Notes under the pieces: generated by a model
Database searches by the model: none
Told to the model about the DNA's origin: nothing
Seen by the model: only the letters and a program-made list of their open reading frames with translations
From: Harmothoe impar
Lineage: Eukaryota; Annelida; Polychaeta; Phyllodocida; Polynoidae
DNA length: 64,000 nt
NCBI GenBank assembly: GCA_947462335.1
Contig: OX381714.1
Location: 60,123,800 to 60,187,799 of the forward strand
Direction: 5' to 3'
Made by a program: the position numbers and the translations under genes
Part shown: positions 1 to 64,000 of the stretch, in pieces
How the letters are laid out: each line of letters starts with the position of its first letter
Numbering within the stretch: the first letter of the stretch is position 1

Positions 1-213
1 TTACCGGCGGATCTAGGTCTATCTCGCCCTAAGGCGAAGAAGCTACAGGAGGTGGGGATATGCCAATACCATAGGTGTAGGAAGCAAATCTTAATTGGGC
101 GGGGGGAGGGGGGCATGTTATTTTAATAGGCTGACCGGCGGATCGAGGTCTATCTCGCCTAAGGTAAAAGGCTACAGGAAGGGCGGATAGTCCAATATAA
201 TAGGGTCTTATAT
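1..213 (+). repeat. diverged direct duplication, unit about 80 bp
   Basis: Two related segments (about 1-80 and 132-213) share ACCGGCGGATC, AGGTCTATCTCGCC, CTAAGG and GCTACAGGA in the same order. They are separated by a G-rich stretch. No coding capacity is seen. This may be the edge of a larger tandem repeat cut by the window start. Confidence 0.6.
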
Positions 214-754
214 GAGATATCCGATATTCTAAATCTCTCCTACACTATGGTTTAAAATAAACTAAATCTCTCCTAGACCATATCTATTTCAAAATATTGG
301 TATAGTTTATGATGAAATAAGAAAAGATAGTTTTAAAATATATAATGCCTTTTAGATTACATTCAAGCAAGCTCCAGAAAATCTGAAGATAGCAATGGTA
401 GCATTTGACCCTTTAGGGATGGTCTAGTGTGCTTTGCCCCTTGTCGTCATTCAAGCATCATGACGACTCTACAATGGTCGTGTTGATCAGTGTTGATGAT
501 GTTGACCCGGGGATGTTGATTTGCCGGAACCAAGACCCGAAACGGTATTGGCTATTCATTGGTGCATCATGAAACATTGCTGTTTTTAAGTGTTAAACAT
601 AAAACAATCGCTGATTCATTGTTTGACCTTCAAGCTCTGCCCTGAACAAATAACGTCCTCTCGACTGGACCCAGATGCGCTCACCCTGGGAAGTGCCTGG
701 ACAAGTACAAGAATGGCAAATAATGTTCAACCCCTCGTCTTTATCTCAAAATCC
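214..754. other. non-coding, AT-rich; MITE scrap at about 400-480
   Basis: No gene is recognised. Positions 400-480 contain CCTTTAGGGATGG, CTTGTCGTCATTC and AAGCATCATGACGAC. These are diagnostic pieces of the TTAA-flanked MITE family described elsewhere, so this is a decayed copy. Confidence 0.5.
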
Positions 755-1235
755 CATGTCCTACCCAGACCCCTGCCACAACTTGGTGAGGGTCCTGGTG
801 GTACCTAGTCCTACCCAGACCCCTGCCACAACTAGGTAAGGGTCCTGTTGGTACCTAGTCCTGTCCAGACCCCTGCCACAACTTGGTAAGGGTCCTGTTG
901 GTACCTAGTCCTGTCCAGACCCCTGCCACAACTTGGTAAGGGTCCTGTTGGTACCTAGTCCTGTCCAGACCCCTGCCACAACTTGGTAAGGGTCCTGGTG
1001 GTACCTAGTCCTTCTACCCAGACTCCTTCCACAACTTGGTAAGGGTCCTGGTGGTGTCTGGTCCTGCCCAGACTCCTGCCACAACTTGGTGAGGGTCCTG
1101 GTGGTACCTAGTCCTACCCAGACCCCTGCCACAACTAGGTGAGGGTCCTGGTGGTACCTAGTCCTACCCAAGACCCCTGCAATAATTTGGTACCTACTTC
1201 TACCTAGACTCCTGCCATAACTAGATAAGTGGAGG
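755..1235 (+). repeat. minisatellite, 50-bp unit, about 9-10 copies
   Basis: The phrases CCAGACCCCTGCCACAACT and GGTAAGGGTCCTGTTGGTAC recur every 50 bp (for example from 841 to 891 to 941). Units in the middle are nearly identical and those at the edges diverge. Reading frames on both strands across the array are open only because the 50-bp unit lacks stops, so I do not call them genes. Confidence 0.9.
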
Positions 1236-1863
1236 CTCTTTCAGAACAACTGACGTGATCATAGGCAAATAATGACGTGATGAAACCTGTTTGACGACGA
1301 AATTCCTTGAAATCTATAGAAGATTAATGTAAATACCACATTTTGCCAGCTACAAATACCCTCGTCAATTGCAAATATTGCCCTGTTGACGAAAACCCAA
1401 TTGTGACGACTGAAAGACCCTCCTGGTTGTACCTAGTTCTACCCAGAACTTGCTTAGGGTCTTGCTCAAATTCCATAGGGAATATCTTACAAAATGACTG
1501 TGCTACCCAGTATTCCCTTTACATAGCCCAGATGGCCAGGTGAGTGCCATGAAGGCATCACCAGTCACTGCCCCAGAACGCCCTCACCCCCCTCCCACTG
1601 GTTTCATTTTAACATTGTTTGGTTTTCTTGCATCTCAGCCAGGTGTGGATAATCAAGGATTAGGTCGCAAAAAGGAGGCTCGGCATTCCAATGGCATGTT
1701 ACTGCATAGGCATACCAACCAACCAATAAACCAATGAAAGGAGACCTTTCCTTTTTCATATGGTTTATTCTGCTCCCATTACCCCAGATATTGAATTTAA
1801 GATCAGACAGAGATGCTTATTTTTCATCATTATTTTACTGAAGGGATGAACTTATGCTGACTT
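1236..1863. other. non-coding, nothing recognised
   Basis: Short unsupported reading frames only, with no repeat or conserved protein motif. Confidence 0.5.
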
Positions 1864-2140
1864 AGGCCCCAAAAAAAAGGTTTGTTTCAGGTCACCCGAC
1901 CAACCCTGCCTAAACAGGGCCGACCCTATGTTGTTTTTTTGCAATTTTGAAGATTTTTCTTTTATTTTTATACTTTTTTGGGGTCAATTTTAGGTTTACA
2001 AAATTTTGAAAAAAATCTCCCCATTTTTACACCTTTTTGGGTCAATTAGAGGGAAAGTAAAAAAAAAATCCGACTTACCGACCCTAGAGTTTCTTCCCAT
2101 GTTACCTGAAACAAAACTTTTTTTTATTTGGCCTTAGGCA
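1864..2140 (+). mobile_element. terminal-inverted-repeat element, family B, copy 1
   Basis: The left end reads AGGCCCC, an A-run, then AAGGTTTGTTTCAGGTCACC. The right end mirrors it: ATGTTACCTGAAACAAAAC, a T-run, then GGCCTTAGG. The interior is A/T-run rich with no coding capacity. A related copy lies in opposite orientation at 62570-62858, which supports a mobile non-autonomous element. The transposase superfamily cannot be told. Confidence 0.75.
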
Positions 2141-2685
2141 AAGCCATGTGCAGAAAGGGCAAAATTTAAGAAATGGTAAAACCACTTTATAACAAGGTAC
2201 AGAGACCAGAGTCTTCCTTGGAGTAAATCAGCCACAAGTTCAGTAGTCCTTCTGATTGGAATCGTAATCCCAGATAAAAATGTATAATGAGCGACTGGCT
2301 AAGGCAATTTGGCCAAAAGGCCAGGGTCGAGAGCAATTTGGATATTGGAGCTTATTTATCCATGTGAATTGACCTTACAATAACTACATTTTCTGCCTAA
2401 AGAAAGTCCTCAGCTATGCCTGAGCTTTTTCTTAATAGACACTGTCTTAGCAGATGCTGGATCTGGCAAAATCCATGATTTAAATATGACAAAAAGATGA
2501 TTAACTCCAATGTAACCGTTTGTGATAAGCATCATTTGCGATGAGCCCACCATTTATTCAGTAGCAGTTGCTACTCTGTCGGTTGGTACATGAATACAAT
2601 GCGACCACAGATTGTATGTGATACCTACCAGACATGGGCCTGTAACATTCATAGACTTTGCACAAAGTAGGAAGTACCTTAATCT
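2141..2685. other. non-coding, nothing recognised
   Basis: No gene, repeat or RNA signature seen. Confidence 0.5.
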
Positions 2686-2870
2686 TTTAAGGACGGGATA
2701 ATGCCTTAATGTATCATGCCCATGCTCGTTATGATGCATGAATGCATCCCTGGTGAGTAACTCGCCAGTGCTGCATTCAAGCATCATGCCGTGATCACAA
2801 AGGGTTGTGACACTTCCGAAGGGTCGGCATGATGCATGAATGTAACCCTGGTGAGTACACTCAAAAAGTA
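2686..2870 (+). mobile_element. TTAA-type MITE, truncated copy
   Basis: Contains the family order: CTTTTAAGGACGG, ATCATGCCC, GTTATGATGCATGAATGCA, GGTGAGTAACTCGCCAGTG, TGCATTCAAGCATCATG, then a second diverged palindrome. The long minus-strand frame here is made of the palindromes and is not a gene. Confidence 0.7.
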
Positions 2871-3481
2871 AACTTGTCTCCAGACTCTTCAAAGTGACGG
2901 TCATACAATAAACAAGTCAAAAACTGGTCTAAGTGACAAGGAAGCGGGTCTTCTAGCAGGAGATAGAAGACCCACTTGGCATGTGCCAGCCCAAAACCCG
3001 ACATTTGCCAGCTCTAGATTCTATTTGTGGGATGGTAACCTGATAGGTTAGACAACTTTTGACTCGTTTATTTTATGACAGTCACTTCGACGAGTCTGGA
3101 GACAAGTTAGTTTTTTCAGTGTAGACTTATGAAGGTTGCCTTCATGCATCATGACGCATTCTGTATTGGAGCACTAGTCCTTAAAGGGCCGAGGGAAGAA
3201 GGAAAATCGGATGGCAGAAGTCAAAGACAGCAGTTCTCCCACCTACTATACTATCAGCATTTCCTACTTTGCGCAGAATCTTTCTCATTCAGGAAAAGAA
3301 ACACATAACGGCATCCAGGTGACATTTCATGAAACCATAAACTCCCAGTCCAGACCACAGACTTGAGGTTGGAGACGGGAAGAAAAAAGCTCTTTTCAAG
3401 ACCAAGAAAACTTCCTTACCAAAGAAGTTCAAGGTTTTTAAAGTTCTATTCTAATTGCATAGATTTTAATCACAGGATTAA
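2871..3481. other. non-coding; MITE 3' end fragment at about 3118-3190
   Basis: TTCATGCATCATGACG followed by GTCCTTAAAGGG marks the right end of a decayed TTAA-type MITE. Otherwise nothing is recognised. Confidence 0.5.
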
Positions 3482-3737
3482 CCCTTTAGAGGCGGCATGG
3501 GGATTTAATGCACCTTACCATTTCTCCTGCATGACTCATAAATGCAGCACTGGTGAATTACTAGCCAGTACTGCATTCATACATCATGCTCCTAATAATG
3601 GGGTTGATACACTCCCTCAGTGTCGCCATAATGCACAAACGCAGCACTGATCACCAAGTTAATTGCAGCTGCTGCATTTGCACATGACACCAAGATATGG
3701 AGATGAAGCATTCAGGCAGCACGCTGTCCTTAAAGGG
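3482..3737 (+). mobile_element. TTAA-type MITE copy
   Basis: Preceded by TTAA (3478-3481). It begins CCCTTTAGAGGCGGCATG and ends GTCCTTAAAGGG. It has the two internal imperfect palindromes of the family. The right TTAA has decayed to TATA. Confidence 0.75.
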
Positions 3738-3741
3738 TATA

Positions 3742-3968
3742 CCCTTTGAGGACCGACGACGCTAAATGATGACATTTGTCGTCATGATGCACCAATGCAG
3801 CCCCAGTGATAACTCGCCGGTGCTGCATTGTTGCATCATGCCGACCTTTTGGGAGTGTATCGACCCTGTAGGGTCGGCATGATGCTTGAATGCAGTCCTG
3901 GCGAGTTACTCGCCAGGGTTGCATCACAAGGGCATGATGCATTAATGCACTCTACAGTCCTTAAAGGG
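3742..3968 (+). mobile_element. TTAA-type MITE copy, end to end with the previous one
   Basis: Begins CCCTTTGAGGAC, ends GTCCTTAAAGGG and is followed by TTAA (3969-3972). Both internal palindromes are clear: one around GTAACTCGCC (coded as GATAACTCGCC here) and one around GAGTTACTCGCCAGG. It is inverted in internal order relative to several other copies. Confidence 0.8.
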
Positions 3969-4019
3969 TTAACCAGGATATTAATGATGTAGGGAGGACC
4001 CTGGTAGACTCAACAACCG

Positions 4020-4064
4020 ACCACGTGACCACCTGACCACGTGACTACCACACGTCACGTGACC
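4020..4064. promoter_or_regulatory. cluster of three CACGTG E-boxes
   Basis: CACGTG occurs at 4022-4027, 4038-4043 and 4056-4061. The last sits in TCACGTGACC, a form bound by bHLH-ZIP factors such as the MiT/TFE family. Three in 40 bp is far above chance. There is no coding gene nearby in this window, so the target is unknown. Confidence 0.5.
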
Positions 4065-5693
4065 ACACGCGGAGTGAGGGGACTGAGTCAGACATGTTTA
4101 TATCAGCGGCTCACCGATGAGGTCCAAATATTTGCTACGAAGTTAATTACATTGTAACACATTACAAACAAGTCAGGTCACAAACAACTACCTTCTGATA
4201 AATTAATGTTCATACTAAGAACAAAATCATTCAATAGTTCTATCCTTTTCTATAATATTTTATCCTTATCATGACGATTAAGGAAATATAGATGGTAATA
4301 AATAATTGGTCAAAATCAAAATATGATTTCATGTTTTGAAAAGTTTTAAATTCACATTTTAACACATAAAGTAGTAGCTATATGAATAGATTCAACCTTA
4401 CTTTGTACTTGGTGATGTCAGTAGCCGTACTTACCTAGAAAAGAGACAATGAGACAATAATTACAACGCAATTCTAATCAATCATTTTGATTCAAATATA
4501 ACTACACATTTTACCAAACAGAAATACACATTGATGTATTTTTTAGAACAAATAATCTTTATTCACTCAGATTTTCGACGTCAAAGTACATTCATGGTAT
4601 GGCTTGTTTGCCTATCGTGTATATGTATGCCATGTTTCAATGATACAAGTATCAAGTAATAGCCATGTAACATGTAATATGAGTGATAAAAGAATGGTAG
4701 AGACATCAGAAAGCTGTTATTATATCTCTACTATGTATACTATACGATCAATAATACAGTGTATAAAATGGGAAATGTTATTCAATCCAGCCACGTCTAG
4801 AAAGGTAGTTTTATTCAAAAGGTAGTTTAATGTCAGGCAGTGCGAAAAGGTCTTGATACTCATAGGCATAAATTTAATTCATTGCACAGTAAAAGTCATA
4901 AAATGGAAAGACAATGCTTAACAAACAATGATTTTGAATCCAATACAATTACCAAGATTACCGAGACAATAGGAGCCATCCATTATATAATTGGAATATG
5001 ATAAGATGTGCTACAGCTACATTTACTAAAGTATTCTGATATTAAATGTCCTTTTATTTGCACTGCTACGTCCCGAGTGCGAGAAGGTCTCGGCAAACAT
5101 TACTTTAGCCCATTGTGCAATGCCATTAAGGCAGAGGTACAACTACGCCCAATGTCTATACTCAATCCGGGACCTGCTGGCGAGGCCGACAAAGGGCCTG
5201 GCCAATGAGTTCACTATATGGGGCCTCCACTAAAATATATATAAAATATATACCATTTTAAATTAAATTAGAGGTGGATCAACACCTACAGGAGGAGTTT
5301 GTAACCTGTGCCATAAAACAGGGGGCATTTTATTATGTCAATTTAATGTATATTGCTCAGGTTCTTAGTGGGATTGGGAAGGTGTGAGCTACTCTAATGG
5401 CCATTGTAAATCACATACTAAATTGGGGGATGGCTATCCTGGAGTCCTGAGGGTGATACCACTAATATATCTCATAATCACCTCCCAGTGAGGGGGCTCG
5501 CCAGCAGGCCCCAGATATACTATATATGTGAGGCAAAGTAATAGGCCTAATGCAATGCAACTCAGTTGTGTTTAAAGGCCCAGCGCCCCTATATATATAG
5601 GGCTGAGTACATGTCCCGACTGCACTCTGACTGTTACTGGACGTGCAGTAAGAGCTGCAGGTTTAAGTGGGTGTTTTACACAATCCTATGTAC
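4065..5693. other. non-coding, AT-rich; dispersed repeat from about 5080 to 5640
   Basis: No gene is recognised. Segments around 5160-5200 (GACCTGCTGGCGAGGCC) and 5570-5640 (CAGCGCCCCTATATA, then GGGCTGAGTAC and GTCCCGACTG) recur near 60.3-61.0 kb, partly inverted. They therefore belong to a moderately old interspersed repeat. Confidence 0.6.
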
Positions 5694-5914
5694 GGTAGGT
5701 TCACCTCAAATCGCCCACATACCTGAAGTCGGCCACCCCTCCAGGGAGGACAAAAGTCAGTAACTATGATGTTGAATAAACATTGATATCTGGCTAATCA
5801 ACATTGATTCAAATAGTTGCAATTGGTACTGTTAGTTCAACATTATATTGATATTTATCCACCATGGAGGGCTGGCCGACTTGAGGTATGTGGCCGACTT
5901 GGGTTGAACCTACC
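5694..5914. mobile_element. terminal-inverted-repeat element, family C, diverged copy
   Basis: The left end GGTAGGTTCACCTCAAATCG mirrors the right end ACTTGGGTTGAACCTACC. Inside each end are paired CCACATACCTGAAGTCGGCC-like and GGCCGACTTGAGGTATGTGG-like blocks. Four other copies occur at 35183, 44327, 56435 and 60024. Non-coding. Confidence 0.75.
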
Positions 5915-7102
5915 CTACTCTTTTTGCTTAGTGTGAGTGGCTTACACAAATGAGAACTGAAGTCACCACCTATCTTATTTATATAGATTACAATGTACCC
6001 CCACGGTGAGTGCCTAATCCTAATGCGAACTGAAATCACCGAGTAGGGTATTTAAACTGTAGTAAAGTTCTATTAGCAGCAATCCCCCCCCCCCCTCAGA
6101 CACAGTCAATCTACCACGTTCACCCAGTGGAGCACTATGTGGAGGCGGCCATTTTGGTAGGACACCAAACGCTCGTGCTCATTCTCATCTTTTCTGTGAG
6201 ATTTCATGAGATTCCCATTGTCTCTGGCCAGCTTATCAGTGTTATCTGAGAGTAGATAGTGGAGGGGCTGCATAGGTGTGAAGTAGCTCCAAGACAGGCT
6301 CCACTCATTCAAGGTTTCAGTTTTTGATAGAATTCTCAAGTTCTGACTTGGTAGATACATACAATATGATATTCAAATGCCATGTATGCAAAAACCATAC
6401 ATTAATAATTATTGATAAAGAGCACACTGTGAGAGGTAGCCTAAGAAGACTACACAAAGAGGCCCAGTGCCGTCTTGTCCTACCATTTAGATCTGATATG
6501 TGCCACCAGGTGGCACCACCCCTCAACGTGTTAGAATCCTATATATTGTGACGCTGTTCCAGCACTGTGCTGGGAGAAGGCGCCAGACGGGGGCTAATGA
6601 CGTCATTCATTCACTCTCACAGCATCTGTTCAGCACTCGGATTGCGGATTAGGCACTGGACGCCCATACTTTTCGTTTAGTAGTCTCAGGCCCCAACTCT
6701 ACAATAATATAGTAGTAGTCTAGTGAAACTCAATTACAAAACGTGTTTGACTAATTTCTGGGTTAGCGCTAGAACTTGGATTCTATTAGCCAATCTGGCG
6801 AATTTGTACCCATTTTGATTAGCCAAGTTCAGCATAGATTAGCCAAACCTTCTTGCTATAAATTCTTATCATGGGTTTTATACAATTCATAATACAGTGA
6901 TTCCAAATACTGATTCGTAGAAAATGGCAACGGACTTTAAGAATAATTCTGACAAACTGGTGGCGGGACTCTGTGGAGATATTCAGAACCTTTAGAAACT
7001 CCACAATGCAATTCTGGCGAGCTCGCCACTTGCTTACATGCCGAAACGTTAAAAATTATTTATTCCTATGTATGTATGTATCTATGTATACACTTCTTTT
7101 AG
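5915..7102. other. non-coding; CTCF-like and CRE-like sites
   Basis: No coding gene is seen. There is a C-run at about 6085-6096. CCACCAGGTGGCAC at 6503-6516 resembles the CTCF core, and TGACGTCA at 6598-6605 is a CRE palindrome. Both are single sites and may be chance. Confidence 0.4.
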
Positions 7103-9210
7103 TTAACCCTTTCAGGACGTCATACTGCTGCAATGTGCTGTGCTCTTGGCTATCATGATGCATGAATACAGCCTTGATGAGTAACTCGCCAGTGCTGCAT
7201 TTATGCATCAAGACGACCCTACGGGTTTATTCACTTCCGAATGGATGACAAATGTTTCTTTAAGGCCGCACGTTGGTCAAAGGGTTAAAGAGATAAATGG
7301 GGTTTGATTTACTCCTTAATCTTCACATGTACCACCAATAATAAGGAGGAGGTAATGAAACTCAAGAATCATATATACGCATGCGCATCTGCTAATTACA
7401 GAATGTAAGATCAAAAACATGAGACCCCATCTGATTACAATATGAGACCAGGAGTCTTGATTAAGCTTTATACAACAGGGTTCTGCTATTCCAAAGCTGA
7501 TACATCCATCTGCACATTTATGCACAGTTGTTTAAACCGTTAAGGGCGACATGATGCACTAATGCATCATGTCCTTGGTTGTCATGATGCATGAATGCAG
7601 CCTTGATGAGTAACTCGCCAGTGCTGCATTCATGCGTCATGACGACCCTATGGGTTTATTCACTTCCAAAGAAATGACAAATATTTCCTCAAGGCGGCAT
7701 TCTGTCCATAAAGGTTTGAAGAGATAAATGCCTTTGATTTACCCCATCATCTCCAGATATACCACGATCATTGAGGAGGAAGTGATAAGACCCAACAATC
7801 ACACGCATGCGCATCTGCTCATTACAGGATGTAGGATGAACAACATGAAACATTAGTCAATGATAATATGAAACCCTTACAAGAGTCCTGATTAAGAAAC
7901 TTTAAGGACAGCATGACGCATTAATGCATCATGTCCTTGGTATTGGCCTGTGAACGGCGTTATTTGCCTGCCTAACTCTTAGTTGGTTTTCAAAGTGTAT
8001 CATGATTTCCTTGGTTGTCATGATGCATGAATGCAGCCCTGTCAAGCAAATTGCCAGTTCTGTATTCATGAATAATGTCGAACGGGGTTGATTTATTTCC
8101 CTGTGCAGGGAGTCCACAATCGTTAAAGAGCTGCGGAGATAACTAGCTTGTGATTTACCCCTTAATCTGAAGATGCAACACGATCGACGAAGAGGAAGTA
8201 AAGAATCGCACTCATTAGAGAATGTAGGATCAAAAACATGAAACCCCATCTGATGACAATATGAAACCTGGACAAGAGTCTTGATTAAGCTTTATACAGC
8301 AGGGTTCTCCTATTCCACAGATGATACATTGGTCCATACATTTTTTTACAGTTGGTTAACTCTTTAAGGGTGACTCTAATAATGCATTAATGTATCATGC
8401 CCTGGTTGTCATGATGCATGCATGTAGCCCTGGTGGGTAACTCGCCCGTGCTGCATTCATGCGTCATGACGACCCTTTGGGTTTATGCACTTCCCAATGA
8501 ATGATATTTCTTCGAGGCAGCATGCCGTCCTTAAAGGTGTGAGGAGATAAATAGCTTTTGATTTACTTCTTAATCTCCAGATGTACGACAATTAATGAGC
8601 ATGAAACCCAACAATCACACGCATGCGCATCTGCTAATTATCCCAGAATGGGATACTCAGTATCAAAAACATGAAACACCATCTGATTACAATATGAGAC
8701 ATGGACAAGAGTCTTGATTAAGCTTTATACAGCAGGCTTCTCCTCTTCCACAGCTGATACATTCCACTGTACCGTTTTTACAGTTATATGATGAGACACC
8801 CAATGAGGTTTGATGAAACCCAACAATCACTCTCATTACGTGAGGGGATAAAACTGCTGACGACATGAGACATTAACTCTTTAAAGTCAGCATCAGTTGA
8901 AAGGTTTCATGTTCATCTGTCGTCATGATGCACCAACGCAGCGCTGGCGAGTAACTCGTCAGTGCTGCATTGGTGCATCATGTTGACATTTCAGTTGAGG
9001 GTAACTCTAATAATGCATTAATGTATCTGCTGCATGTATCATGCCATGGTCGTCATGATGCATGGATGTAGCCCTGGGAGTAACTCACAAGTGCTGCATT
9101 TATGCATCATGTCTATTTTAATCAGTATGCCGTCCTTAAAGTGTTGAAGGTATGAATGGTTTTTAATTCACTCCTTAATCTCCAGATCTACCACATTACA
9201 GAATGTAATA
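7103..9210 (+). repeat. tandem array of composite units, about 0.41-0.43 kb each
   Basis: Phrases such as TTGATTTAC, CTCCAGAT, CACGCATGCGCATCTGCT, AACATGAAACCCCATCTGAT and TGATTAAGCTTTATACA repeat in the same order. The TTGATTTAC mark recurs at about 7304, 7734, 8149 and 8557, with a weaker fifth copy near 9161. Each unit contains one TTAA-type MITE; the first (7107-7284) is flanked by TTAA on both sides. A host segment that already held a MITE was amplified. The array continues after the large inverted repeat, from 13471 to about 14150. Confidence 0.8.
7107..7284 (+). mobile_element. TTAA-type MITE, short copy with both TTAA flanks
   Basis: TTAA at 7103-7106, start CCCTTTCAGGACG, end GGTCAAAGGG, TTAA at 7285-7288. 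Only one internal palindrome remains, so this is probably an internal-deletion form that was then amplified with the array. Confidence 0.75.
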
Positions 9211-9213
9211 TAA

Positions 9214-9286
9214 CAAGAATTGCGGTTGTTTCCGCGTAAATAAATGCCTCAGGCATTTTTATACGCGGCAACAACCGCAATTCTTG
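9214..9286. repeat. terminal hairpin of left arm
   Basis: CAAGAATTGCGGTTGTT and its complement AACAACCGCAATTCTTG flank a smaller CCGCG/CGCGG and ATGCC/GGCAT stem. This gives an almost perfect 73-bp hairpin at the outer tip. Confidence 0.9.
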
Positions 9287-9540
9287 CATTCGAAGAAACA
9301 TAATGTCGACATGGTTGGTATGTTTGAAGGGAACCCATTCAAGACACAAAAAACGCAGGGCCGGGAAGGGGTTATCAAGGGGGAAGGATGATATTACTTC
9401 AAATATGGCATTTCCTATGAGTCCATATTCCTTGGGTCCATGTTAGGGGGTAAGAAAATGTGTGTTGCTAGGCAGATAAACAATTAAAATAGATGTTGCT
9501 AGGCAACCAGCTGTATTAGCAACGAACAGAAAGAACCATT

Positions 9541-11095
9541 GAATTCCTTGGGTCCATATTAGGGGGGGTAGGTGTGATTATAATCAACTTCAGGACCATG
9601 GAAATGTGTGTTGCTAGGCAGATAAACAATTAGAATAGCTGTTGCTAGGCAACCAGCTGTATTAGCAACAAACAGATAGAACCATTGAATTCCTTGGGTC
9701 CATATTAGGGGGGGAGAGGTGTGATTATAATCAACTTCAGGACCATGGAAATGTGTGTTGCTAGGCAGATAAACAATTAGAGTAGCCGTTGCTAGGCAAC
9801 CAGCTGTATTAGCAACAAACGGATAGAACCATTGAATTCCTTGGGTCCATATTAGGGGGGGTAGGTATGATTATAATCAACCTTAGGACCATGGAAATGT
9901 GTGTTGCTAGGCAGATAAACAATTAGAATAGCCGTTGCTAGGCAAGAAGCTGTATTAGCAACACACTGATAGAACCATTGAATTCCTTGGGTCCATATTA
10001 GGGGGGGTAGGTGTTAATTCCTTGGGTCCATATTAGGGGGATAGGTTTGATTATAATCAACCTTAGGACCATGGAAATGTGTGTTGCTAGGCAGATAAAC
10101 AATTAGAATAGCTGTTGGTAGGCAACCAGCTGTATTAGCAACAAACAGATAGAACCATTGAATTCCTTGGGTCCATATTAGGGGGGGTAGGTGTGATTAT
10201 AATCAACTTTAGGACCATGGAAATGTGTGTTGCTAGGCAGATAAACAATTAGAATAGCCGTTGCTAGGCAACCAGCTGTATTAGCAACAAACAGATAGAA
10301 CCATTGAATTCCTTGTGTCCATATTAGGGGGGGTAGGTATGATTATAATCAACCTTAGGACCATGGAAATGTGTGTTGCTAGGCAGATAAACAATTAGAA
10401 TAGCCGTTGCTAGGCAACCAGCTGTATAAGCAACAAACAGAAAGAACCATTGAATTCCTTGGGTCCATATTAGGGGGGGTAGGTATGATTATAATCAACC
10501 TCAGGACCATGGAAATGTGTGTTGCTAGGCAGATAAACAATTAGAATAGCCGTTGCTAGGCAACCAGCTGTATTAGCAACAAACAGATAGAACCATTGAA
10601 TTCCTTGGGTCTATATTAGGGGGGGTATGTATGATTATAATCAACTTCAGGACCATGGAAATGTGTGTTGCTAGGCAGATAAACAATTAGAATAGCTGTT
10701 GCTAGGCAACCAGCTGTATAAGCAACAAACAGATAGAACCATTGAATTCCTTGGGTCCATATTAGGGGGGGTAGGTATGATTATAATCAACTTCAGGACT
10801 ATGGAAATGTGTGTTGCTAGGCAGATAAACAATTAGAATAGCCGTTGCTAGGCAACCAGCTGTATTAGCAACAAACGGATAGAGCCATTGAATTCCTTGG
10901 GTCCATATTAGGGGGGGTAGGTATGATTATAATCAACTTCAGGACCATGGAAATGTGTGTTGCTAGGCAGATAAACAATTAGAATAGTGGTTGCTAGGCA
11001 ACCAGCTGTATTAGCAACAAACGGATAGAACCATTGAATTCCTTGGGTCCATATTAGGGGGGTAGGTATGATTATAATCAACCTCAGGAACTATC
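9541..11095 (+). repeat. satellite core, 146-bp unit, about 10 copies plus one truncated
   Basis: GAATTCCTTGGGTCCATATT starts units at 9541, 9687, 9834, 9980, 10160, 10307 and so on, with a period of 146-147 bp. Each unit has two inverted GTTGCTAGGCA/TGCCTAGCAAC-type blocks. A shortened unit lies at about 10014. The reading frames here are by-products. Confidence 0.92.
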
Positions 11096-11286
11096 AAAGG
11101 TTGATTTATATTATTGTTATCACATAGCATAAATTTGTGTTGTGACACCTTAATCCAAGATGGCCGCACAATCCAAGATGGCGGCGCCCGTTCTGACTTC
11201 TGGCAAAGTGCAAACATCATATACCTCGTTCTGGTGGTGCCTGGCGGCACCACCAGGTGGCTACGCCACCACTTCGGCATAAAAAA

Positions 11287-11394
11287 AACATGAAACCCCA
11301 TCTGATGACAATATGAAACATGGACAAGAGTCCTGATTAAGACTTATACAACAGGCTTCTCCTCTTCCAAAGCTGAGACATTCCACTGTACCGT
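11287..11394 (+). other. spacer of the inverted repeat, host array sequence
   Basis: The 108-bp spacer (AACATGAAACCCCATCTGAT through CCACTGTACCG) matches the tandem-array unit at 8221-8360 and 8670-8790. In those units the same segment is followed directly by TTACAG and TATATGATGAGACACCC, which here resume only after the right arm. The arms therefore look inserted on either side of a host fragment. Confidence 0.8.
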
Positions 11395-13470
11395 TTTTTA
11401 TGCCGAAGTGGTGGCGTAGCCACCTGGTGGTGCCGCCAGGCACCACCAGAACGAGGTATATGATGTTTGCACTTTGCCAGAAGTCAGAACGGGCGCCGCC
11501 ATCTTGGATTGTGCGGCCATCTTGGATTAAGGTGTCACAACACAAATTTATGCTATGTGATAACAATAATATAAATCAACCTTTGATAGTTCCTGAGGTT
11601 GATTATAATCATACCTACCCCCCCTAATATGGACCCAAGGAATTCAATGGTTCTATCCGTTTGTTGCTAATACAGCTGGTTGCCTAGCAACCACTATTCT
11701 AATTGTTTATCTGCCTAGCAACACACATTTCCATGGTCCTGAAGTTGATTATAATCATACCTACCCCCCCTAATATGGACCCAAGGAATTCAATGGCTCT
11801 ATCCGTTTGTTGCTTATACAGCTGGTTGCCTAGCAACAGCTATTCTAATTGTTTATCTGCCTAGCAACACACATTTCCATAGTCCTGAAGTTGATTATAA
11901 TCATACCTACCCCCCCTAATATGGACCCAAGGAATTCAATGGTTCTATCTGTTTGTTGCTAATACAGCTGGTTGCCTAGCAACAGCTATTCTAATTGTTT
12001 ATCTGCCTAGCAACACACATTTCCATGGTCCTGAAGTTGATTATAATCATACATACCCCCCCTAATATAGACCCAAGGAATTCAATGGTTCTATCCGTTT
12101 GTTGCTAATACAGCTGGTTGCCTAGCAACGGCTATTCTAATTGTTTATCTGCCTAGCAACACACATTTCCATGGTCCTGAGGTTGATTATAATCATACCT
12201 ACCCCCCCTAATATGGACCCAAGGAATTCAATGGTTCTTTCTGTTTGTTGCTTATACAGCTGGTTGCCTAGCAACGGCTATTCTAATTGTTTATCTGCCT
12301 AGCAACACACATTTCCATGGTCCTAAGGTTGATTATAATCATACCTACCCCCCCTAATATGGACACAAGGAATTCAATGGTTCTATCCGTTTGTTGCTAA
12401 TACAGCTGGTTGCCTAGCAACGGCTATTCTAATTGTTTATCTGCCTAGCAACACACATTTCCATGGTCCTAAAGTTGATTATAATCACACCTACCCCCCC
12501 TAATATGGACCCAAGGAATTCAATGGTTCTATCTGTTTGTTGCTAATACAGCTGGTTGCCTAGCAACAGCTATTCTAATTGTTTATCTGCCTAGCAACAC
12601 ACATTTCCATGGTCCTAAGGTTGATTATAATCAAACCTATCCCCCTAATATGGACCCAAGGAATTAACACCTACCCCCCCTAATATGGACCCAAGGAATT
12701 CAATGGTTCTATCAGTGTGTTGCTAATACAGCTTCTTGCCTAGCAACGGCTATTCTAATTGTTTATCTGCCTAGCAACACACATTTCCATGGTCCTAAGG
12801 TTGATTATAATCATACCTACCCCCCCTAATATGGACCCAAGGAATTCAATGGTTCTATCCGTTTGTTGCTAATACAGCTGGTTGCCTAGCAACGGCTACT
12901 CTAATTGTTTATCTGCCTAGCAACACACATTTCCATGGTCCTGAAGTTGATTATAATCACACCTCTCCCCCCCTAATATGGACCCAAGGAATTCAATGGT
13001 TCTATCTGTTTGTTGCTAATACAGCTGGTTGCCTAGCAACAGCTATTCTAATTGTTTATCTGCCTAGCAACACACATTTCCATGGTCCTGAAGTTGATTA
13101 TAATCACACCTACCCCCCCTAATATGGACCCAAGGAATTCAATGGTTCTTTCTGTTCGTTGCTAATACAGCTGGTTGCCTAGCAACATCTATTTTAATTG
13201 TTTATCTGCCTAGCAACACACATTTTCTTACCCCCTAACATGGACCCAAGGAATATGGACTCATAGGAAATGCCATATTTGAAGTAATATCATCCTTCCC
13301 CCTTGATAACCCCTTCCCGGCCCTGCGTTTTTTGTGTCTTGAATGGGTTCCCTTCAAACATACCAACCATGTCGACATTATGTTTCTTCGAATGCAAGAA
13401 TTGCGGTTGTTGCCGCGTATAAAAATGCCTGAGGCATTTTTTTACGCGGAAACAACCGCAATTCTTGTTA
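11395..13470 (-). repeat. right arm of 4.26-kb inverted repeat
   Basis: Reverse complement of 9211-11286 with only scattered differences. Private marks are mirrored at the expected place: the truncated unit (10014 with 12667), the CTTGTGTCC variant (10310 with 12370) and the CAGGACTATGG variant (10797 with 11884). The arms are therefore copies of one another and not independent arrays. Its outer hairpin is 13395-13467. Confidence 0.93.
11586..13141 (-). repeat. satellite core of right arm, 146-bp unit
   Basis: Mirror image of 9541-11095, including the shortened unit near 12667. Confidence 0.9.
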
Positions 13471-14160
13471 CAGTTTATATGATGAGACACCCACTGGGGT
13501 TTGATGAAACCCAACAATCATACTCATTACACCAGGGGATAAAACTGCTGACTGTGTGAGACGTTAACTCTTTAAAGTCAGCATAATGCCGCATCATGGT
13601 CATTTGTCGTCATAATGCATCAATGCAGGGCTGGAGAGTAACTCATCAGTGCTGCATTGGTGCATCATCTCGACGCTTTGGAGTGAATCAACCTCCATTT
13701 TGGATCGGCATGATGCATGAATGCAGCACTGGCAGCGTTCACGCATCACAACGACAAAGGGCATAATGTGTTCAAAGGACTTTGCGCCCATTAAAAGGGT
13801 GAGCAGTAATGTTGATGAGAACCTAGCTACACGAGACTCTGCTTACAAAGTTGATACCCTTTATAATCCTTAAAGGATGGCATGATGCATTCATGTATCA
13901 TGCCATGGTCGTGATGATGCCTGAATGCAGCCAGAGCTGCATTCAGGCATCATGCCAACTCTGTAGGCTCGGTATAGTGCACCAATGCAGCACTGGCGAG
14001 TTCCTCACCGTGGCTGCATTGGTGCATCATGGCAACAAAAGTCATCTTTTGGCGACATCCGTACTTAAAGGGTTAAAGAGTGAATAGTAATGTGATGAGA
14101 ACTTAGCTACAAGAGTGTCCCCTTACCAAGCTGATACCCTTTATAATAACGAGAGAGGCC
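13471..14160 (+). repeat. continuation of composite tandem array with two MITE copies
   Basis: Resumes with ACAGTTTATATGATGAGACA, matching 8771-8800. MITE-derived palindromes lie at 13570-13800 and 13868-14070. The flanking phrase GATGAGAAC, CTAGCTACA and GATACCCTTTATAAT occurs twice (13815-13869 and 14095-14152), so this is again a tandem duplication. Confidence 0.7.
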
Positions 14161-14535
14161 TCAGACCCGTAATCCACCCACCCCAGTCATTACCATAGAG
14201 GCAGTAGCAGTGATACCCCTGTAGGCTCTGTGGTAATAGGGGTAGAAGGTTTAGATAGCTACAATGTGGTATTGATAATAACACTGTGGGGTATCTATCA
14301 GTGTGGTGTGATACAGTGTGGCTGATGGGCGGGCTGGGAGTGCTGTACTATAATTAGTTATACCTGATAGCCCTATGTCAGCATGTTTATTACAACAGGA
14401 CAGAGACCTAATATGGATTTTCTGTCGCCAAAAGTTTTCTAGCAGTTAAGGCCTAGTGAGTGTACCTACATGTATCATTTATTTCTCTCCCTCATTTTTC
14501 CTGTGTGTATCTCAGGACATTTATGGGCTGCTCAG
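14161..14535. other. non-coding, nothing recognised
   Basis: No gene or clear repeat before the 32-bp minisatellite begins. Confidence 0.5.
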
Positions 14536-15171
14536 GCTGTTGTTAAGGCACTGGGGGGCCCTTACAGGGTGTTGTTAAGGCACTAGGGGGCCCTAACAGG
14601 GTCTTGTTAAGGTACTAGGGGGCCCTTACAGGGTCTTGTTAAGGCACTAGGGGGCCCTAACAGGGTGTTGTTAAGGCACTAGGGGGCCCTTACAGTGTGT
14701 TGTTAAGGCACTAGGGGGCCCTTACAGGGTGTTGTTAAGGCACTAGGGGGGCCCTTACAGGGTGTTGTTAAGGCACTAGGGGGCCCTAACAGGGTCTTGT
14801 TAAGGTACTAGGGGGCCCTTACAGGGTGTTGTTAAGGCACTAGGGGGCCCTAACAGGGTCTTGTTAAGGCACTAGGGGGCCTAACAGGCTGTTGTTGAGG
14901 CACTAGGGGGCCCTTACAGTGTGTTGTTAAGGCACTAGGGGGCCCTTACATGGTGTTGTTGAGGCACTAGGGGGCCCTTACATGGTGTTGTTGAGGCACT
15001 AGGGGGCCCTTACATGGTGTTGTTGAGGCACTAGGGGGCCCTTACAGGGTGTTGTTGAGGCACTAGGGGGCCCTTACAGGGTGTTGTTAAGGCACTAGGG
15101 GGCCCTTACACGGTGTTGTTGAGGCACTAGGGGGCCCTTACAACTGTGTGAGCCCGTCAGGGTGTTGTTAA
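14536..15171 (+). repeat. minisatellite, 32-bp unit, first block
   Basis: About 20 copies of GTTGTTAAGGCACTAGGGGG followed by CCCTTACAGGGT, period 32 bp. Units carry ordered variants (TTAAGG/TTGAGG, GGGT/TGGT/GTGT), so higher-order copies can be traced. It is interrupted at 15172 by a transposon. Confidence 0.93.
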
Positions 15172-16545
15172 AAGAAAAGACAGGCATAGCCAAAACTCTA
15201 GTTCTATCGATTCATTGTATATCAATAAACTTCAAACTGAGCTTTATTCCTTAGTTCGCTTATTCATATTCTTACAAAACTATCTTAAAACTATAAAATT
15301 TAACCCAATCCATCCACCAAGGGGGCTGCCATTTTGTAACGAGATTTGGCGATAAATGACGTGAAAATGACGTAGGAAAGGACCAGCTGCGGTTGACCTA
15401 CTGAGGCAGGCTAGTCTAGCATGGCAGGTACTCTGCCCTCTAGGGCATACTCGCCAAATAGGGCCACATGCCGGGCTGTAAGTAAAAGACGGAACCTGAA
15501 GCTAGCAACTGGAATGAACCCAGATGTGGTCCTAAACAGCGAGTATAATATATAACACTGTGGGTAATTCATATAGGAAATAAAATTAATTCATATAGCT
15601 AGGGCATATAGGCTTGCGGCCCAACCTTGTATTATAGGGCTAAACCCAATAAATATGGGTTATTTATAGAAAACTAATAAAAAATATAGCAAATAAACCA
15701 AAATTATAGGTAGGGCGTACTGGCCATTTTGTATAGGCCTGAGGCGCTGGTTACCACAGCAACCCCCCATCTGCGGCCCTAGAACCCTGACAGTGTAAGC
15801 TTGCCCACTCTTTGAACAATTGTCGATTGTTAACAGGGAACTTAGTCTAGGGGTGTGCAAGGCATCGTTATTATTGTATAAACCTTTGGAGAGCAGCCCG
15901 GGAGAGCAGCCCATGGCTTTACTTTAGACTTGCATGTATAAAGGTACCCTCCTAGACTGATGGAGGAAGATCAACAGAATCTGATGATTGTACCTTTCCT
16001 TAGGCCTAATAAAAATATTTGAACTTGAACTTGAACGGCATGGCGCTATTTATGTGAACGAGACCAAAAGCCCGGCCCAAAAGCATGTTCATTTCAACCT
16101 GCTTTGGCTGATTTGCGACATCAACAAGTTGGTCACGCCTGAGCAGGGCCAGGCTGATTGCTTGACCCTGCAGTGCAGCGCCATCTGCTATGTATACGTT
16201 CCTCTTTTACCTTTCCCTGGGGATATTGAATAGGCAATTATGATGCATGGCTTGTAGGTGTACGCAACGTGTAACAGGTCTGCCGCCTGATGGACCATGT
16301 CTGAACTATTCACCTGCAGTATACAGGTGCTGCCTTCTGGTATTATCAGCTTTGAACAGCAGGACGTTCTCTTGTGACATCAGTGGCCCAGAAATGGCAG
16401 CCCCCACTCAGGAGCAACAGTTGCATGTTCTTTTCAATGTAACTGCTGTAATGTACAACTTTTGGATGAATGACACTCATAGATGTGTAAAAGGATAATA
16501 GCTGCTTTGAAACAAACTTGGTTGGAAATACGATACTCTTTTCTT
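15172..16545. mobile_element. non-autonomous TTAA-target element, 1,374 bp, piggyBac-like
   Basis: It is flanked by TTAA on both sides (15168-15171 and 16546-16549), created inside a GTTGTTAAGGCAC minisatellite unit that contains TTAA. Its ends are a 9-bp inverted repeat, AAGAAAAGA and TCTTTTCTT. No transposase reading frame is present. It carries near 15985-16035 a possible retroposon tail, AATAAAAATATTTGAAC followed by TTGAAC repeats. TTAA duplication is characteristic of piggyBac-type transposition; the short ends make the assignment provisional. Confidence 0.8.
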
Positions 16546-16549
16546 TTAA

Positions 16550-16904
16550 GGCACTAGGGGGCCCTAACAGGGTCTTGTTAAGGTACTAGGGGGCCCTTAC
16601 AGGGTCTTGTTAAGGCACTAGGGGGCCCTAACAGGGTGTTGTTAAGGCACTAGGGGGCCTAACAGGCTGTTGTTGAGGCACTAGGGGGCCCTTACAGTGT
16701 GTTGTTAAGGCACTAGGGGGCCCTTACATGGTGTTGTTGAGGCACTAGGGGGCCCTTACATGGTGTTGTTGAGGCACTAGGGGGCCCTTACAGGGTGTTG
16801 TTAAGGCACTAGGGGGCCCTTACATGGTGTTGTTGAGGCACTAGGGGGCCCTTACAACTGTGTGAGCCCGTCAGGGTGTTGTTAAGGCACTAGGGAGCCC
16901 TAAC
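16550..16904 (+). repeat. minisatellite, 32-bp unit, second block
   Basis: Same unit as the first block. The segment ACTGTGTGAGCCCGTCAGGG occurs both at about 15141 and at about 16857, showing that the array was duplicated in segments. Confidence 0.9.
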
Positions 16905-16909
16905 AGGGT

Positions 16910-17188
16910 CTAGGCTCGCACTAGGGTCCGTTTTTCTTTCGCCAGATTGGCGAAAAACGGCCGTTTTTCTTTCGCCAATTCCCAAGAGAATTCGCCAGAT
17001 ATTTGGAGATATATGTATAGTGAAGAATTGAGTCAAGATAGGTGGAGTTTATGTGGCCCTAAATATTGTAAATTTTCGCCAGCTATGAAATTTCTGACGA
17101 AAATTAGGTGCATTTTTCACATAAATTTTCGCCACATTCAATTTATTTTCGCCCCTGACGAATTGGCGAATGGCTAGCGCCAGCCTAG
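16910..17188. mobile_element. 279-bp MITE in the minisatellite, 5-bp target duplication
   Basis: AGGGT occurs on both sides (16905-16909 and 17189-17193). The ends are CTAGGCTCGCACTAG and CTAGCGCCAGCCTAG, inverted at 13 of 15 positions. The interior repeats TTTTCGCC/GGCGAAAA motifs (TTCGCCAGATTGGCGAA and others). Its plus-strand reading frame is incidental. Confidence 0.85.
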
Positions 17189-17193
17189 AGGGT

Positions 17194-17640
17194 GTTGTTA
17201 AGGCACTAGGGGGCCCTTACAGTGTGTTGTTAAGGCACTAGGGGGGCCTTACATGGTGTTGTTAGGGCACTAGGGGGCCCTTACAGGGTGTTGTTAAGGC
17301 ACTAGGGGCCCTTACAGAGTGTTGTTAAGGCACTAGGGGCCCTTACAGGGGGTTGTTAAGGCACTAGGGGGCCCTTACAGGGTGTTGTTAAGGTACTAGG
17401 GGGCCTTACAGGGTGTTGTTAAGGTACTAGGGGGCCTTACAGGATGTTGTTAAGGCACTAGGGGGCCCTTATAGGGTGTTGTTAAGGCACTAGGGGGCCC
17501 TTACAGGGTGTTGTTAAGGCACTAGGGGGCCTTACAGGGTGTTGTTAAGGTACTAGGGGGCCTTACAGTGTGTTGTTAAGGTACTAGGGGACCTTACCGC
17601 TATGTGATCTGCTCAGGGTGCTGCCCTTACAGGGTTAGTA
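17194..17640 (+). repeat. minisatellite, 32-bp unit, third block
   Basis: Continues the same unit with more length variants (GGGGCC, GGGGGCC), then decays after 17600. Confidence 0.9.
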
Positions 17641-18118
17641 AGGCTACAGGACCCTGCTGGTAAGTAGTAATGGTTGCTGAGTGAATAAACCCGGTACCCA
17701 GCACTGTCCCAATAGGATAAGTGCCACAGCTGATGAAATGAACCTCACCCAGCCGCCGTGCTATAGCATGTACATGGGCTCTGGGTGAACCCATATTGCC
17801 CGATGTTATCATACACTCTATAGATAAGTCATGAATTAATACGTTTACCGTACCATTGCGATAAACCGCTGGGGCGCTCTTTAACTCGACAGGGCGCTCA
17901 CCCTGTCGCTTATACAAACAGGTGCTTAGTCAAGGCCATGTTTTTAGTGCTTTAGAAACATTATCTATAATCCTCTATACTCATGGCGCTTACTCAATAC
18001 CGGCGCTCTTTCAAAACCAGGCGCTTTATCGCGACGGTTAACATTCTGCAAATATGGAAGGATTTCCTACTATTTTTGCTACTATTCAGATCCACTGAAA
18101 ACCTGTATTTAGTAGTAC
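17641..18118. other. non-coding; dispersed repeat shared with 42.1 kb
   Basis: From 17845 to 17935 the order TACCGTACC, GCGAT, GGGGCGCTCTT, CAGGGCGCT, GCTTATACAA, ACAGG and TCAAGG is shared with 42145-42235. No gene is seen. GTAC at 18115-18118 is the left target duplication of the retrotransposon. Confidence 0.6.
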
Positions 18119-18665
18119 TGTAACGGGTTGACTATAAAGTCTAACTGTTATTGTTGTATATCTATTGTATGTTGTATGATGTAAGACAACACGGTTCTAT
18201 TGTGTTTAATAACTGTTTTATTCATCTAACTAGTGTCGTCGGTTCGTTACATATACCGACTCCTCTAGTTCGGTTATCTATACGGTAGTGTACCGGTACC
18301 ACCTTCGGTTACCGTCGGTAGTTGTTACATAATCATTTTTACATAACTAAACCTAACAGGTGGCGCTGCTAGTACGGTCACGTGGCTACGCAGCGCTGTA
18401 TATAAGACGGCTGCTTCCCCATTGGAAGCCAGTCAGGTTTGGGACTGTCGTGACATGACCACCCTGTGCTCACGGGCTTAACTCTATGCTATAGGGTTGC
18501 CCACTGTATTATATATCTGTTCTGATCTCGTATATCCGCTGGTTATACTTGTACTATAATACCCAAGAGTTACCTTTACAATAAAGTCGCCGTATATTAA
18601 AGTCTAATTTACCTTGTCTGGTTTTTGTACTCAAGTGTTACATACGTAGTAAGAGACCAACTACA
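18119..18665 (+). repeat. 5' LTR, 547 bp
   Basis: Begins TGTAACGGGTTGAC and ends CAACTACA (TG...CA). U3 holds ACCTTCGGT and ACCGTCGGT at 18301-18319 and CAGGTGGCGCT at 18357-18367. A TATA box, TATATAAG, lies at 18399-18406, with an initiator-like TCAGGTT near 18433. A poly(A) signal AATAAA is at 18580-18585. It is identical by eye to the 3' LTR at an offset of 11,009. Confidence 0.96.
18399..18406 (+). promoter_or_regulatory. LTR TATA box
   Basis: TATATAAG in the LTR, about 30 bp upstream of TCAGGTT. It is the expected start of the genomic transcript. Confidence 0.75.
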
Positions 18666-18666
18666 T

Positions 18667-18680
18667 TGGTGCCGTGACCA
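18667..18680 (+). other. primer-binding site
   Basis: TGGTGCCGTGACCA starts one base after the LTR end. TGG matches the CCA end of a tRNA, as expected for minus-strand priming. I do not assign the tRNA species. Confidence 0.8.
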
Positions 18681-18726
18681 CTTGACGAACCGACCATTGA
18701 TAGGGTATTAAATAGACTTACAGTAT

Positions 18727-20880
18727 ATGGATTACCTATACGATTTTGTCAGCTCGTTCAGCGGCAGGACTAAAACCCCTGCTGAGGAACGTGAAGAAGC
18801 CGTACAGAATGTACGCTTCTTCACAGGCAAATCTAATAGGCGGGAGAGCCGGGCAGCCTTGGAGGTGCCCGGTGACGACCTCTCCCAAGAAGCAATAGGT
18901 GATCCTATTGTGGAAGCCTTTACCAAAGGAGAGGATGGGGAGCAATCTCCAATCCCGGGACCCTTTGATATAAGCTCCAGGAGATCGTTGGACTCCCTTT
19001 CCACGAATCTTTTCTGTCCTGAGGGTCAGAAAATACCGGGTAGAGAGCCTAAAACTCTCGGCCCAGCTGCCTTCGGTTCTACACCGACGGTAGCAGATCC
19101 TTCATTGGATCCAGACACGTCGGTTTTCACTGATGGTGCCACTCCTACACCGAACGGTATGGGGGGTGGCGGGCTGTCAAAGAAAACTAACGCGGCAACA
19201 GAAGCTCCTGGGAAGGGGTACCCGCCAGCAGTAGATGAGCCATCCAGTTTACCACTGGATGGGGACCTACTGGCTGCCATGGGGATCCCCACCAAGAAAA
19301 CTGAGTTGCATGAGCTCGCTGAAGCCCGGAGGGAACTTGCTTCCATCAATCAAACTAGGAAGTTATTCCTAAGGGAGGTTGATGAGAAGAAAAAGTTCCT
19401 ACTGGAACTCCAGAATGAGATGGCTTCCCACAAGGTGGAGGTTGACAAACTTTTGCACCAGAGGGTGTCCGGCGAATGTGAGGTTGCAAGCTTAACTTCC
19501 TTGGGAAAGGATTTGAGCACGCAGCTCCACTTAGCCAGACAGGACCTCGCAAGCTTAAGGCAAGTCAATCAGGACCTGAAGACGAAGTCGGAGAAAGTAC
19601 CACCACCTTCCACGGTGGTACCTCCAGTCATACCCATACCCAGTGTATACACGACAGTGACACCTTCAAGTGTCCCGCCGCTAGTACACACCACGGTAAC
19701 AGGTATGACACCTCAGATGGGGGCTAGCTATCTACAGACTCCGGTCTGTGGTGGCGCCTTTGGAGGCACGGCAACACCTCCAGGGTACACCCACCCATCT
19801 ACTGGTTCAACGATGTTGAACCAGCAGCAGACCATGGTCTCAGTTCCAGTACCGAAACCCAGAGCTAGACAAGGCTTAACGCCTGTCCAGCGGGCTAAGT
19901 ACGACCGGAACCCGGCTATTGAGAAGCTGGGGACAGACATCGTCCCGCGGGACATCGATGAACTGGATGAACGGTATGCTCCTTTCAACTTTGGGGACAT
20001 CAAACATCCTGATGCAGCCCGTCAAAAGGCCATCGATATTCCGCCTTTCACAGGGTCGCCACCCTGGAGAAAGTACAAAGTTCGGTTCAAGGCTATTGTG
20101 GAGAGCAATCGCTGGAACAATCAGCAAGCGCTGGTTGCTCTGAAGCAAGCACTCTGCAACGGGCCAGGTGAACCAGCCCTTTTGGCGTTCGAGAGAGTGA
20201 AGATCAAGACATTGAGCTCACTTGAAGAAACAGCTGAATGGGCGATTGGGAAGATTGGTGAGCATGACCCAAGGACTCAGCTGCTCAAACGTGTCCAACG
20301 CAAGGACGAGCATCTGAGATCCTACGGATTTGCTCTACAAGAACTGATATCCGAGTGTTATCAGGGATGTAGACCTGACACCCCCACTGTCATCCAGGAG
20401 TTGACCTCCAGGTTTGTCAATGGAGTCAGAGACACCAATCTCCAGGCATATCTGCGGGAGAAATGGCAGCCGGACTTATCTCTAGCTGACCTTTTTGACC
20501 ATGCAGATGTGTATGACACCAAACAGGCTGTTTTTCCTAGTGGGGGAGTGTCGGCAGCTCCATCTGTAGCCCCGAAAGGAGCTCAGGTGGTAGAGGCCGC
20601 CACAAAACCACCTAAGAAAAAACAGCCCGCCTCTGAGGAGGTGGCGGCAGTAATGCCTGACAGGGACATGGAGAAGATGATTGAGGGTTTGTTGCGGAAG
20701 CACTTGGAAAAGAGCTCTGCGTCCACTTCTGATTCTGGATCTGGAAAGAGAAGGAAAAAGAAGAAAAAGGACACGAAACCTCAGCCATGTAGACGCTGTC
20801 AGAAGATGGGTCATTGGGCTAGCGAATGCAAAGCCCCTGCACCCATCGCTGCTAAAACCGAAAAGGAGACGGAAAACTGA
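18727..20880 (+). CDS. gag: Gag polyprotein of the retrotransposon
   Basis: 717 residues; the structural protein that forms the intracellular particle and binds genomic RNA. Residues 190-290 are a strongly charged, leucine-rich helical region (probable coiled coil). Residues 290-380 are rich in Pro, Thr and Val. Residues about 435-595 look like a capsid-type Gag domain (aromatic- and basic-rich helices, such as WRKYKVRFKAIVE). A basic tract (KRRKKKKK, 674-681) precedes one CCHC zinc knuckle, C688-x2-C691-x4-H696-x4-C701. The ATG lies only 46 nt past the primer site and is the first in frame. The length is greater than typical Gypsy Gag because of the coiled-coil N-terminal part. The frame overlaps the upstream extension of pol by about 25 nt. 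Confidence 0.93.
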   Translation: MDYLYDFVSSFSGRTKTPAEEREEAVQNVRFFTGKSNRRESRAALEVPGDDLSQEAIGDPIVEAFTKGEDGEQSPIPGPFDISSRRSLDSLSTNLFCPEGQKIPGREPKTLGPAAFGSTPTVADPSLDPDTSVFTDGATPTPNGMGGGGLSKKTNAATEAPGKGYPPAVDEPSSLPLDGDLLAAMGIPTKKTELHELAEARRELASINQTRKLFLREVDEKKKFLLELQNEMASHKVEVDKLLHQRVSGECEVASLTSLGKDLSTQLHLARQDLASLRQVNQDLKTKSEKVPPPSTVVPPVIPIPSVYTTVTPSSVPPLVHTTVTGMTPQMGASYLQTPVCGGAFGGTATPPGYTHPSTGSTMLNQQQTMVSVPVPKPRARQGLTPVQRAKYDRNPAIEKLGTDIVPRDIDELDERYAPFNFGDIKHPDAARQKAIDIPPFTGSPPWRKYKVRFKAIVESNRWNNQQALVALKQALCNGPGEPALLAFERVKIKTLSSLEETAEWAIGKIGEHDPRTQLLKRVQRKDEHLRSYGFALQELISECYQGCRPDTPTVIQELTSRFVNGVRDTNLQAYLREKWQPDLSLADLFDHADVYDTKQAVFPSGGVSAAPSVAPKGAQVVEAATKPPKKKQPASEEVAAVMPDRDMEKMIEGLLRKHLEKSSASTSDSGSGKRRKKKKKDTKPQPCRRCQKMGHWASECKAPAPIAAKTEKETEN
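20856..20880 (+). promoter_or_regulatory. gag-pol overlap, candidate -1 frameshift window
   Basis: The pol frame is open from 20856, after a TAA at 20853, while gag stops at 20880. Pol lies in the -1 frame relative to gag. A-rich slip candidates are GAAAAG (20860-20865) and GGAAAAC (20871-20877), the latter just before the gag stop. Neither is a perfect X-XXY-YYZ heptamer, so the site is inferred. Reinitiation at the pol ATG (20964) is the alternative. Confidence 0.5.
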
Positions 20881-20963
20881 ATGGGGCCCATCCTCTTGGC
20901 AAGGATGGCGCCCCCACAGTTAGCCATGCCTGTAAGGGATTAGTAGACGGTGTTAACTCTTCC

Positions 20964-23900
20964 ATGAACCAAGGCCGCGCAGAGGCAGAAGGGTCTGTAC
21001 AACCTGTAAGCGTCTGGCAAGGCGGGGCTGGCAAGGACGAACGGAATCCGGAGGATTCTGTAGTCGCTGGCTTAGAGGAGTCTTGGTTAGAATCAATTGC
21101 CCAGAGCAGTGTGATTCAAGACTCCCCGAGCGACCCATGTTGGGATTATCTCCTGACAAAAGGGGTTGCTATGGATGGAGGGGGAAGCCCGATGCTGACC
21201 TCTGAGTGTGTCCCTTTACGGGGACAGCGTTGGTACCTGAGTCTGGTTATTTCCGGGACGCGTGGTGAATTTTTGGTCGACACGGGTGCATCTCACACCT
21301 TGGTCGATCGTAAATTCATGGCCCGTCTTTGCAACCAGCCCGAAGCTCCGCTACTAGGAGTAAAGGCTCGGACTGCTACGGGAGATAGTATGCAGACTTA
21401 TGGCAGAACTGTAAAACCTATGTTGGTTGATGGCAAGACATACTGGATATGTCCAACCATCACCGACATCACTGATGATGGCATACTGGGGATGGACTTT
21501 GCTGCTCTTTACGGGGTAACAATGAACACCGCAACGGGCCGACTTCAGATTAAACATCCTTATAAACAATCTGTACAGTGCGTTTTAAGGAATGGTTCTT
21601 CTGTGGCGTCAGTGGCACAAGACACAAAGTTGGCAGCAGGACATGTATCTGATGTCCTAGTCAGCTGCGTGGGAGTGCAGGCCAAACGGCCGGGAATGTT
21701 TGAACCAGAAGATCAAAAGCTCTCTGAGTTAGGTCTTGCTGGCTATCATACTTACCTGGCCAACGCTCGTTGGGGGGTGATACCGATTTGTAACTCGAGT
21801 AGTAGAGAAATCACTCTACGAAAGGGGACGCCTATTGGTAACACCACGCGAGCATATGGGGTAGACTCACTAACTACGGACTTTGTGGAAGTAGGTGTGG
21901 TGGCGGGAGACTCTTCCCACGAAGAGGCTCTAGCTAAATCCAACCTACCGAAACATTTAAGGTCCCTGTTGTGTGAGTCCCACCTCACAACCCTAGAGAG
22001 CGAAATGGTGGCAAATGAGCTGTCGGAGTTATCTGACGCCTTTGCGCAACCAGGAGATCCTCTAGGGCGTACCAATACGGTACAACACCGTGTTGACACT
22101 GGGGACGCGCTTCCCAGTAGAATCCCCTACCGTCGGTTACCCATGGCTAAAAAAAGTGCTATGGAGGCTGAGGTGGAAAAGATGTTGGATGAAGATGTGA
22201 TTCAACCTAGTGAGAGTCCATGGTCAAGTCCTGTGGTGATGGTCACCAAGAAGGATGGTTCCTGTCGATTTTGCATCGACTATAGGAAGTTGAACGGACT
22301 CACTAGGAAGAATGCATATCCTCTACCTCGGATAGATGAATGTGTGGAATCTCTGGGTGGGGCAAAATGGTTCTGTACACTAGATTTACAATCTGGTTAT
22401 TGGCAGATCGGCATGGACCCCCGGGACCGAGAAAAAACCGCATTTTCTACCCATATGGGACTATTTGAGTTCAACGTCATGCCATTCGGGCTATGCAATG
22501 CCCCGGCAACCTTCGAGGCAATGATGGAAACCATGTTACGGGGTTTACTTTGGAAAAAGTGCCTAGTATACTTGGACGACATCATCGTCTTCGGTGGTTC
22601 TGTGGAGGAAACTCTACAGAACCTCCAAGCTGTGCTGAAACGCATCTTATCATATGGTCTGAAATTGAAACCTTCAAAGTGCAAGCTTTTTAGGAAGTCA
22701 GTTGAATACCTAGGTAGAATTGTTTCTGAACATGGCATCATGGCTGATCCTCATAAGATCGAAGTGGTACAGAACTGGCCTCATCCGATGGACACGAAGG
22801 AGATACGCTCTTTCATCGGGTTTTGTTCATACTACAGAGATTTTATACCTGGATTCTCGAGAGTCGCAGCTCCCTTACAAGAGCTGATGATTGGAGAGAA
22901 GAAGGCTAAGGCTAAAATAGTCTGGTCTCCAGCCGCAGAACAGTCTTTCAGTGAGTTAAAGAGACTCTTCTTAGAAACACCTGTTTTGCACTACCCTGCA
23001 CCTGTTGGTAAGTTCATCTTGGACACTGATGCTTCTAATACAAGTATTGGTGCTGCCTTGTCGCAGATCCAGGATGGGCGAGAAGTGCCGCTGGCATTTT
23101 CGTCCAACAGTCTAAGCAAAACACAACGTAACTACTGCACAACCAAGCGTGAACTCTTGGCAGTGGTGGTTTACACAAAAAAGTACAGACATTTCCTATA
23201 TGGTGGGAATTATCTCGTACGGACGGATCATTCATCTCTGCAGTGGCTCCTTAACTTCAAGGACGCTGAGGGGATGATGGGTAGATGGTTGAACCACCTC
23301 TCTGAGTTTGGCATGACGAATGAGCATATCATACACAGGAGTGGAGTAGATCATGTGAATGCGGACAGCTTGTCCCGCTATCCTATCCGGAACTGTCACC
23401 GTGTAGACTGCCGAGACTGTGGGTCTCACAATGCAGTGATTGCGTCTGTGGGTGCGAAAGTTCCTAACTGGACGTTAAATCACTTGAAGGATGAGCAGCT
23501 TGCAGATCCGGCTATTTCGAGGGTGTACTCCTTGAAGTTGTTGGGCCTGTCCAAGCCTGTTCGCCCCGCACTTTCGCTGGAATGTAAAGAAGTTAGACAA
23601 CTGTTAGCTCAGTGGGATAATCTTTTTATACGGAACAGTGTATTGTGCCGCTGGAGAGTGCAACCTGGCAGGAAGAGAACAGCTCAGTCTGTAGTGCCTT
23701 TGTCACTCAGACTACAGTTGCTCAATTACTGTCATGGCCACAGAACTTCAGCACACTTTGGCAGACAACGAACTGAGGCAAAGATTAAGAGTAGATATTA
23801 CTGGCCTGGTATGACTTTGGACATACGGCGTTGGGTGAAGCAATGCCCCCAATGCTGTTTATCAAAGCCTGGACCTGGTATCGGTAAACTACCTCTAAGT

Positions 23901-24980
23901 CAAGAGCTATTCGGTGTTCGGTTTGCCCGGATCGCTGTTGATATCATTAGTGGTTTCAACACGACCCCCCGTGGGAATACCTGTATGATGGTGGTACAGG
24001 ACTACTATACCAAGTATGTCCAAGTATATCCGTTGGTAAATCATACGGCTGTTACCTGCGCAGAAGCACTTTTCGAGAATTGGATCCTCACGTGGGGAGG
24101 TCCTTTAATGCTTCACTCCGACCAGGGTCGTGAGTTTGAATCTCGACTGTGGGCAGAACTGTGTAGTAAAATACACATCTGCAAGACGCATACGAACCCC
24201 TACCGACCTCAATCGGATGGTATGGTGGAACGTTTTAATCGGACGTTGATCCAATGTCTCACGACAATGGTTAATGAGCACCGGGATGATTGGGATGAGC
24301 ACGCTCGCTATATCTCCCATGCTTACAATGCTACCGAACATGCGTCGACGGGCTGTACGCCTAATATGCTCGTAATGGGTGAAGACATAGTCATGCCTAG
24401 CGACATGGTCTATGGAGTGCAGGGACACCAGCTCGAGCAACCCTGCACAGTGATGTTTGTTGAGTCACTTCGACAATCATTACGCGAGTCCTATGGAGTA
24501 GTAAGGGACAACTTGGAAAAATCTGCTAGTTTGCAGAAGGTGGGCTATGACACGGGCCTTAAACTCCGCCAGTTCAAGGTGGGGGATAAGGTCGCGAGAT
24601 TTAGCACACCAAATTCCAAAGTCAAGACCCTGTACTCCTGGGATGGTCCGCATACGGTTACTATGGTGGTTAGTGAAACTACTGTAGTAATACGGTTGCA
24701 AAAAGGGACTCTCACTAAATCACATGTGGCTAGACTCCGACCTTGGTATGGAGTCCCATATATAGATGACGGTGAAGATTCCCTCGGTGCTGGTCGAGTA
24801 CCAGCACCAACCGACCCTGCGCTACCGAAGATACCGAAGGCAGGACCAACGGTCATACCGTCGGTACCGACGGTAGCGCGCCGAAGGGGTCGTCCTAGGA
24901 AATTACCGATTGAACCACAGTCGTGTGTTACCAAGCCCAAGCGCGGTAGGCCTCGTAAAAAAAGGGTCAGCTGTGCGTAA
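20964..24980 (+). CDS. pol: Pol polyprotein: protease, reverse transcriptase, RNase H, integrase
   Basis: 1,338 residues from the first ATG; the true translated frame may begin at 20856 through frameshifting. The aspartic protease motif is DTGAS (D106). RT has catalytic D474 in FCTLDLQSGYW and YLDD at 536-539. RNase H has DTDAS at 687-691. The integrase zinc domain has H926-x4-H931 followed by CPQC. The catalytic triad is D993, D1053 and E1089, with 35 residues between the last two. An SH3-like C-terminal piece includes WDGPHTV. The tail has two AT-hook cores, GRPRK, at 1309-1313 and 1328-1332. All catalytic residues are present. The stop falls just after a 7-A run, and a +1 frame continues to 25104 with a typical pol-tail motif, so the end may be frameshifted. 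Confidence 0.96.
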   Translation: MNQGRAEAEGSVQPVSVWQGGAGKDERNPEDSVVAGLEESWLESIAQSSVIQDSPSDPCWDYLLTKGVAMDGGGSPMLTSECVPLRGQRWYLSLVISGTRGEFLVDTGASHTLVDRKFMARLCNQPEAPLLGVKARTATGDSMQTYGRTVKPMLVDGKTYWICPTITDITDDGILGMDFAALYGVTMNTATGRLQIKHPYKQSVQCVLRNGSSVASVAQDTKLAAGHVSDVLVSCVGVQAKRPGMFEPEDQKLSELGLAGYHTYLANARWGVIPICNSSSREITLRKGTPIGNTTRAYGVDSLTTDFVEVGVVAGDSSHEEALAKSNLPKHLRSLLCESHLTTLESEMVANELSELSDAFAQPGDPLGRTNTVQHRVDTGDALPSRIPYRRLPMAKKSAMEAEVEKMLDEDVIQPSESPWSSPVVMVTKKDGSCRFCIDYRKLNGLTRKNAYPLPRIDECVESLGGAKWFCTLDLQSGYWQIGMDPRDREKTAFSTHMGLFEFNVMPFGLCNAPATFEAMMETMLRGLLWKKCLVYLDDIIVFGGSVEETLQNLQAVLKRILSYGLKLKPSKCKLFRKSVEYLGRIVSEHGIMADPHKIEVVQNWPHPMDTKEIRSFIGFCSYYRDFIPGFSRVAAPLQELMIGEKKAKAKIVWSPAAEQSFSELKRLFLETPVLHYPAPVGKFILDTDASNTSIGAALSQIQDGREVPLAFSSNSLSKTQRNYCTTKRELLAVVVYTKKYRHFLYGGNYLVRTDHSSLQWLLNFKDAEGMMGRWLNHLSEFGMTNEHIIHRSGVDHVNADSLSRYPIRNCHRVDCRDCGSHNAVIASVGAKVPNWTLNHLKDEQLADPAISRVYSLKLLGLSKPVRPALSLECKEVRQLLAQWDNLFIRNSVLCRWRVQPGRKRTAQSVVPLSLRLQLLNYCHGHRTSAHFGRQRTEAKIKSRYYWPGMTLDIRRWVKQCPQCCLSKPGPGIGKLPLSQELFGVRFARIAVDIISGFNTTPRGNTCMMVVQDYYTKYVQVYPLVNHTAVTCAEALFENWILTWGGPLMLHSDQGREFESRLWAELCSKIHICKTHTNPYRPQSDGMVERFNRTLIQCLTTMVNEHRDDWDEHARYISHAYNATEHASTGCTPNMLVMGEDIVMPSDMVYGVQGHQLEQPCTVMFVESLRQSLRESYGVVRDNLEKSASLQKVGYDTGLKLRQFKVGDKVARFSTPNSKVKTLYSWDGPHTVTMVVSETTVVIRLQKGTLTKSHVARLRPWYGVPYIDDGEDSLGAGRVPAPTDPALPKIPKAGPTVIPSVPTVARRRGRPRKLPIEPQSCVTKPKRGRPRKKRVSCA
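24857..24874. promoter_or_regulatory. 18-bp perfect palindrome, double ACCGWCGGT site
   Basis: ACCGTCGGTACCGACGGT is two abutting 9-bp motifs in opposite polarity, inside the pol C-terminal coding sequence. See the finding on the element-wide motif. Confidence 0.7.
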
Positions 24981-25104
24981 AGGACTAACCGTAGGCACCG
25001 GTAAACAAAGCAAGGTGATACCTCCGGTGTCACCGTTGCTGGACATACCGGTACAAGGTCTACGGAGGAGCACACGTGTCAGAGAGCGAGATAAAATTGT
25101 GTAA
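24957..25104 (+). pseudogene. possible frameshifted end of pol
   Basis: A run of seven A (24957-24963) is followed in pol frame by an early stop at 24978-24980. In the +1 frame the sequence stays open to a TAA at 25102-25104 and encodes LRRSTRVRERD. An RRSTRVR-type tail is commonly the last part of Gypsy polyproteins. One extra A in the run would explain the break. It could instead be an assembly error or programmed slippage. Confidence 0.5.
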
Positions 25105-25558
25105 ACATTTTTTTCTTACCTTGTTGACGACATTTAGCTGCTGGCTTGATTAAATTCCCCTGGACAGTTCCGTACTGGGCCGGTGGTCATTGGCCCGGTA
25201 CACGATCACCAAAACACAACGAGAAGAGACGGGTTATCCGGTGTGGTTATCCGTTGGAGGTAGAAAAGCACGTGTTCAGGGCGGGTGGCTGGCTTTGCCG
25301 ATTAGTTCTAAGTATGGGACTAGTTTTGACCACATATTGCTTAGCAACACGCTGCTGTGTATATCCTCTAATGCCGGTATATCATTCCCGGGTTATCCGG
25401 TGGCTCCGCCACGAAAATTGTAAACAACAGTGAGAGTTCCCACCGTCGGATATGCCAGGCGTGGGAAGGGCGCTGCCCGCGTCACCTGATCGATTTCTCC
25501 CGCCAAATGAGCCGTGGGAAATTGGGTCACCTCGGCGCGCCTTCGGGGCGCGACCTCT
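25105..25558. other. pol-ORF3 spacer
   Basis: Non-coding, apart from a 77-codon frame (25190-25423) that I cannot recognise. It contains ACCGTCGGA at 25442-25450, one base from the element-wide motif. The second half becomes GC-rich, with GGCGCGCC at about 25534. Confidence 0.55.
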
Positions 25559-25647
25559 GATTGGCTGAGAAGCCGGTCAAGGGGCGGGGTCACGGGGGAC
25601 GGGTGGGGTATATAAGCCCCACAGGCAGCCAGGCTTCTTCAGATCAA
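25559..25647 (+). promoter_or_regulatory. predicted internal polymerase II promoter for ORF3
   Basis: In order: inverted CCAAT box (ATTGG, 25560-25564), GC box (GGGGCGGGG, 25581-25589), TATA box (TATATAAG, 25609-25616) and initiator-like TTCAGATC with the A at 25641, 32 bp from the TATA T. The spacings match a standard core promoter. The TATA octamer is the same as in the LTR. Expected product: a short transcript carrying only ORF3, ending at the 3' LTR poly(A) site. Confidence 0.65.
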
Positions 25648-25677
25648 CACGTTTGCCCGTAGGGTAGCGTGTTGATC
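25642..25677 (+). other. ORF3 leader hairpin
   Basis: GATCAACACG (25642-25651) pairs perfectly with CGTGTTGATC (25668-25677) across a 16-nt loop. It would start at about +2 of the predicted ORF3 transcript. It is followed by TGGTGCC, the same 7-mer that starts the primer-binding site. Confidence 0.65.
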
Positions 25678-25785
25678 AGTGGTGCCTAGGTCTGCCCGGC
25701 AGTACCTACACTATTGTTTACCAGCTGTGCTACTAAATGCTCGGGTGAGTGAACCGTGAGGTTCACCTACGCCTGAGCTAACAGT

Positions 25786-28197
25786 ATGGCAGCCCGTGTA
25801 GATGGCAGATGCACGGCCCCGGAGAAGGCTGAGGCCTCCGATGGGGATGACCGAGTTCTCGAGTCTGACACGGAAATGGACACTACCGGTGCTCCAACCG
25901 TCGGTCAAGGCTCGGCTTCGGTACCAACTGAACCTAACCCTGAGGGGTCGGGTGATGTTGTTCCGAAGACAGAACCTGGTCTGGGTGGTAGCAATACCAA
26001 CCAGGAGGAGAACCCTGCAGGGGGATCTTCTCCGAAACCCGCCGGTGTATTGGCACAAGAACCGACGGTCCCTGATGGTGATTCATCAGACGGGTCCACG
26101 GTCCGTGCTAAGACCAAACGGAAGCGGAAGCATAAGAGGAGGATTGCATCTTCCCCTGAGACTCCTGCTACCGAAGAGGTCGCACCGACGGAGGCAGATA
26201 GACTCAAAGCTGTTGCCGACAAACTGTCCAAGGCGGAAGCCGAGGGATGGTCTGTGGCAGAGAGCAGAGCCAATCGACGCCTCCGCGCCAAGGCAGCGCA
26301 TGTCCGTCTAAACCTGTGTCTCCGTGATGATGACCGGGAGAACCTGAGCCTCACTGATTTAATTCAGGAGAATGGCAAAATGGCTCTTCCTGCACCTCAC
26401 ACGACCGATGGTTCAGACGACGAAGACTGGTTGACAGGTGATTCCCATCCCATTGACTGGTACCTCGTGTACCTCAGGGCAGTGTTAGACGGGAAGAAAC
26501 CTAACATCCATAGGTCATGCCGCCCCAAGCTGAAATATGCTTGGAAGAACTACGTGCCAGGGGATCCCTGCCCGTACGTTCGCTGTCAGCGCCTGAAAGG
26601 GACTGCGACAGCAGCAAAACGGTGGCCAAACCTTTTCAAGTTTGCCCGTCATTTGGTAGAGAAGCACATGAATGTGCGTCCCTACTTGTACTGTGTGAGT
26701 GGAAGTACGAGTACTTCCTGCCCTGAGTACAGTGACGGGGAACTATTCCGTAGCCAACGGAGATCTGGTTTGGTTAGGCATCTTTGCGACAATAAGGGCG
26801 TGCACAAGCGCACTATTAGTCGTGGAGTTGAGGCTGCACTGAAGGTTTGGGGGAGTCACAAACGTGTAGGAAATCTACAGTTTAAGTGGCGAACCAACAA
26901 ACTTAAACAGTGGAACTACCTCACGGAGGCTGACTGGGAGAGGTTGTGTAAGGGCGCCAAGTGCGAACAAACCGACCTGGGACCAGCTACAGAAGCTCCG
27001 ATGCCCACTGTAAAGAAGGATACCCCTCCTAAGAAGAAAAATCTAAAAAGGGGCCGCCAGTCATCCAAAGATGATACCAAAGGTGGACGTGACCGTTCCC
27101 GCAGTGAACCTGCGAAGAAACGTGTCGCCACCGCCACGGTAACATCTGAGGTCGACCGTAGCCAAACCGTCGGTACCGTCACGGTATCTTCGGTTGCATT
27201 GCCCCCGGTTGCTGATCAACTGCCCAGGCAGGAGAGACAGAAACTGGGTAATGCACTGGCTATTGTTCAGAACTCTTTGGGTGACGAGCAGGCGGAACAA
27301 GTCGCTGCTGACTATGTCAAGCAGTACAAGTGGAGTCAGAAGCAAAAGAAAGCTTCAGCCCCACAGGAGAGTGTCTCACCTGTCAGTGACGCTGAACAGG
27401 TAGAGGTACAACAGCCGGATGGGGCGTCAGCCCAGCCGACTGCTCCACCCCAGCACGGAGCAACCTCTGACCCCGCAAGGGATGACGAGGTGACTCCAGA
27501 CCCTGAGCACAGGGCTGTTGACGAAGGGCTAGCAGGGTTACCTGTGTTGCCTGGAGACGGTCCTGCCTTTGACACTGGATTCTCTGACACTCTAGTCCCC
27601 GGATTTGAGTGCTACAGAGCTAAGATGGCTGAAAACGCAAGTAAGCTACTCCAGTTTCAGGTTTCCTTCTTGGAGAAGTCGTACTTTGAGCAGTACAAGT
27701 TGCTCAGAGAACAGGCTATCCGAGAAGGGAAAGCTTGGGTTGCTGAACGCACCAGAGTCCTTGCCGAGCGTGAGGCTAGTCTGGAGCAAGATCATGCCTT
27801 CTGGAGGGCTACGATCGACCAGCTCGAATCAAGGTTGACAACTTGTGACGCCAAGTTCTTCCGGCAGTTCGGGTTTAAGCTGACAGAGTGGGAGAGATCT
27901 GGTTTTCCAGATCTCCAGTCCAGGTTGGGGCTTGCCGCAAGGCCTGCTCCTCCTGTGACCCCGGTACTGTCAGTACACCCACCTAGGTATGAGATGCCAT
28001 TTTCTTTCATGGCACAATCTACCCGGGTGGTCAGTGGCGGGGAGCCTACTGCGGCGCCGAGTACCCTCTCGGTAGCCCCAGGTGGAGCCCTTCCTCTCCA
28101 GGTGGAGGCTGCTGTGGTTTACACCACGGAGGCCCCTCCTGGAGGAAGTCCTGATGGGGAAGGAAAGCCATCCGGCGGTGTCCCTATGGACACCTAA
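25786..28197 (+). CDS. ORF3, unrecognised protein with zinc-finger-like motifs, env position
   Basis: 803 residues; I do not recognise the family. There is no signal peptide or membrane segment, so it is not envelope-like. Residues 1-100 are acidic and Pro/Ser-rich. A basic NLS-type stretch, KRKRKHKRR, is at 111-119. Two degenerate C2H2-like candidates follow: C262-x4-C267-x21-H289-x4-H294, and C303-x8-C312-x19-H332-x7-H340. A second Lys/Arg-rich block lies at about 409-446. Residues about 610-710 are charged and helical, a possible coiled coil, and the tail is Pro/Gly-rich. It is intact, sense-oriented and has its own promoter signals. I infer a nuclear or nucleic-acid-binding role. Alternatives are a captured host gene or a second Gag-like protein. 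A splice-donor-like GGGTGAGT sits at 25743-25750 in the leader. Confidence 0.85.
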   Translation: MAARVDGRCTAPEKAEASDGDDRVLESDTEMDTTGAPTVGQGSASVPTEPNPEGSGDVVPKTEPGLGGSNTNQEENPAGGSSPKPAGVLAQEPTVPDGDSSDGSTVRAKTKRKRKHKRRIASSPETPATEEVAPTEADRLKAVADKLSKAEAEGWSVAESRANRRLRAKAAHVRLNLCLRDDDRENLSLTDLIQENGKMALPAPHTTDGSDDEDWLTGDSHPIDWYLVYLRAVLDGKKPNIHRSCRPKLKYAWKNYVPGDPCPYVRCQRLKGTATAAKRWPNLFKFARHLVEKHMNVRPYLYCVSGSTSTSCPEYSDGELFRSQRRSGLVRHLCDNKGVHKRTISRGVEAALKVWGSHKRVGNLQFKWRTNKLKQWNYLTEADWERLCKGAKCEQTDLGPATEAPMPTVKKDTPPKKKNLKRGRQSSKDDTKGGRDRSRSEPAKKRVATATVTSEVDRSQTVGTVTVSSVALPPVADQLPRQERQKLGNALAIVQNSLGDEQAEQVAADYVKQYKWSQKQKKASAPQESVSPVSDAEQVEVQQPDGASAQPTAPPQHGATSDPARDDEVTPDPEHRAVDEGLAGLPVLPGDGPAFDTGFSDTLVPGFECYRAKMAENASKLLQFQVSFLEKSYFEQYKLLREQAIREGKAWVAERTRVLAEREASLEQDHAFWRATIDQLESRLTTCDAKFFRQFGFKLTEWERSGFPDLQSRLGLAARPAPPVTPVLSVHPPRYEMPFSFMAQSTRVVSGGEPTAAPSTLSVAPGGALPLQVEAAVVYTTEAPPGGSPDGEGKPSGGVPMDT

Positions 28198-29115
28198 GGT
28201 TGGTCCCCCGTCAGGCCCTCTGGGGTGCACTGTTCCGCCCCTCGGAGGTAAAACTAAACCATCGACGCAGCTACACGCCCCTGGACAACCAAAAGCAGAC
28301 CGACGGTGCTGTCGTGACTTAACTGAGTCTCTACTGCCACCACACTGGAAGCAGCCTGATGTCTTCAACCGTGGTTTACTACTAAGCCACAACCGTCGGT
28401 GCTCTACTACTGTCCAGGGCTCCTGATCCTGTGGTCACATTATACTATGGTGACCTATGAACTATTATATGGATCATCCTCCTGTGATAATTATTTATAG
28501 GGAGGCACGGACCTACCTTTTTATATTTATATTTCACAAGAGATGGAAGTACTATACCGGTACTGGACTCTATCCATCTCTACCACCATAAACTGCTAGG
28601 TACTGGAGTACCGCCTCTAATAAGGATGACGATCTATCCCACCTTATTTAGGATACGCTAATATGGATTTTTATATATAAACTTTTCTACGCCAAAGGAA
28701 GTGGGAACTGCTATAGTTCCAATTATAAAACTTTTCTTCGCCAAAGGAAGTGAGAGCTATTATAGTTCTATTATTTATATATAAGGACACTAACTCCACA
28801 CGGATTCGCACCATTGCTGAATGAAGTAGGTGATGTGTTGAGTTTCCAAGGTGGTTATTGGTGCCTTCACTATTAACTGATACTAGTCTAGGACTATCAG
28901 TTGGACAGTTTTTATATCATGTGCCTACGGGACTATGGTTTTACAAAGACTATATTGTTGATATAAACTGTTATGTGCATGTTAACTTGTATGTTCATGT
29001 ATGTATGCCTGTTGTTACTATGAGTAGAAATGTTACTTGTTGATAAATAGATATACGTGGTATATAATGTATCCAAGAGGTATTATTATTATAAAACCAA
29101 CCCTTCCTACATTCT
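28198..29115 (+). other. 3' UTR of the retrotransposon
   Basis: Non-coding and AT-rich. It holds two exact ACCGWCGGT sites, at 28299-28307 and 28392-28400. A tandem duplication with period about 49 bp (28679-28775) repeats ACTTTTCT, CGCCAAAGGAAGTG and TATAGTTC. Confidence 0.7.
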
Positions 29116-29127
29116 AAAGGGGGGTAG
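29116..29127 (+). other. polypurine tract
   Basis: AAAGGGGGGTAG directly precedes the 3' LTR. It is the expected primer for plus-strand DNA synthesis. Confidence 0.85.
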
Positions 29128-29674
29128 TGTAACGGGTTGACTATAAAGTCTAACTGTTATTGTTGTATATCTATTGTATGTTGTATGATGTAAGACAACA
29201 CGGTTCTATTGTGTTTAATAACTGTTTTATTCATCTAACTAGTGTCGTCGGTTCGTTACATATACCGACTCCTCTAGTTCGGTTATCTATACGGTAGTGT
29301 ACCGGTACCACCTTCGGTTACCGTCGGTAGTTGTTACATAATCATTTTTACATAACTAAACCTAACAGGTGGCGCTGCTAGTACGGTCACGTGGCTACGC
29401 AGCGCTGTATATAAGACGGCTGCTTCCCCATTGGAAGCCAGTCAGGTTTGGGACTGTCGTGACATGACCACCCTGTGCTCACGGGCTTAACTCTATGCTA
29501 TAGGGTTGCCCACTGTATTATATATCTGTTCTGATCTCGTATATCCGCTGGTTATACTTGTACTATAATACCCAAGAGTTACCTTTACAATAAAGTCGCC
29601 GTATATTAAAGTCTAATTTACCTTGTCTGGTTTTTGTACTCAAGTGTTACATACGTAGTAAGAGACCAACTACA
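29128..29674 (+). repeat. 3' LTR, 547 bp
   Basis: Same sequence as 18119-18665 by direct reading. AATAAA lies at 29589-29594. It is followed by GTAC (29675-29678), the right target duplication. Confidence 0.96.
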
Positions 29675-29678
29675 GTAC

Positions 29679-30254
29679 ACTTATAAATGGGGGAGGGGCT
29701 TTTATGGGCTGAGGAACATAACACTAGAATTTAAAGGTATATGATCTACGAAATCCACGCCATAGGCGTGGTGGCCGGCTTCCATCAAGGATTCTGGATG
29801 TACAAGGTGTGTATGGGGGGGGGGGGGGGGGTAGGCAAGGTGCGCAGCTAAATGTATTTATTATCATTTGGCGATGGTGATACATTGAAACAAAGAGGGA
29901 GCCGCATACTATGGTGATAACTATTCTTGTATTGACCCTGTCCATGTGCCGGGAAGTAGTCCGCCCTAATTGCATAATGGGTTGTTACACTTACACTTAA
30001 AGGGTTATTAGGGAGAGGTCATGATGCATAAATGCATTGCTGTTGACTTGACTCACCATGCTGTCCTTAAATGGTTAGTATGGAGAAGTTATGATGCATG
30101 AATGCATCACGGTTCACTTGAAGCACCATGCTGTCCTTAAAGGTTTAGTGTGCAGAAACTAGACCCAGCGCCAGGTTTCTTTGTTAGCCTGCTACATGCC
30201 CTACATATATATACGTGAGTATGTGTGAGGGTAACGATCAAGGGCCCCAATGCT
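29679..30254. other. non-coding; G-run and a duplicated MITE fragment
   Basis: A G-run lies at about 29816-29830. From 29997 to 30152 a 75-80-bp fragment of the TTAA-type MITE (TTAAAGGG, then GTCATGATGCATAAATGCA and CACCATGCTGTCCTTAAA) is present twice in tandem. Confidence 0.6.
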
Positions 30255-30660
30255 ACAACCCACACTAGTGGCTGGTTCAAGTATATGGAGGGTGGGGTGT
30301 GAACAACATATCGAAAGCTCAGTAGACCGGAATGAGCAGTGCATTGTGGGTTATAATAGAGTGTTTGCCTGTAGGGTGGTCCGTGTCAAGCAGCCGACGC
30401 AGGGTTCTGATCAGCGGACAGCGGAGTGCAGTGCTGAAGGGTGCGGGACAACCCACACTAGTGGCTGGTTCAAGTATATGGAGGGTGGGGTGTGAACAAC
30501 ATATCGAAAGCTCAGTAGACCGGAATGAGCAGTGCATTGTGGGTTATAATAGAGTGTTTGCCTGTAGGGTGGTCCGTGTCAAGCAGCCGACGCAGGGTTC
30601 TGATCAGCGGACAGCGGAGTGCAGTGCTGAAGGGTGCGGGACAACCCACACTCTGCGGGC
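30255..30660 (+). repeat. tandem duplication, 193-bp unit
   Basis: ACAACCCACACTAGTGGC starts at 30255 and 30448, and a third copy begins at 30641 before diverging. Two full units are nearly identical. They contain GCATTGTGGGTTATAAT and GATCAGCGGACAGCGGAG. Reading frames on both strands follow the repeat and are not genes. Confidence 0.9.
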
Positions 30661-30789
30661 TCTGCTGATAATGTCCCTACACCCTTCATAAACAAGCCTG
30701 ATAAAAATAGTTGTATTGGAGACTCGTATGTTAGTGTGTATATATGACGGCTTGTGAGTAGGACAACACACTGTTGGTCACCCCCCCCC

Positions 30790-30790
<1 letters not shown>

Positions 30791-30842
<52 letters not shown>
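30791..30842. repeat. (CA)n microsatellite
   Basis: About 23 uninterrupted CA dinucleotides after a short C-run. Confidence 0.97.
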
Positions 30843-30843
<1 letters not shown>

Positions 30844-31019
30844 CAGCGGCCACACACTGCCAACACCTCACCTGCCCGGGGATCTGTCTCAGCATTCTGA
30901 GAGCTCCCACACGACAGCTTGTGAGTAGGACTCGCCTGCCGCGGTCTGTACTGACCCGGGCAGGTGAGGGTCATTAAGGTGTGCAGTGAGTGTGTGGTGG
31001 GACAGGGAGATGTGTGAAA

Positions 31020-31312
31020 AACATTGTACCATTGAAAGCTCAGTAGACCGGAATGAGCAGTGCATTCTGGGTTCCTGGTGTGTGAACAACATATAGAATG
31101 ATTGTAGGTAAGGTCCAATGCGTAAGCGGAACGGCTGACGACGCAGGGTTAGGATCACTCTGGCGGAGTGCAGTGCTGAGGGGTGGGAGACCATAGAGCA
31201 GACGACGCAGCGCACGGCGTGAAAAGCACACCTTAGCGGATTGCAGTGGTGAAGTGAAGGGTTCTGATCAGCGGACAGCGGAGTGCAGTGCTGAAGGGTG
31301 CTGGACTAGAGA
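31020..31312 (+). repeat. diverged pieces of the 193-bp repeat
   Basis: AAAGCTCAGTAGACCGGAAT (31034 onward) and GATCAGCGGACAGCGGAGTG (31265 onward) match the upstream 193-bp unit but are separated and mutated. This suggests an older, larger array. Confidence 0.7.
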
Positions 31313-32157
31313 GCATATGTATGTAGGGTGCAAAAAGCAAACGAGCCAATGCTAATCCTATGGACGCGCAACTCACGTTGAAACCTTACGGAAAAGTGAA
31401 CTCCTTAACCATGGCCGGGGACTCCGTCGCCGGCCAATAAAGGCACCAGCAAGCTGTGTCAATCTAGTCTTCTACTTAACGGACAAGGCGGCATAAGATG
31501 ATATCTGATAATTGAGGTCTTGTGTCTGCACAGCTTTATAAGGTTTCTGCCTGTCTGGTGTTATAGGTGTCACGTGGTGTCTGTAACCATGGTAAAGTGC
31601 CACCTGATACACGACTGACGTCATATATCAGGACAGGGGTAGTGTTACATGTATGTCCATTGGCCTAAAAGAAATTTAAGGTTACCTGACCATGCCTAGC
31701 AAAATAGGGAATTTTGTTCAAATTTGAAAAGTAAGATTTATATTTGGTCATTTTGAGGGGACTGTTTGAGGGTTTTATGAGTCTAGGCCGCCATCTACCA
31801 GTCGGTATTACAGTTTGAAAATGAATGTCTGGATATTTTTGATGCCTAAAGAAACAAATTTAAGGGGGAAAAAAGAATCGAACCTACCAACCCTCAATTT
31901 TTCAGATTATTTTCCATACCTTTTCTGGGCGGCCACACATCCAATTACTAAGATAATTGTCCTTTTTCCAGGAGGCTCTGCCTTAACATTACACCTTGTC
32001 CCATTACCTCCCCCTCCCCCTATACCCCTCCCCCCATACCCGCCGTCGGCCGGGTAACAATCACATTAGGTAATTCCGTGCTGCTACCGGGACTGCCCTC
32101 GGCGCATGCGCGGCCGGTGGCTCCCCCTGGCTGTGGAGTGGTATTTATTAGGGCTGA
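31313..32157. other. non-coding; possible family B relic and pyrimidine tract
   Basis: AAGGTTACCTGACC near 31678 and AAGAATCGAACCTACCAACC near 31872 faintly resemble the ends of family B. A C/T-rich tract lies at 32007-32044. No gene is seen. Confidence 0.4.
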
Positions 32158-32400
32158 GGGCTGCTTAGTGCTTTAATGCATCATACCCTTAGTCGTCATG
32201 ATGCATGGATGCAGCTTTGACGAGTAACTCGCCAGGGCTGCAATCATACATCATGTAGACTCTATGGAGTTAGCACACTCCCAAGCGTCAGTATTATGTA
32301 TGAATGCAGCCCTGGCGAGTTACTCACCAAGGCTGCATTCATGCATAAAATGTTGACAAAGGGCATGGCTTGTTAAAGCGCTAAGCGGCCCTCATAGGGA
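32158..32400 (+). mobile_element. TTAA-type MITE, decayed copy
   Basis: Two palindromes, around GAGTAACTCGCCAGGGCTGC and CCTGGCGAGTTACTCACC, with the family spacing. The terminal motifs are mutated. Confidence 0.65.
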
Positions 32401-32602
32401 GCGGGTTGAGGGCCTGTGTTATGGGCTGGGGACACAGTGTGTTATGAGAACTGCCGCCAGATTTATCACATCACAACCACTGCTTTATCCACTTTAGCTA
32501 TGGCAGGCCGATTCCCAATAATGTATCTTATTATGGGATGGAGATAATCATTAGCCCTTTAAGGGCAGTATGATGCCTGGAGGCGATATCTGTCGTCATT
32601 AA

Positions 32603-33141
32603 CCCTTTAAGGACTTAATGCCTTAATGCATCATCCCCTTGGCTATCATGATGCATGAATGCAGCTCTGGTGAGTAACTCACCAGGGCAGCATTGAAGCA
32701 TCATGCTGACCCTACTGGGTTGAGACACTCCCAGAGGATCGGCATGATGCACCAATGCATCATGATGACAAATGTCGTCTTTTAGTGAAACAATCCGTCC
32801 TTAGGGAGTGGTCATTTTTTAACAACAGGGGGGGGGGGGGTCGGTGGATTTTCGCGCGAGCGGGTCAGATTTTTTTTGGTCCCCCCCCCGCTAGAGGGGG
32901 TCGAAATTTTTTCAGTCCCCCCTCCAGGCAGGTTGAAATTGAGCACGGTCGACCCCTTTGAGCTATAGTAACGCGCGGGCTTTTCCGCTAAAAAGGGGTG
33001 TAATTTTTTTGGTCCCGCCTCAGAAGGGGTCCAAATCTTTTTGGTCCCCCCCTTCAAGGGGTCCAATTTTTTTTGGTTACCCCCCCCCCAAATCCACCAA
33101 CCCCCCCCCCCCTTCCTGTTGTTAAAAAATCCCTTAATGGG
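32603..33141 (+). mobile_element. TTAA-type MITE carrying a nested insertion
   Basis: TTAA at 32599-32602, start CCCTTTAAGGAC, end AATGGG, then TTAA at 33142-33145. It is about 330 bp longer than its relatives because of the element at 32804-33133. Confidence 0.8.
32804..33133. mobile_element. nested terminal-inverted-repeat element, family E, 330 bp
   Basis: The left end GGGAGTGGTCATTTTTTAAC then AACAGG mirrors the right end CCTGTTGTTAAAAAATCCC. It is flanked by TTA on both sides. The interior has G-runs, C-runs and TTTTTTGGTCCC blocks. A relative sits at 54971-55357. Non-coding. Confidence 0.8.
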
Positions 33142-33462
33142 TTAAAGGCAGTATGATGTCTGAAGGCGATATCTGTCGTTATCCATACAATGCCAGCAAC
33201 GTATACATTGCTGCATCAATCCAACCAAAGGTGTGTCATATAGGATTAGCAGTGGGTATTTGAAGGCAGCCCTACTGGTCGCAAGTTACGAGCTTTATAA
33301 GAACGTGTCACCATTTTAATTAAAACATTAAATATAATACTGCTATCAACTGTTTGTGGCAAAAGTCAACATGTGCATTGGACATTTAATCCGCACTACT
33401 CCTTGTGGTTAATCCGTTCTCATCAAACACCTCACATTCAACGACGTATCAATCCCAGCTAA
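33142..33462. other. non-coding
   Basis: GGCAGTATGATG, then GGCGATATCTGTCGT at 33148-33180, repeats the segment at 32566-32596. Otherwise nothing is seen. Confidence 0.5.
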
Positions 33463-33730
33463 CCCTACAAGGGCAGCATTCTGCTTCAATGCACTTGCCC
33501 TTTTGTCGCTAAAAGATAACATGTGTTGTCACGATGCACCAATGCAGCGCTGGCGAGTAACTTACCAGTGCTGCATTGGTGCATCATGCCGAGCCTTCGG
33601 GAGTGTCTCAACCTAATAAGGTCTGCATGATACCTGAATGCAGCCTTGGTGAGTTACTCGCCCAGCCTGCATTCATGTATCATGATGATCAAGGAATGAT
33701 GCATTGATGCACTATGCAGTCCCTAAAGGA
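33463..33730 (+). mobile_element. TTAA-type MITE copy
   Basis: Begins CCCTACAAGGGCAGCAT and ends GTCCCTAAAGGA next to TTAA. It has two strong palindromes, one around CAGCGCTGGCGAGTAACT and one around GGTGAGTTACTCGCC. Confidence 0.75.
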
Positions 33731-33867
33731 TTAAATGGTTAACTTTCAGATTAAATGTCAGGCTCTGAGATTAGCTTTCACATCGACGCTTAAAACCTGA
33801 GAGTCCCCGAGCTGTCCTCACGACCTCGGTGCACAGGGGACGGACAACAAATTAAAATAGCCAATAA

Positions 33868-34072
33868 CCCTTTAAGGGTGGCATAATGTCTTAATGTGTC
33901 ATGCCCTTGGTCGTCATGATGCATGAATGACCTCATAGGCTCCATACATTCCCAACAGGTTGGCATGGTGTTGCATAAATGCAGTCCCAGCAAGTTACTC
34001 ACAGGGGCGTCATCCATGGATCATGACGACCAAGGGCATAGCACACCAAAACACTATACAGGTCAAAAAGGG
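33868..34072 (+). mobile_element. TTAA-type MITE copy
   Basis: Begins CCCTTTAAGGGTGGCAT, ends TCAAAAAGGG and is followed by TTAA (34073-34076). Internally shortened. Confidence 0.75.
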
Positions 34073-34086
34073 TTAACCACGTTTAA

Positions 34087-34315
34087 TCCTTTAAGGACAG
34101 ATGTCGCTTTATGGTCATGATACACCAATGCAGCCCCGGTGAGTACCTTGCCTGTGCTGCATAGGTGCATCATGTCGACCCTATGATAGTGTCACATACA
34201 CAGGGTCGGCATGATGCTTGAATGCAGCACTGACTAGTAACTCACCAGGGCTGCATTCATGCATCATAACGACCAAGGGCATGAGGCATTAAAAGACTAT
34301 ACCGTCCTTAAAGGG
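34087..34315 (+). mobile_element. TTAA-type MITE, good full-length copy
   Basis: TTAA (34083-34086), TCCTTTAAGGACAGATGTCG, two palindromes, GTCCTTAAAGGG, TTAA (34316-34319). This is the clearest reference copy in the window: 229 bp with intact ends and target duplication. Confidence 0.85.
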
Positions 34316-34319
34316 TTAA

Positions 34320-35182
34320 TCAAAACCACTTTTCATCCAATCAACAGCTACAAAGTCAGAGCCAAGGGCAAAAAGGTGAGGATGACAGCTCTCTATTATT
34401 GGATATCCACAAGTGGCCCTGATTCCGATAGCGGATTAGTCATTTGTCATCGCTGTTATCGTGCTTTTTAAACGTCTGTAATCGTGTTCTATAATTGTTA
34501 AATTGTGATTCATCAAAAACATCCTCTTACAATTCAAATAAAAAAGAGGTTTTACAATTAAGATCGCAGATTTGAGATTAGTTCAAACGTCCCAGCTTCT
34601 CCCTGGATTCCTGTGATACATATTACGGTGATAGCTAGCCACACAGTGGTTACAATGCTTCAGTAAAGGCAAAGTAAAAGGTATACAGGGCCAACAAATC
34701 CCCATCCTTATCTCTAGACATTTAGCTTTCCAAATTAGCTTACATATGTGCCTGTTTGTGGAATATATGTTATTACACCAGTTGTTTATGAGACGAGCAT
34801 AATATAAACAATAGGCCAGGCACATAGCAGGACCCCTCATGGCAACATTAGTACAGTCGATTCCAAATTGACTACCTCTGTTCATTATTTACTTGAAGTC
34901 GAACTGATTTCTACCCTATTCATCCCCGGTGTATATCCCTGCAATTCCACATGCTGTACTTCTGCTGTAGCCACCTATTACCAAGTAGATGTTTATAACC
35001 CCATGTCCCTATCTGCGCCCAGAAACATAAGAAATAGATGCTACAGACCATGGTGGTAGTGTCCTGTGTGGAGGGGCATAGGGGACATGTGCCTTCTGCT
35101 TGTCACACCTAAATGACCTTACCCGATCACACAATTACCCAGTCCACATAAGACCCTAAGAGTTTAACACCGTGTGACCTAG
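34320..35182. other. non-coding, nothing recognised
   Basis: Only short unsupported reading frames. Confidence 0.5.
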
Positions 35183-35550
35183 GGTAAATTCACCTTGAGT
35201 CGGACACATACCTTGCGACGGACACTTGAATTTCTGTGTAATAATGCATTCTAATACACTTATTTAATCATTTTGTACTCAAACATTGAAACTATTATCT
35301 ATGTTTCGTGTACCAGGGCTTTTGTTCTTTTACCCTGGATTGCCGTCAAGGAAGACCACATGTATACTTTTCGTGTGAAGAAAGCAATAAAATTATCAAA
35401 ACTCAAACTCAATCTCTTATCTATGAATAATGATGAAGTTTAGGTGTCATTATTTCCACCAAGGAACAGCTAGAAGTCTTATCGTACATGAATAAATAAA
35501 AATAGCAGTGTCCGTCTCAGGGTATGTGTCCGACTCATGGTGAATCTACC
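35183..35550. mobile_element. terminal-inverted-repeat element, family C, long copy
   Basis: The left end GGTAAATTCACCTTGAGTCG, then GACACATACCTTG, mirrors the right end CAGGGTATGTGTCCGACTC, then ATGGTGAATCTACC. At 368 bp it is longer than the other copies (about 205-220 bp) because of extra internal DNA, which includes AATAAAATTATCAAAACTC, a possible retroposon tail near 35385. Confidence 0.85.
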
Positions 35551-36359
35551 CTATATATGGTGAGTACATCTTGAGCACAGGTACATTGTATTTGATTAAC
35601 CCCACCCTCTCCAGGTCAGATAGCAAAACAGGACAAACTTTGGCCTGGGGTAATTACGTGTTAATATGGCTGGGGGTGATCAAGTTACGTGATCCGTGTG
35701 TATGTTGTATAACACCACGCTATGTCAGACAATACCACGGGCTTCATGCTAGGTTTGGTAACTGGTCAATTATGATTAGTACTAAACAACGCCTGCTGCA
35801 TAAACAAGAAACATTGACTTCTCATGTATGACATACCCCGTACTGAAGGTTAGTTACAGTAGGTGACCTTGGATGTCGGGCTTCAAACTGTAAAGCCCAG
35901 CTCCCGAGACCCAGCTTCAGCGTGTAGCTCAGAGAGAATGGAATTGACACGACATATTGGCATGAGGGTAGATCTTCCCTAAATAAGCCGTTTTCTTTCA
36001 TTCCAGTCATAGATGGTTCCTGCTCATAGATGGTTCCCGGTCACAGAGTTTCAACTTCTATCGATTCGGTGGGACTTAATATAATATTAAACCACTTTGT
36101 GGCCCTTAAAGATTTTAACTGTTGCCCCAGCCTCGGTGTGAGCGTCCAATCAGGTGCCTGTTGTAAGGCGCCACCTGTAGTCGCCCACCTCAACTAGCGG
36201 CAGACGACATTTCACACTCCACTCTCACATCACATTCTTCCACTCCACCACTCGCGGCGGCCAAGGTAATCCAAACCAAGGCTATGTTTGGAGAGCGATC
36301 GATGCCTGACCGACTTTCCCGTCAGGAAGAATTACTTCTGGGTGCGAAGATGGTCAAGT
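35551..36359. other. non-coding; CTCF-like core at about 36166
   Basis: GGCGCCACCTGT (36168-36179) is AGGTGGCGCC on the minus strand. CCAAT occurs at about 36150. A promoter or 5' exon could lie here (GGCCAAGGTAATCC at about 36259 resembles a splice donor), but I cannot support a gene. Confidence 0.3.
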
Positions 36360-36445
36360 TTAACATTTGTCTTAAACATTTAAGGGGTGTATACTGCTTT
36401 AATGTAACATACCCTTTTGTCGCCGTGGTGCATGAAGGCAGCCAG
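36360..36445 (+). mobile_element. TTAA-type MITE, 5' fragment
   Basis: AACATTTAAGGGGTGTATAC, then GCTTTAATGTAACATACCC, GTCGCCGTGGTGCATGAA and GGCAGCC, then it stops. Truncated. Confidence 0.5.
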
Positions 36446-37019
36446 TGGCGGATCCAGGATTTGGAAAAGGAGAGGGTGCGCCCCCTTTTCTTGGTGAAAG
36501 GGGCCTCTTTTTTGGGCTGAATTGGGATATAAAAATGACAACTAAAACCCCTTTATTTCATGTTTGATACGATGACTACTATGTCACTATGCTTAAGTAC
36601 TAGAAATCCTGTATCCCATGCCCCCCATGGGATACAGTGTTCCCGTATCCCATGGCCTGTGACGTCATCATTTGTTTAAATTATTATGGACATTTGTATG
36701 CAAATAAACTTATTTTAAAGAGTAAAAATCTGCGGCTTCGTGGGATACGGCCCCAGCCCCACCTCGGGGGTAACGATACCAAAATATCCTCTGGCTATGG
36801 GCCTTTGCCTATGTATCACCCGTGTCCATCTTTACCCAAGTAGGGGGCACATGGAGGCGCATTGCGGCCCTTAGCGGTTAACGTCCATCCACTGTGTCCG
36901 TAAGTCAGTGCCTACACCCCCAGGGCTCCACAACAACAACAATGGCCGATGATCTGTATTACATGGTTGTCATGGTTACACCCTGGACGCCAGCCCCTAG
37001 TGGGGTACCCACAATTCAC
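36446..37019. other. non-coding, nothing recognised
   Basis: ATCCCATG-containing phrases recur near 36609-36655 as a short local repeat. No gene. Confidence 0.4.
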
Positions 37020-37200
37020 GTCCATTTCCGGTGATGGTTTGGGAGCGGATCAACACTTCCGGTGAAAAGTTCTGCGGAAAAGTTACTTTTTTGGGTTGGG
37101 AATCAGCAATCGGCGGAAGTGGCGATCTGGGCATGCGCAGTTCGTGACTGCTGCAACTTGTCAAGAGCTCATCAAATCAGACGTCAAGTAGGGGGCGCCA
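37020..37200. promoter_or_regulatory. candidate TATA-less promoter or enhancer (ETS and NRF1-like sites)
   Basis: ATTTCCGGTG (37025) and ACTTCCGGTG (37053) are ETS-type sites, GGCGGAAGTGG (37114) is a third, and GGGCATGCGCAG (37129) matches NRF1. GTAGGGGGCGCCA (37188) resembles a CTCF core. This set is typical of housekeeping promoters in animals. No downstream coding exon is identified, so the target is unknown. Confidence 0.45.
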
Positions 37201-38764
37201 CCCAACCCCCGCTCACTCTCCAACCACAAGTAGGGTTCCCTCAAGCCCACTCGCACGCTCCACTCTTCAAACAGACCCTTGCACCTGTAACTCTGCTACT
37301 GAGTCTTTGCACCAATGTACATTGTACTATCGCCTGTGGCAGGAGCAGAGGTATCACTACGCCCAAACGTCATCACCCACATAAAGTAGTCCCTACTATG
37401 ATCATAAGATATACAATTTTGTCAGGCAAATCACTGCCACTGATGCTTTCATGCGCTATTTGCCGTTTGTCTTCATGATGCACGAATGTTGGATCAAGAC
37501 GACAAATGAGCATAATCCTAAGGCCTTATTGAGAACTTATGATAGATGGGTATGAGAGGTTGTGGCCCTACATCTACTGTCTGCTATGTGGGGCTCTAAT
37601 AGCTCATTTATAGTGAATATGGATATAAATCCATAGATGGCTTGGAGTCAGTCCTGCATATTCCATAATTGTCTAGTGGGACCCTCTAGTGGCAAATATT
37701 GTAATCGAGATGATGACTTTCAGTCATCACCGTGATGACTTCACCCTAACTAATCAGCGGTGACTAGTTTCAGATATGCCTAAGTTGTCCCTGTGGTGCA
37801 GAGACCCTTTACTGACCAGACCAGAATAACTGCGCGCACCGATCTGTGAGAAAAGAGTGCGCTCCGCCAAATCGATAGCAATCATCTCGTCCAAGCGACA
37901 CTTGAGACTTGTCCCAACAAATTAGCTCCGCAAATGACGTGATTAATTCAGGAACGCCGCCCAGCAAGAACTGAATCGCCATTTTGTGTGGACGCTGAGA
38001 ATTGCAAGTCATGACCATGCGTGCCTAAATCAGCCCGTCTAGCGAACTGTGTTTTATCTTGATGAGGTGTCTATTCTGATGAACCGACGATTCAGCCCTA
38101 TTTCTTTTTGGGAACCCGGCAGCATTATTGGTTTAAACAAGGGACTCAATATTTTGGCGCCCCGTTGAATAACCCATGCAAGTTTTCCACGGTGGTTTGT
38201 TTATTTATTTTGAACCAATAAATGTAGAATATAAACATAAAGGAGCACTCGTGTTAGTCTACAACTTCATGGTATACGGCGTGCATCTACTCGAGAAATA
38301 ACCCAGTCAACAGACAATAGACAACTTGTGGACAAATTTGTGCTGCTTTCAATGCAGGCAATTGAGGAGACCTTTACATGCTTCCCCTTCTTTCCATCAA
38401 CAGCCAACGATAGGTTCATACCGATTAGTCCTGATTAAAAAAAACGACCAGCAGGTCCTATTCCATTAAGCCCTATAGTACCTCATCCTGTATAGGATCC
38501 GTAGCAGTAACACTTGTCTACTTCTGTAGAGACCTTTAGTGGCACAGGATTTGAAGCCACTTACAATACGTCTTGTTGCAGCCCCATTGAGGCCCAAATG
38601 ATACTTCATCCAGTCAGTGGTGGTAACACTTGTCTACTTGTGCAGAAACCGTTACTGCTATTCCATCACCACATCATGCCTGATGCGGGGGTCGTTGTGT
38701 CCCCTTTCTGATACCTAGTTCTTATACCAGTGCCCTCTGACCCCTACCCCTCCTGATGGGAGTT
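37201..38764. other. non-coding; MITE scrap at about 37450-37530
   Basis: GTCTTCATGATGCACGAATG and AGACGACAAATGAGCATAAT derive from the TTAA-type family. The phrase GTAACACTTGTCTACTT occurs twice (about 38507 and 38624) in an old duplication. No gene. Confidence 0.45.
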
Positions 38765-38965
38765 GACCCCTAAAATCGGCAGGGCGACATGGGACATAGT
38801 GACAAATGACAGGAGAAATTAATATATAGTGACATGTGACATGGGGATTTCTTAAATCAACAGGCGACATGAGGCCTAGTGACAAATGATAGCAGAATTG
38901 AAATTCAAAAGATAGCGAAAAATGACATGGGGATTTCTAAAAATCGACAGGCGACATGGGGACCC
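38765..38965 (-). repeat. GACA-rich simple-like repeat, relative of 63.1-63.5 kb
   Basis: Irregular repetition of AGTGACAAATGACA, GACATGGGGATTTCT, TAAAATCGACAGGCGACATG. The reverse complement (CATGTCGCCTGTCGATTT) matches the repeat near 63140-63545. Confidence 0.65.
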
Positions 38966-40203
38966 CCATCTAGAACCCCATTCCTACACCCTCCGCTGGC
39001 TGTGGGCGCGGCTGAACACCCATTATAGCACCCAGCATGGATACCGCTGTGTGAGGGCTGCTCTAGAAACCTGTCAGTCATGTGTTAGGTTATACCCCTG
39101 CTGACATATAAGGTCTAGAACCCCACAGGGCCATCTTTGATGTAGCACAAATCAGCAGGGGGGTGGGTGGGTCTTGAAAACAGCCCAAATCAGTGTCACG
39201 TCATTTATTGACGGTCCCTAAAAAAAACAGCAAACTTCTACTTCTGCTACGTATTCACACTCCAAGTGATGTCATTCATCAGCTACATTCATAAACTAGC
39301 CTTAAAATACATTTACCTACTTTTAAGAATACCTCAACAGAAATGTTCATCAAGCAGCAAAAATATGGTCATTAGTCAACTTAAATTATTTGCTTAAGGT
39401 TTCTTAAAGCCAAGAGTTCATGCAGTGAGCTGTCAAATGGTGGTGCTACTCTCCCAGCAGTACCAGATAAGACTCTGCCCATATGTTTGGACTACTGGAG
39501 ATCCTCTGAGGAAGAAGGGGTGAAAACAGTAGTACTTTGCTGCTCTCCTATCCCCATCACACACAACAGTCTCCCTACATTAAAACTAGTTCTCAGGAAT
39601 ATCTTCAATATGACCATAAATTACCATATGGCCAACTCTTCTGTAATTTTTAATATCTGCTCTTCACATATTCATTTAAATATTTGAAATGATTGAAATT
39701 TGTATAAATGTCTATTTGAAATGCATGGCGTAGGTAAGTCTGCAGGGTCCGCTGAGCTTTGGTAGGAGGAAGTAGTGCTGTAATAGTCAAAGATAGCGAG
39801 GGCAGGGAGATTGCCAATTGGCCAGGACCCTTCACTTGGTCTGACTGTGGGTAGGGCTGGATGTAATAAGGGTTGGAGTGGACGGGTTAGGGTATGGGTA
39901 TGGGTATGGGTATGGGTGGTCGGGGCGGCAGGGGACACATTTCTACCCAATAATGGTCCTCTAATGGCCGCCCTCTGGTCCCTGGTAACGCCGTCAGTGA
40001 CGCCTTGTTGCCGGAACTACTTTCTCCGCCCACTCATCATGGTGTATCCGCCGCACAAAGTAGTGCGCGCTGGTCGGGGCTGTACCCGGCGTGTTGTGAT
40101 GGTGGGAGTGTGGGACAGACAGCAACCAGCGAAATGAAGCTTCCTGTTAAAGCGCAGCTTCAATGTAATTATTCTTGTGAGTTTTAACCCTTTAAAGGGA
40201 GCT
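38966..40203. other. non-coding; (TATGGG)n at about 39890-39920
   Basis: Four TATGGG units occur near 39892. A fragment at 39155-39215 (GTGTCACGTCATTTATTGAC, then GGTCCC) resembles the end of the small element at 49162. No gene. Confidence 0.5.
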
Positions 40204-40404
40204 TGTGGGGCCTTGAGCCCACAAAATTGCCTTGAGCCCACAAAAGAGTACCATTTTGTTAGCTGAAGACATTTTTTTTGTGGGCTGAAGGCTTTTGTGC
40301 TTTAAAGCCACTTTTGTGGGCTGAAGGCCCGGTGTTAGCCTTCAGCTAACAAAATGGTACTCTTTTGTGGGCTCAAGGCAATTTTGTGGGCTCAAGGCCC
40401 CACA
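40204..40404. repeat. perfect 65-bp inverted repeat with 71-bp spacer
   Basis: Arms 40204-40268 and 40340-40404 are exact reverse complements at all 65 positions. Each arm contains two copies of GCCTTGAGCCCACAAAA-like blocks. The spacer has further TTGTGGGCTGAAGGC copies. A transcript would fold into a long hairpin. Confidence 0.95.
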
Positions 40405-41034
40405 GAGCTAGCAAAGATATCAAAGATGGGTCCCTGCCCAAAGATCACTGATAAATTCTCTGATTCAAGCGCTGCGGAACTATATTGCTGTGCCCTGATT
40501 GGAAAATAGGTGGTCACGTGACTCGCAGACTAGCGGTGCTAGCCGCCCTTTAAGGGCCTCACATAATATAGTGATTTAATGAATTATACCATCTGAATGA
40601 CCATCGTCATGTTGCATTTTTCTCATAAAAGTTCATACTCAAAATTGGACAATACCATCAGTCCGTGGGAAATACCATCATCCCACATCATTTGGAAATA
40701 ACATCATCCATCAAAGGAAATAACATCATCCTATAGGCAAATAACATCAGCCTAACTAGATAATTATTTTGTTTGTATTGTAGAGAAATGATCTCTATTT
40801 TTTTCCCCATAGAACATCATGGGAGAATGGTGTATTGGGGGCTCAAATCCCACTAACGTGGGTATGGGTTCTCAATATATCATATTACATATTATTATAA
40901 GAAATGTAAATGTATAACTAGCCTTAAGGCAACTATATGTAACATATTCCATATGCTACAACATGAACTGCCATTCGCTAACGGGGCCTGGCTCCACTGT
41001 TTGACAGGATAAATAAATGAATAATCAATCAATC
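40405..41034. other. non-coding; possible retroposon tail
   Basis: A loose repeat of AATAACATCATCC occurs at 40670-40750. A run at 41009-41038, AATAAATGAATAATCAATCA and more AATC, looks like a LINE/SINE-type 3' tail, but no body is recognised. Confidence 0.4.
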
Positions 41035-41200
41035 AATCATGAATGCATTATGCCGACTAGGGCTGGATTCATGCATCTTTCTAAACATTTCGGGGCGTGC
41101 TAACAACCCCATAGTGACATGTATGGTGCTGTAATGCATGTAGCCATGGTGAGTTGCTTGCCAGGGCTGCATTCATACATTGTGCTCTCAGAAGGGCACA
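41035..41200 (+). mobile_element. TTAA-type MITE, decayed copy
   Basis: CATGAATGCATTATGCCGAC and GGTGAGTTGCTTGCCAGGGC, then TGCATTCATACATTGTGC. The ends are lost. Confidence 0.5.
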
Positions 41201-41639
41201 TTAAACCACAATGAGTAACTGAAAGGCTTAATAATTAAATCAGATAACCTTTTCCAGAAGAATCAGCTACAACGAGGAAGGGGTATCAGACTTCAAATGG
41301 CATCTCTCCGAAAATTGTATCACTGTGAGTGGGGACAAAATGAATCAAGGACATAGCACATCAAAGCAACGTACGGCTCTTAGCCTTAGACCCGATGCCG
41401 TCTGTGTACATACGTCTTATCTATGGACATAGATGTCTGACATATTGCTAATTGCCCAGCTCAACTGGCTCAAGTCACATCCGTTTTTGGGAACCCAATC
41501 TTACTGTGCATCTTCTGTTTGTCATGTCCTTGATCCAACAGCCAGCGCTACAGAAGTCAAACAGTGACTACTTAAGACCCAGCCCACACACATCACCCTT
41601 AACTGACAATCTTAATGCTCTGGGACTTAGTCTATAGTG

Positions 41640-41885
41640 GCTACCTCTGGTTAGTCATTGGGATGTTGGTCAGTATTGGCCAAGTGATGTTCAGAAATGA
41701 CTGAGGCAAAACATAATATGACTAATGCCTCACTCAAAAAGGCGAGTTGGTCAGTACTGACCAACTCGACATTATTAACTAACCTAAGTTGGTCGTATAG
41801 GGAGCCAAAAAATGACATACTTTAGTGACCGAGTTGTTAGCCACTATTGACTAATGTCAGAATATCAGTGTGCCATATTAAAACG
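41640..41885. repeat. interspersed repeat, family D, with a 26-bp palindrome
   Basis: Positions 41743-41768 are a perfect 26-bp palindrome centred on TCAGTACTGA. The surrounding blocks (CTAACCTAAGTTGGTCGTAT, GGGAGCCAAAAAATG) recur, partly inverted, at 52550-52640. Confidence 0.7.
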
Positions 41886-42089
41886 TTTACGTTCCTGTTA
41901 TTGATTCAGATGGCATTGTCCTCTTATACAAACCCCACTGTAATTTGAGTCCAGTATACAGACATACTCTGTAACTATTAGTACATAGTAAGTGTAGGTA
42001 CACAGTAGAATAGTTGTATTTACAGACTGTCAGTACTTTGTACTGTGATACCTGCACTTACTAGGGGCACCTGTTAACAGTGTACAGTA
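41886..42089. other. non-coding
   Basis: Nothing recognised. Confidence 0.4.
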
Positions 42090-42245
42090 CCAGTTTATCC
42101 CGGTGCTTCTCAAGACCGGCGCTTATTTGGAACTGAGACGCTTACCGTACCGTCGCGATTAAGCACCGGGGCGCTCTTCAATTTGGCAGGGCCCTTACCC
42201 AGGCGCTTATACAAGACAGGCGCTAATTCAAGGTCGTGAATTTAG
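42090..42245 (+). repeat. dispersed repeat shared with 17.84-18.04 kb
   Basis: TACCGTACCGTCGCGAT, CCGGGGCGCTCTTCAATTTG, AGGCGCTTATACAAGACAGG: same order as the upstream copy. The recurrent GGCGCTTATACAAG-like phrase suggests an internally repetitive family. Confidence 0.6.
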
Positions 42246-42436
42246 CGCTTAAGAAACATTTGGGGGCTCCCTACTTTCCTCTGCGCGTGCAGCCCCCGCC
42301 CACGACCACCAGTGCCGGGCAGGGCACCCATACACCACCATGTACCCCTATTATCGCCACCTTGGGTACTGTTTGATAATGGATGAGTCGATGTTTTACA
42401 TGTCAAATTGGCGGCCTGTCCTGTGTGCGGTATCAA

Positions 42437-42721
42437 CCCTTTAGGGGCCGCATAGTGCTTAAATTTCAAAATGCCCTTTGTCCTCATAACGCATGAATGC
42501 AGTCCTGGTGAGTAAATCGCCAGTGCTGCATTCAAGCATCATGCCTACTCTACAGGACTAATACACGTCTGAAGTGTTGGTATGATCAGAGACATACATA
42601 TGTAGATCTCTGGTATGATGAACGAATACAGCGCTGAGGAGTCGACTCACCAGCGCTGCATGCATGCATCATGACGACCAAAGGACATAGCACATTAAAG
42701 CACTATGCGGTCCTTAAAGGA
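42437..42721 (+). mobile_element. TTAA-type MITE copy
   Basis: Begins CCCTTTAGGGGCCGCATAG and ends GGTCCTTAAAGGA next to TTAA (42722-42725). It has two palindromes, and the second retains CAGCGCTG. Confidence 0.75.
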
Positions 42722-42932
42722 TTAACTGCTGACTACAGACTAAATATGTTACACAGTCCAAACATACAAATACGACAATATGTCCCCACCTACACAGGCA
42801 TTCTCCCTGTAAAGGACATTAAGAGTGCCACTAATTGAATACATAGGCTACCTCTATGAGGATCAATTAGTCATGGCATTGACTCCTTCTCCGCACTACT
42901 CTAACACTGTTAGTAACAGTAATTGGTGATGT

Positions 42933-43130
42933 ACCCTTTAAGGATAGTGCTTTAATGTGCTATGTCCTTGGCTGGCATGATGCATGAATGCAGCCCTGGC
43001 GAGTAACATACCAGGGCTACATCAATGCATCATGCCGATCCTATGGGATTGAGACACTCCAGAAGGGTAAGCATGATGCACCAATGTAGCACCGACAAGT
43101 TACTTGCCTGATGATACATTTAAGTTGAAA
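42933..43130 (+). mobile_element. TTAA-type MITE, 5' part
   Basis: CCCTTTAAGGATAGTGCTTT, then a strong palindrome around CCTGGCGAGTAACATACCAG, then truncation. Confidence 0.65.
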
Positions 43131-43469
43131 CCACTTACCAGTACCCACACCTAATTACACACATTTAATTTCACACATCTGTGTACACACTAGCAAAATG
43201 CATTGAGCACCAGCTACAGGTGTCAACCTTTGACCTCCCCTGCTTCCCTGTCTAAATATCTGATTGGAGATAATAAGTCAACAATGGCCTACAAAGACTC
43301 TGATGTGAGAGTGAGCCCTTGTTGACACAGGATATGAGGTCACAATCTGAAACCCCTGCTCTCTGATTGGCCAGAGAAATGGGTAACCATGGTACCATAC
43401 ACAGCAGCAGGCCCTGTCAAGGCCAGTCGGTGGTAGTGAATCATTGGGACAAGAAGCAATTCTCCCGTT
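43131..43469. other. non-coding
   Basis: Nothing recognised. Confidence 0.4.
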
Positions 43470-43791
43470 CCCTCAGGGCTGCATTGGTGCATCATGGCGA
43501 CAAATGTCATCTTTTAGCGACATTTGTCCCTAAAGGGTTAAGGACAGTGCTTTAATGTGCTATGTCCTTGGTCGTCATGATGTATGAGTGCAGCCCTGGC
43601 GAGTCTACTTTTCAGTGCTGCATTTGCTATATGCATTATGCCGACCCTTCCTGAGCGTATCAACCTTGTAGAGATCTATAGTTATGATGATGCATGTATG
43701 TAGTACTGAAGAGATACGCGCCATTGCTGCACGCATGCATCATGGTGACAAGGTGCATGGTGCATCAAAGCACTATGCAGCCCTTAAAGGG
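43470..43791 (+). mobile_element. two joined TTAA-type MITE copies
   Basis: A right end, GGGCTGCATTGGTGCATCAT to TAAAGGG, abuts TTAA (43538-43541) and then a second copy ending CCCTTAAAGGG with TTAA (43792-43795). The second copy lost its first bases at the junction. Confidence 0.65.
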
Positions 43792-43795
43792 TTAA

Positions 43796-44326
43796 CTGCT
43801 CACTAACACTAAATGGTGGTGGTTTGATGTTGCATCCTTCTTGTTATTAGTGCCCTTCAAAGTTTCCTTTGGGTGTAGCAAGTCTTCGGAGCTGATAGGT
43901 ACTTAAATGCAAATGCCACATTTGGGATTGTATAGAATTCATGCAATATGGTGAACTCAACTCTTGTTGTGGCAGTAATATAAGTACATGTATTGACATT
44001 GGGGCGTAGTTTACCATAACTCTGGGATATAATGATGTTACTCTGGTATGACCTTCACCTCAGGTCACGTGACCTTAGAAATAAAGAGCAATCTACACAG
44101 CTGCCCTTGGGATGACCTTGACATTAGACTGATGACGTCACCTCTCTGTGAACACGTGACCTTGATGTTTGCATGGCGTGCCCGCGGTCCGTGTCATCAG
44201 TTATACATCAGCCGTTCTGTGCCGTGCATTGTGGGTAGTGACGTCACAGGGCGTCTCCATGACAACCAGATGTATACATCCATCGCCCCCTTACCCACCC
44301 ACACACACACCCCACAACACACATAC
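43796..44326. promoter_or_regulatory. non-coding with an E-box/CRE cluster (44061-44245)
   Basis: GGTCACGTGACC (44063-44074) is a 12-bp palindromic E-box, and a second CACGTG lies near 44153. TGACGTCA occurs near 44132 and 44239. Four palindromic bZIP/bHLH sites within 180 bp suggest a regulatory element. There is no adjacent gene. Confidence 0.45.
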
Positions 44327-44531
44327 GGTAACTGTACCTAGAGTCGGACACGTACCTTGAGATGGACACCTAATTTCGTGATTATTCAAGCATCTTAAGC
44401 TCTTTATTTGTGGGATAAAGTGTAAGTGCTATTCTTTCCAAATAACAAACACTAGAAGCAGTATTGTGCATGAATAACCACAAATTTCACTGCTTATCTC
44501 AGGGTATGTGTCCGACTCGTGGTGAATCTAC
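44327..44531. mobile_element. terminal-inverted-repeat element, family C
   Basis: CTAGAGTCGGACACGTACC at the left mirrors GGTATGTGTCCGACTCGTGG, then TGAATCTAC, at the right. The interior (TGATTATTCAAGCATCTTAA, GCTCTTTATTTGTG) matches the copy at 56435-56647. Confidence 0.85.
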
Positions 44532-45567
44532 TCTACATACAACTGCACCCTCTCAATGTCCAGCACAGCAGCATACCTAGCTTGTGTTGGTTGACAACTT
44601 GTGCCTTTGCACCAACCTGTATCCGAGCAGACCATGGGTTTTCTATTTCACGACCGATCCAATTGTTTCCCCAGTTAAAGTCTCTGATATGCAATCCTAT
44701 TTAGCTTAAAATGTCAGCTTTTGATTTAAGATTGGGAATTGTTGCTGGTCGCAGTAACCATGACCATGGCACTGCTCTTGGGCAGAGGCAATATGCAAAA
44801 CGACAAGAATATGTTTGTAGAATGCCCCTCCCCCGCCCAGCCTGACTGTTTGTTTGTCTGTCCTGGGACGTTTGGGCCATACCACATTCTGTAGCTCAAG
44901 CTGGCACCATCTGAGGGCATACCCTCTCTGTATGGATACATACATCTTCATCCACCTTCAGCTAATGTATAATAATTCATTCAACATGGTGTGATTCTAA
45001 ACCAAGAATATGTTAGGAGAGTGATACTTTTGTTAGAGATTGTGGACCGCTCAGAGAGGATATTCCTGTATTGACATCTGTGTGAGAATGACCATGACTG
45101 TGGGTGTCCCTTGTTGGCCGGACACTGGTGTATTATTGACGTAGATTACACACCAATGTGGTAACACACATCCAGTAGTTATGCTGACTAACCCTTTATG
45201 GACCAACTGACCACAGAGTACATGGCTCCTAGGGGTTAGGCCATGGGCGCATCCATGGTCGAGGCTTAGAAGTTCAATCAGGTAACGCTAGTGTTGTACA
45301 GTAAGCCTTTAATAGCCCTTTAAGGACGGCATGATGCCTCAAGGTGGACTAACTGAACCCCTGAAGAGTAACCCCCTCTTCTGTGTATATGTATATGTGT
45401 ATAAGGTTCTTCACTCTGTCACCTGACTAAAAGTGGGGGCGCGTTGGTAACCCGTAGGTTCTCTATACCAATGAGACCAAAGGGAGGGAAAGAATCATGC
45501 ATAATTAAGTCCAGCTGGTGAATGTGAGCAGGTTTGAAGGGCAGTTTTGTAGCTGTGGTGAAGCAAA
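44532..45567. other. non-coding
   Basis: Only a short MITE-like phrase at about 45315 (CCCTTTAAGGACGGCATGAT). No gene. Confidence 0.5.
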
Positions 45568-45852
45568 TACTCTCGTTCCCAAATCCTTCCGAAGGAAGGC
45601 TCTGGTAACTGCCAAATGTTGGGATTTTGCTGGGTCTGGGCAACCCCTGCTGGTAGGCTGGGACCAGCAAACAGAAACAGGAAATGGAACCAGAAAGGCT
45701 GATAGTAAAACTACCATCGTACATTCTGGTTCCATTTCCTGTTCCTGTTCGCTGGTTCCAGCCTACCAGCAGGGGTTGCCCAGACCCAGCAAAGTCCCAA
45801 GTTCAAGGTCATTTGGCTGTTACCAGAGCCTTCCTTCGGAAGGATTTGGGAA
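45568..45852. repeat. inverted repeat, arms about 128 bp, spacer 28 bp
   Basis: The left arm 45568-45695 mirrors 45724-45852. Matching blocks include CTCTCGTTCCCAAATCCTTC, CTGGGTCTGGGCAACCCCTG and GGAAATGGAACCAGAA. Differences include a small indel near 45628/45800 and a few substitutions. Open frames on both strands are products of the symmetry. Confidence 0.88.
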
Positions 45853-48289
45853 CGAGAGTATAAAGCACACAGCACCCCTCCTCGTTTCTATGACCCTTCA
45901 TGCACTACACAGTGCATTGATGTACTGTGTTGCTTGAAGTCATGATACATGAATGCAGCTTTGGAGAGTCACTGCATGACCAGTGCTGCATTTGGCCTTA
46001 TTTAGTCGGTATGAAGCATCAATGCAGTGCTACTGAGTCATTGTATTCTTGCAATCATTTATGCTGTAGAATTTACAAGCCGTAAAAACTGAAATGTAGG
46101 CAAGGACCTCAAGATTACAGCCAGCTACTCGGCCATTGTCCGGCAGGTTTTCATATAGACTGGGTGAAGCAAGGGATTTATGCATCGAGCCCAAAACGGG
46201 AGGAGAGTTTTTTCTGCATTTTTTTTTGTCAACAACTCAACATCAAGGTTCATGCTGTCCTTAAAGGGCTAGTAGACTCAATGGTGGTGGATGTGGATGT
46301 ACTTGATGTATTGGATTCATTGTGTCAGATGGAAGCTGACACAGTTATTATTGTGGCAGGCTGGTTGTCATAGCCTGTCAGTAGTCCTTTTGTGAGGGAT
46401 GGCCTGTAAATAGGTACACAATGCAATGTCTATTACTGTCCAGAGATGACATTCCATTGTCGACAAAAGGTAGGAAATCCTAAGAATTTGGTCAATTGTC
46501 TCTGTACAGAAATCCCCGCAAAAAAATAAGAATTCCTTCAAAAGTAGGGAAAGTGGCATCTCTGCACTGTCACTGTTCAGTTCAAAATGTGTAACGGATC
46601 CTCTGACTGGTTCTGTAGCTGGTTGCTAGGATAAACACTCTCTGGGCCGGAACCAGCAGTATACTGAAGCTGGTTGCTGGTGTCCTGAAGCACCGAGGCT
46701 GCATCCAGCGATGTCAATGCATTCTGGTCTGGATGTGAACCTCTGCCAAAATGCTGACAAAATGGCAGCTATTAACATACCCACCCTGTCACTGTTTGGG
46801 CTTTGAGTTCAGCTTTATGTCAGACCAGCTGAATGGACGACTGTTGCGACAGGGAGTGGTGACATATATCACTTGTTAGATCTGACTTTCATTTGATGGC
46901 GGTCTATATATTGTATCATCTGGTCGCTATTTTAGAAAGATGTTGAATACAACCTATACATTTGAAATGCTGTGTCCCTGAAGGCAAAGAACAGTGTAAA
47001 ATATGTATAGAATCTGATATTGGGATTTAAGAGAATAATGTCCCATTAAGGACGAACAAATCTATTCAGATTCCACCAACATTTGTGTTTTGAACTTTGA
47101 TAACATTAGAATATCTTTTTTTTAGATAGAATATCATATCAAAATGTTGTTGTAGACTAATAGGGCTTGGCCAGACAGAACTTTTCATATTAAATAACCT
47201 GTCAAAATAGAATGACCCAACCAGAATTCAAATTGAAAATTGATTGATATTTAAAAGGACATTTTCAGAGAAGAGAAATGGCCGGGAGCTGCTTAGTATG
47301 CTGGTCGGTGTTAGTGTAAGGGTCTGGCGGCAGGGGGCGGCAGGGGGTGGCAGGGGTAGGCCAGGGGCCACTCTCCACCCTCCATACTGAATAGGGGCTT
47401 TTAAGGTTCTAGTTGGTTATTTATACACCAGGGGGTGCCACTGGCATATACAGGATACACTGCAGGACGGCCATTTTGTTAGAGTTCACTATGGACTGAA
47501 ATTGTACCGTTGAAAGGTGGTTCGATAGCTTTCTGAGTAAAACCCCCTGGGTAAAACCTTCTTAAAAAATAGATGAAATTAGCTCAATGTTAAGGTGTAT
47601 TTCCCATAAAACTGTTATGTAGAAATAGAATATTTTGCTTTAAAATTGCTAGAAACAACAACATGAATGCCGTAAATGTTGTCATTTCACATTTATTTTC
47701 TCCTGCAGTCCTACCTGTTATCCAATAAGCCAACCATGTCTCATCAGTACCAGCAACGAGATTCCTACCGTACTACATGTATAAGGACCTCTACCTATTT
47801 GGTTTGTGGCCTGACTCAGGGAATGACTGAGGGCGTTTAGGGAACCCAAACAGTCGCCTACTCAAGACTGGGGTAGAAACCAAACACAGTCCTCTGAGTG
47901 GGGTATGGAGAGGGCGGTGAAGCCAAATACCCTACTCACAGCCTGGGACGACCGGGAGCCCATTTAACCCTCCTTGACCACATTTCCTGGCAAAGACAGA
48001 CGTAAATTGCTGTCCAGAGCGTTTCTAAGTCTAAGCCCCCTGAAATCCAGTATTTCATTTCCATTTGGCTTTTCTTTATTTGCTGTTGTTCAAAAAACAC
48101 TTACTGATGTAGTCATCACATACTTACTGTCGTAGTCATCATATTCCGCGCTATGGAGAACTAGCTTCCTTTCTTTAACACTATTTTCAATATTGTAAAC
48201 AGGAATAGCTTGTTGAATAATTTACCTATGCTGTCATGCTGCTTGAGATACTTTATATTGTTTCAGTAGATTCATATTTTCTGTATTTA
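45853..48289. other. non-coding, about 2.4 kb; MITE scraps
   Basis: TTAA-type MITE pieces occur at about 45940-46030. A G-rich GGCGGCAGGGG repeat lies at 47330-47365. No coding region, RNA gene or complete element is recognised. Confidence 0.5.
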
Positions 48290-48395
48290 ACCCCTTAAGT
48301 ACGGCATGATACCTCAATGCCTCATGTGCCATTGTGATCATGATGCACCAAAGCAGTGCTAGCGAGTAACTTGTCATCGCTGCTTCGAGAAACAT
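48290..48395 (+). mobile_element. TTAA-type MITE fragment
   Basis: ACCCCTTAAGTACGGCATGA, then GTGATCATGATGCACCAAAG and GCTAGCGAGTAACTTG. Truncated. Confidence 0.55.
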
Positions 48396-49030
48396 TTCAC
48401 TGCATGGCAAAATAAGTCACTGCAATTATTACCATTAAAATTTATATCAAATTTGAATATTTAGAGCACACTTTACACTCCTGAAGTAAAATAGGCTGCA
48501 GCTAATACGCAAGTCAGATCGCCGGTGGGGCTTATAAGATCAGGACAAAGTCAGGCTGTGGCTTATACACGAGTCCTTAGGTGCATACTGCAGAACTAAA
48601 GTCACCATAATCAGTCGCCCGTGTGAGGCTTATTATAGGATATTCCTGGTCTAGGTGTGGCTAACGCGAGCTAGGCTTATATGCTAGGTTGTACAGTAGC
48701 TGCTTTCAAAATGGCAGTAGCTATGTCCACCTGTTCATCTACAACCCCAATGCTACACCATCCACCCTTCGTGCCCTATCCCAACGCTACAAGCCCCATT
48801 CCCGGCTCCCCCTAACCCGCTCGCCTCAGCGCTACCCGGTAACTGCTTTACGGGTGATTTCCTGATATTATTGTCGCGATTGGCAGATATGATGCCCTGA
48901 GGAAATCAGGCATATCCTGGAACTGCTATGAGACTGTGTATGGGCGACATTATGGGAGTAATAGAGGTACAATGTCCCTATTCAGCTGTCGGATGGAGAC
49001 TTGTTGGTCACTTCCAGGGCTTTTTTAGAC
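48396..49030. other. non-coding; GCTTATA-type repeats
   Basis: The phrase GGCTTATA recurs at about 48527, 48560 and 48627 with nearby AAGTCAG blocks, an old interspersed repeat. No gene. Confidence 0.4.
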
Positions 49031-49425
49031 CTTTAAGGACAGCATGATGCCCCAAGGCTCATACTTAGTTGTTTTCCTGATGCACAGAAGCATCACCAGC
49101 GAGCGACTCGCGGCACTGCATTTGCATCATGCCAATCTTTTGGAATTGAACCAACCCAATAGGGGCCGTCCATAAAGTATGTCACGCCGGAGGGGGAGGG
49201 GGTCTTGGTCAGAGTGTGACAAACAATAATGAAGGTATGGGGAAAAGTGTAACAAGGGGGTGGGTGGGTGTTGAAAATGGTCCATATTTGTGTGACATGC
49301 TTTATGGACCGCCCCATAGCGTATTGCAATGGCAAGTTACTGCGGGTGCTGTGTTCATGCAACATACTGGCAAAAAGGCATAGGTATATTGCATTCAAGC
49401 ACTATGCTGCCCTTGAAGGGTCAAA
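49031..49425 (+). mobile_element. TTAA-type MITE with a nested small element
   Basis: CCTTTAAGGACAGCATGATG to GCTGCCCTTGAAGGGTCAA, with diverged palindromes. It is interrupted at 49162-49315. Confidence 0.6.
49162..49315. mobile_element. 154-bp nested MITE, family F
   Basis: The left end GGGGCCGTCCATAAAGTATG, then TCAC, mirrors the right end GTGACATGCTTTATGGACCG, then CCCC. Flanks share ATA. Non-coding. Confidence 0.8.
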
Positions 49426-49586
49426 GCTATTCTGACATTTCTAGGCCATTCAATTCCACCTCTTTGCTGTACCCTTAATCCCTGTACCATATAATACATG
49501 ACCGTCCCAGTAGGGGAAGTAGGGCTTTTAGCTGCCAAACCCCTGAGGGGGGGGGGCGGTTACTGGCTCTCTGAGTGTAGGTACTA

Positions 49587-49986
49587 AGGCCGTTTTATTT
49601 TGATAACTTGGATTACGGATCCGCCGCCGAGATTTTTGGCATTTTGCAAAAAAAAAAAAAGTTTTATTTTTTATTTTTACCTTTCCCCTCCGAGATTTTT
49701 TGAGAATTTTACCAAAAAAAAGGAAAAAAGTACATGTTGACCAGCAAAAGGTAGAATGTGGCCTTTCAGATTGGGGATAATTCTCAATATATCTTCACTA
49801 GATTGCCCAGAAATGAGATTTTTCAAGCCTTTTTTTTTTTTTTTTTTTTGCCTCTGCCCTTCGGGAAATTTTGTGATCTGGTGCCCCCCGTAGGACAGCT
49901 TTATTTTTTTTTTTTTGCCTCCAGATGCCCTTCCAAAAAGTTGGAGCCAAAAGCCCGTAATCCAAGTTATCCAAAAAAGGTGGCCT
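49587..49986. mobile_element. terminal-inverted-repeat element with poly(A)/poly(T) interior
   Basis: GATAACTTGGATTACGG (about 49601) mirrors CCGTAATCCAAGTTATC (about 49955), and the outer ends are AGGCCGTTTT and GGTGGCC. The interior has long A and T runs and GAGATTTTT/CGGGAAATTTT blocks. The frames here are low complexity. Confidence 0.75.
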
Positions 49987-51399
49987 AACTGTGAAACTAC
50001 AGCCCTTACTATTTTGACATTTGACAGCCCCTTGAAAATGTGTATTAGTTAACAGCCTCCTATTTTCTAAGAAGTTAGATGACAGCCCACTGTTAGGAGG
50101 CCTCTTCCATTTAGCATACGTTTGTTTTGGAATCATATAGATTACTCAAGTCATGTATGAAATATAAGGGTCAATTATTTCCATATCAATGATGACAGCC
50201 CCTGATTCAGAACTTTCCAGTTATTGACAGCGCCTAATTTTTTTATTTTACTTTTATGTGATTGACACCCCCTTTTTTCCCCCTTGCTTCAACGGGTGCA
50301 AGGCAACAGCTCTTTGGGCTTGTTACCGCAGTTGGTACCCATTCCTATACTGAGTACCCTCCCCAGGCCTCTGACACCCACCCCCAGATGCCTGCCTGCC
50401 TGCACGACACCCCAGGGCACTTACAGAAACGTACAGCTTTTAGCTGTAAACCCTGCTACCCTTTGTCATGATGTATACTACAGACCATCCATACAGCCCT
50501 CCTTACCTGGACCCAGCAGTAAGTGACTGCTGACAGTCATACCTCATAGACCCAATCTCTACTCATATATCCCTGCATTACATGGGGAATGCTATAGACC
50601 AATGCAGCAACAAATGGGGACTTTCAGAAAATCTTTTGATGAAGTTTTCTGATGTGTGACGGACAAATACATAAATATATACCCTCAAAATCATGCATTC
50701 TAATACTTTTAGAAGGATACCGGTAACGGTAACTGTCCTGTGAATATTCTGATTGAGATGTTTGCAAACATAGCTATGGCAGACAACATTATGAGGATTC
50801 TGATTAAACACAACTTTATTATTTTTAAAAAGTCACCCTTTTTGGTACATTGGTCTATAGAGTTACTCTGCTAGTGCTGGAATCGGCATTTGCCATATTC
50901 CATACTGAACATCACTAAATGGATGCTATTTCAATCCTCCTTTTTAGACTATTTTCACATGTACCGGTAATAAGTGCAAAGAGCAACTCCGCAGAGTATG
51001 TTTACATTGTTTTTCACTCATTGGAGCTTGGGTCGTTTCACACTCAGCCTACGCCCCGGTCCCTCCCTAATTCCCTCCATTCCTGCCCAGCGTCCCCCGC
51101 CCTTCCCTTTCCCCGTCCCTTCCTCCCCAACCCTATACCCCAAACCTATACCCTCCAAAACCCTAGTCCCTCACCCTATACCCCACAAAACCCTAGTAAT
51201 CTCCAACCCCTCACGCCAACCCTACTAATGGCCCACTCTCGTGAGAAGGCGCGAGACTCGGGATCAATCCCGTACCAGCGCGGTGCGAGAGTTGACGAGA
51301 GCTGGGATCGGGAACGAGGCTGTGGGACGCCGATACGGGTTGTGGCTATTTATAGCGCTGATCACGTGGGCTGGTCACGGGGTGGGGGAGGGGGTGTGG
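49987..51399. other. non-coding; pyrimidine-rich tract at 51045-51230
   Basis: TGACAGCCCC-type phrases repeat at 50020-50230. A C/T-rich stretch holds ACCCTATACCCC and CCAAAACCCTAGT repeats and supports proline-rich frames that I do not accept as genes. Confidence 0.5.
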
Positions 51400-51605
51400 C
51401 CCTTTAAGGGCCGCATGGTGCTTTAATGCACTAAAGCCCTTTTGTAGTCGTGACGCATGAATGTCGCCCTGACGAGTGACTCATGGGTGCTGCATTCATG
51501 CATCATGACGACCCTGTGGATTTGATACACTCCTTTAGGGTTGACATGATGCCTCGATGCAGTAATCAACACTACATTGGTGCATCATAATGCCATATAG
51601 ACATG
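51400..51605 (+). mobile_element. TTAA-type MITE copy
   Basis: CCCTTTAAGGGCCGCATGGT at the left, GCCCTGACGAGTGACTC in the first palindrome, then GATGCAGTAATCAACACTAC in the second. The right end is lost. Confidence 0.65.
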
Positions 51606-52494
51606 AACCATTGAGGTATGATCCAGGAGTATGATGCAGGCCTAACAGGGTTATCCCTGGGCTATATATTCATGGAGGGGCAGTATACCAGGGGAGTGGC
51701 AGGGTGGGGCAGGGTGGGGCCCATGTGTCACAGCTGCCACCACTTTGCCAATGTATGCTGCAGGAATCTATGTATGTCCCAAAATAACATTTCTCCCCTG
51801 CACTGAATCACTTCTTTAGGTCGCTGTGCATGGGCTTGTTTCCAGACGAAAGGCTAATAATTCATGTTAAGGGAAGGATTTTGGTGAGGAGTGGAATTGG
51901 GGAATGTAAGAGAAGAGTAGGAGAAAGGCAGAGGGGCAGGGTGGGCTGGAAGGAGGGGGGGGACAAGGCAGGGAGGGACACAGGTGACAAATGACCTAAA
52001 TGAAACGGGCTTTTCAACATATTGATGCTCCCAATTTTTCAATTCACCGACGGTAGAACTACACTACCGGTAGAAGCTGTAAAACTATGGTAGATTCGAC
52101 TGTGTACCTATCTCTACTACTTAGAGTGAAGCTCCACCTGGTGGAGTGCCCCCTGATATACCTCAGCGCACCCAGCGGCACCCCCGGTACTAATTAACCC
52201 CTAATTGGCCTGATTACCTGCAGGTAATTACGTCAAGGGAGATGTGTGCCCTGGGGTGGATCAGGGGGATGGATGACTCGTCTGGTGAAGTAAATGCTAT
52301 ATATATATCCTCAGCCATTTGAACTATATAGCTCTAGCTTTGGTATAACCTTTTAATTGCAGGATTAGCATGGTGTAGGAATGCAACACTGACCAGTAAC
52401 AATTGAACTTAAAGCTTTAGGCATCAAGACATCATGTGTGTGTCATTGATGAGTCATTTGGTTCTGTACATATACACCCACTCCCGCAGCAAAC
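51606..52494. other. non-coding; lone ACCGACGGT at 52046-52054
   Basis: No gene. This is the only exact copy of the retrotransposon's 9-bp motif that I found outside it. It is followed by ACTACCGGTAGAAGC. Confidence 0.4.
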
Positions 52495-52870
52495 CTAACC
52501 ACCCTGATATTCCTAGGCTCCTTATACAACCAATCTCTCAGTCACTAGTACCTAACCTAGTTAGCCATTTTCTGGCTCCTTATACGACCAAACTAGGTAA
52601 GTTATTATTGTCAGGTGGGTCAGTACTGACCAACCCACCTTAGTCTTTTAATTTCCAGGGGGAGCAACCGAGTGGTGATCATAGCATCTTACAGGTGGCC
52701 CCTACTTGTGGTATACAAATACAACACACCAATGATGAACCTAGGTTAGCCACTACTGACTGACCTCCTCAGTAACTTTTGAATATAACGTTGCCATTGT
52801 GACGAACACACATATGACGAACCTAGGATAGTCTGTACTGACTAACCCTTTCAACCGATGGATTTTCAGT
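52495..52870. repeat. interspersed repeat, family D, second copy
   Basis: GGTGGGTCAGTACTGACC and the blocks TGGCTCCTTATACGACCAAA and CTAGGTTAGCCACTACTGAC match 41640-41885. Confidence 0.65.
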
Positions 52871-52894
52871 GCATCCTACTCACAAGAATACATG

Positions 52895-53665
52895 ACCATG
52901 CAAACCCCATTTCCAAATACTACTACTACTACCCATCAGAGGATCGTAACACACTGGGACTGAATACAGGCATTATGATGACCAATGTGTGGTGCATTAA
53001 GACATCAAACATATACGTGGGCAGCAATATATAAAGGATGCAGAGGCAGGGAAAATAATGACTAAATGTACAGCTATCATAAACATCCTTTTGGTGGGAT
53101 GTCTCTGTATGCACGCAATACCCTCACTAAACCCAATGACGTACATGGAGGTAGATCTCTGCTAAACCTAACACCACCATCCTACCCAGAATAGATGGCC
53201 ATACACAAACCCCCATTTCCATATACTACTACCCATCAGAGTATCGTGACACTGTAATGGTGCGCTTTTATTGAGGGCAGATAAAGCTTAAAGGCCACCT
53301 CCTGGCTTTATATATGTTGCTTTTCGTCATGATGCATGAATGCAGCGCTGGTACTCGCTCACATTGTATTGATGCATCATGATGACCCTTTTAGGAGTGC
53401 ATCACCAAGACTAACACGTACACTTCTGCCCTACAGAAAATAAATGGCCAAACACAAACCCCCATTTCCATATACTACTACCCATCAGAAGACCGTACCA
53501 CTATAATGGGCACATAACCCTTATAATGGCCACCTCCAGGCTTTATATGGTACTTATCGTCATGATGCATGAATGCAGCGCTGGTACTCGATAGCACTGC
53601 ATTGGCGCATCATGATGAGCCTTTGAGAGTGCATCAGCTACTGGCTGTGATGCATTTAATTTCAA
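52895..53665 (+). repeat. three direct repeats carrying MITE fragments
   Basis: CCCATTTCCA(A/T)ATACTACT, ACCCATCAGA and GATCGTAACAC-like phrases recur at about 52908, 53212 and 53460, a spacing of roughly 250-300 bp. The last two units each contain a GTCATGATGCATGAATGCAG, then CGCTGGTACTCG, palindrome fragment. Confidence 0.7.
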
Positions 53666-54074
53666 GCACCATGTAATTGAGATGACATGGTGCATTTAAA
53701 CACTATGTTAAGCGTTACAGATCGTTTTTCTATGGATCCTCTGCCATGTGAGGCTTCAATCTACATAAAATCTCTGCTCTCCCTGTGCGCTGTTTGCCGT
53801 GATTTCTGGAGTTATTATAGGGGCTAGTGACCCTGTTAATTTGTTACAAGTTCACTCAATATGGCATTAGCATGGAAATGGTTTTGACTAGATAAATTGT
53901 ATATTCATGGGAACATGTTTTGAGGTTGTAAATGGGTACATTTACAAGTAAACATGTCCCATTGTGAGAGAATGATAAGCCATTAAAAGTAGTTAAAGGT
54001 ATAGTGTCAGCCTTTTATAGGTATGAGGAGTGCAATAATGTTCCTGCTATTGTTAAAATGTGATATATAGGAGG
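53666..54074. other. non-coding
   Basis: Nothing recognised. Confidence 0.4.
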
Positions 54075-54310
54075 TTAACGGTTGGTGTTGTTCCCCCAAC
54101 CTGCCCTAAAGTATTTAAGAATAACATGATACCACTGGCGAGCTACTCGCCAGGGCTGCATTCCTGCGTTATTGCGACCGAAGGCATGATGCAATCAGGC
54201 ATCATGCCGTCCTTAAAGGGTTAAATTGTGTTATCCTGACCCTAAAAGGGTGTGAACGGTTGGGGCAGTTCCCCAACCTTCCCTACAGTATCTAAGAATA
54301 ACATGACATC
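54075..54310 (+). repeat. direct repeat flanking a TTAA-type MITE end
   Basis: The phrase AACGGTTGG...CCCCAACC...CCCTA.AGTAT.TAAGAATAACATGA occurs at 54076-54130 and 54255-54307. Between them is a MITE palindrome (CACTGGCGAGCTACTCGCCA) and its GTCCTTAAAGGG-TTAA end. Confidence 0.65.
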
Positions 54311-54970
54311 TTTTAGTTTCACCTTCATTTGTCATCATTGTTATACTCAAGGAGTGTACCAGCCCTGTAAGGGTCAAAGTGGTGCTATAATGCAGCAGGG
54401 GCGATTTGCTGGAATGGGAACTGTCCGGGTGGGTTTGAGCTGTCGTGGATGGATGTGAGGAAGGCCACCAGCTGCAGTGAGTAAAAAGTCAGAATTTTTT
54501 CTCCTTTTTTAAAAAATGTTTGTGAGTTCTTTTTGCAACAAAGTCTTAAATCAATGTGAGAACCAATACAGCTACACTGCCACGGAGTACCCAAACACAA
54601 ATAAAAAGATTTCAATAAAAGGTCGCAATAAATTCTTACAAAAACACTGCATTTCTTGTCTGCAACAGGGGAGACCAATAGCTCATTCTTCACCACAAAA
54701 AGTTGAGTTCTACAACAATATTACAAGTAGTACAACAGAAAGGCAGCTTCAGTTCAGGGTAATTTCCATTTGGGTTCCGTGTTCCGAACCCTGAACCTTT
54801 TCCATTATCAGCTAACTCAATTTGTGTCCCAGGACAATTCGTGAAACCACCACAATGTGGGTCTGGTACTGCTCGGCGTCCCCCGGCAATTACTGCCTGT
54901 TGTCAAGCAATAAGTAGGCTGCGTTTCTGAACCATTTATGCACGGCTTCATGTGCCAATGCTTAATGTTA
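54311..54970. other. non-coding
   Basis: Short frames only; nothing recognised. Confidence 0.45.
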
Positions 54971-55357
54971 GGGAGTGGTCCTTTTCTAACAAACAGGGGG
55001 TTGTTGGTGGATATAGAGAGGGAGCAAAAGCATATTGGGGGGGGGGGGGTATCACCCCTTTTTAGCAAAATAGCCCGCACGTTACTGTATAGCTACTAGT
55101 AAAAGGGGTTAAGCACGGTTGATTTCAGGTTCGGTCAGTATGGGCCCTGTGGACCTGCTGGCCAACCTTCGGCTGTGTTTTTTTTAAAACTATATATCGG
55201 TTGATTTGAATTGCAGTGAATAGTAATTTACAGGTGGTTTCTCTTAAAGCCCATCAAGATGCATTGCTGGGAAGATGCATGCACAATGGTGGTGTACCAG
55301 CACAAAATTCCATCACCCCCAGCCCTGTTGTTGGGGAATGACCACTCCTTTACCATC
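54971..55357. mobile_element. terminal-inverted-repeat element, family E, second copy
   Basis: GGGAGTGGTCCTTTTCTAAC, then AAACAGG, at the left; CCCTGTTGTTGGGGAATGAC, then CACTCC, at the right. G-runs and a TAGCAAAATAGCCCGC, GTTACTGTATAGC segment are shared with 32804-33133. Confidence 0.65.
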
Positions 55358-55649
55358 AGGGCTCCTACAGTTGTGGTGGGGGGGGGGGGGCTGGCTTGGA
55401 GTGCCTGGAGTGGGAACGTTCCAACATGAGGTGCTCTGTGTGAAAACCCCATGCTCCGATTTTGCTCCGCATGCATTGAATTCCCCAACTCCCTTTGTCC
55501 TAGCGCCAAGCCAGGCACCTCGCTCAATGTCAGTTTGTTTCAATTTCCCGAAAACAATTTATTTCTTACCCTCCCCAAATTGGTTCTAGTTCCCCTTATC
55601 CTACCCATGCGATTCCATGTCCTGCGCTACCCTTATTTAGTCTACTCAT
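55358..55649. other. non-coding; G-run at about 55376-55390
   Basis: No gene recognised. Confidence 0.4.
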
Positions 55650-55875
55650 GTATTAACCCTTTACGCACCTCCTAATGGTGCGTATATTAATTGTTGGCAT
55701 GATGCACGAATGCATCGATGCATCATGCTGACCCTGTGGATTTGGTCGTGTTTAAATTCCAGGTCGGCTTGATGCATGCATGATGCAGGACTGGCGGATG
55801 TGTGGAGTACATTGATGACTAATGGCTACAATAGGACAAAGTGAATTAAAACAATACTCTGCCCCATAAGGGCTA
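55650..55875 (+). mobile_element. TTAA-type MITE, decayed copy
   Basis: TTAACCCTTTACGCACCTCC at the left, GCATGATGCACGAATGCATC in the middle, GCCCCATAAGGG at the right. The internal palindromes are shortened. Confidence 0.55.
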
Positions 55876-56434
55876 AATCCTTCAAATACCTCCTCTCTAT
55901 TCATGGATCTTTCTATGAGGACTTTACCCTGGCTTTAACTTGAGTGTGCTGATTTAGAAGTTTGCTAATGATTAACCCTTAAATGGCAGCGTGATATCCT
56001 TTAATACCCTTAGTAACTTTGTTGGCATGCTAATCTGAGACGATCATATTGAGAGACCCGTGTATTTTCAGTTGTATCCCCCACATATTGAGTACCGTGT
56101 CCGCCAACTCCACTACAACCCCATACATGCAACTAACAAGTTTCAAGTTAAGGTTCAAGTTTTAAAAAGTTGTTATCTTGTATTGCGTACCAAAAAACAC
56201 GAACAAGTATTCGTACATTTATTGCTGTGCTCTCAAAAGTTAAAAAAGTACGACAAACAAACAAAATGCAGCTCCTTCAAGACACGTACAAACTATATAT
56301 ACCCCTGTTATTGCAATTAGGAAACATAATAAATTACCAGTATAGGGTACATTTAATTAGCTTCAACACGCCTGCCTCAGAACAGTCACGACTGCCTCCA
56401 AAGGTGCTCCTATCCGTGCATTTTGTACACATGT
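55876..56434. other. non-coding
   Basis: TTAACCCTTAAATGGCAGCG at about 55974 is another MITE end fragment. Two overlapping open frames at 56060-56436 show no recognisable domain. Confidence 0.4.
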
Positions 56435-56647
56435 AGGGTAAATTCACCTAGAGACGGACACACACCTTGGGATGGACACTTGATTATGTGATTATTCAAG
56501 CATCTCAAGCTCTTTATTTGTGAATAATTGTTAAGTTTAAGTGTTATTCTTTCCAGAAAACAAACACTAGAAGTCATGGTGTACATAAATAACTTAAAAT
56601 GTCAGTGTCCGTTTCAGAGTATGTGTCCGACTCATAGTGAATCTACC
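56435..56647. mobile_element. terminal-inverted-repeat element, family C
   Basis: GGGTAAATTCACCTAGAGAC, then GGACACACACC, mirrors AGTATGTGTCCGACTCATAG, then TGAATCTACC. The interior is collinear with 44327-44531. Confidence 0.87.
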
Positions 56648-57084
56648 ATACACACCACAAAGATAAACTATCACTTTATGTAAGAGTCCTGTCTGTAAAC
56701 ATGATTCAGGTATTGATGAAAGCCCTGGTTGAAACATAATTAACTTTGATTAAGAGGGCCTTGGTTTAGATATAATTATATTTGATTAAGAAAGTGTTGG
56801 TTTATTTATGATTATATCTTATTGAAATGTATACGATAATAAGAATCGTGAGACACTCTATCCAGCCACTGGAGGTGGGGTAAAGGTATGGTCAAAGCTC
56901 CCTGGCCGATGTGGGGGCGTAGTGGGGGCGTGGTGGAGGGGGGGGGGTCCTTGTTTACTTGATAGTGGGGCAGATTAGTGGAATAATCGTTCAAATTGTG
57001 TTACAAGCACCAAATCTGGACTCGACAATCTTCATACAGGGCACCTTCTCATGACTATGTCAGGCTACCACCTAGTATTGTTAA
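56648..57084. other. non-coding; G-rich GTGGGGGCG repeats near 56910-56946
   Basis: A loose repeat of TTGATTAAGA-GGTTTA lies at 56744-56810. No gene. Confidence 0.4.
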
Positions 57085-57534
57085 TTAAACCTTTATTGTA
57101 CTGCATCCTATTGTCGTCATGGTGCAAGAATGCAGCCCTGGTAAGTAACTCATCAGTACTACATTCATGCATCATGTTCATCCTATTTGTTGAAACGATC
57201 TCAAAGGCATAATGCATCAACACATCCTTAGCTAGTCACTCTCTGGCATCACTTTAGTGCATCATGACAACGTTGAGCCTTGAGCATCATGCAGTGCGGT
57301 CCTTGTCCCTATACTATACGTTTTATTTGGCTTGTCGCTAAAAGGTGAAATTTGTTGGCATGATGCATCAATGCAGCCCCGGTCAGGAACTCGCCGGTGC
57401 TGCATTAGTGATCATGATGCCCTTTCGAGGGTGTATCAACCGTATACAGAGTCGTCATGATACTTAAATTCAGCAACCATACATCATAACGCCGAGGGCA
57501 TGATGCAATAATGCATTATGCCGTCCCTAAAGGG
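57085..57534 (+). mobile_element. two TTAA-type MITE copies in series
   Basis: The first (57085 to about 57240) has the palindrome around CCTGGTAAGTAACTCATCAG. The second (about 57300-57534) has CCCCGGTCAGGAACTCGCCG and ends CGTCCCTAAAGGG with TTAA (57535-57538). Confidence 0.7.
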
Positions 57535-57741
57535 TTAAGTGGGTAGATAATGTGCAGACCACGTCATGAGGACCTCGTCCTCGGTAGCACTTCCCACCAC
57601 AGGTTACATAGGGGAACACGGTCTACAGTGGTAGCATTAATAAAGTATTCAACACTAACCAATCCACGAGGAGCAGGGGCTAATACAGAGAGAGGGCCTA
57701 CAGGGCTACTGTGTATATAAATGGGAGTGCTCTTTCAGTTG
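57535..57741. other. non-coding
   Basis: Nothing recognised. Confidence 0.4.
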
Positions 57742-57745
57742 TTAA

Positions 57746-57915
57746 CCCTTTAAGGTGGGATGGTGCATTAAGATTTAATGCGCTATGACCTCTGTCATGA
57801 GGCATGAATGCAGCGCTGGCCAGCCTAATACATGATTGTACCATGTACCGTTTTGGACACTACAGATGCTCGGCATATGATGCATCTGTGTTATGTGTTT
57901 ATGTATCATGACGGC
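57746..57915 (+). mobile_element. TTAA-type MITE, 5' part
   Basis: TTAA (57742-57745), CCCTTTAAGGTGGGATGGTG, GTCATGAGGCATGAATGCAG. The 3' end is not found. Confidence 0.6.
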
Positions 57916-58438
57916 TAAATGTTGCCTTTGGGCAACATGAACTCGAATATTACGCAGCTGAAGAGGGATAGGTTTATGGCTCATCCATAAAAAAGTTGAA
58001 AAACAAAAACAGATCGGCTGTTGTGTGAAACGACCGATACGCTTTTGTTGACCCAGTTGGCCCACATCATCAGAGGCGTAGGAAGCAAATCTGTATTGAG
58101 ATGGCGCATATACACACTTTTTGGGGAATTTCTTTTTTTTTAACTACATGTGTGTATTTGGTTTTGGCAGTTTTTCTCTTTTTTTGGGGGGGGGGGGGAT
58201 CCAAACATATTCAGGCCCCCTCCTCTGTAGTTGAGGGGGCGGGTTCCCTACCACCTCCCTCCCCCCCCCCCCCCTTGCTCATGATGCGTCAATGTCACCC
58301 ACAGGGGCTACATTGCCATTTTCATCCATGTATGACAAACAAAATGGAGCGGTAGCATTGAGACGTCCTACAATACCATCAGGTGTCTAGTTACGGTCCA
58401 CACAGATTGGACACTGGACACCCACAGTGTTCAGTTAC
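57916..58438. other. non-coding; G- and C-runs
   Basis: GGGGGATCCAAACATATTCA, then GGCCCCC (58191-58218), matches in reverse complement the segment at 63907-63946. This points to a shared G-rich repeat. Confidence 0.5.
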
Positions 58439-58762
58439 AGGTGTGTTTATTTAACGGTAAGTGAGTGGCTTTCAAGACTAAAGGCTGCTGTGAGACGCTC
58501 TCAACTGCTCAGGGACTGGTTATTTTACAGCAGGGGGGGGGATTGGCGTAGGGGGGGGGGGGGTTGACGACTTGATTGGTGGGGGTAGAGGGGTAACAAA
58601 TTGTAACCCCTACGGGGGGGGGGCAAAAATATTTCACTTGGTTTCAGCCCGCGCAGTGCATATTTACAGGTGTGTTTATTCAACAGCGAGTGAGCGGTTT
58701 TCAAGATGAAAGGCTGCTGTGAAACGCTCTCCATTGCTCAGGGACTGGGCATTATTTAACAG
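58439..58762 (+). repeat. direct repeat, about 90 bp, spaced 230 bp
   Basis: CAGGTGTGTTTATT.AAC, GTGAG.GG.TTTCAAGA and AAAGGCTGCTGTGA.ACGC occur at 58439-58530 and 58669-58760. G-run-rich DNA lies between them. Confidence 0.8.
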
Positions 58763-60023
58763 GAGCTGAGGGGGAGGGGGTTAATGCGAGGTATGGGGGC
58801 CCTTAACTTTCAAACGAGTAACATTTTGAGAGATAACGGCACACCTCAAACATGCCCACCTCTTCTCAGCAACAAAGCTCTGCATTACTTAAGTTTAAAG
58901 AGCGGGGGAGGGGGTGGTAGTCAGGACCCATTTTCAGGAAATCAGAATTGTTAAGGCATTTTTCAGTAGAATTGTTTTTAGAGCTGGATTAGGGTAATTT
59001 GGGTGAACTCCGCCATTCACAAAAAGTAGAGAATCCTACAATTTTGGACAATTTTCTGTAATAATGCAATAGCAAAATTCCAGCCAAAATGTAGGGATTC
59101 CTACAAAAGTAGGAAAAGTGCGAAACCCACCAACTCCCTGTTGTTAAAGGGAATTGCTGGTTCCTACACAGAAGCCACCTGGCGGCAAAAAACGAAGCTC
59201 ATGAAAAGTATTCTTTAAGCTGTATTCATATTCCTACATAGACCACTTTCCCTAAATCAACTATTTGTATTTGCTATTTTGACAGTACACCTCCATTGTT
59301 CACATATATTCACTGCTAGGACACCCATAGGATCCTATAGATAAGGCAAAAGAAGTATTTTTCCGAAATTCATGCCTTTCTCATTTCATCCGTGACGCCC
59401 TGTTTTATTGGTCCTAAAATGTTTGTATAGATGTCCATTATACATTCCCAAGGTTTGGCTGCAATATCAATAGAAGAAGGGGATTATCCATGACAGATAA
59501 TGTGAAAATGCTGTTTTCCTATTCATTTCTATAGTTAAGGTACTCCTTTGCTCAAATGGCCGTATCATGAAAGTTAGTACTGTGACATGGCAATTTCTTT
59601 TGATTTTGTATTAGATAATAAATCAAACTAACATTATCTTGAGTTATATGCAAAAGTCAATAGAACATCAGTAATCCTGTGACAACTAGCGAGTCCCTTT
59701 AAATAATGACCTCTCCCTTATTGCGCACTCTTTGTGGACAGTCCTTTCTGGACAGAGTAATTACACCATATCACATTCATGGTCTATTCAGACATGTGAC
59801 CTCTCTCAATTCTCTCAGAGTCTAGTGGTAAACATGTTTACGTCACCAATCCGCTGTAAGCATTATAAGACTAAAGGGCGTCTAAGCGCCATCACGTGAT
59901 TGATGACGTCATCTCCGACTGCAATCCGGACAGGCAGGTCGGACATTTTTCACTTTGAAGTTCGCGACGGGATATAACCCTGATCCAATGGGAGTGATGT
60001 CTGTCCTAGTTTGCGTCCAGTAA
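58763..60023. other. non-coding; E-box plus CRE at 59893-59911
   Basis: CACGTG (59893-59898) and TGACGTCA (59904-59911) are 5 bp apart. A 32-bp phrase (TCTCAGAGTCTAGTGGTAAA, then CATGTTTACGTCA) at 59815-59846 recurs at about 60507-60538. No gene. Confidence 0.5.
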
Positions 60024-60232
60024 GGTAGATTCACCTTGAGTCGGGCACATACCTTGAGACGGATACTTGTATTTGTACGTTTTTAATCAGTCTACCCGTA
60101 ATCTCTTTACTTGTGAATAATAGTGAAGTTTAAATGTCCTTTTCCCCCCATAAATGACCTATCATATACATGAGTGATTACAAAAGTCAGTGTCTGTCTC
60201 AGGGTGTGTGTCCGACTGATGGTGAATCTACC
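60024..60232. mobile_element. terminal-inverted-repeat element, family C
   Basis: GGTAGATTCACCTTGAGTCG, then GGCACATACC, mirrors GGGTGTGTGTCCGACTGATG, then GTGAATCTACC. 209 bp. It has the best-preserved outer 12 bp of the family. Confidence 0.88.
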
Positions 60233-61475
60233 CCCCAGTGTACTCATACACAATATAACGTTCATGTCGTAGTTCAACAGTGACCCTTAAAAGGCGCAGA
60301 TCTCGGTACCCCTCCAGCGACAGTCGGAGTGGAGTCGGGACAGGTACTCAGCCCTATATATAGGGGCGCTGGAGGTTTAAGGACCAAATAGTGCCATGCC
60401 CCTAGTGGTGACAATACAAGATACCCGGATGCCGCCTGGATGGTCCATCCACTAGCCATTAGCCTTTAATGTGTTACACAAATGGTTCTTGCAGAAATGA
60501 AGATTCTCTCAGAGTCTAGTGGTAAACATGTTTACGTCAAATCAGGTACCTCACAGACCTGTTAACAACTTTGGGCATTAAGATGGTCTCAGTCTCACTG
60601 AGTGCTTAAGGACTTCGTCTTCTGATGCAGCCCTGCATGGTCAGATCTGACATTTTTCGATTTGTAGTTTTCACTGTTAATACTGAATCTGGGACCTGCT
60701 GGCAAGCCCCCAACTGTGAGGTCATTATGGTACACATTGATAATATAAATTACAATGTAGACAACACCTACCCTGAGTGTCATTTACGGGTACTACCAGT
60801 AAACTTTCCATCCTCCTGGTTTACCACATCTACCACTCGTTGTTCAACCCACAGTGGGTTTCCTTGAATATAGTACCAACCCCTCCCCACTGTTGTTTTG
60901 TCAGAGACATTGGGTATCAAGTCCAGCTGTGAGCTCAATAAGGAGTCCCTTTGTCGGCCTGCCAGCAGGTCCCAGATGCAGTATAGGGTTCCGCAGGATG
61001 TGCTGTTGTTGTTGACAACTTTGGAAAATAGCTGGGGCGTCAAACAGAAGCCGTGGTGTAAGATAATGCTTTACAATACATTATCTGTGGTCACATGTCC
61101 CGTTTACACCCAATGACTCTTAAAGGGCCACATATAGCTGTTTAAAGTGGCTCCAGAGGGGTAGGAGCGACCTGGTAACCTGCACTGTTTTCCAGGCGAC
61201 CATGCGACCTGGTACAATAATAAAAGCGACCTGGCGACTTTTGGACAAATTTGGCTATAATAAAAGTAGTCTAAAAAAGCGACTTTGTGACCTGGAGCCC
61301 TTAACTTCGGCGACTTTCCGACCTGAGGGGGGACCCCTCTTCACCCCCTTTAATGTGTTATACAATCATCGTAATGATGCATGAATGCTGGTAGGGTGGG
61401 GGGGGGGTGTCTGGTGATATCTGGGCCACCACTGGGGACTGACACTGTAGACGACTGGATGTCTAGGAGGGTGGG
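60233..61475. other. non-coding; interspersed repeat related to 5.1-5.6 kb
   Basis: 60300-60385 is the reverse complement of 5570-5640. GGGACCTGCTGGCAAGCC (60691) and GGCCTGCCAGCAGGTCCCAG (60956) form a long-range inverted pair with the same motif as 5170. 61145-61330 repeats GCGACCTGG and GCGACTTT phrases. Confidence 0.6.
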
Positions 61476-61640
61476 TTTAACCCTTTAAGGACAGCATGAT
61501 GTCCCAAGGCGTAATATTCATTCCTTGTCATGATGATGCACCAACTCAGCACTATAGCGAGTCATCCATGGCTGAAGTGTGTCAACCCTAAGTCGCAGAG
61601 GGGCCAGTATGATGCATGAAAGCAGCACTTGATCCCTATC
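61476..61640 (+). mobile_element. TTAA-type MITE, decayed copy
   Basis: TTTAACCCTTTAAGGACAGC at the left, then GATGATGCACCAACTCAGCA and AGTATGATGCATGAAAGCAG. Confidence 0.6.
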
Positions 61641-61697
61641 GACCAATATAACTACCCGGTAATAAATCTAAGCGCATTGCTGGCTTTAAAAATGTTT

Positions 61698-61942
61698 ATG
61701 TGCTATGCTGGCCTTACAGGGTTAAAGCCCTATGCTGGCCTTACAAAATTAAAGCCCTATGCTGGCCTTACAGGGTTAAAGCCCTATGCTTGCATTGAAG
61801 TTTTAAAGCCCTATGCTAGCCTTCTAGGGTTAAAGCCCTATACAGGCCTTACAGGGTTAAAGCCCTATGCTGGCCTTACACTGTTAAAGCCCTATGCTGG
61901 CCTCACAGGGTTAAAGCCCTATGCTGGCCTTACAGGGTTAGC
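61698..61942 (+). repeat. minisatellite, 27-bp unit, about 9 copies
   Basis: AAAGCCCTATGCTGGCCTTA, then CAGGGTT, repeats with a 27-bp period (61724, 61751, 61778 and so on). As 27 is a multiple of three, the plus strand reads as a 9-residue repeat, KPYAGLTGL, in a 110-codon frame. I treat this as a satellite and not as a proven gene. Confidence 0.9.
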
Positions 61943-62569
61943 CCAGCCTGCACCCAGGTAACGACGTTAGTCTGCAGGGTGAGGGTCCCAGCCTGACACC
62001 TGATTTAATACAGCCGGGTTTGCCGCCCTTATTAAGGACGTCTGGCACCTAACCCTTTAAGGACCACATAGCGCTCTCGGCAGCATCTAAAGTACTGCTG
62101 AAAAACCACTGCTGCCACCAGTGCTGCCTAGGGCAATCAAATGACTGCTATTAAACAAATAGTAAATATTTTTGAAGCAATCCAAAAATCTATCTATGTG
62201 TCTCCTTTTCAGAAATATGAAAATTTTACGCCTTAGCCACTCACCCAGCGCAGCACCTGTATGCCAATTTCATATTCTCATGACATAGGGCCGGTGGTTA
62301 AGGCTCAAATTACATTTTCCAATGCCAGCAGTTAAGGGTTTAATGTGCTATGCAGTTTGCGTGAATGCAGCTCTGGCAAGTCTACTGGCCAAGGCTGCAT
62401 TTATGCATCACACTCCACAGGGCAATACACTCCGAAAAGATCATGACGATACTTAAAGCAATACGCGGCCTTTAATGGGTTAATGCGGCATATAGCATTG
62501 AGACAAGGATCGGTACAGGTCTGGGCATTCTGTTCCGAATAGAGAGAATATATTCCGTTTCTTGCCCTT
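61943..62569. other. non-coding; MITE fragments at 62050-62090 and 62330-62480
   Basis: CCCTTTAAGGACCACATAGC (62052) is a left end. GAATGCAGCTCTGGCAAGTC, then TACTGGCCAAGGCTGCATT (about 62362-62400), is a family palindrome. No gene. Confidence 0.55.
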
Positions 62570-62858
62570 CTAAGGCCAAATTTAAAAAAAGTTTTGTTTC
62601 AGGTAACATGGGAAGAAACTCTAGGGTCGGTAGGTCGGATTTTTTATTTTTTTTATACTTCCTCTCTAAAATAGACCCCAAAAAAGTGTAAAAATGGGAA
62701 GATTTTTTCAAAAATTTTGTAAACCTAAAATTTACCCCCAAAAAAGTGTAAAAATATAAAAATGTCCTCAAAATTGCATAAAAAACGTAGGGTCGGCCCT
62801 GTTTGGATAGGGTCGGTCGGGTGACCTGAAACGAACCTCTCTTTTTTTTTGGCCTAAG
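62570..62858 (-). mobile_element. terminal-inverted-repeat element, family B, copy 2
   Basis: Reverse-complement relative of 1864-2140: AAGTTTTGTTTCAGGTAACA at the left, GGGTGACCTGAAACGAACCT at the right, with TAGGGTCGGTAGGTCGGA and TAGGGTCGGCCCTGTTTGG inside. Confidence 0.78.
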
Positions 62859-63139
62859 CAGTATCTGCCTCTTTAAATATGCGCAGGCCTATCTATACAT
62901 CATGAATGTATCCCCGTCCTTCTGTGTTCATTTTTGTTCATTTTTGTTATAGTTCTGAGAAATGTGTTGTTGAGGGTGATGCACATTACTTTTTCTAAGT
63001 GTGCCAACAAATGCATATAATAAATTCAGTAGGAATTTTGAATAAAAGATGTAAAAACCTTTGATCTTGCAGCCGGGTCTTACAGCCCTGGTACATACAC
63101 AAATGGGTGCCACTGGTGGGGGTCTAGATGGGGGATTTT
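62859..63139. other. non-coding
   Basis: Nothing recognised. Confidence 0.4.
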
Positions 63140-63550
63140 AGATATTTTGATAAAAGCTCATGTCATTTGTCAGTACAAATGTATCTTTGTATTTCCTGTA
63201 TTTCTTTGTATCTCCTGTCATTTGTCACTAGGCTCCATGTCACCTGTCGATTTTAAGAAAAGGCCATGTCCCCCTGTCGATTTTAGGGGTCTACCCCCAT
63301 ACTGGTGAAGGGCCCCAGACGGGGGGGGGGGGGGGTTGCTGTGTCACTTGTCGATTTTAAGAAATGCCAATCAATGTCCCTTGTCGATTTTAAGAAAAGG
63401 GTCTTGTCACTTGTCACTGACACTGTAAAAATGTCACCAGCTCTTATGTCACTTGTCGATTTTAAGGAATGCCTATGTCATTTGTCGATTATAAGAAATA
63501 GGTCTTGTCCCTTGTCACCAGACTCATGTCGATTTGTCGATTTTACCCGT
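63140..63550 (+). repeat. irregular repeat of TGTCACTTGTCGATTTTAAG
   Basis: The 20-bp phrase or close variants occur about eight times with CTTGTC and GAAATGCC linkers. It is related, in reverse complement, to 38765-38965. A 14-G run lies at about 63320. Confidence 0.8.
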
Positions 63551-63567
63551 CTCACAGTGCGTACTCC

Positions 63568-63607
63568 ATGACCGTAATTCCGAATTACGGTCATACAAGA
63601 TGGCGGC
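63568..63607. promoter_or_regulatory. 27-bp palindrome next to a YY1-like site
   Basis: ATGACCGTAATTC (63568-63580), one central C, and its exact complement (63582-63594), followed at once by CAAGATGGCGGC (63596-63607), the YY1 consensus. Possible promoter core. It could also be the tip of an inverted-repeat transposon. Confidence 0.45.
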
Positions 63608-64000
63608 TGCAGGAGAGTTCAGTATCAAATGTATAACATATTGAAGGCTGCTTTTTGGCCAGGTTATAGTATATGACAATGCTACTGACCAAACACTCGG
63701 ATCTTGTTCACATGTACTGGTTTAGGCATAAATCAGCCATTTAGAGCTGGATGGTATGACGGGGGGTGCGTCTGGGGCCCTTGGTGAGGAGGGGGCCCGG
63801 GAGAGGGGGGGGGGGTGAGACGCATAGCCCAGGGACATCAACATTTAAGTACTATCCCAGTGGCGTAGGAAAAGGGGGGGGGGGGGCAGGGGGGTCCGGG
63901 CCCCCCCAATCACATATGAGGGGGGGCCTGAATATGTTTGGGCCCCCCAAAAAATTCACCAAGACCCTATAATGTAATACACAAATTTTCATAAAATGTA
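63608..64000. other. non-coding; several G-runs
   Basis: G-runs lie at about 63806, 63876 and 63919. The segment GGGGGGCCTGAATATGTTTG (63923 onward) matches 58195-58220 in reverse complement. No gene. Confidence 0.5.

Follow-up and report, generated by a model that had tools for sequence, protein, structure and literature searches.

A putative element-wide binding-site array and a candidate reader protein in a Ty3/gypsy-type retrotransposon of Harmothoe impar

Described systems and the element in the window

The su(Hw) insulator of Drosophila gypsy is a single cluster of sites 3′ of the 5′ LTR that is read by a host zinc-finger protein. In Arabidopsis, VANDAL21 copies carry YAGTATTAY arrays and VANC anti-silencing proteins act on them, the transposon's own protein recognizing a 9-base motif that is enriched in its copies; in the accessible text of the source, VANC specificity arises from motif density, and the targets of VANC6 carry different motifs (PMC5735166). 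Foamy viruses have an LTR promoter and an internal promoter, and in the part of the source available their DNA-binding product Tas/Bel1 acts on both (PMC4929722). Among Ty3/gypsy elements, Ogre and Burro have extra ORFs beyond gag and pol, those of Ogre being of unknown function, and the portion of the source at hand mentions no protein with paired fingers that goes together with an internal promoter and a corresponding array of motifs (PMC6431247). Troyka, according to the accessible part of its description, has a 3-bp duplication and CG..CG termini (PMC12440569). In a search, mostly outside subscription journals, for LTR retrotransposons that carry an additional finger ORF, no title or abstract opening describes the element studied here, and literature text of the same partial kind contained the motif strings only as CCGACGG or CCGTCGG, in fungal and locust work.

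This element lies in a window of 64,000 nucleotides (positions 60,123,800 to 60,187,799 of contig OX381714.1, assembly GCA_947462335.1), to which all coordinates refer unless a contig is named. It is a Ty3/gypsy-type LTR retrotransposon of 11,556 bp (18119–29674), with its LTRs, genes and putative control regions on the forward strand. The 5′ LTR (547 bp, 18119–18665) is identical throughout to the 3′ LTR (547 bp, 29128–29674), which was delimited by this comparison; the LTRs end in TGTAAC..ACTACA (TG..CA), and matching copies of the target-site duplication GTAC lie on the two flanks (18115–18118 and 29675–29678). The insertion in the window is therefore recent. A putative primer-binding site (18666–18679) is assigned from its position directly 3′ of the 5′ LTR, and the polypurine tract AAAGGGGGGTAG (29116–29127) adjoins the start of the 3′ LTR. 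The only ORFs longer than 200 aa are gag (717 aa, 18727–20880), which has a CCHC knuckle (Pfam zf-CCHC), pol (1338 aa, 20964–24980), which encodes protease, reverse transcriptase, RNase H and integrase in the Pfam order Asp_protease_2, RVT_1, RT_RNaseH, Integrase_H2C2, rve, and a third frame, ORF3 (803 aa, 25786–28197). The TG..CA LTRs, the short target duplication, the order of pol domains and the CCHC knuckle of gag are traits of Metaviridae/Ty3-gypsy.

The window element resembles Ogre and Burro in having coding capacity past the usual gag and pol. It is not a Troyka element, given its TG..CA ends and 4-bp GTAC duplication, nor, as an LTR retrotransposon, a VANDAL element. No env, which assignment to Spumavirus would call for, was found among the ORFs longer than 200 aa, where ORF3 has no Pfam match at E 1.

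An Rfam scan of the whole window at gathering scores gave no match. The window also holds two runs of ∼146-bp tandem repeats (9417–13385), many of whose units are 94–97% identical to the reference copy, and long blocks of 32-bp (and 31-bp) tandem repeats (14416–17593) immediately 5′ of the element. Short dispersed repeats that contain TGCATCATG-type stretches and are possibly MITE-like occur at 53162–53627, 14012–14094 and 43477–43559.

The ACCGWCGGT sites and their conservation

The palindrome ACCGWCGGT was found at all 11 places in the element at which the first-pass annotation had reported it, spread from U3 to the 3′ UTR. Sites of the form ACCGTCGGT lie in U3 of the 5′ LTR (18311–18319), in pol (22129–22137) and at its 3′ end (24857–24865), in ORF3 (25897–25905 and 27166–27174), in the 3′ UTR (28392–28400) and in U3 of the 3′ LTR (29320–29328), and those of the form ACCGACGGT in gag (19083–19091), at the 3′ end of pol adjoining the site at 24857 (24866–24874), in ORF3 (26061–26069) and in the 3′ UTR (28299–28307). 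The two U3 copies are one and the same LTR site, which leaves ten independent sites, with A as centre base on the coding strand in 4 and T in 6. One LTR and the internal part together contain five sites with one mismatch, among them the four near matches named earlier. A single copy had also been noted elsewhere in the window; it is present, at 52046, and fits the background.

The strong enrichment claimed for the element holds: dinucleotide shuffles of one LTR plus the internal part have a mean of 0.057 sites and a maximum of 2 in 1000, and for the whole window, with its 12 sites, none of 100 shuffles reached that number (mean 0.15, largest 1). When the 512 palindromes of the form NNNN-W/S-N′N′N′N′ were counted in the element, ACCGWCGGT occurred 10 times and the runner-up twice. 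Codon-preserving shuffles (2000 for each gene) reached the three sites of pol in no case (mean 0.05) and the three of ORF3 once (mean 0.18), whereas the one site of gag was reached in 180 (mean 0.09) and is not significant by itself. The peptides over the sites differ and are read in differing frames (TPTV in gag; YRRL, IPSV and VPTV in pol; TVG, EPTV and TVG in ORF3). The earlier statement that a protein repeat does not explain the sites is thus upheld for pol and ORF3, where frames and shuffles rule out both a protein repeat and codon bias; the single gag site may have a coding explanation.

Among the 30 best ORF3 matches, one of which (L016) is the window copy itself, 239 of 240 sites are kept. 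These copies are too alike for this conservation to have any power as evidence, with 1 of 123 polymorphic columns falling within the 72 site columns where 1.7 would be expected in proportion. A diverged set was assembled with a distant homologue as query, comprising 20 copies, of 57 matches listed, with 85–95% DNA identity, and exact retention was scored in gap-free cases at the eight sites inside a 5-kb part. In these copies, diverged by 5–15%, 111 of 157 sites (0.71) are retained, while the rate is 0.35 among 170 two-CpG 9-mers and 0.495 when all 9-mers are taken; the retention of the motif is equalled by random sets of eight controls with P 0.00045 (∼0.0005), and by class-matched sets with P 0.001. 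The motif is accordingly better kept than comparison sequence in related copies.

From 5′ to 3′ the sites are exact in 17/19, 10/19, 14/20, 6/20, 18/20, 16/20, 20/20 and 10/19 copies, the least conserved being the ORF3 site at 26061 and the fully kept one the 3′ UTR site at 28392. The gain in conservation sits in the coding sites (65/98 kept, versus 0.30 for 121 two-CpG controls) and the noncoding sites of the 3′ UTR (36/40, versus 0.38 for 42 controls); it does not extend to the LTR site (10/19, versus 0.62 for 13 LTR control 9-mers). When the LTRs were realigned, the U3 site was exact in 10 of 20 copies, four had a one-base change and six had no alignable U3, so that it is exact in 10 of the 14 with alignable U3. 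In the group formed by L037, L042 and L044 the U3 site is absent, and an extra site, absent from the window copy, lies near 25990. Short pieces of six copies show an exact pol site in five, with no alignment in the sixth; their gag site is exact in one, changed in two and not alignable in three. Isolated half-sites are kept no better than other CpG 4-mers in the diverged copies (ACCG 0.644, mid-rank), and are thus not supported as conserved units.

The enrichment, the codon shuffles and the retention in diverged copies support an element-wide array in which the ACCGWCGGT sites are probably selected, putative binding sites. Their reverse-complement symmetry, with both A and T as centre base, is consistent with sites in double-stranded DNA.

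In the genome as scanned (1.51 Gb in 736 contigs), ACCGWCGGT occurs at 10,240 sites and the control TCCGWCGGA, which matches it in core and base composition and likewise contains both CpGs, at 2,179; the reversed string is found at 29,475 places, but contains no CpG and is hence not a fair control. Of 50 distinct sites listed from about the first 6.7 Mb of contig C1, 40 fall in three clusters spaced like the element. The other ten correspond to 1.5 per Mb in this ∼6.7 Mb, which is close to the genome-wide control rate of 1.44 per Mb; the surroundings of the one lone site compared with the element (L001) gave no match. The excess of ∼8,000 sites fits ∼700–800 copies with ten sites each. With two mismatches allowed, the double site ACCGTCGGTACCGACGGT has 771 genomic matches and its reversed control 78, so that the copies with this stretch number roughly 700. 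At least 56 scored genomic ORF3 matches are 98–100% identical and free of stops, and with the identical LTRs this makes the family look recently active. At G000:C1:292549–315084 the spacing of sites suggests two copies head to tail with apparently one common LTR, and one further site lies 552 bp past the last LTR site. Database relatives of ORF3, P0006 and P0005, used as queries in the same genome, mostly gave loci that look like the family of the window element, with common coordinates and frame lengths; some of the P0005 loci may belong to other families.

ORF3 and the two putative promoters

ORF3 has no PDB match at E 10 in addition to the lack of a Pfam match, and among viral and prokaryote contigs no homologous loci were confirmed. 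The database relatives P0001–P0008 share the core SDDEDW..HPIDWY..C-x4-C..H-x4-H..C..C..H..H, which is lost partway in P0004 and P0007 and lacks the HPIDWY part in P0008, which a profile comparison shows to be distantly related (E 3.7e-14). We read this core as two C2H2-type fingers, C262-x4-C267-x21-H289-x4-H294 (26569–26667) and C303-x8-C312-x19-H332-x7-H340 (26692–26805). With neither a Pfam nor a PDB match, it is from this Cys/His pattern that DNA binding by ORF3 is proposed. Except for one H289N, none of the eight Cys/His residues is changed in any of the 20 diverged copies.

Calculated against the window copy from 19 of the 20 diverged copies (L045 was dropped), dN/dS of ORF3 is 0.22 overall, 0.14 in the finger core (aa 196–400) and 0.16 at aa 621–725. 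ORF3 is under purifying selection and is a maintained gene of the element. The stretch of about aa 621–725 (27646–27960) is a probable coiled coil, with a heptad pattern near aa 650–694 by a simple home-made score. Two basic stretches are of the kind seen in nuclear proteins, and ORF3 overall looks like a nuclear nucleic-acid-binding protein.

The element has a putative TATA box, TATATAAG, in the LTR (18399–18406, assigned from its sequence) and the same word again 5′ of ORF3 (25609–25616), where it is exact in 18 of the 20 diverged copies, changed in one and in a gap in one. The spacer between pol and ORF3 (24981–25608), a putative internal promoter region rich in half-sites, is conserved in diverged copies: identity there and in the 3′ UTR is 0.90–0.93, compared with 0.81 at third positions of ORF3, 0.86 at those of the pol end and 0.84 for the LTR part. 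Counted region by region, half-sites, defined as ACCG or CGGT outside full sites, outnumber those of shuffles in U3 as far as the LTR TATA box (9, p 0.001) and in the spacer as far as the internal box at 25609 (14 against a shuffle mean of 7.4, p 0.009). In ORF3 the surplus is marginal (24, p 0.049), and gag (14, p 0.18), pol (26, p 0.45) and the 3′ UTR (4, p 0.63) show none; no half-site lies in 18401–18665 and one in the leader 25609–25785. The conserved second TATATAAG, the well-kept spacer and the half-sites upstream of both TATA boxes suggest that the element has two promoters, one in the LTR and one internal.

Candidate readers of the array and a second family

The first-pass annotation had proposed an element-wide binding-site array with an unknown binder. 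The array stands in the light of its enrichment, the codon shuffles and its conservation; as for the binder, the element itself offers a candidate in ORF3. The binder need not be a host protein, because the element encodes a conserved protein with paired C2H2-type patterns. In the reading we favour, to which we give about even chances, the palindromes are selected double-stranded-DNA sites read by ORF3, a self-recognizing regulator of the element. ORF3 would be expressed from an internal promoter of its own and would dimerize through its coiled coil, so that paired zinc fingers contact the two ACCG halves of the sites, which selection would retain. Bound to the clustered half-sites of U3 and of the pol–ORF3 spacer, it would turn on both promoters. 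The full sites, which are dispersed, would mark the entire body of each copy, for example against silencing, and their density would let ORF3 distinguish its own copies from the remaining genome. The element may in this way recognize and switch on its own copies. Against this reading count the LTR site, which is not better kept than LTR controls, the weak retention of some other sites (6/20 at 26061, and one exact of three alignable among six copies for gag), the ordinary conservation of isolated half-sites, the lack of a half-site surplus in gag, pol and the 3′ UTR, and the missing Pfam and PDB matches of ORF3.

Such a regulator, known here from sequence, would be like Tas of foamy viruses in its logic and like VANC in its layout. 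With foamy viruses the element would share an internal promoter before a downstream regulatory gene and the targeting of both promoters; those are retroviruses with env, whereas the window element has an ORF3 of paired C2H2-type patterns and an element-wide array. The likeness to VANDAL21 is a 9-base motif dense in its own copies, of which the density is what is observed here. The VANDALs are Mutator-like DNA transposons for which binding has been shown, while for this LTR retrotransposon we infer it; in the accessible text their motif is non-palindromic and occurs chiefly within noncoding tandem repeats, with a single orientation, whereas the present motif is palindromic, dispersed and also found in coding DNA (PMC5735166). 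As in Drosophila gypsy, a Ty3/gypsy element would have repeated sites for a zinc-finger protein, but gypsy has a single cluster and a host reader, whereas here the sites are dispersed and the candidate reader is encoded by the element. The analogy to the gypsy insulator cluster drawn earlier thus fits less well, given that the sites run from U3 into the 3′ UTR and that surplus half-sites precede two TATA boxes. Should ORF3 be the reader of the array, the element would be an animal-type LTR retrotransposon with its own sequence-specific regulator and sites over its whole body, a layout otherwise known from plant DNA transposons.

The main rival, which we regard as possible although not favoured, is that the sites are bound by a sequence-specific factor of the host, be it an activator or an insulator protein, and that the element accumulated them for expression or insulation. 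Their conservation points to a benefit for the element and is silent on the identity of the binder, and half-sites 5′ of TATA boxes would suit any transcription factor. However, ten full sites, some of them in coding DNA, exceed the needs of a promoter, no host network of the full 9-mer is visible at the above rate of lone sites in the listed part of C1, and ACCGWCGGT is absent from the one copy read of a second family, family B.

A role of the motif at the RNA level, as a signal for packaging or dimerization read on the genomic transcript by Gag or through RNA–RNA pairing, is unlikely. An RNA signal needs neither reverse-complement symmetry nor mixed A/T centres (4 and 6), and a 9-mer whose 4-nt arms enclose a single nucleotide is unlikely to form a hairpin; half-sites are in excess 5′ of the TATA boxes and absent from 18401–18665, the presumed 5′ end of the transcript. 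In favour of an RNA role, the sites are distributed over the transcript, from gag as far as the 3′ LTR. Silencing can be directed at transposons through dense recognition motifs, for example by KRAB zinc fingers, and by this precedent the sites might be targets of a host silencing protein from which the copies have not yet escaped; selection would then purge them, yet the coding and 3′ UTR sites out-retain matched sequence in copies diverged by 5–15%, and we consider this reading improbable. Chance, or hitchhiking of the word in a young family, is compatible with the uninformative conservation among the 30 near-identical copies (1/123 polymorphic columns, 1.7 expected) but is strongly disfavoured by the shuffle maximum of 2 in 1000, the differing contexts and frames of the sites and their retention in diverged copies.

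Family B, a sister family with a diverged ORF3, is a second retrotransposon family (L067–L069, three pieces at G000:C2:37864250–37871400) with an ORF3-like protein of ∼1,100 aa that has the common finger core. P0008 has 42 scored matches in the same genome with 49–52% identity and open frames of 1,022–1,154 aa. The one family B copy, read in three pieces, has a pol end, a spacer, TATATAAG (147 bases 5′ of the start chosen for the ORF), then the ORF itself and finally a stretch 3′ of it, the last with a G-rich tract ending in GTAG and then TGTA, the putative start of an LTR. From this similar order, the pol–spacer–TATATAAG–ORF3 layout probably predates the split of the two families. ACCGWCGGT does not occur in the 6,202 bases of this copy, where 5.6 sites would be expected at the density of the window element (Poisson P 0.004); judged from this one copy, there is a lead that the motif is family-specific.

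A wider reading, which we put forward as speculative and less likely than not, is that self-recognition is lineage-wide, each family having an internally promoted, paired-C2H2 coiled-coil ORF3 and its own co-diverging motif array, with copies activated or unsilenced family by family, as with VANC in plants. If ORF3 is the reader, one could test in what way a mobile element marks copies as its own and whether families avoid cross-talk through a co-diverging protein and motif; the two families within one genome are a ready comparison for protein–motif co-divergence. The words would perhaps be ACCGWCGGT in the family of the window element and a CCGGAA-type word in family B, which may have a motif of its own. 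In the first family B piece (L067, 4 kb), CCGGAA/TTCCGG occurs 14 times against a shuffle mean of 2.7 and a maximum of 10 in 1000, an enrichment in one piece with p 0.008 when corrected for the choice of 6-mer; in the ORF part it occurs 11 times against a codon-shuffle mean of 3.0 and a maximum of 8 in 400. The next pieces contain three in 1.5 kb and one in 0.7 kb, as raw counts, and the CCGGAA words of family B lie mostly outside palindromes.
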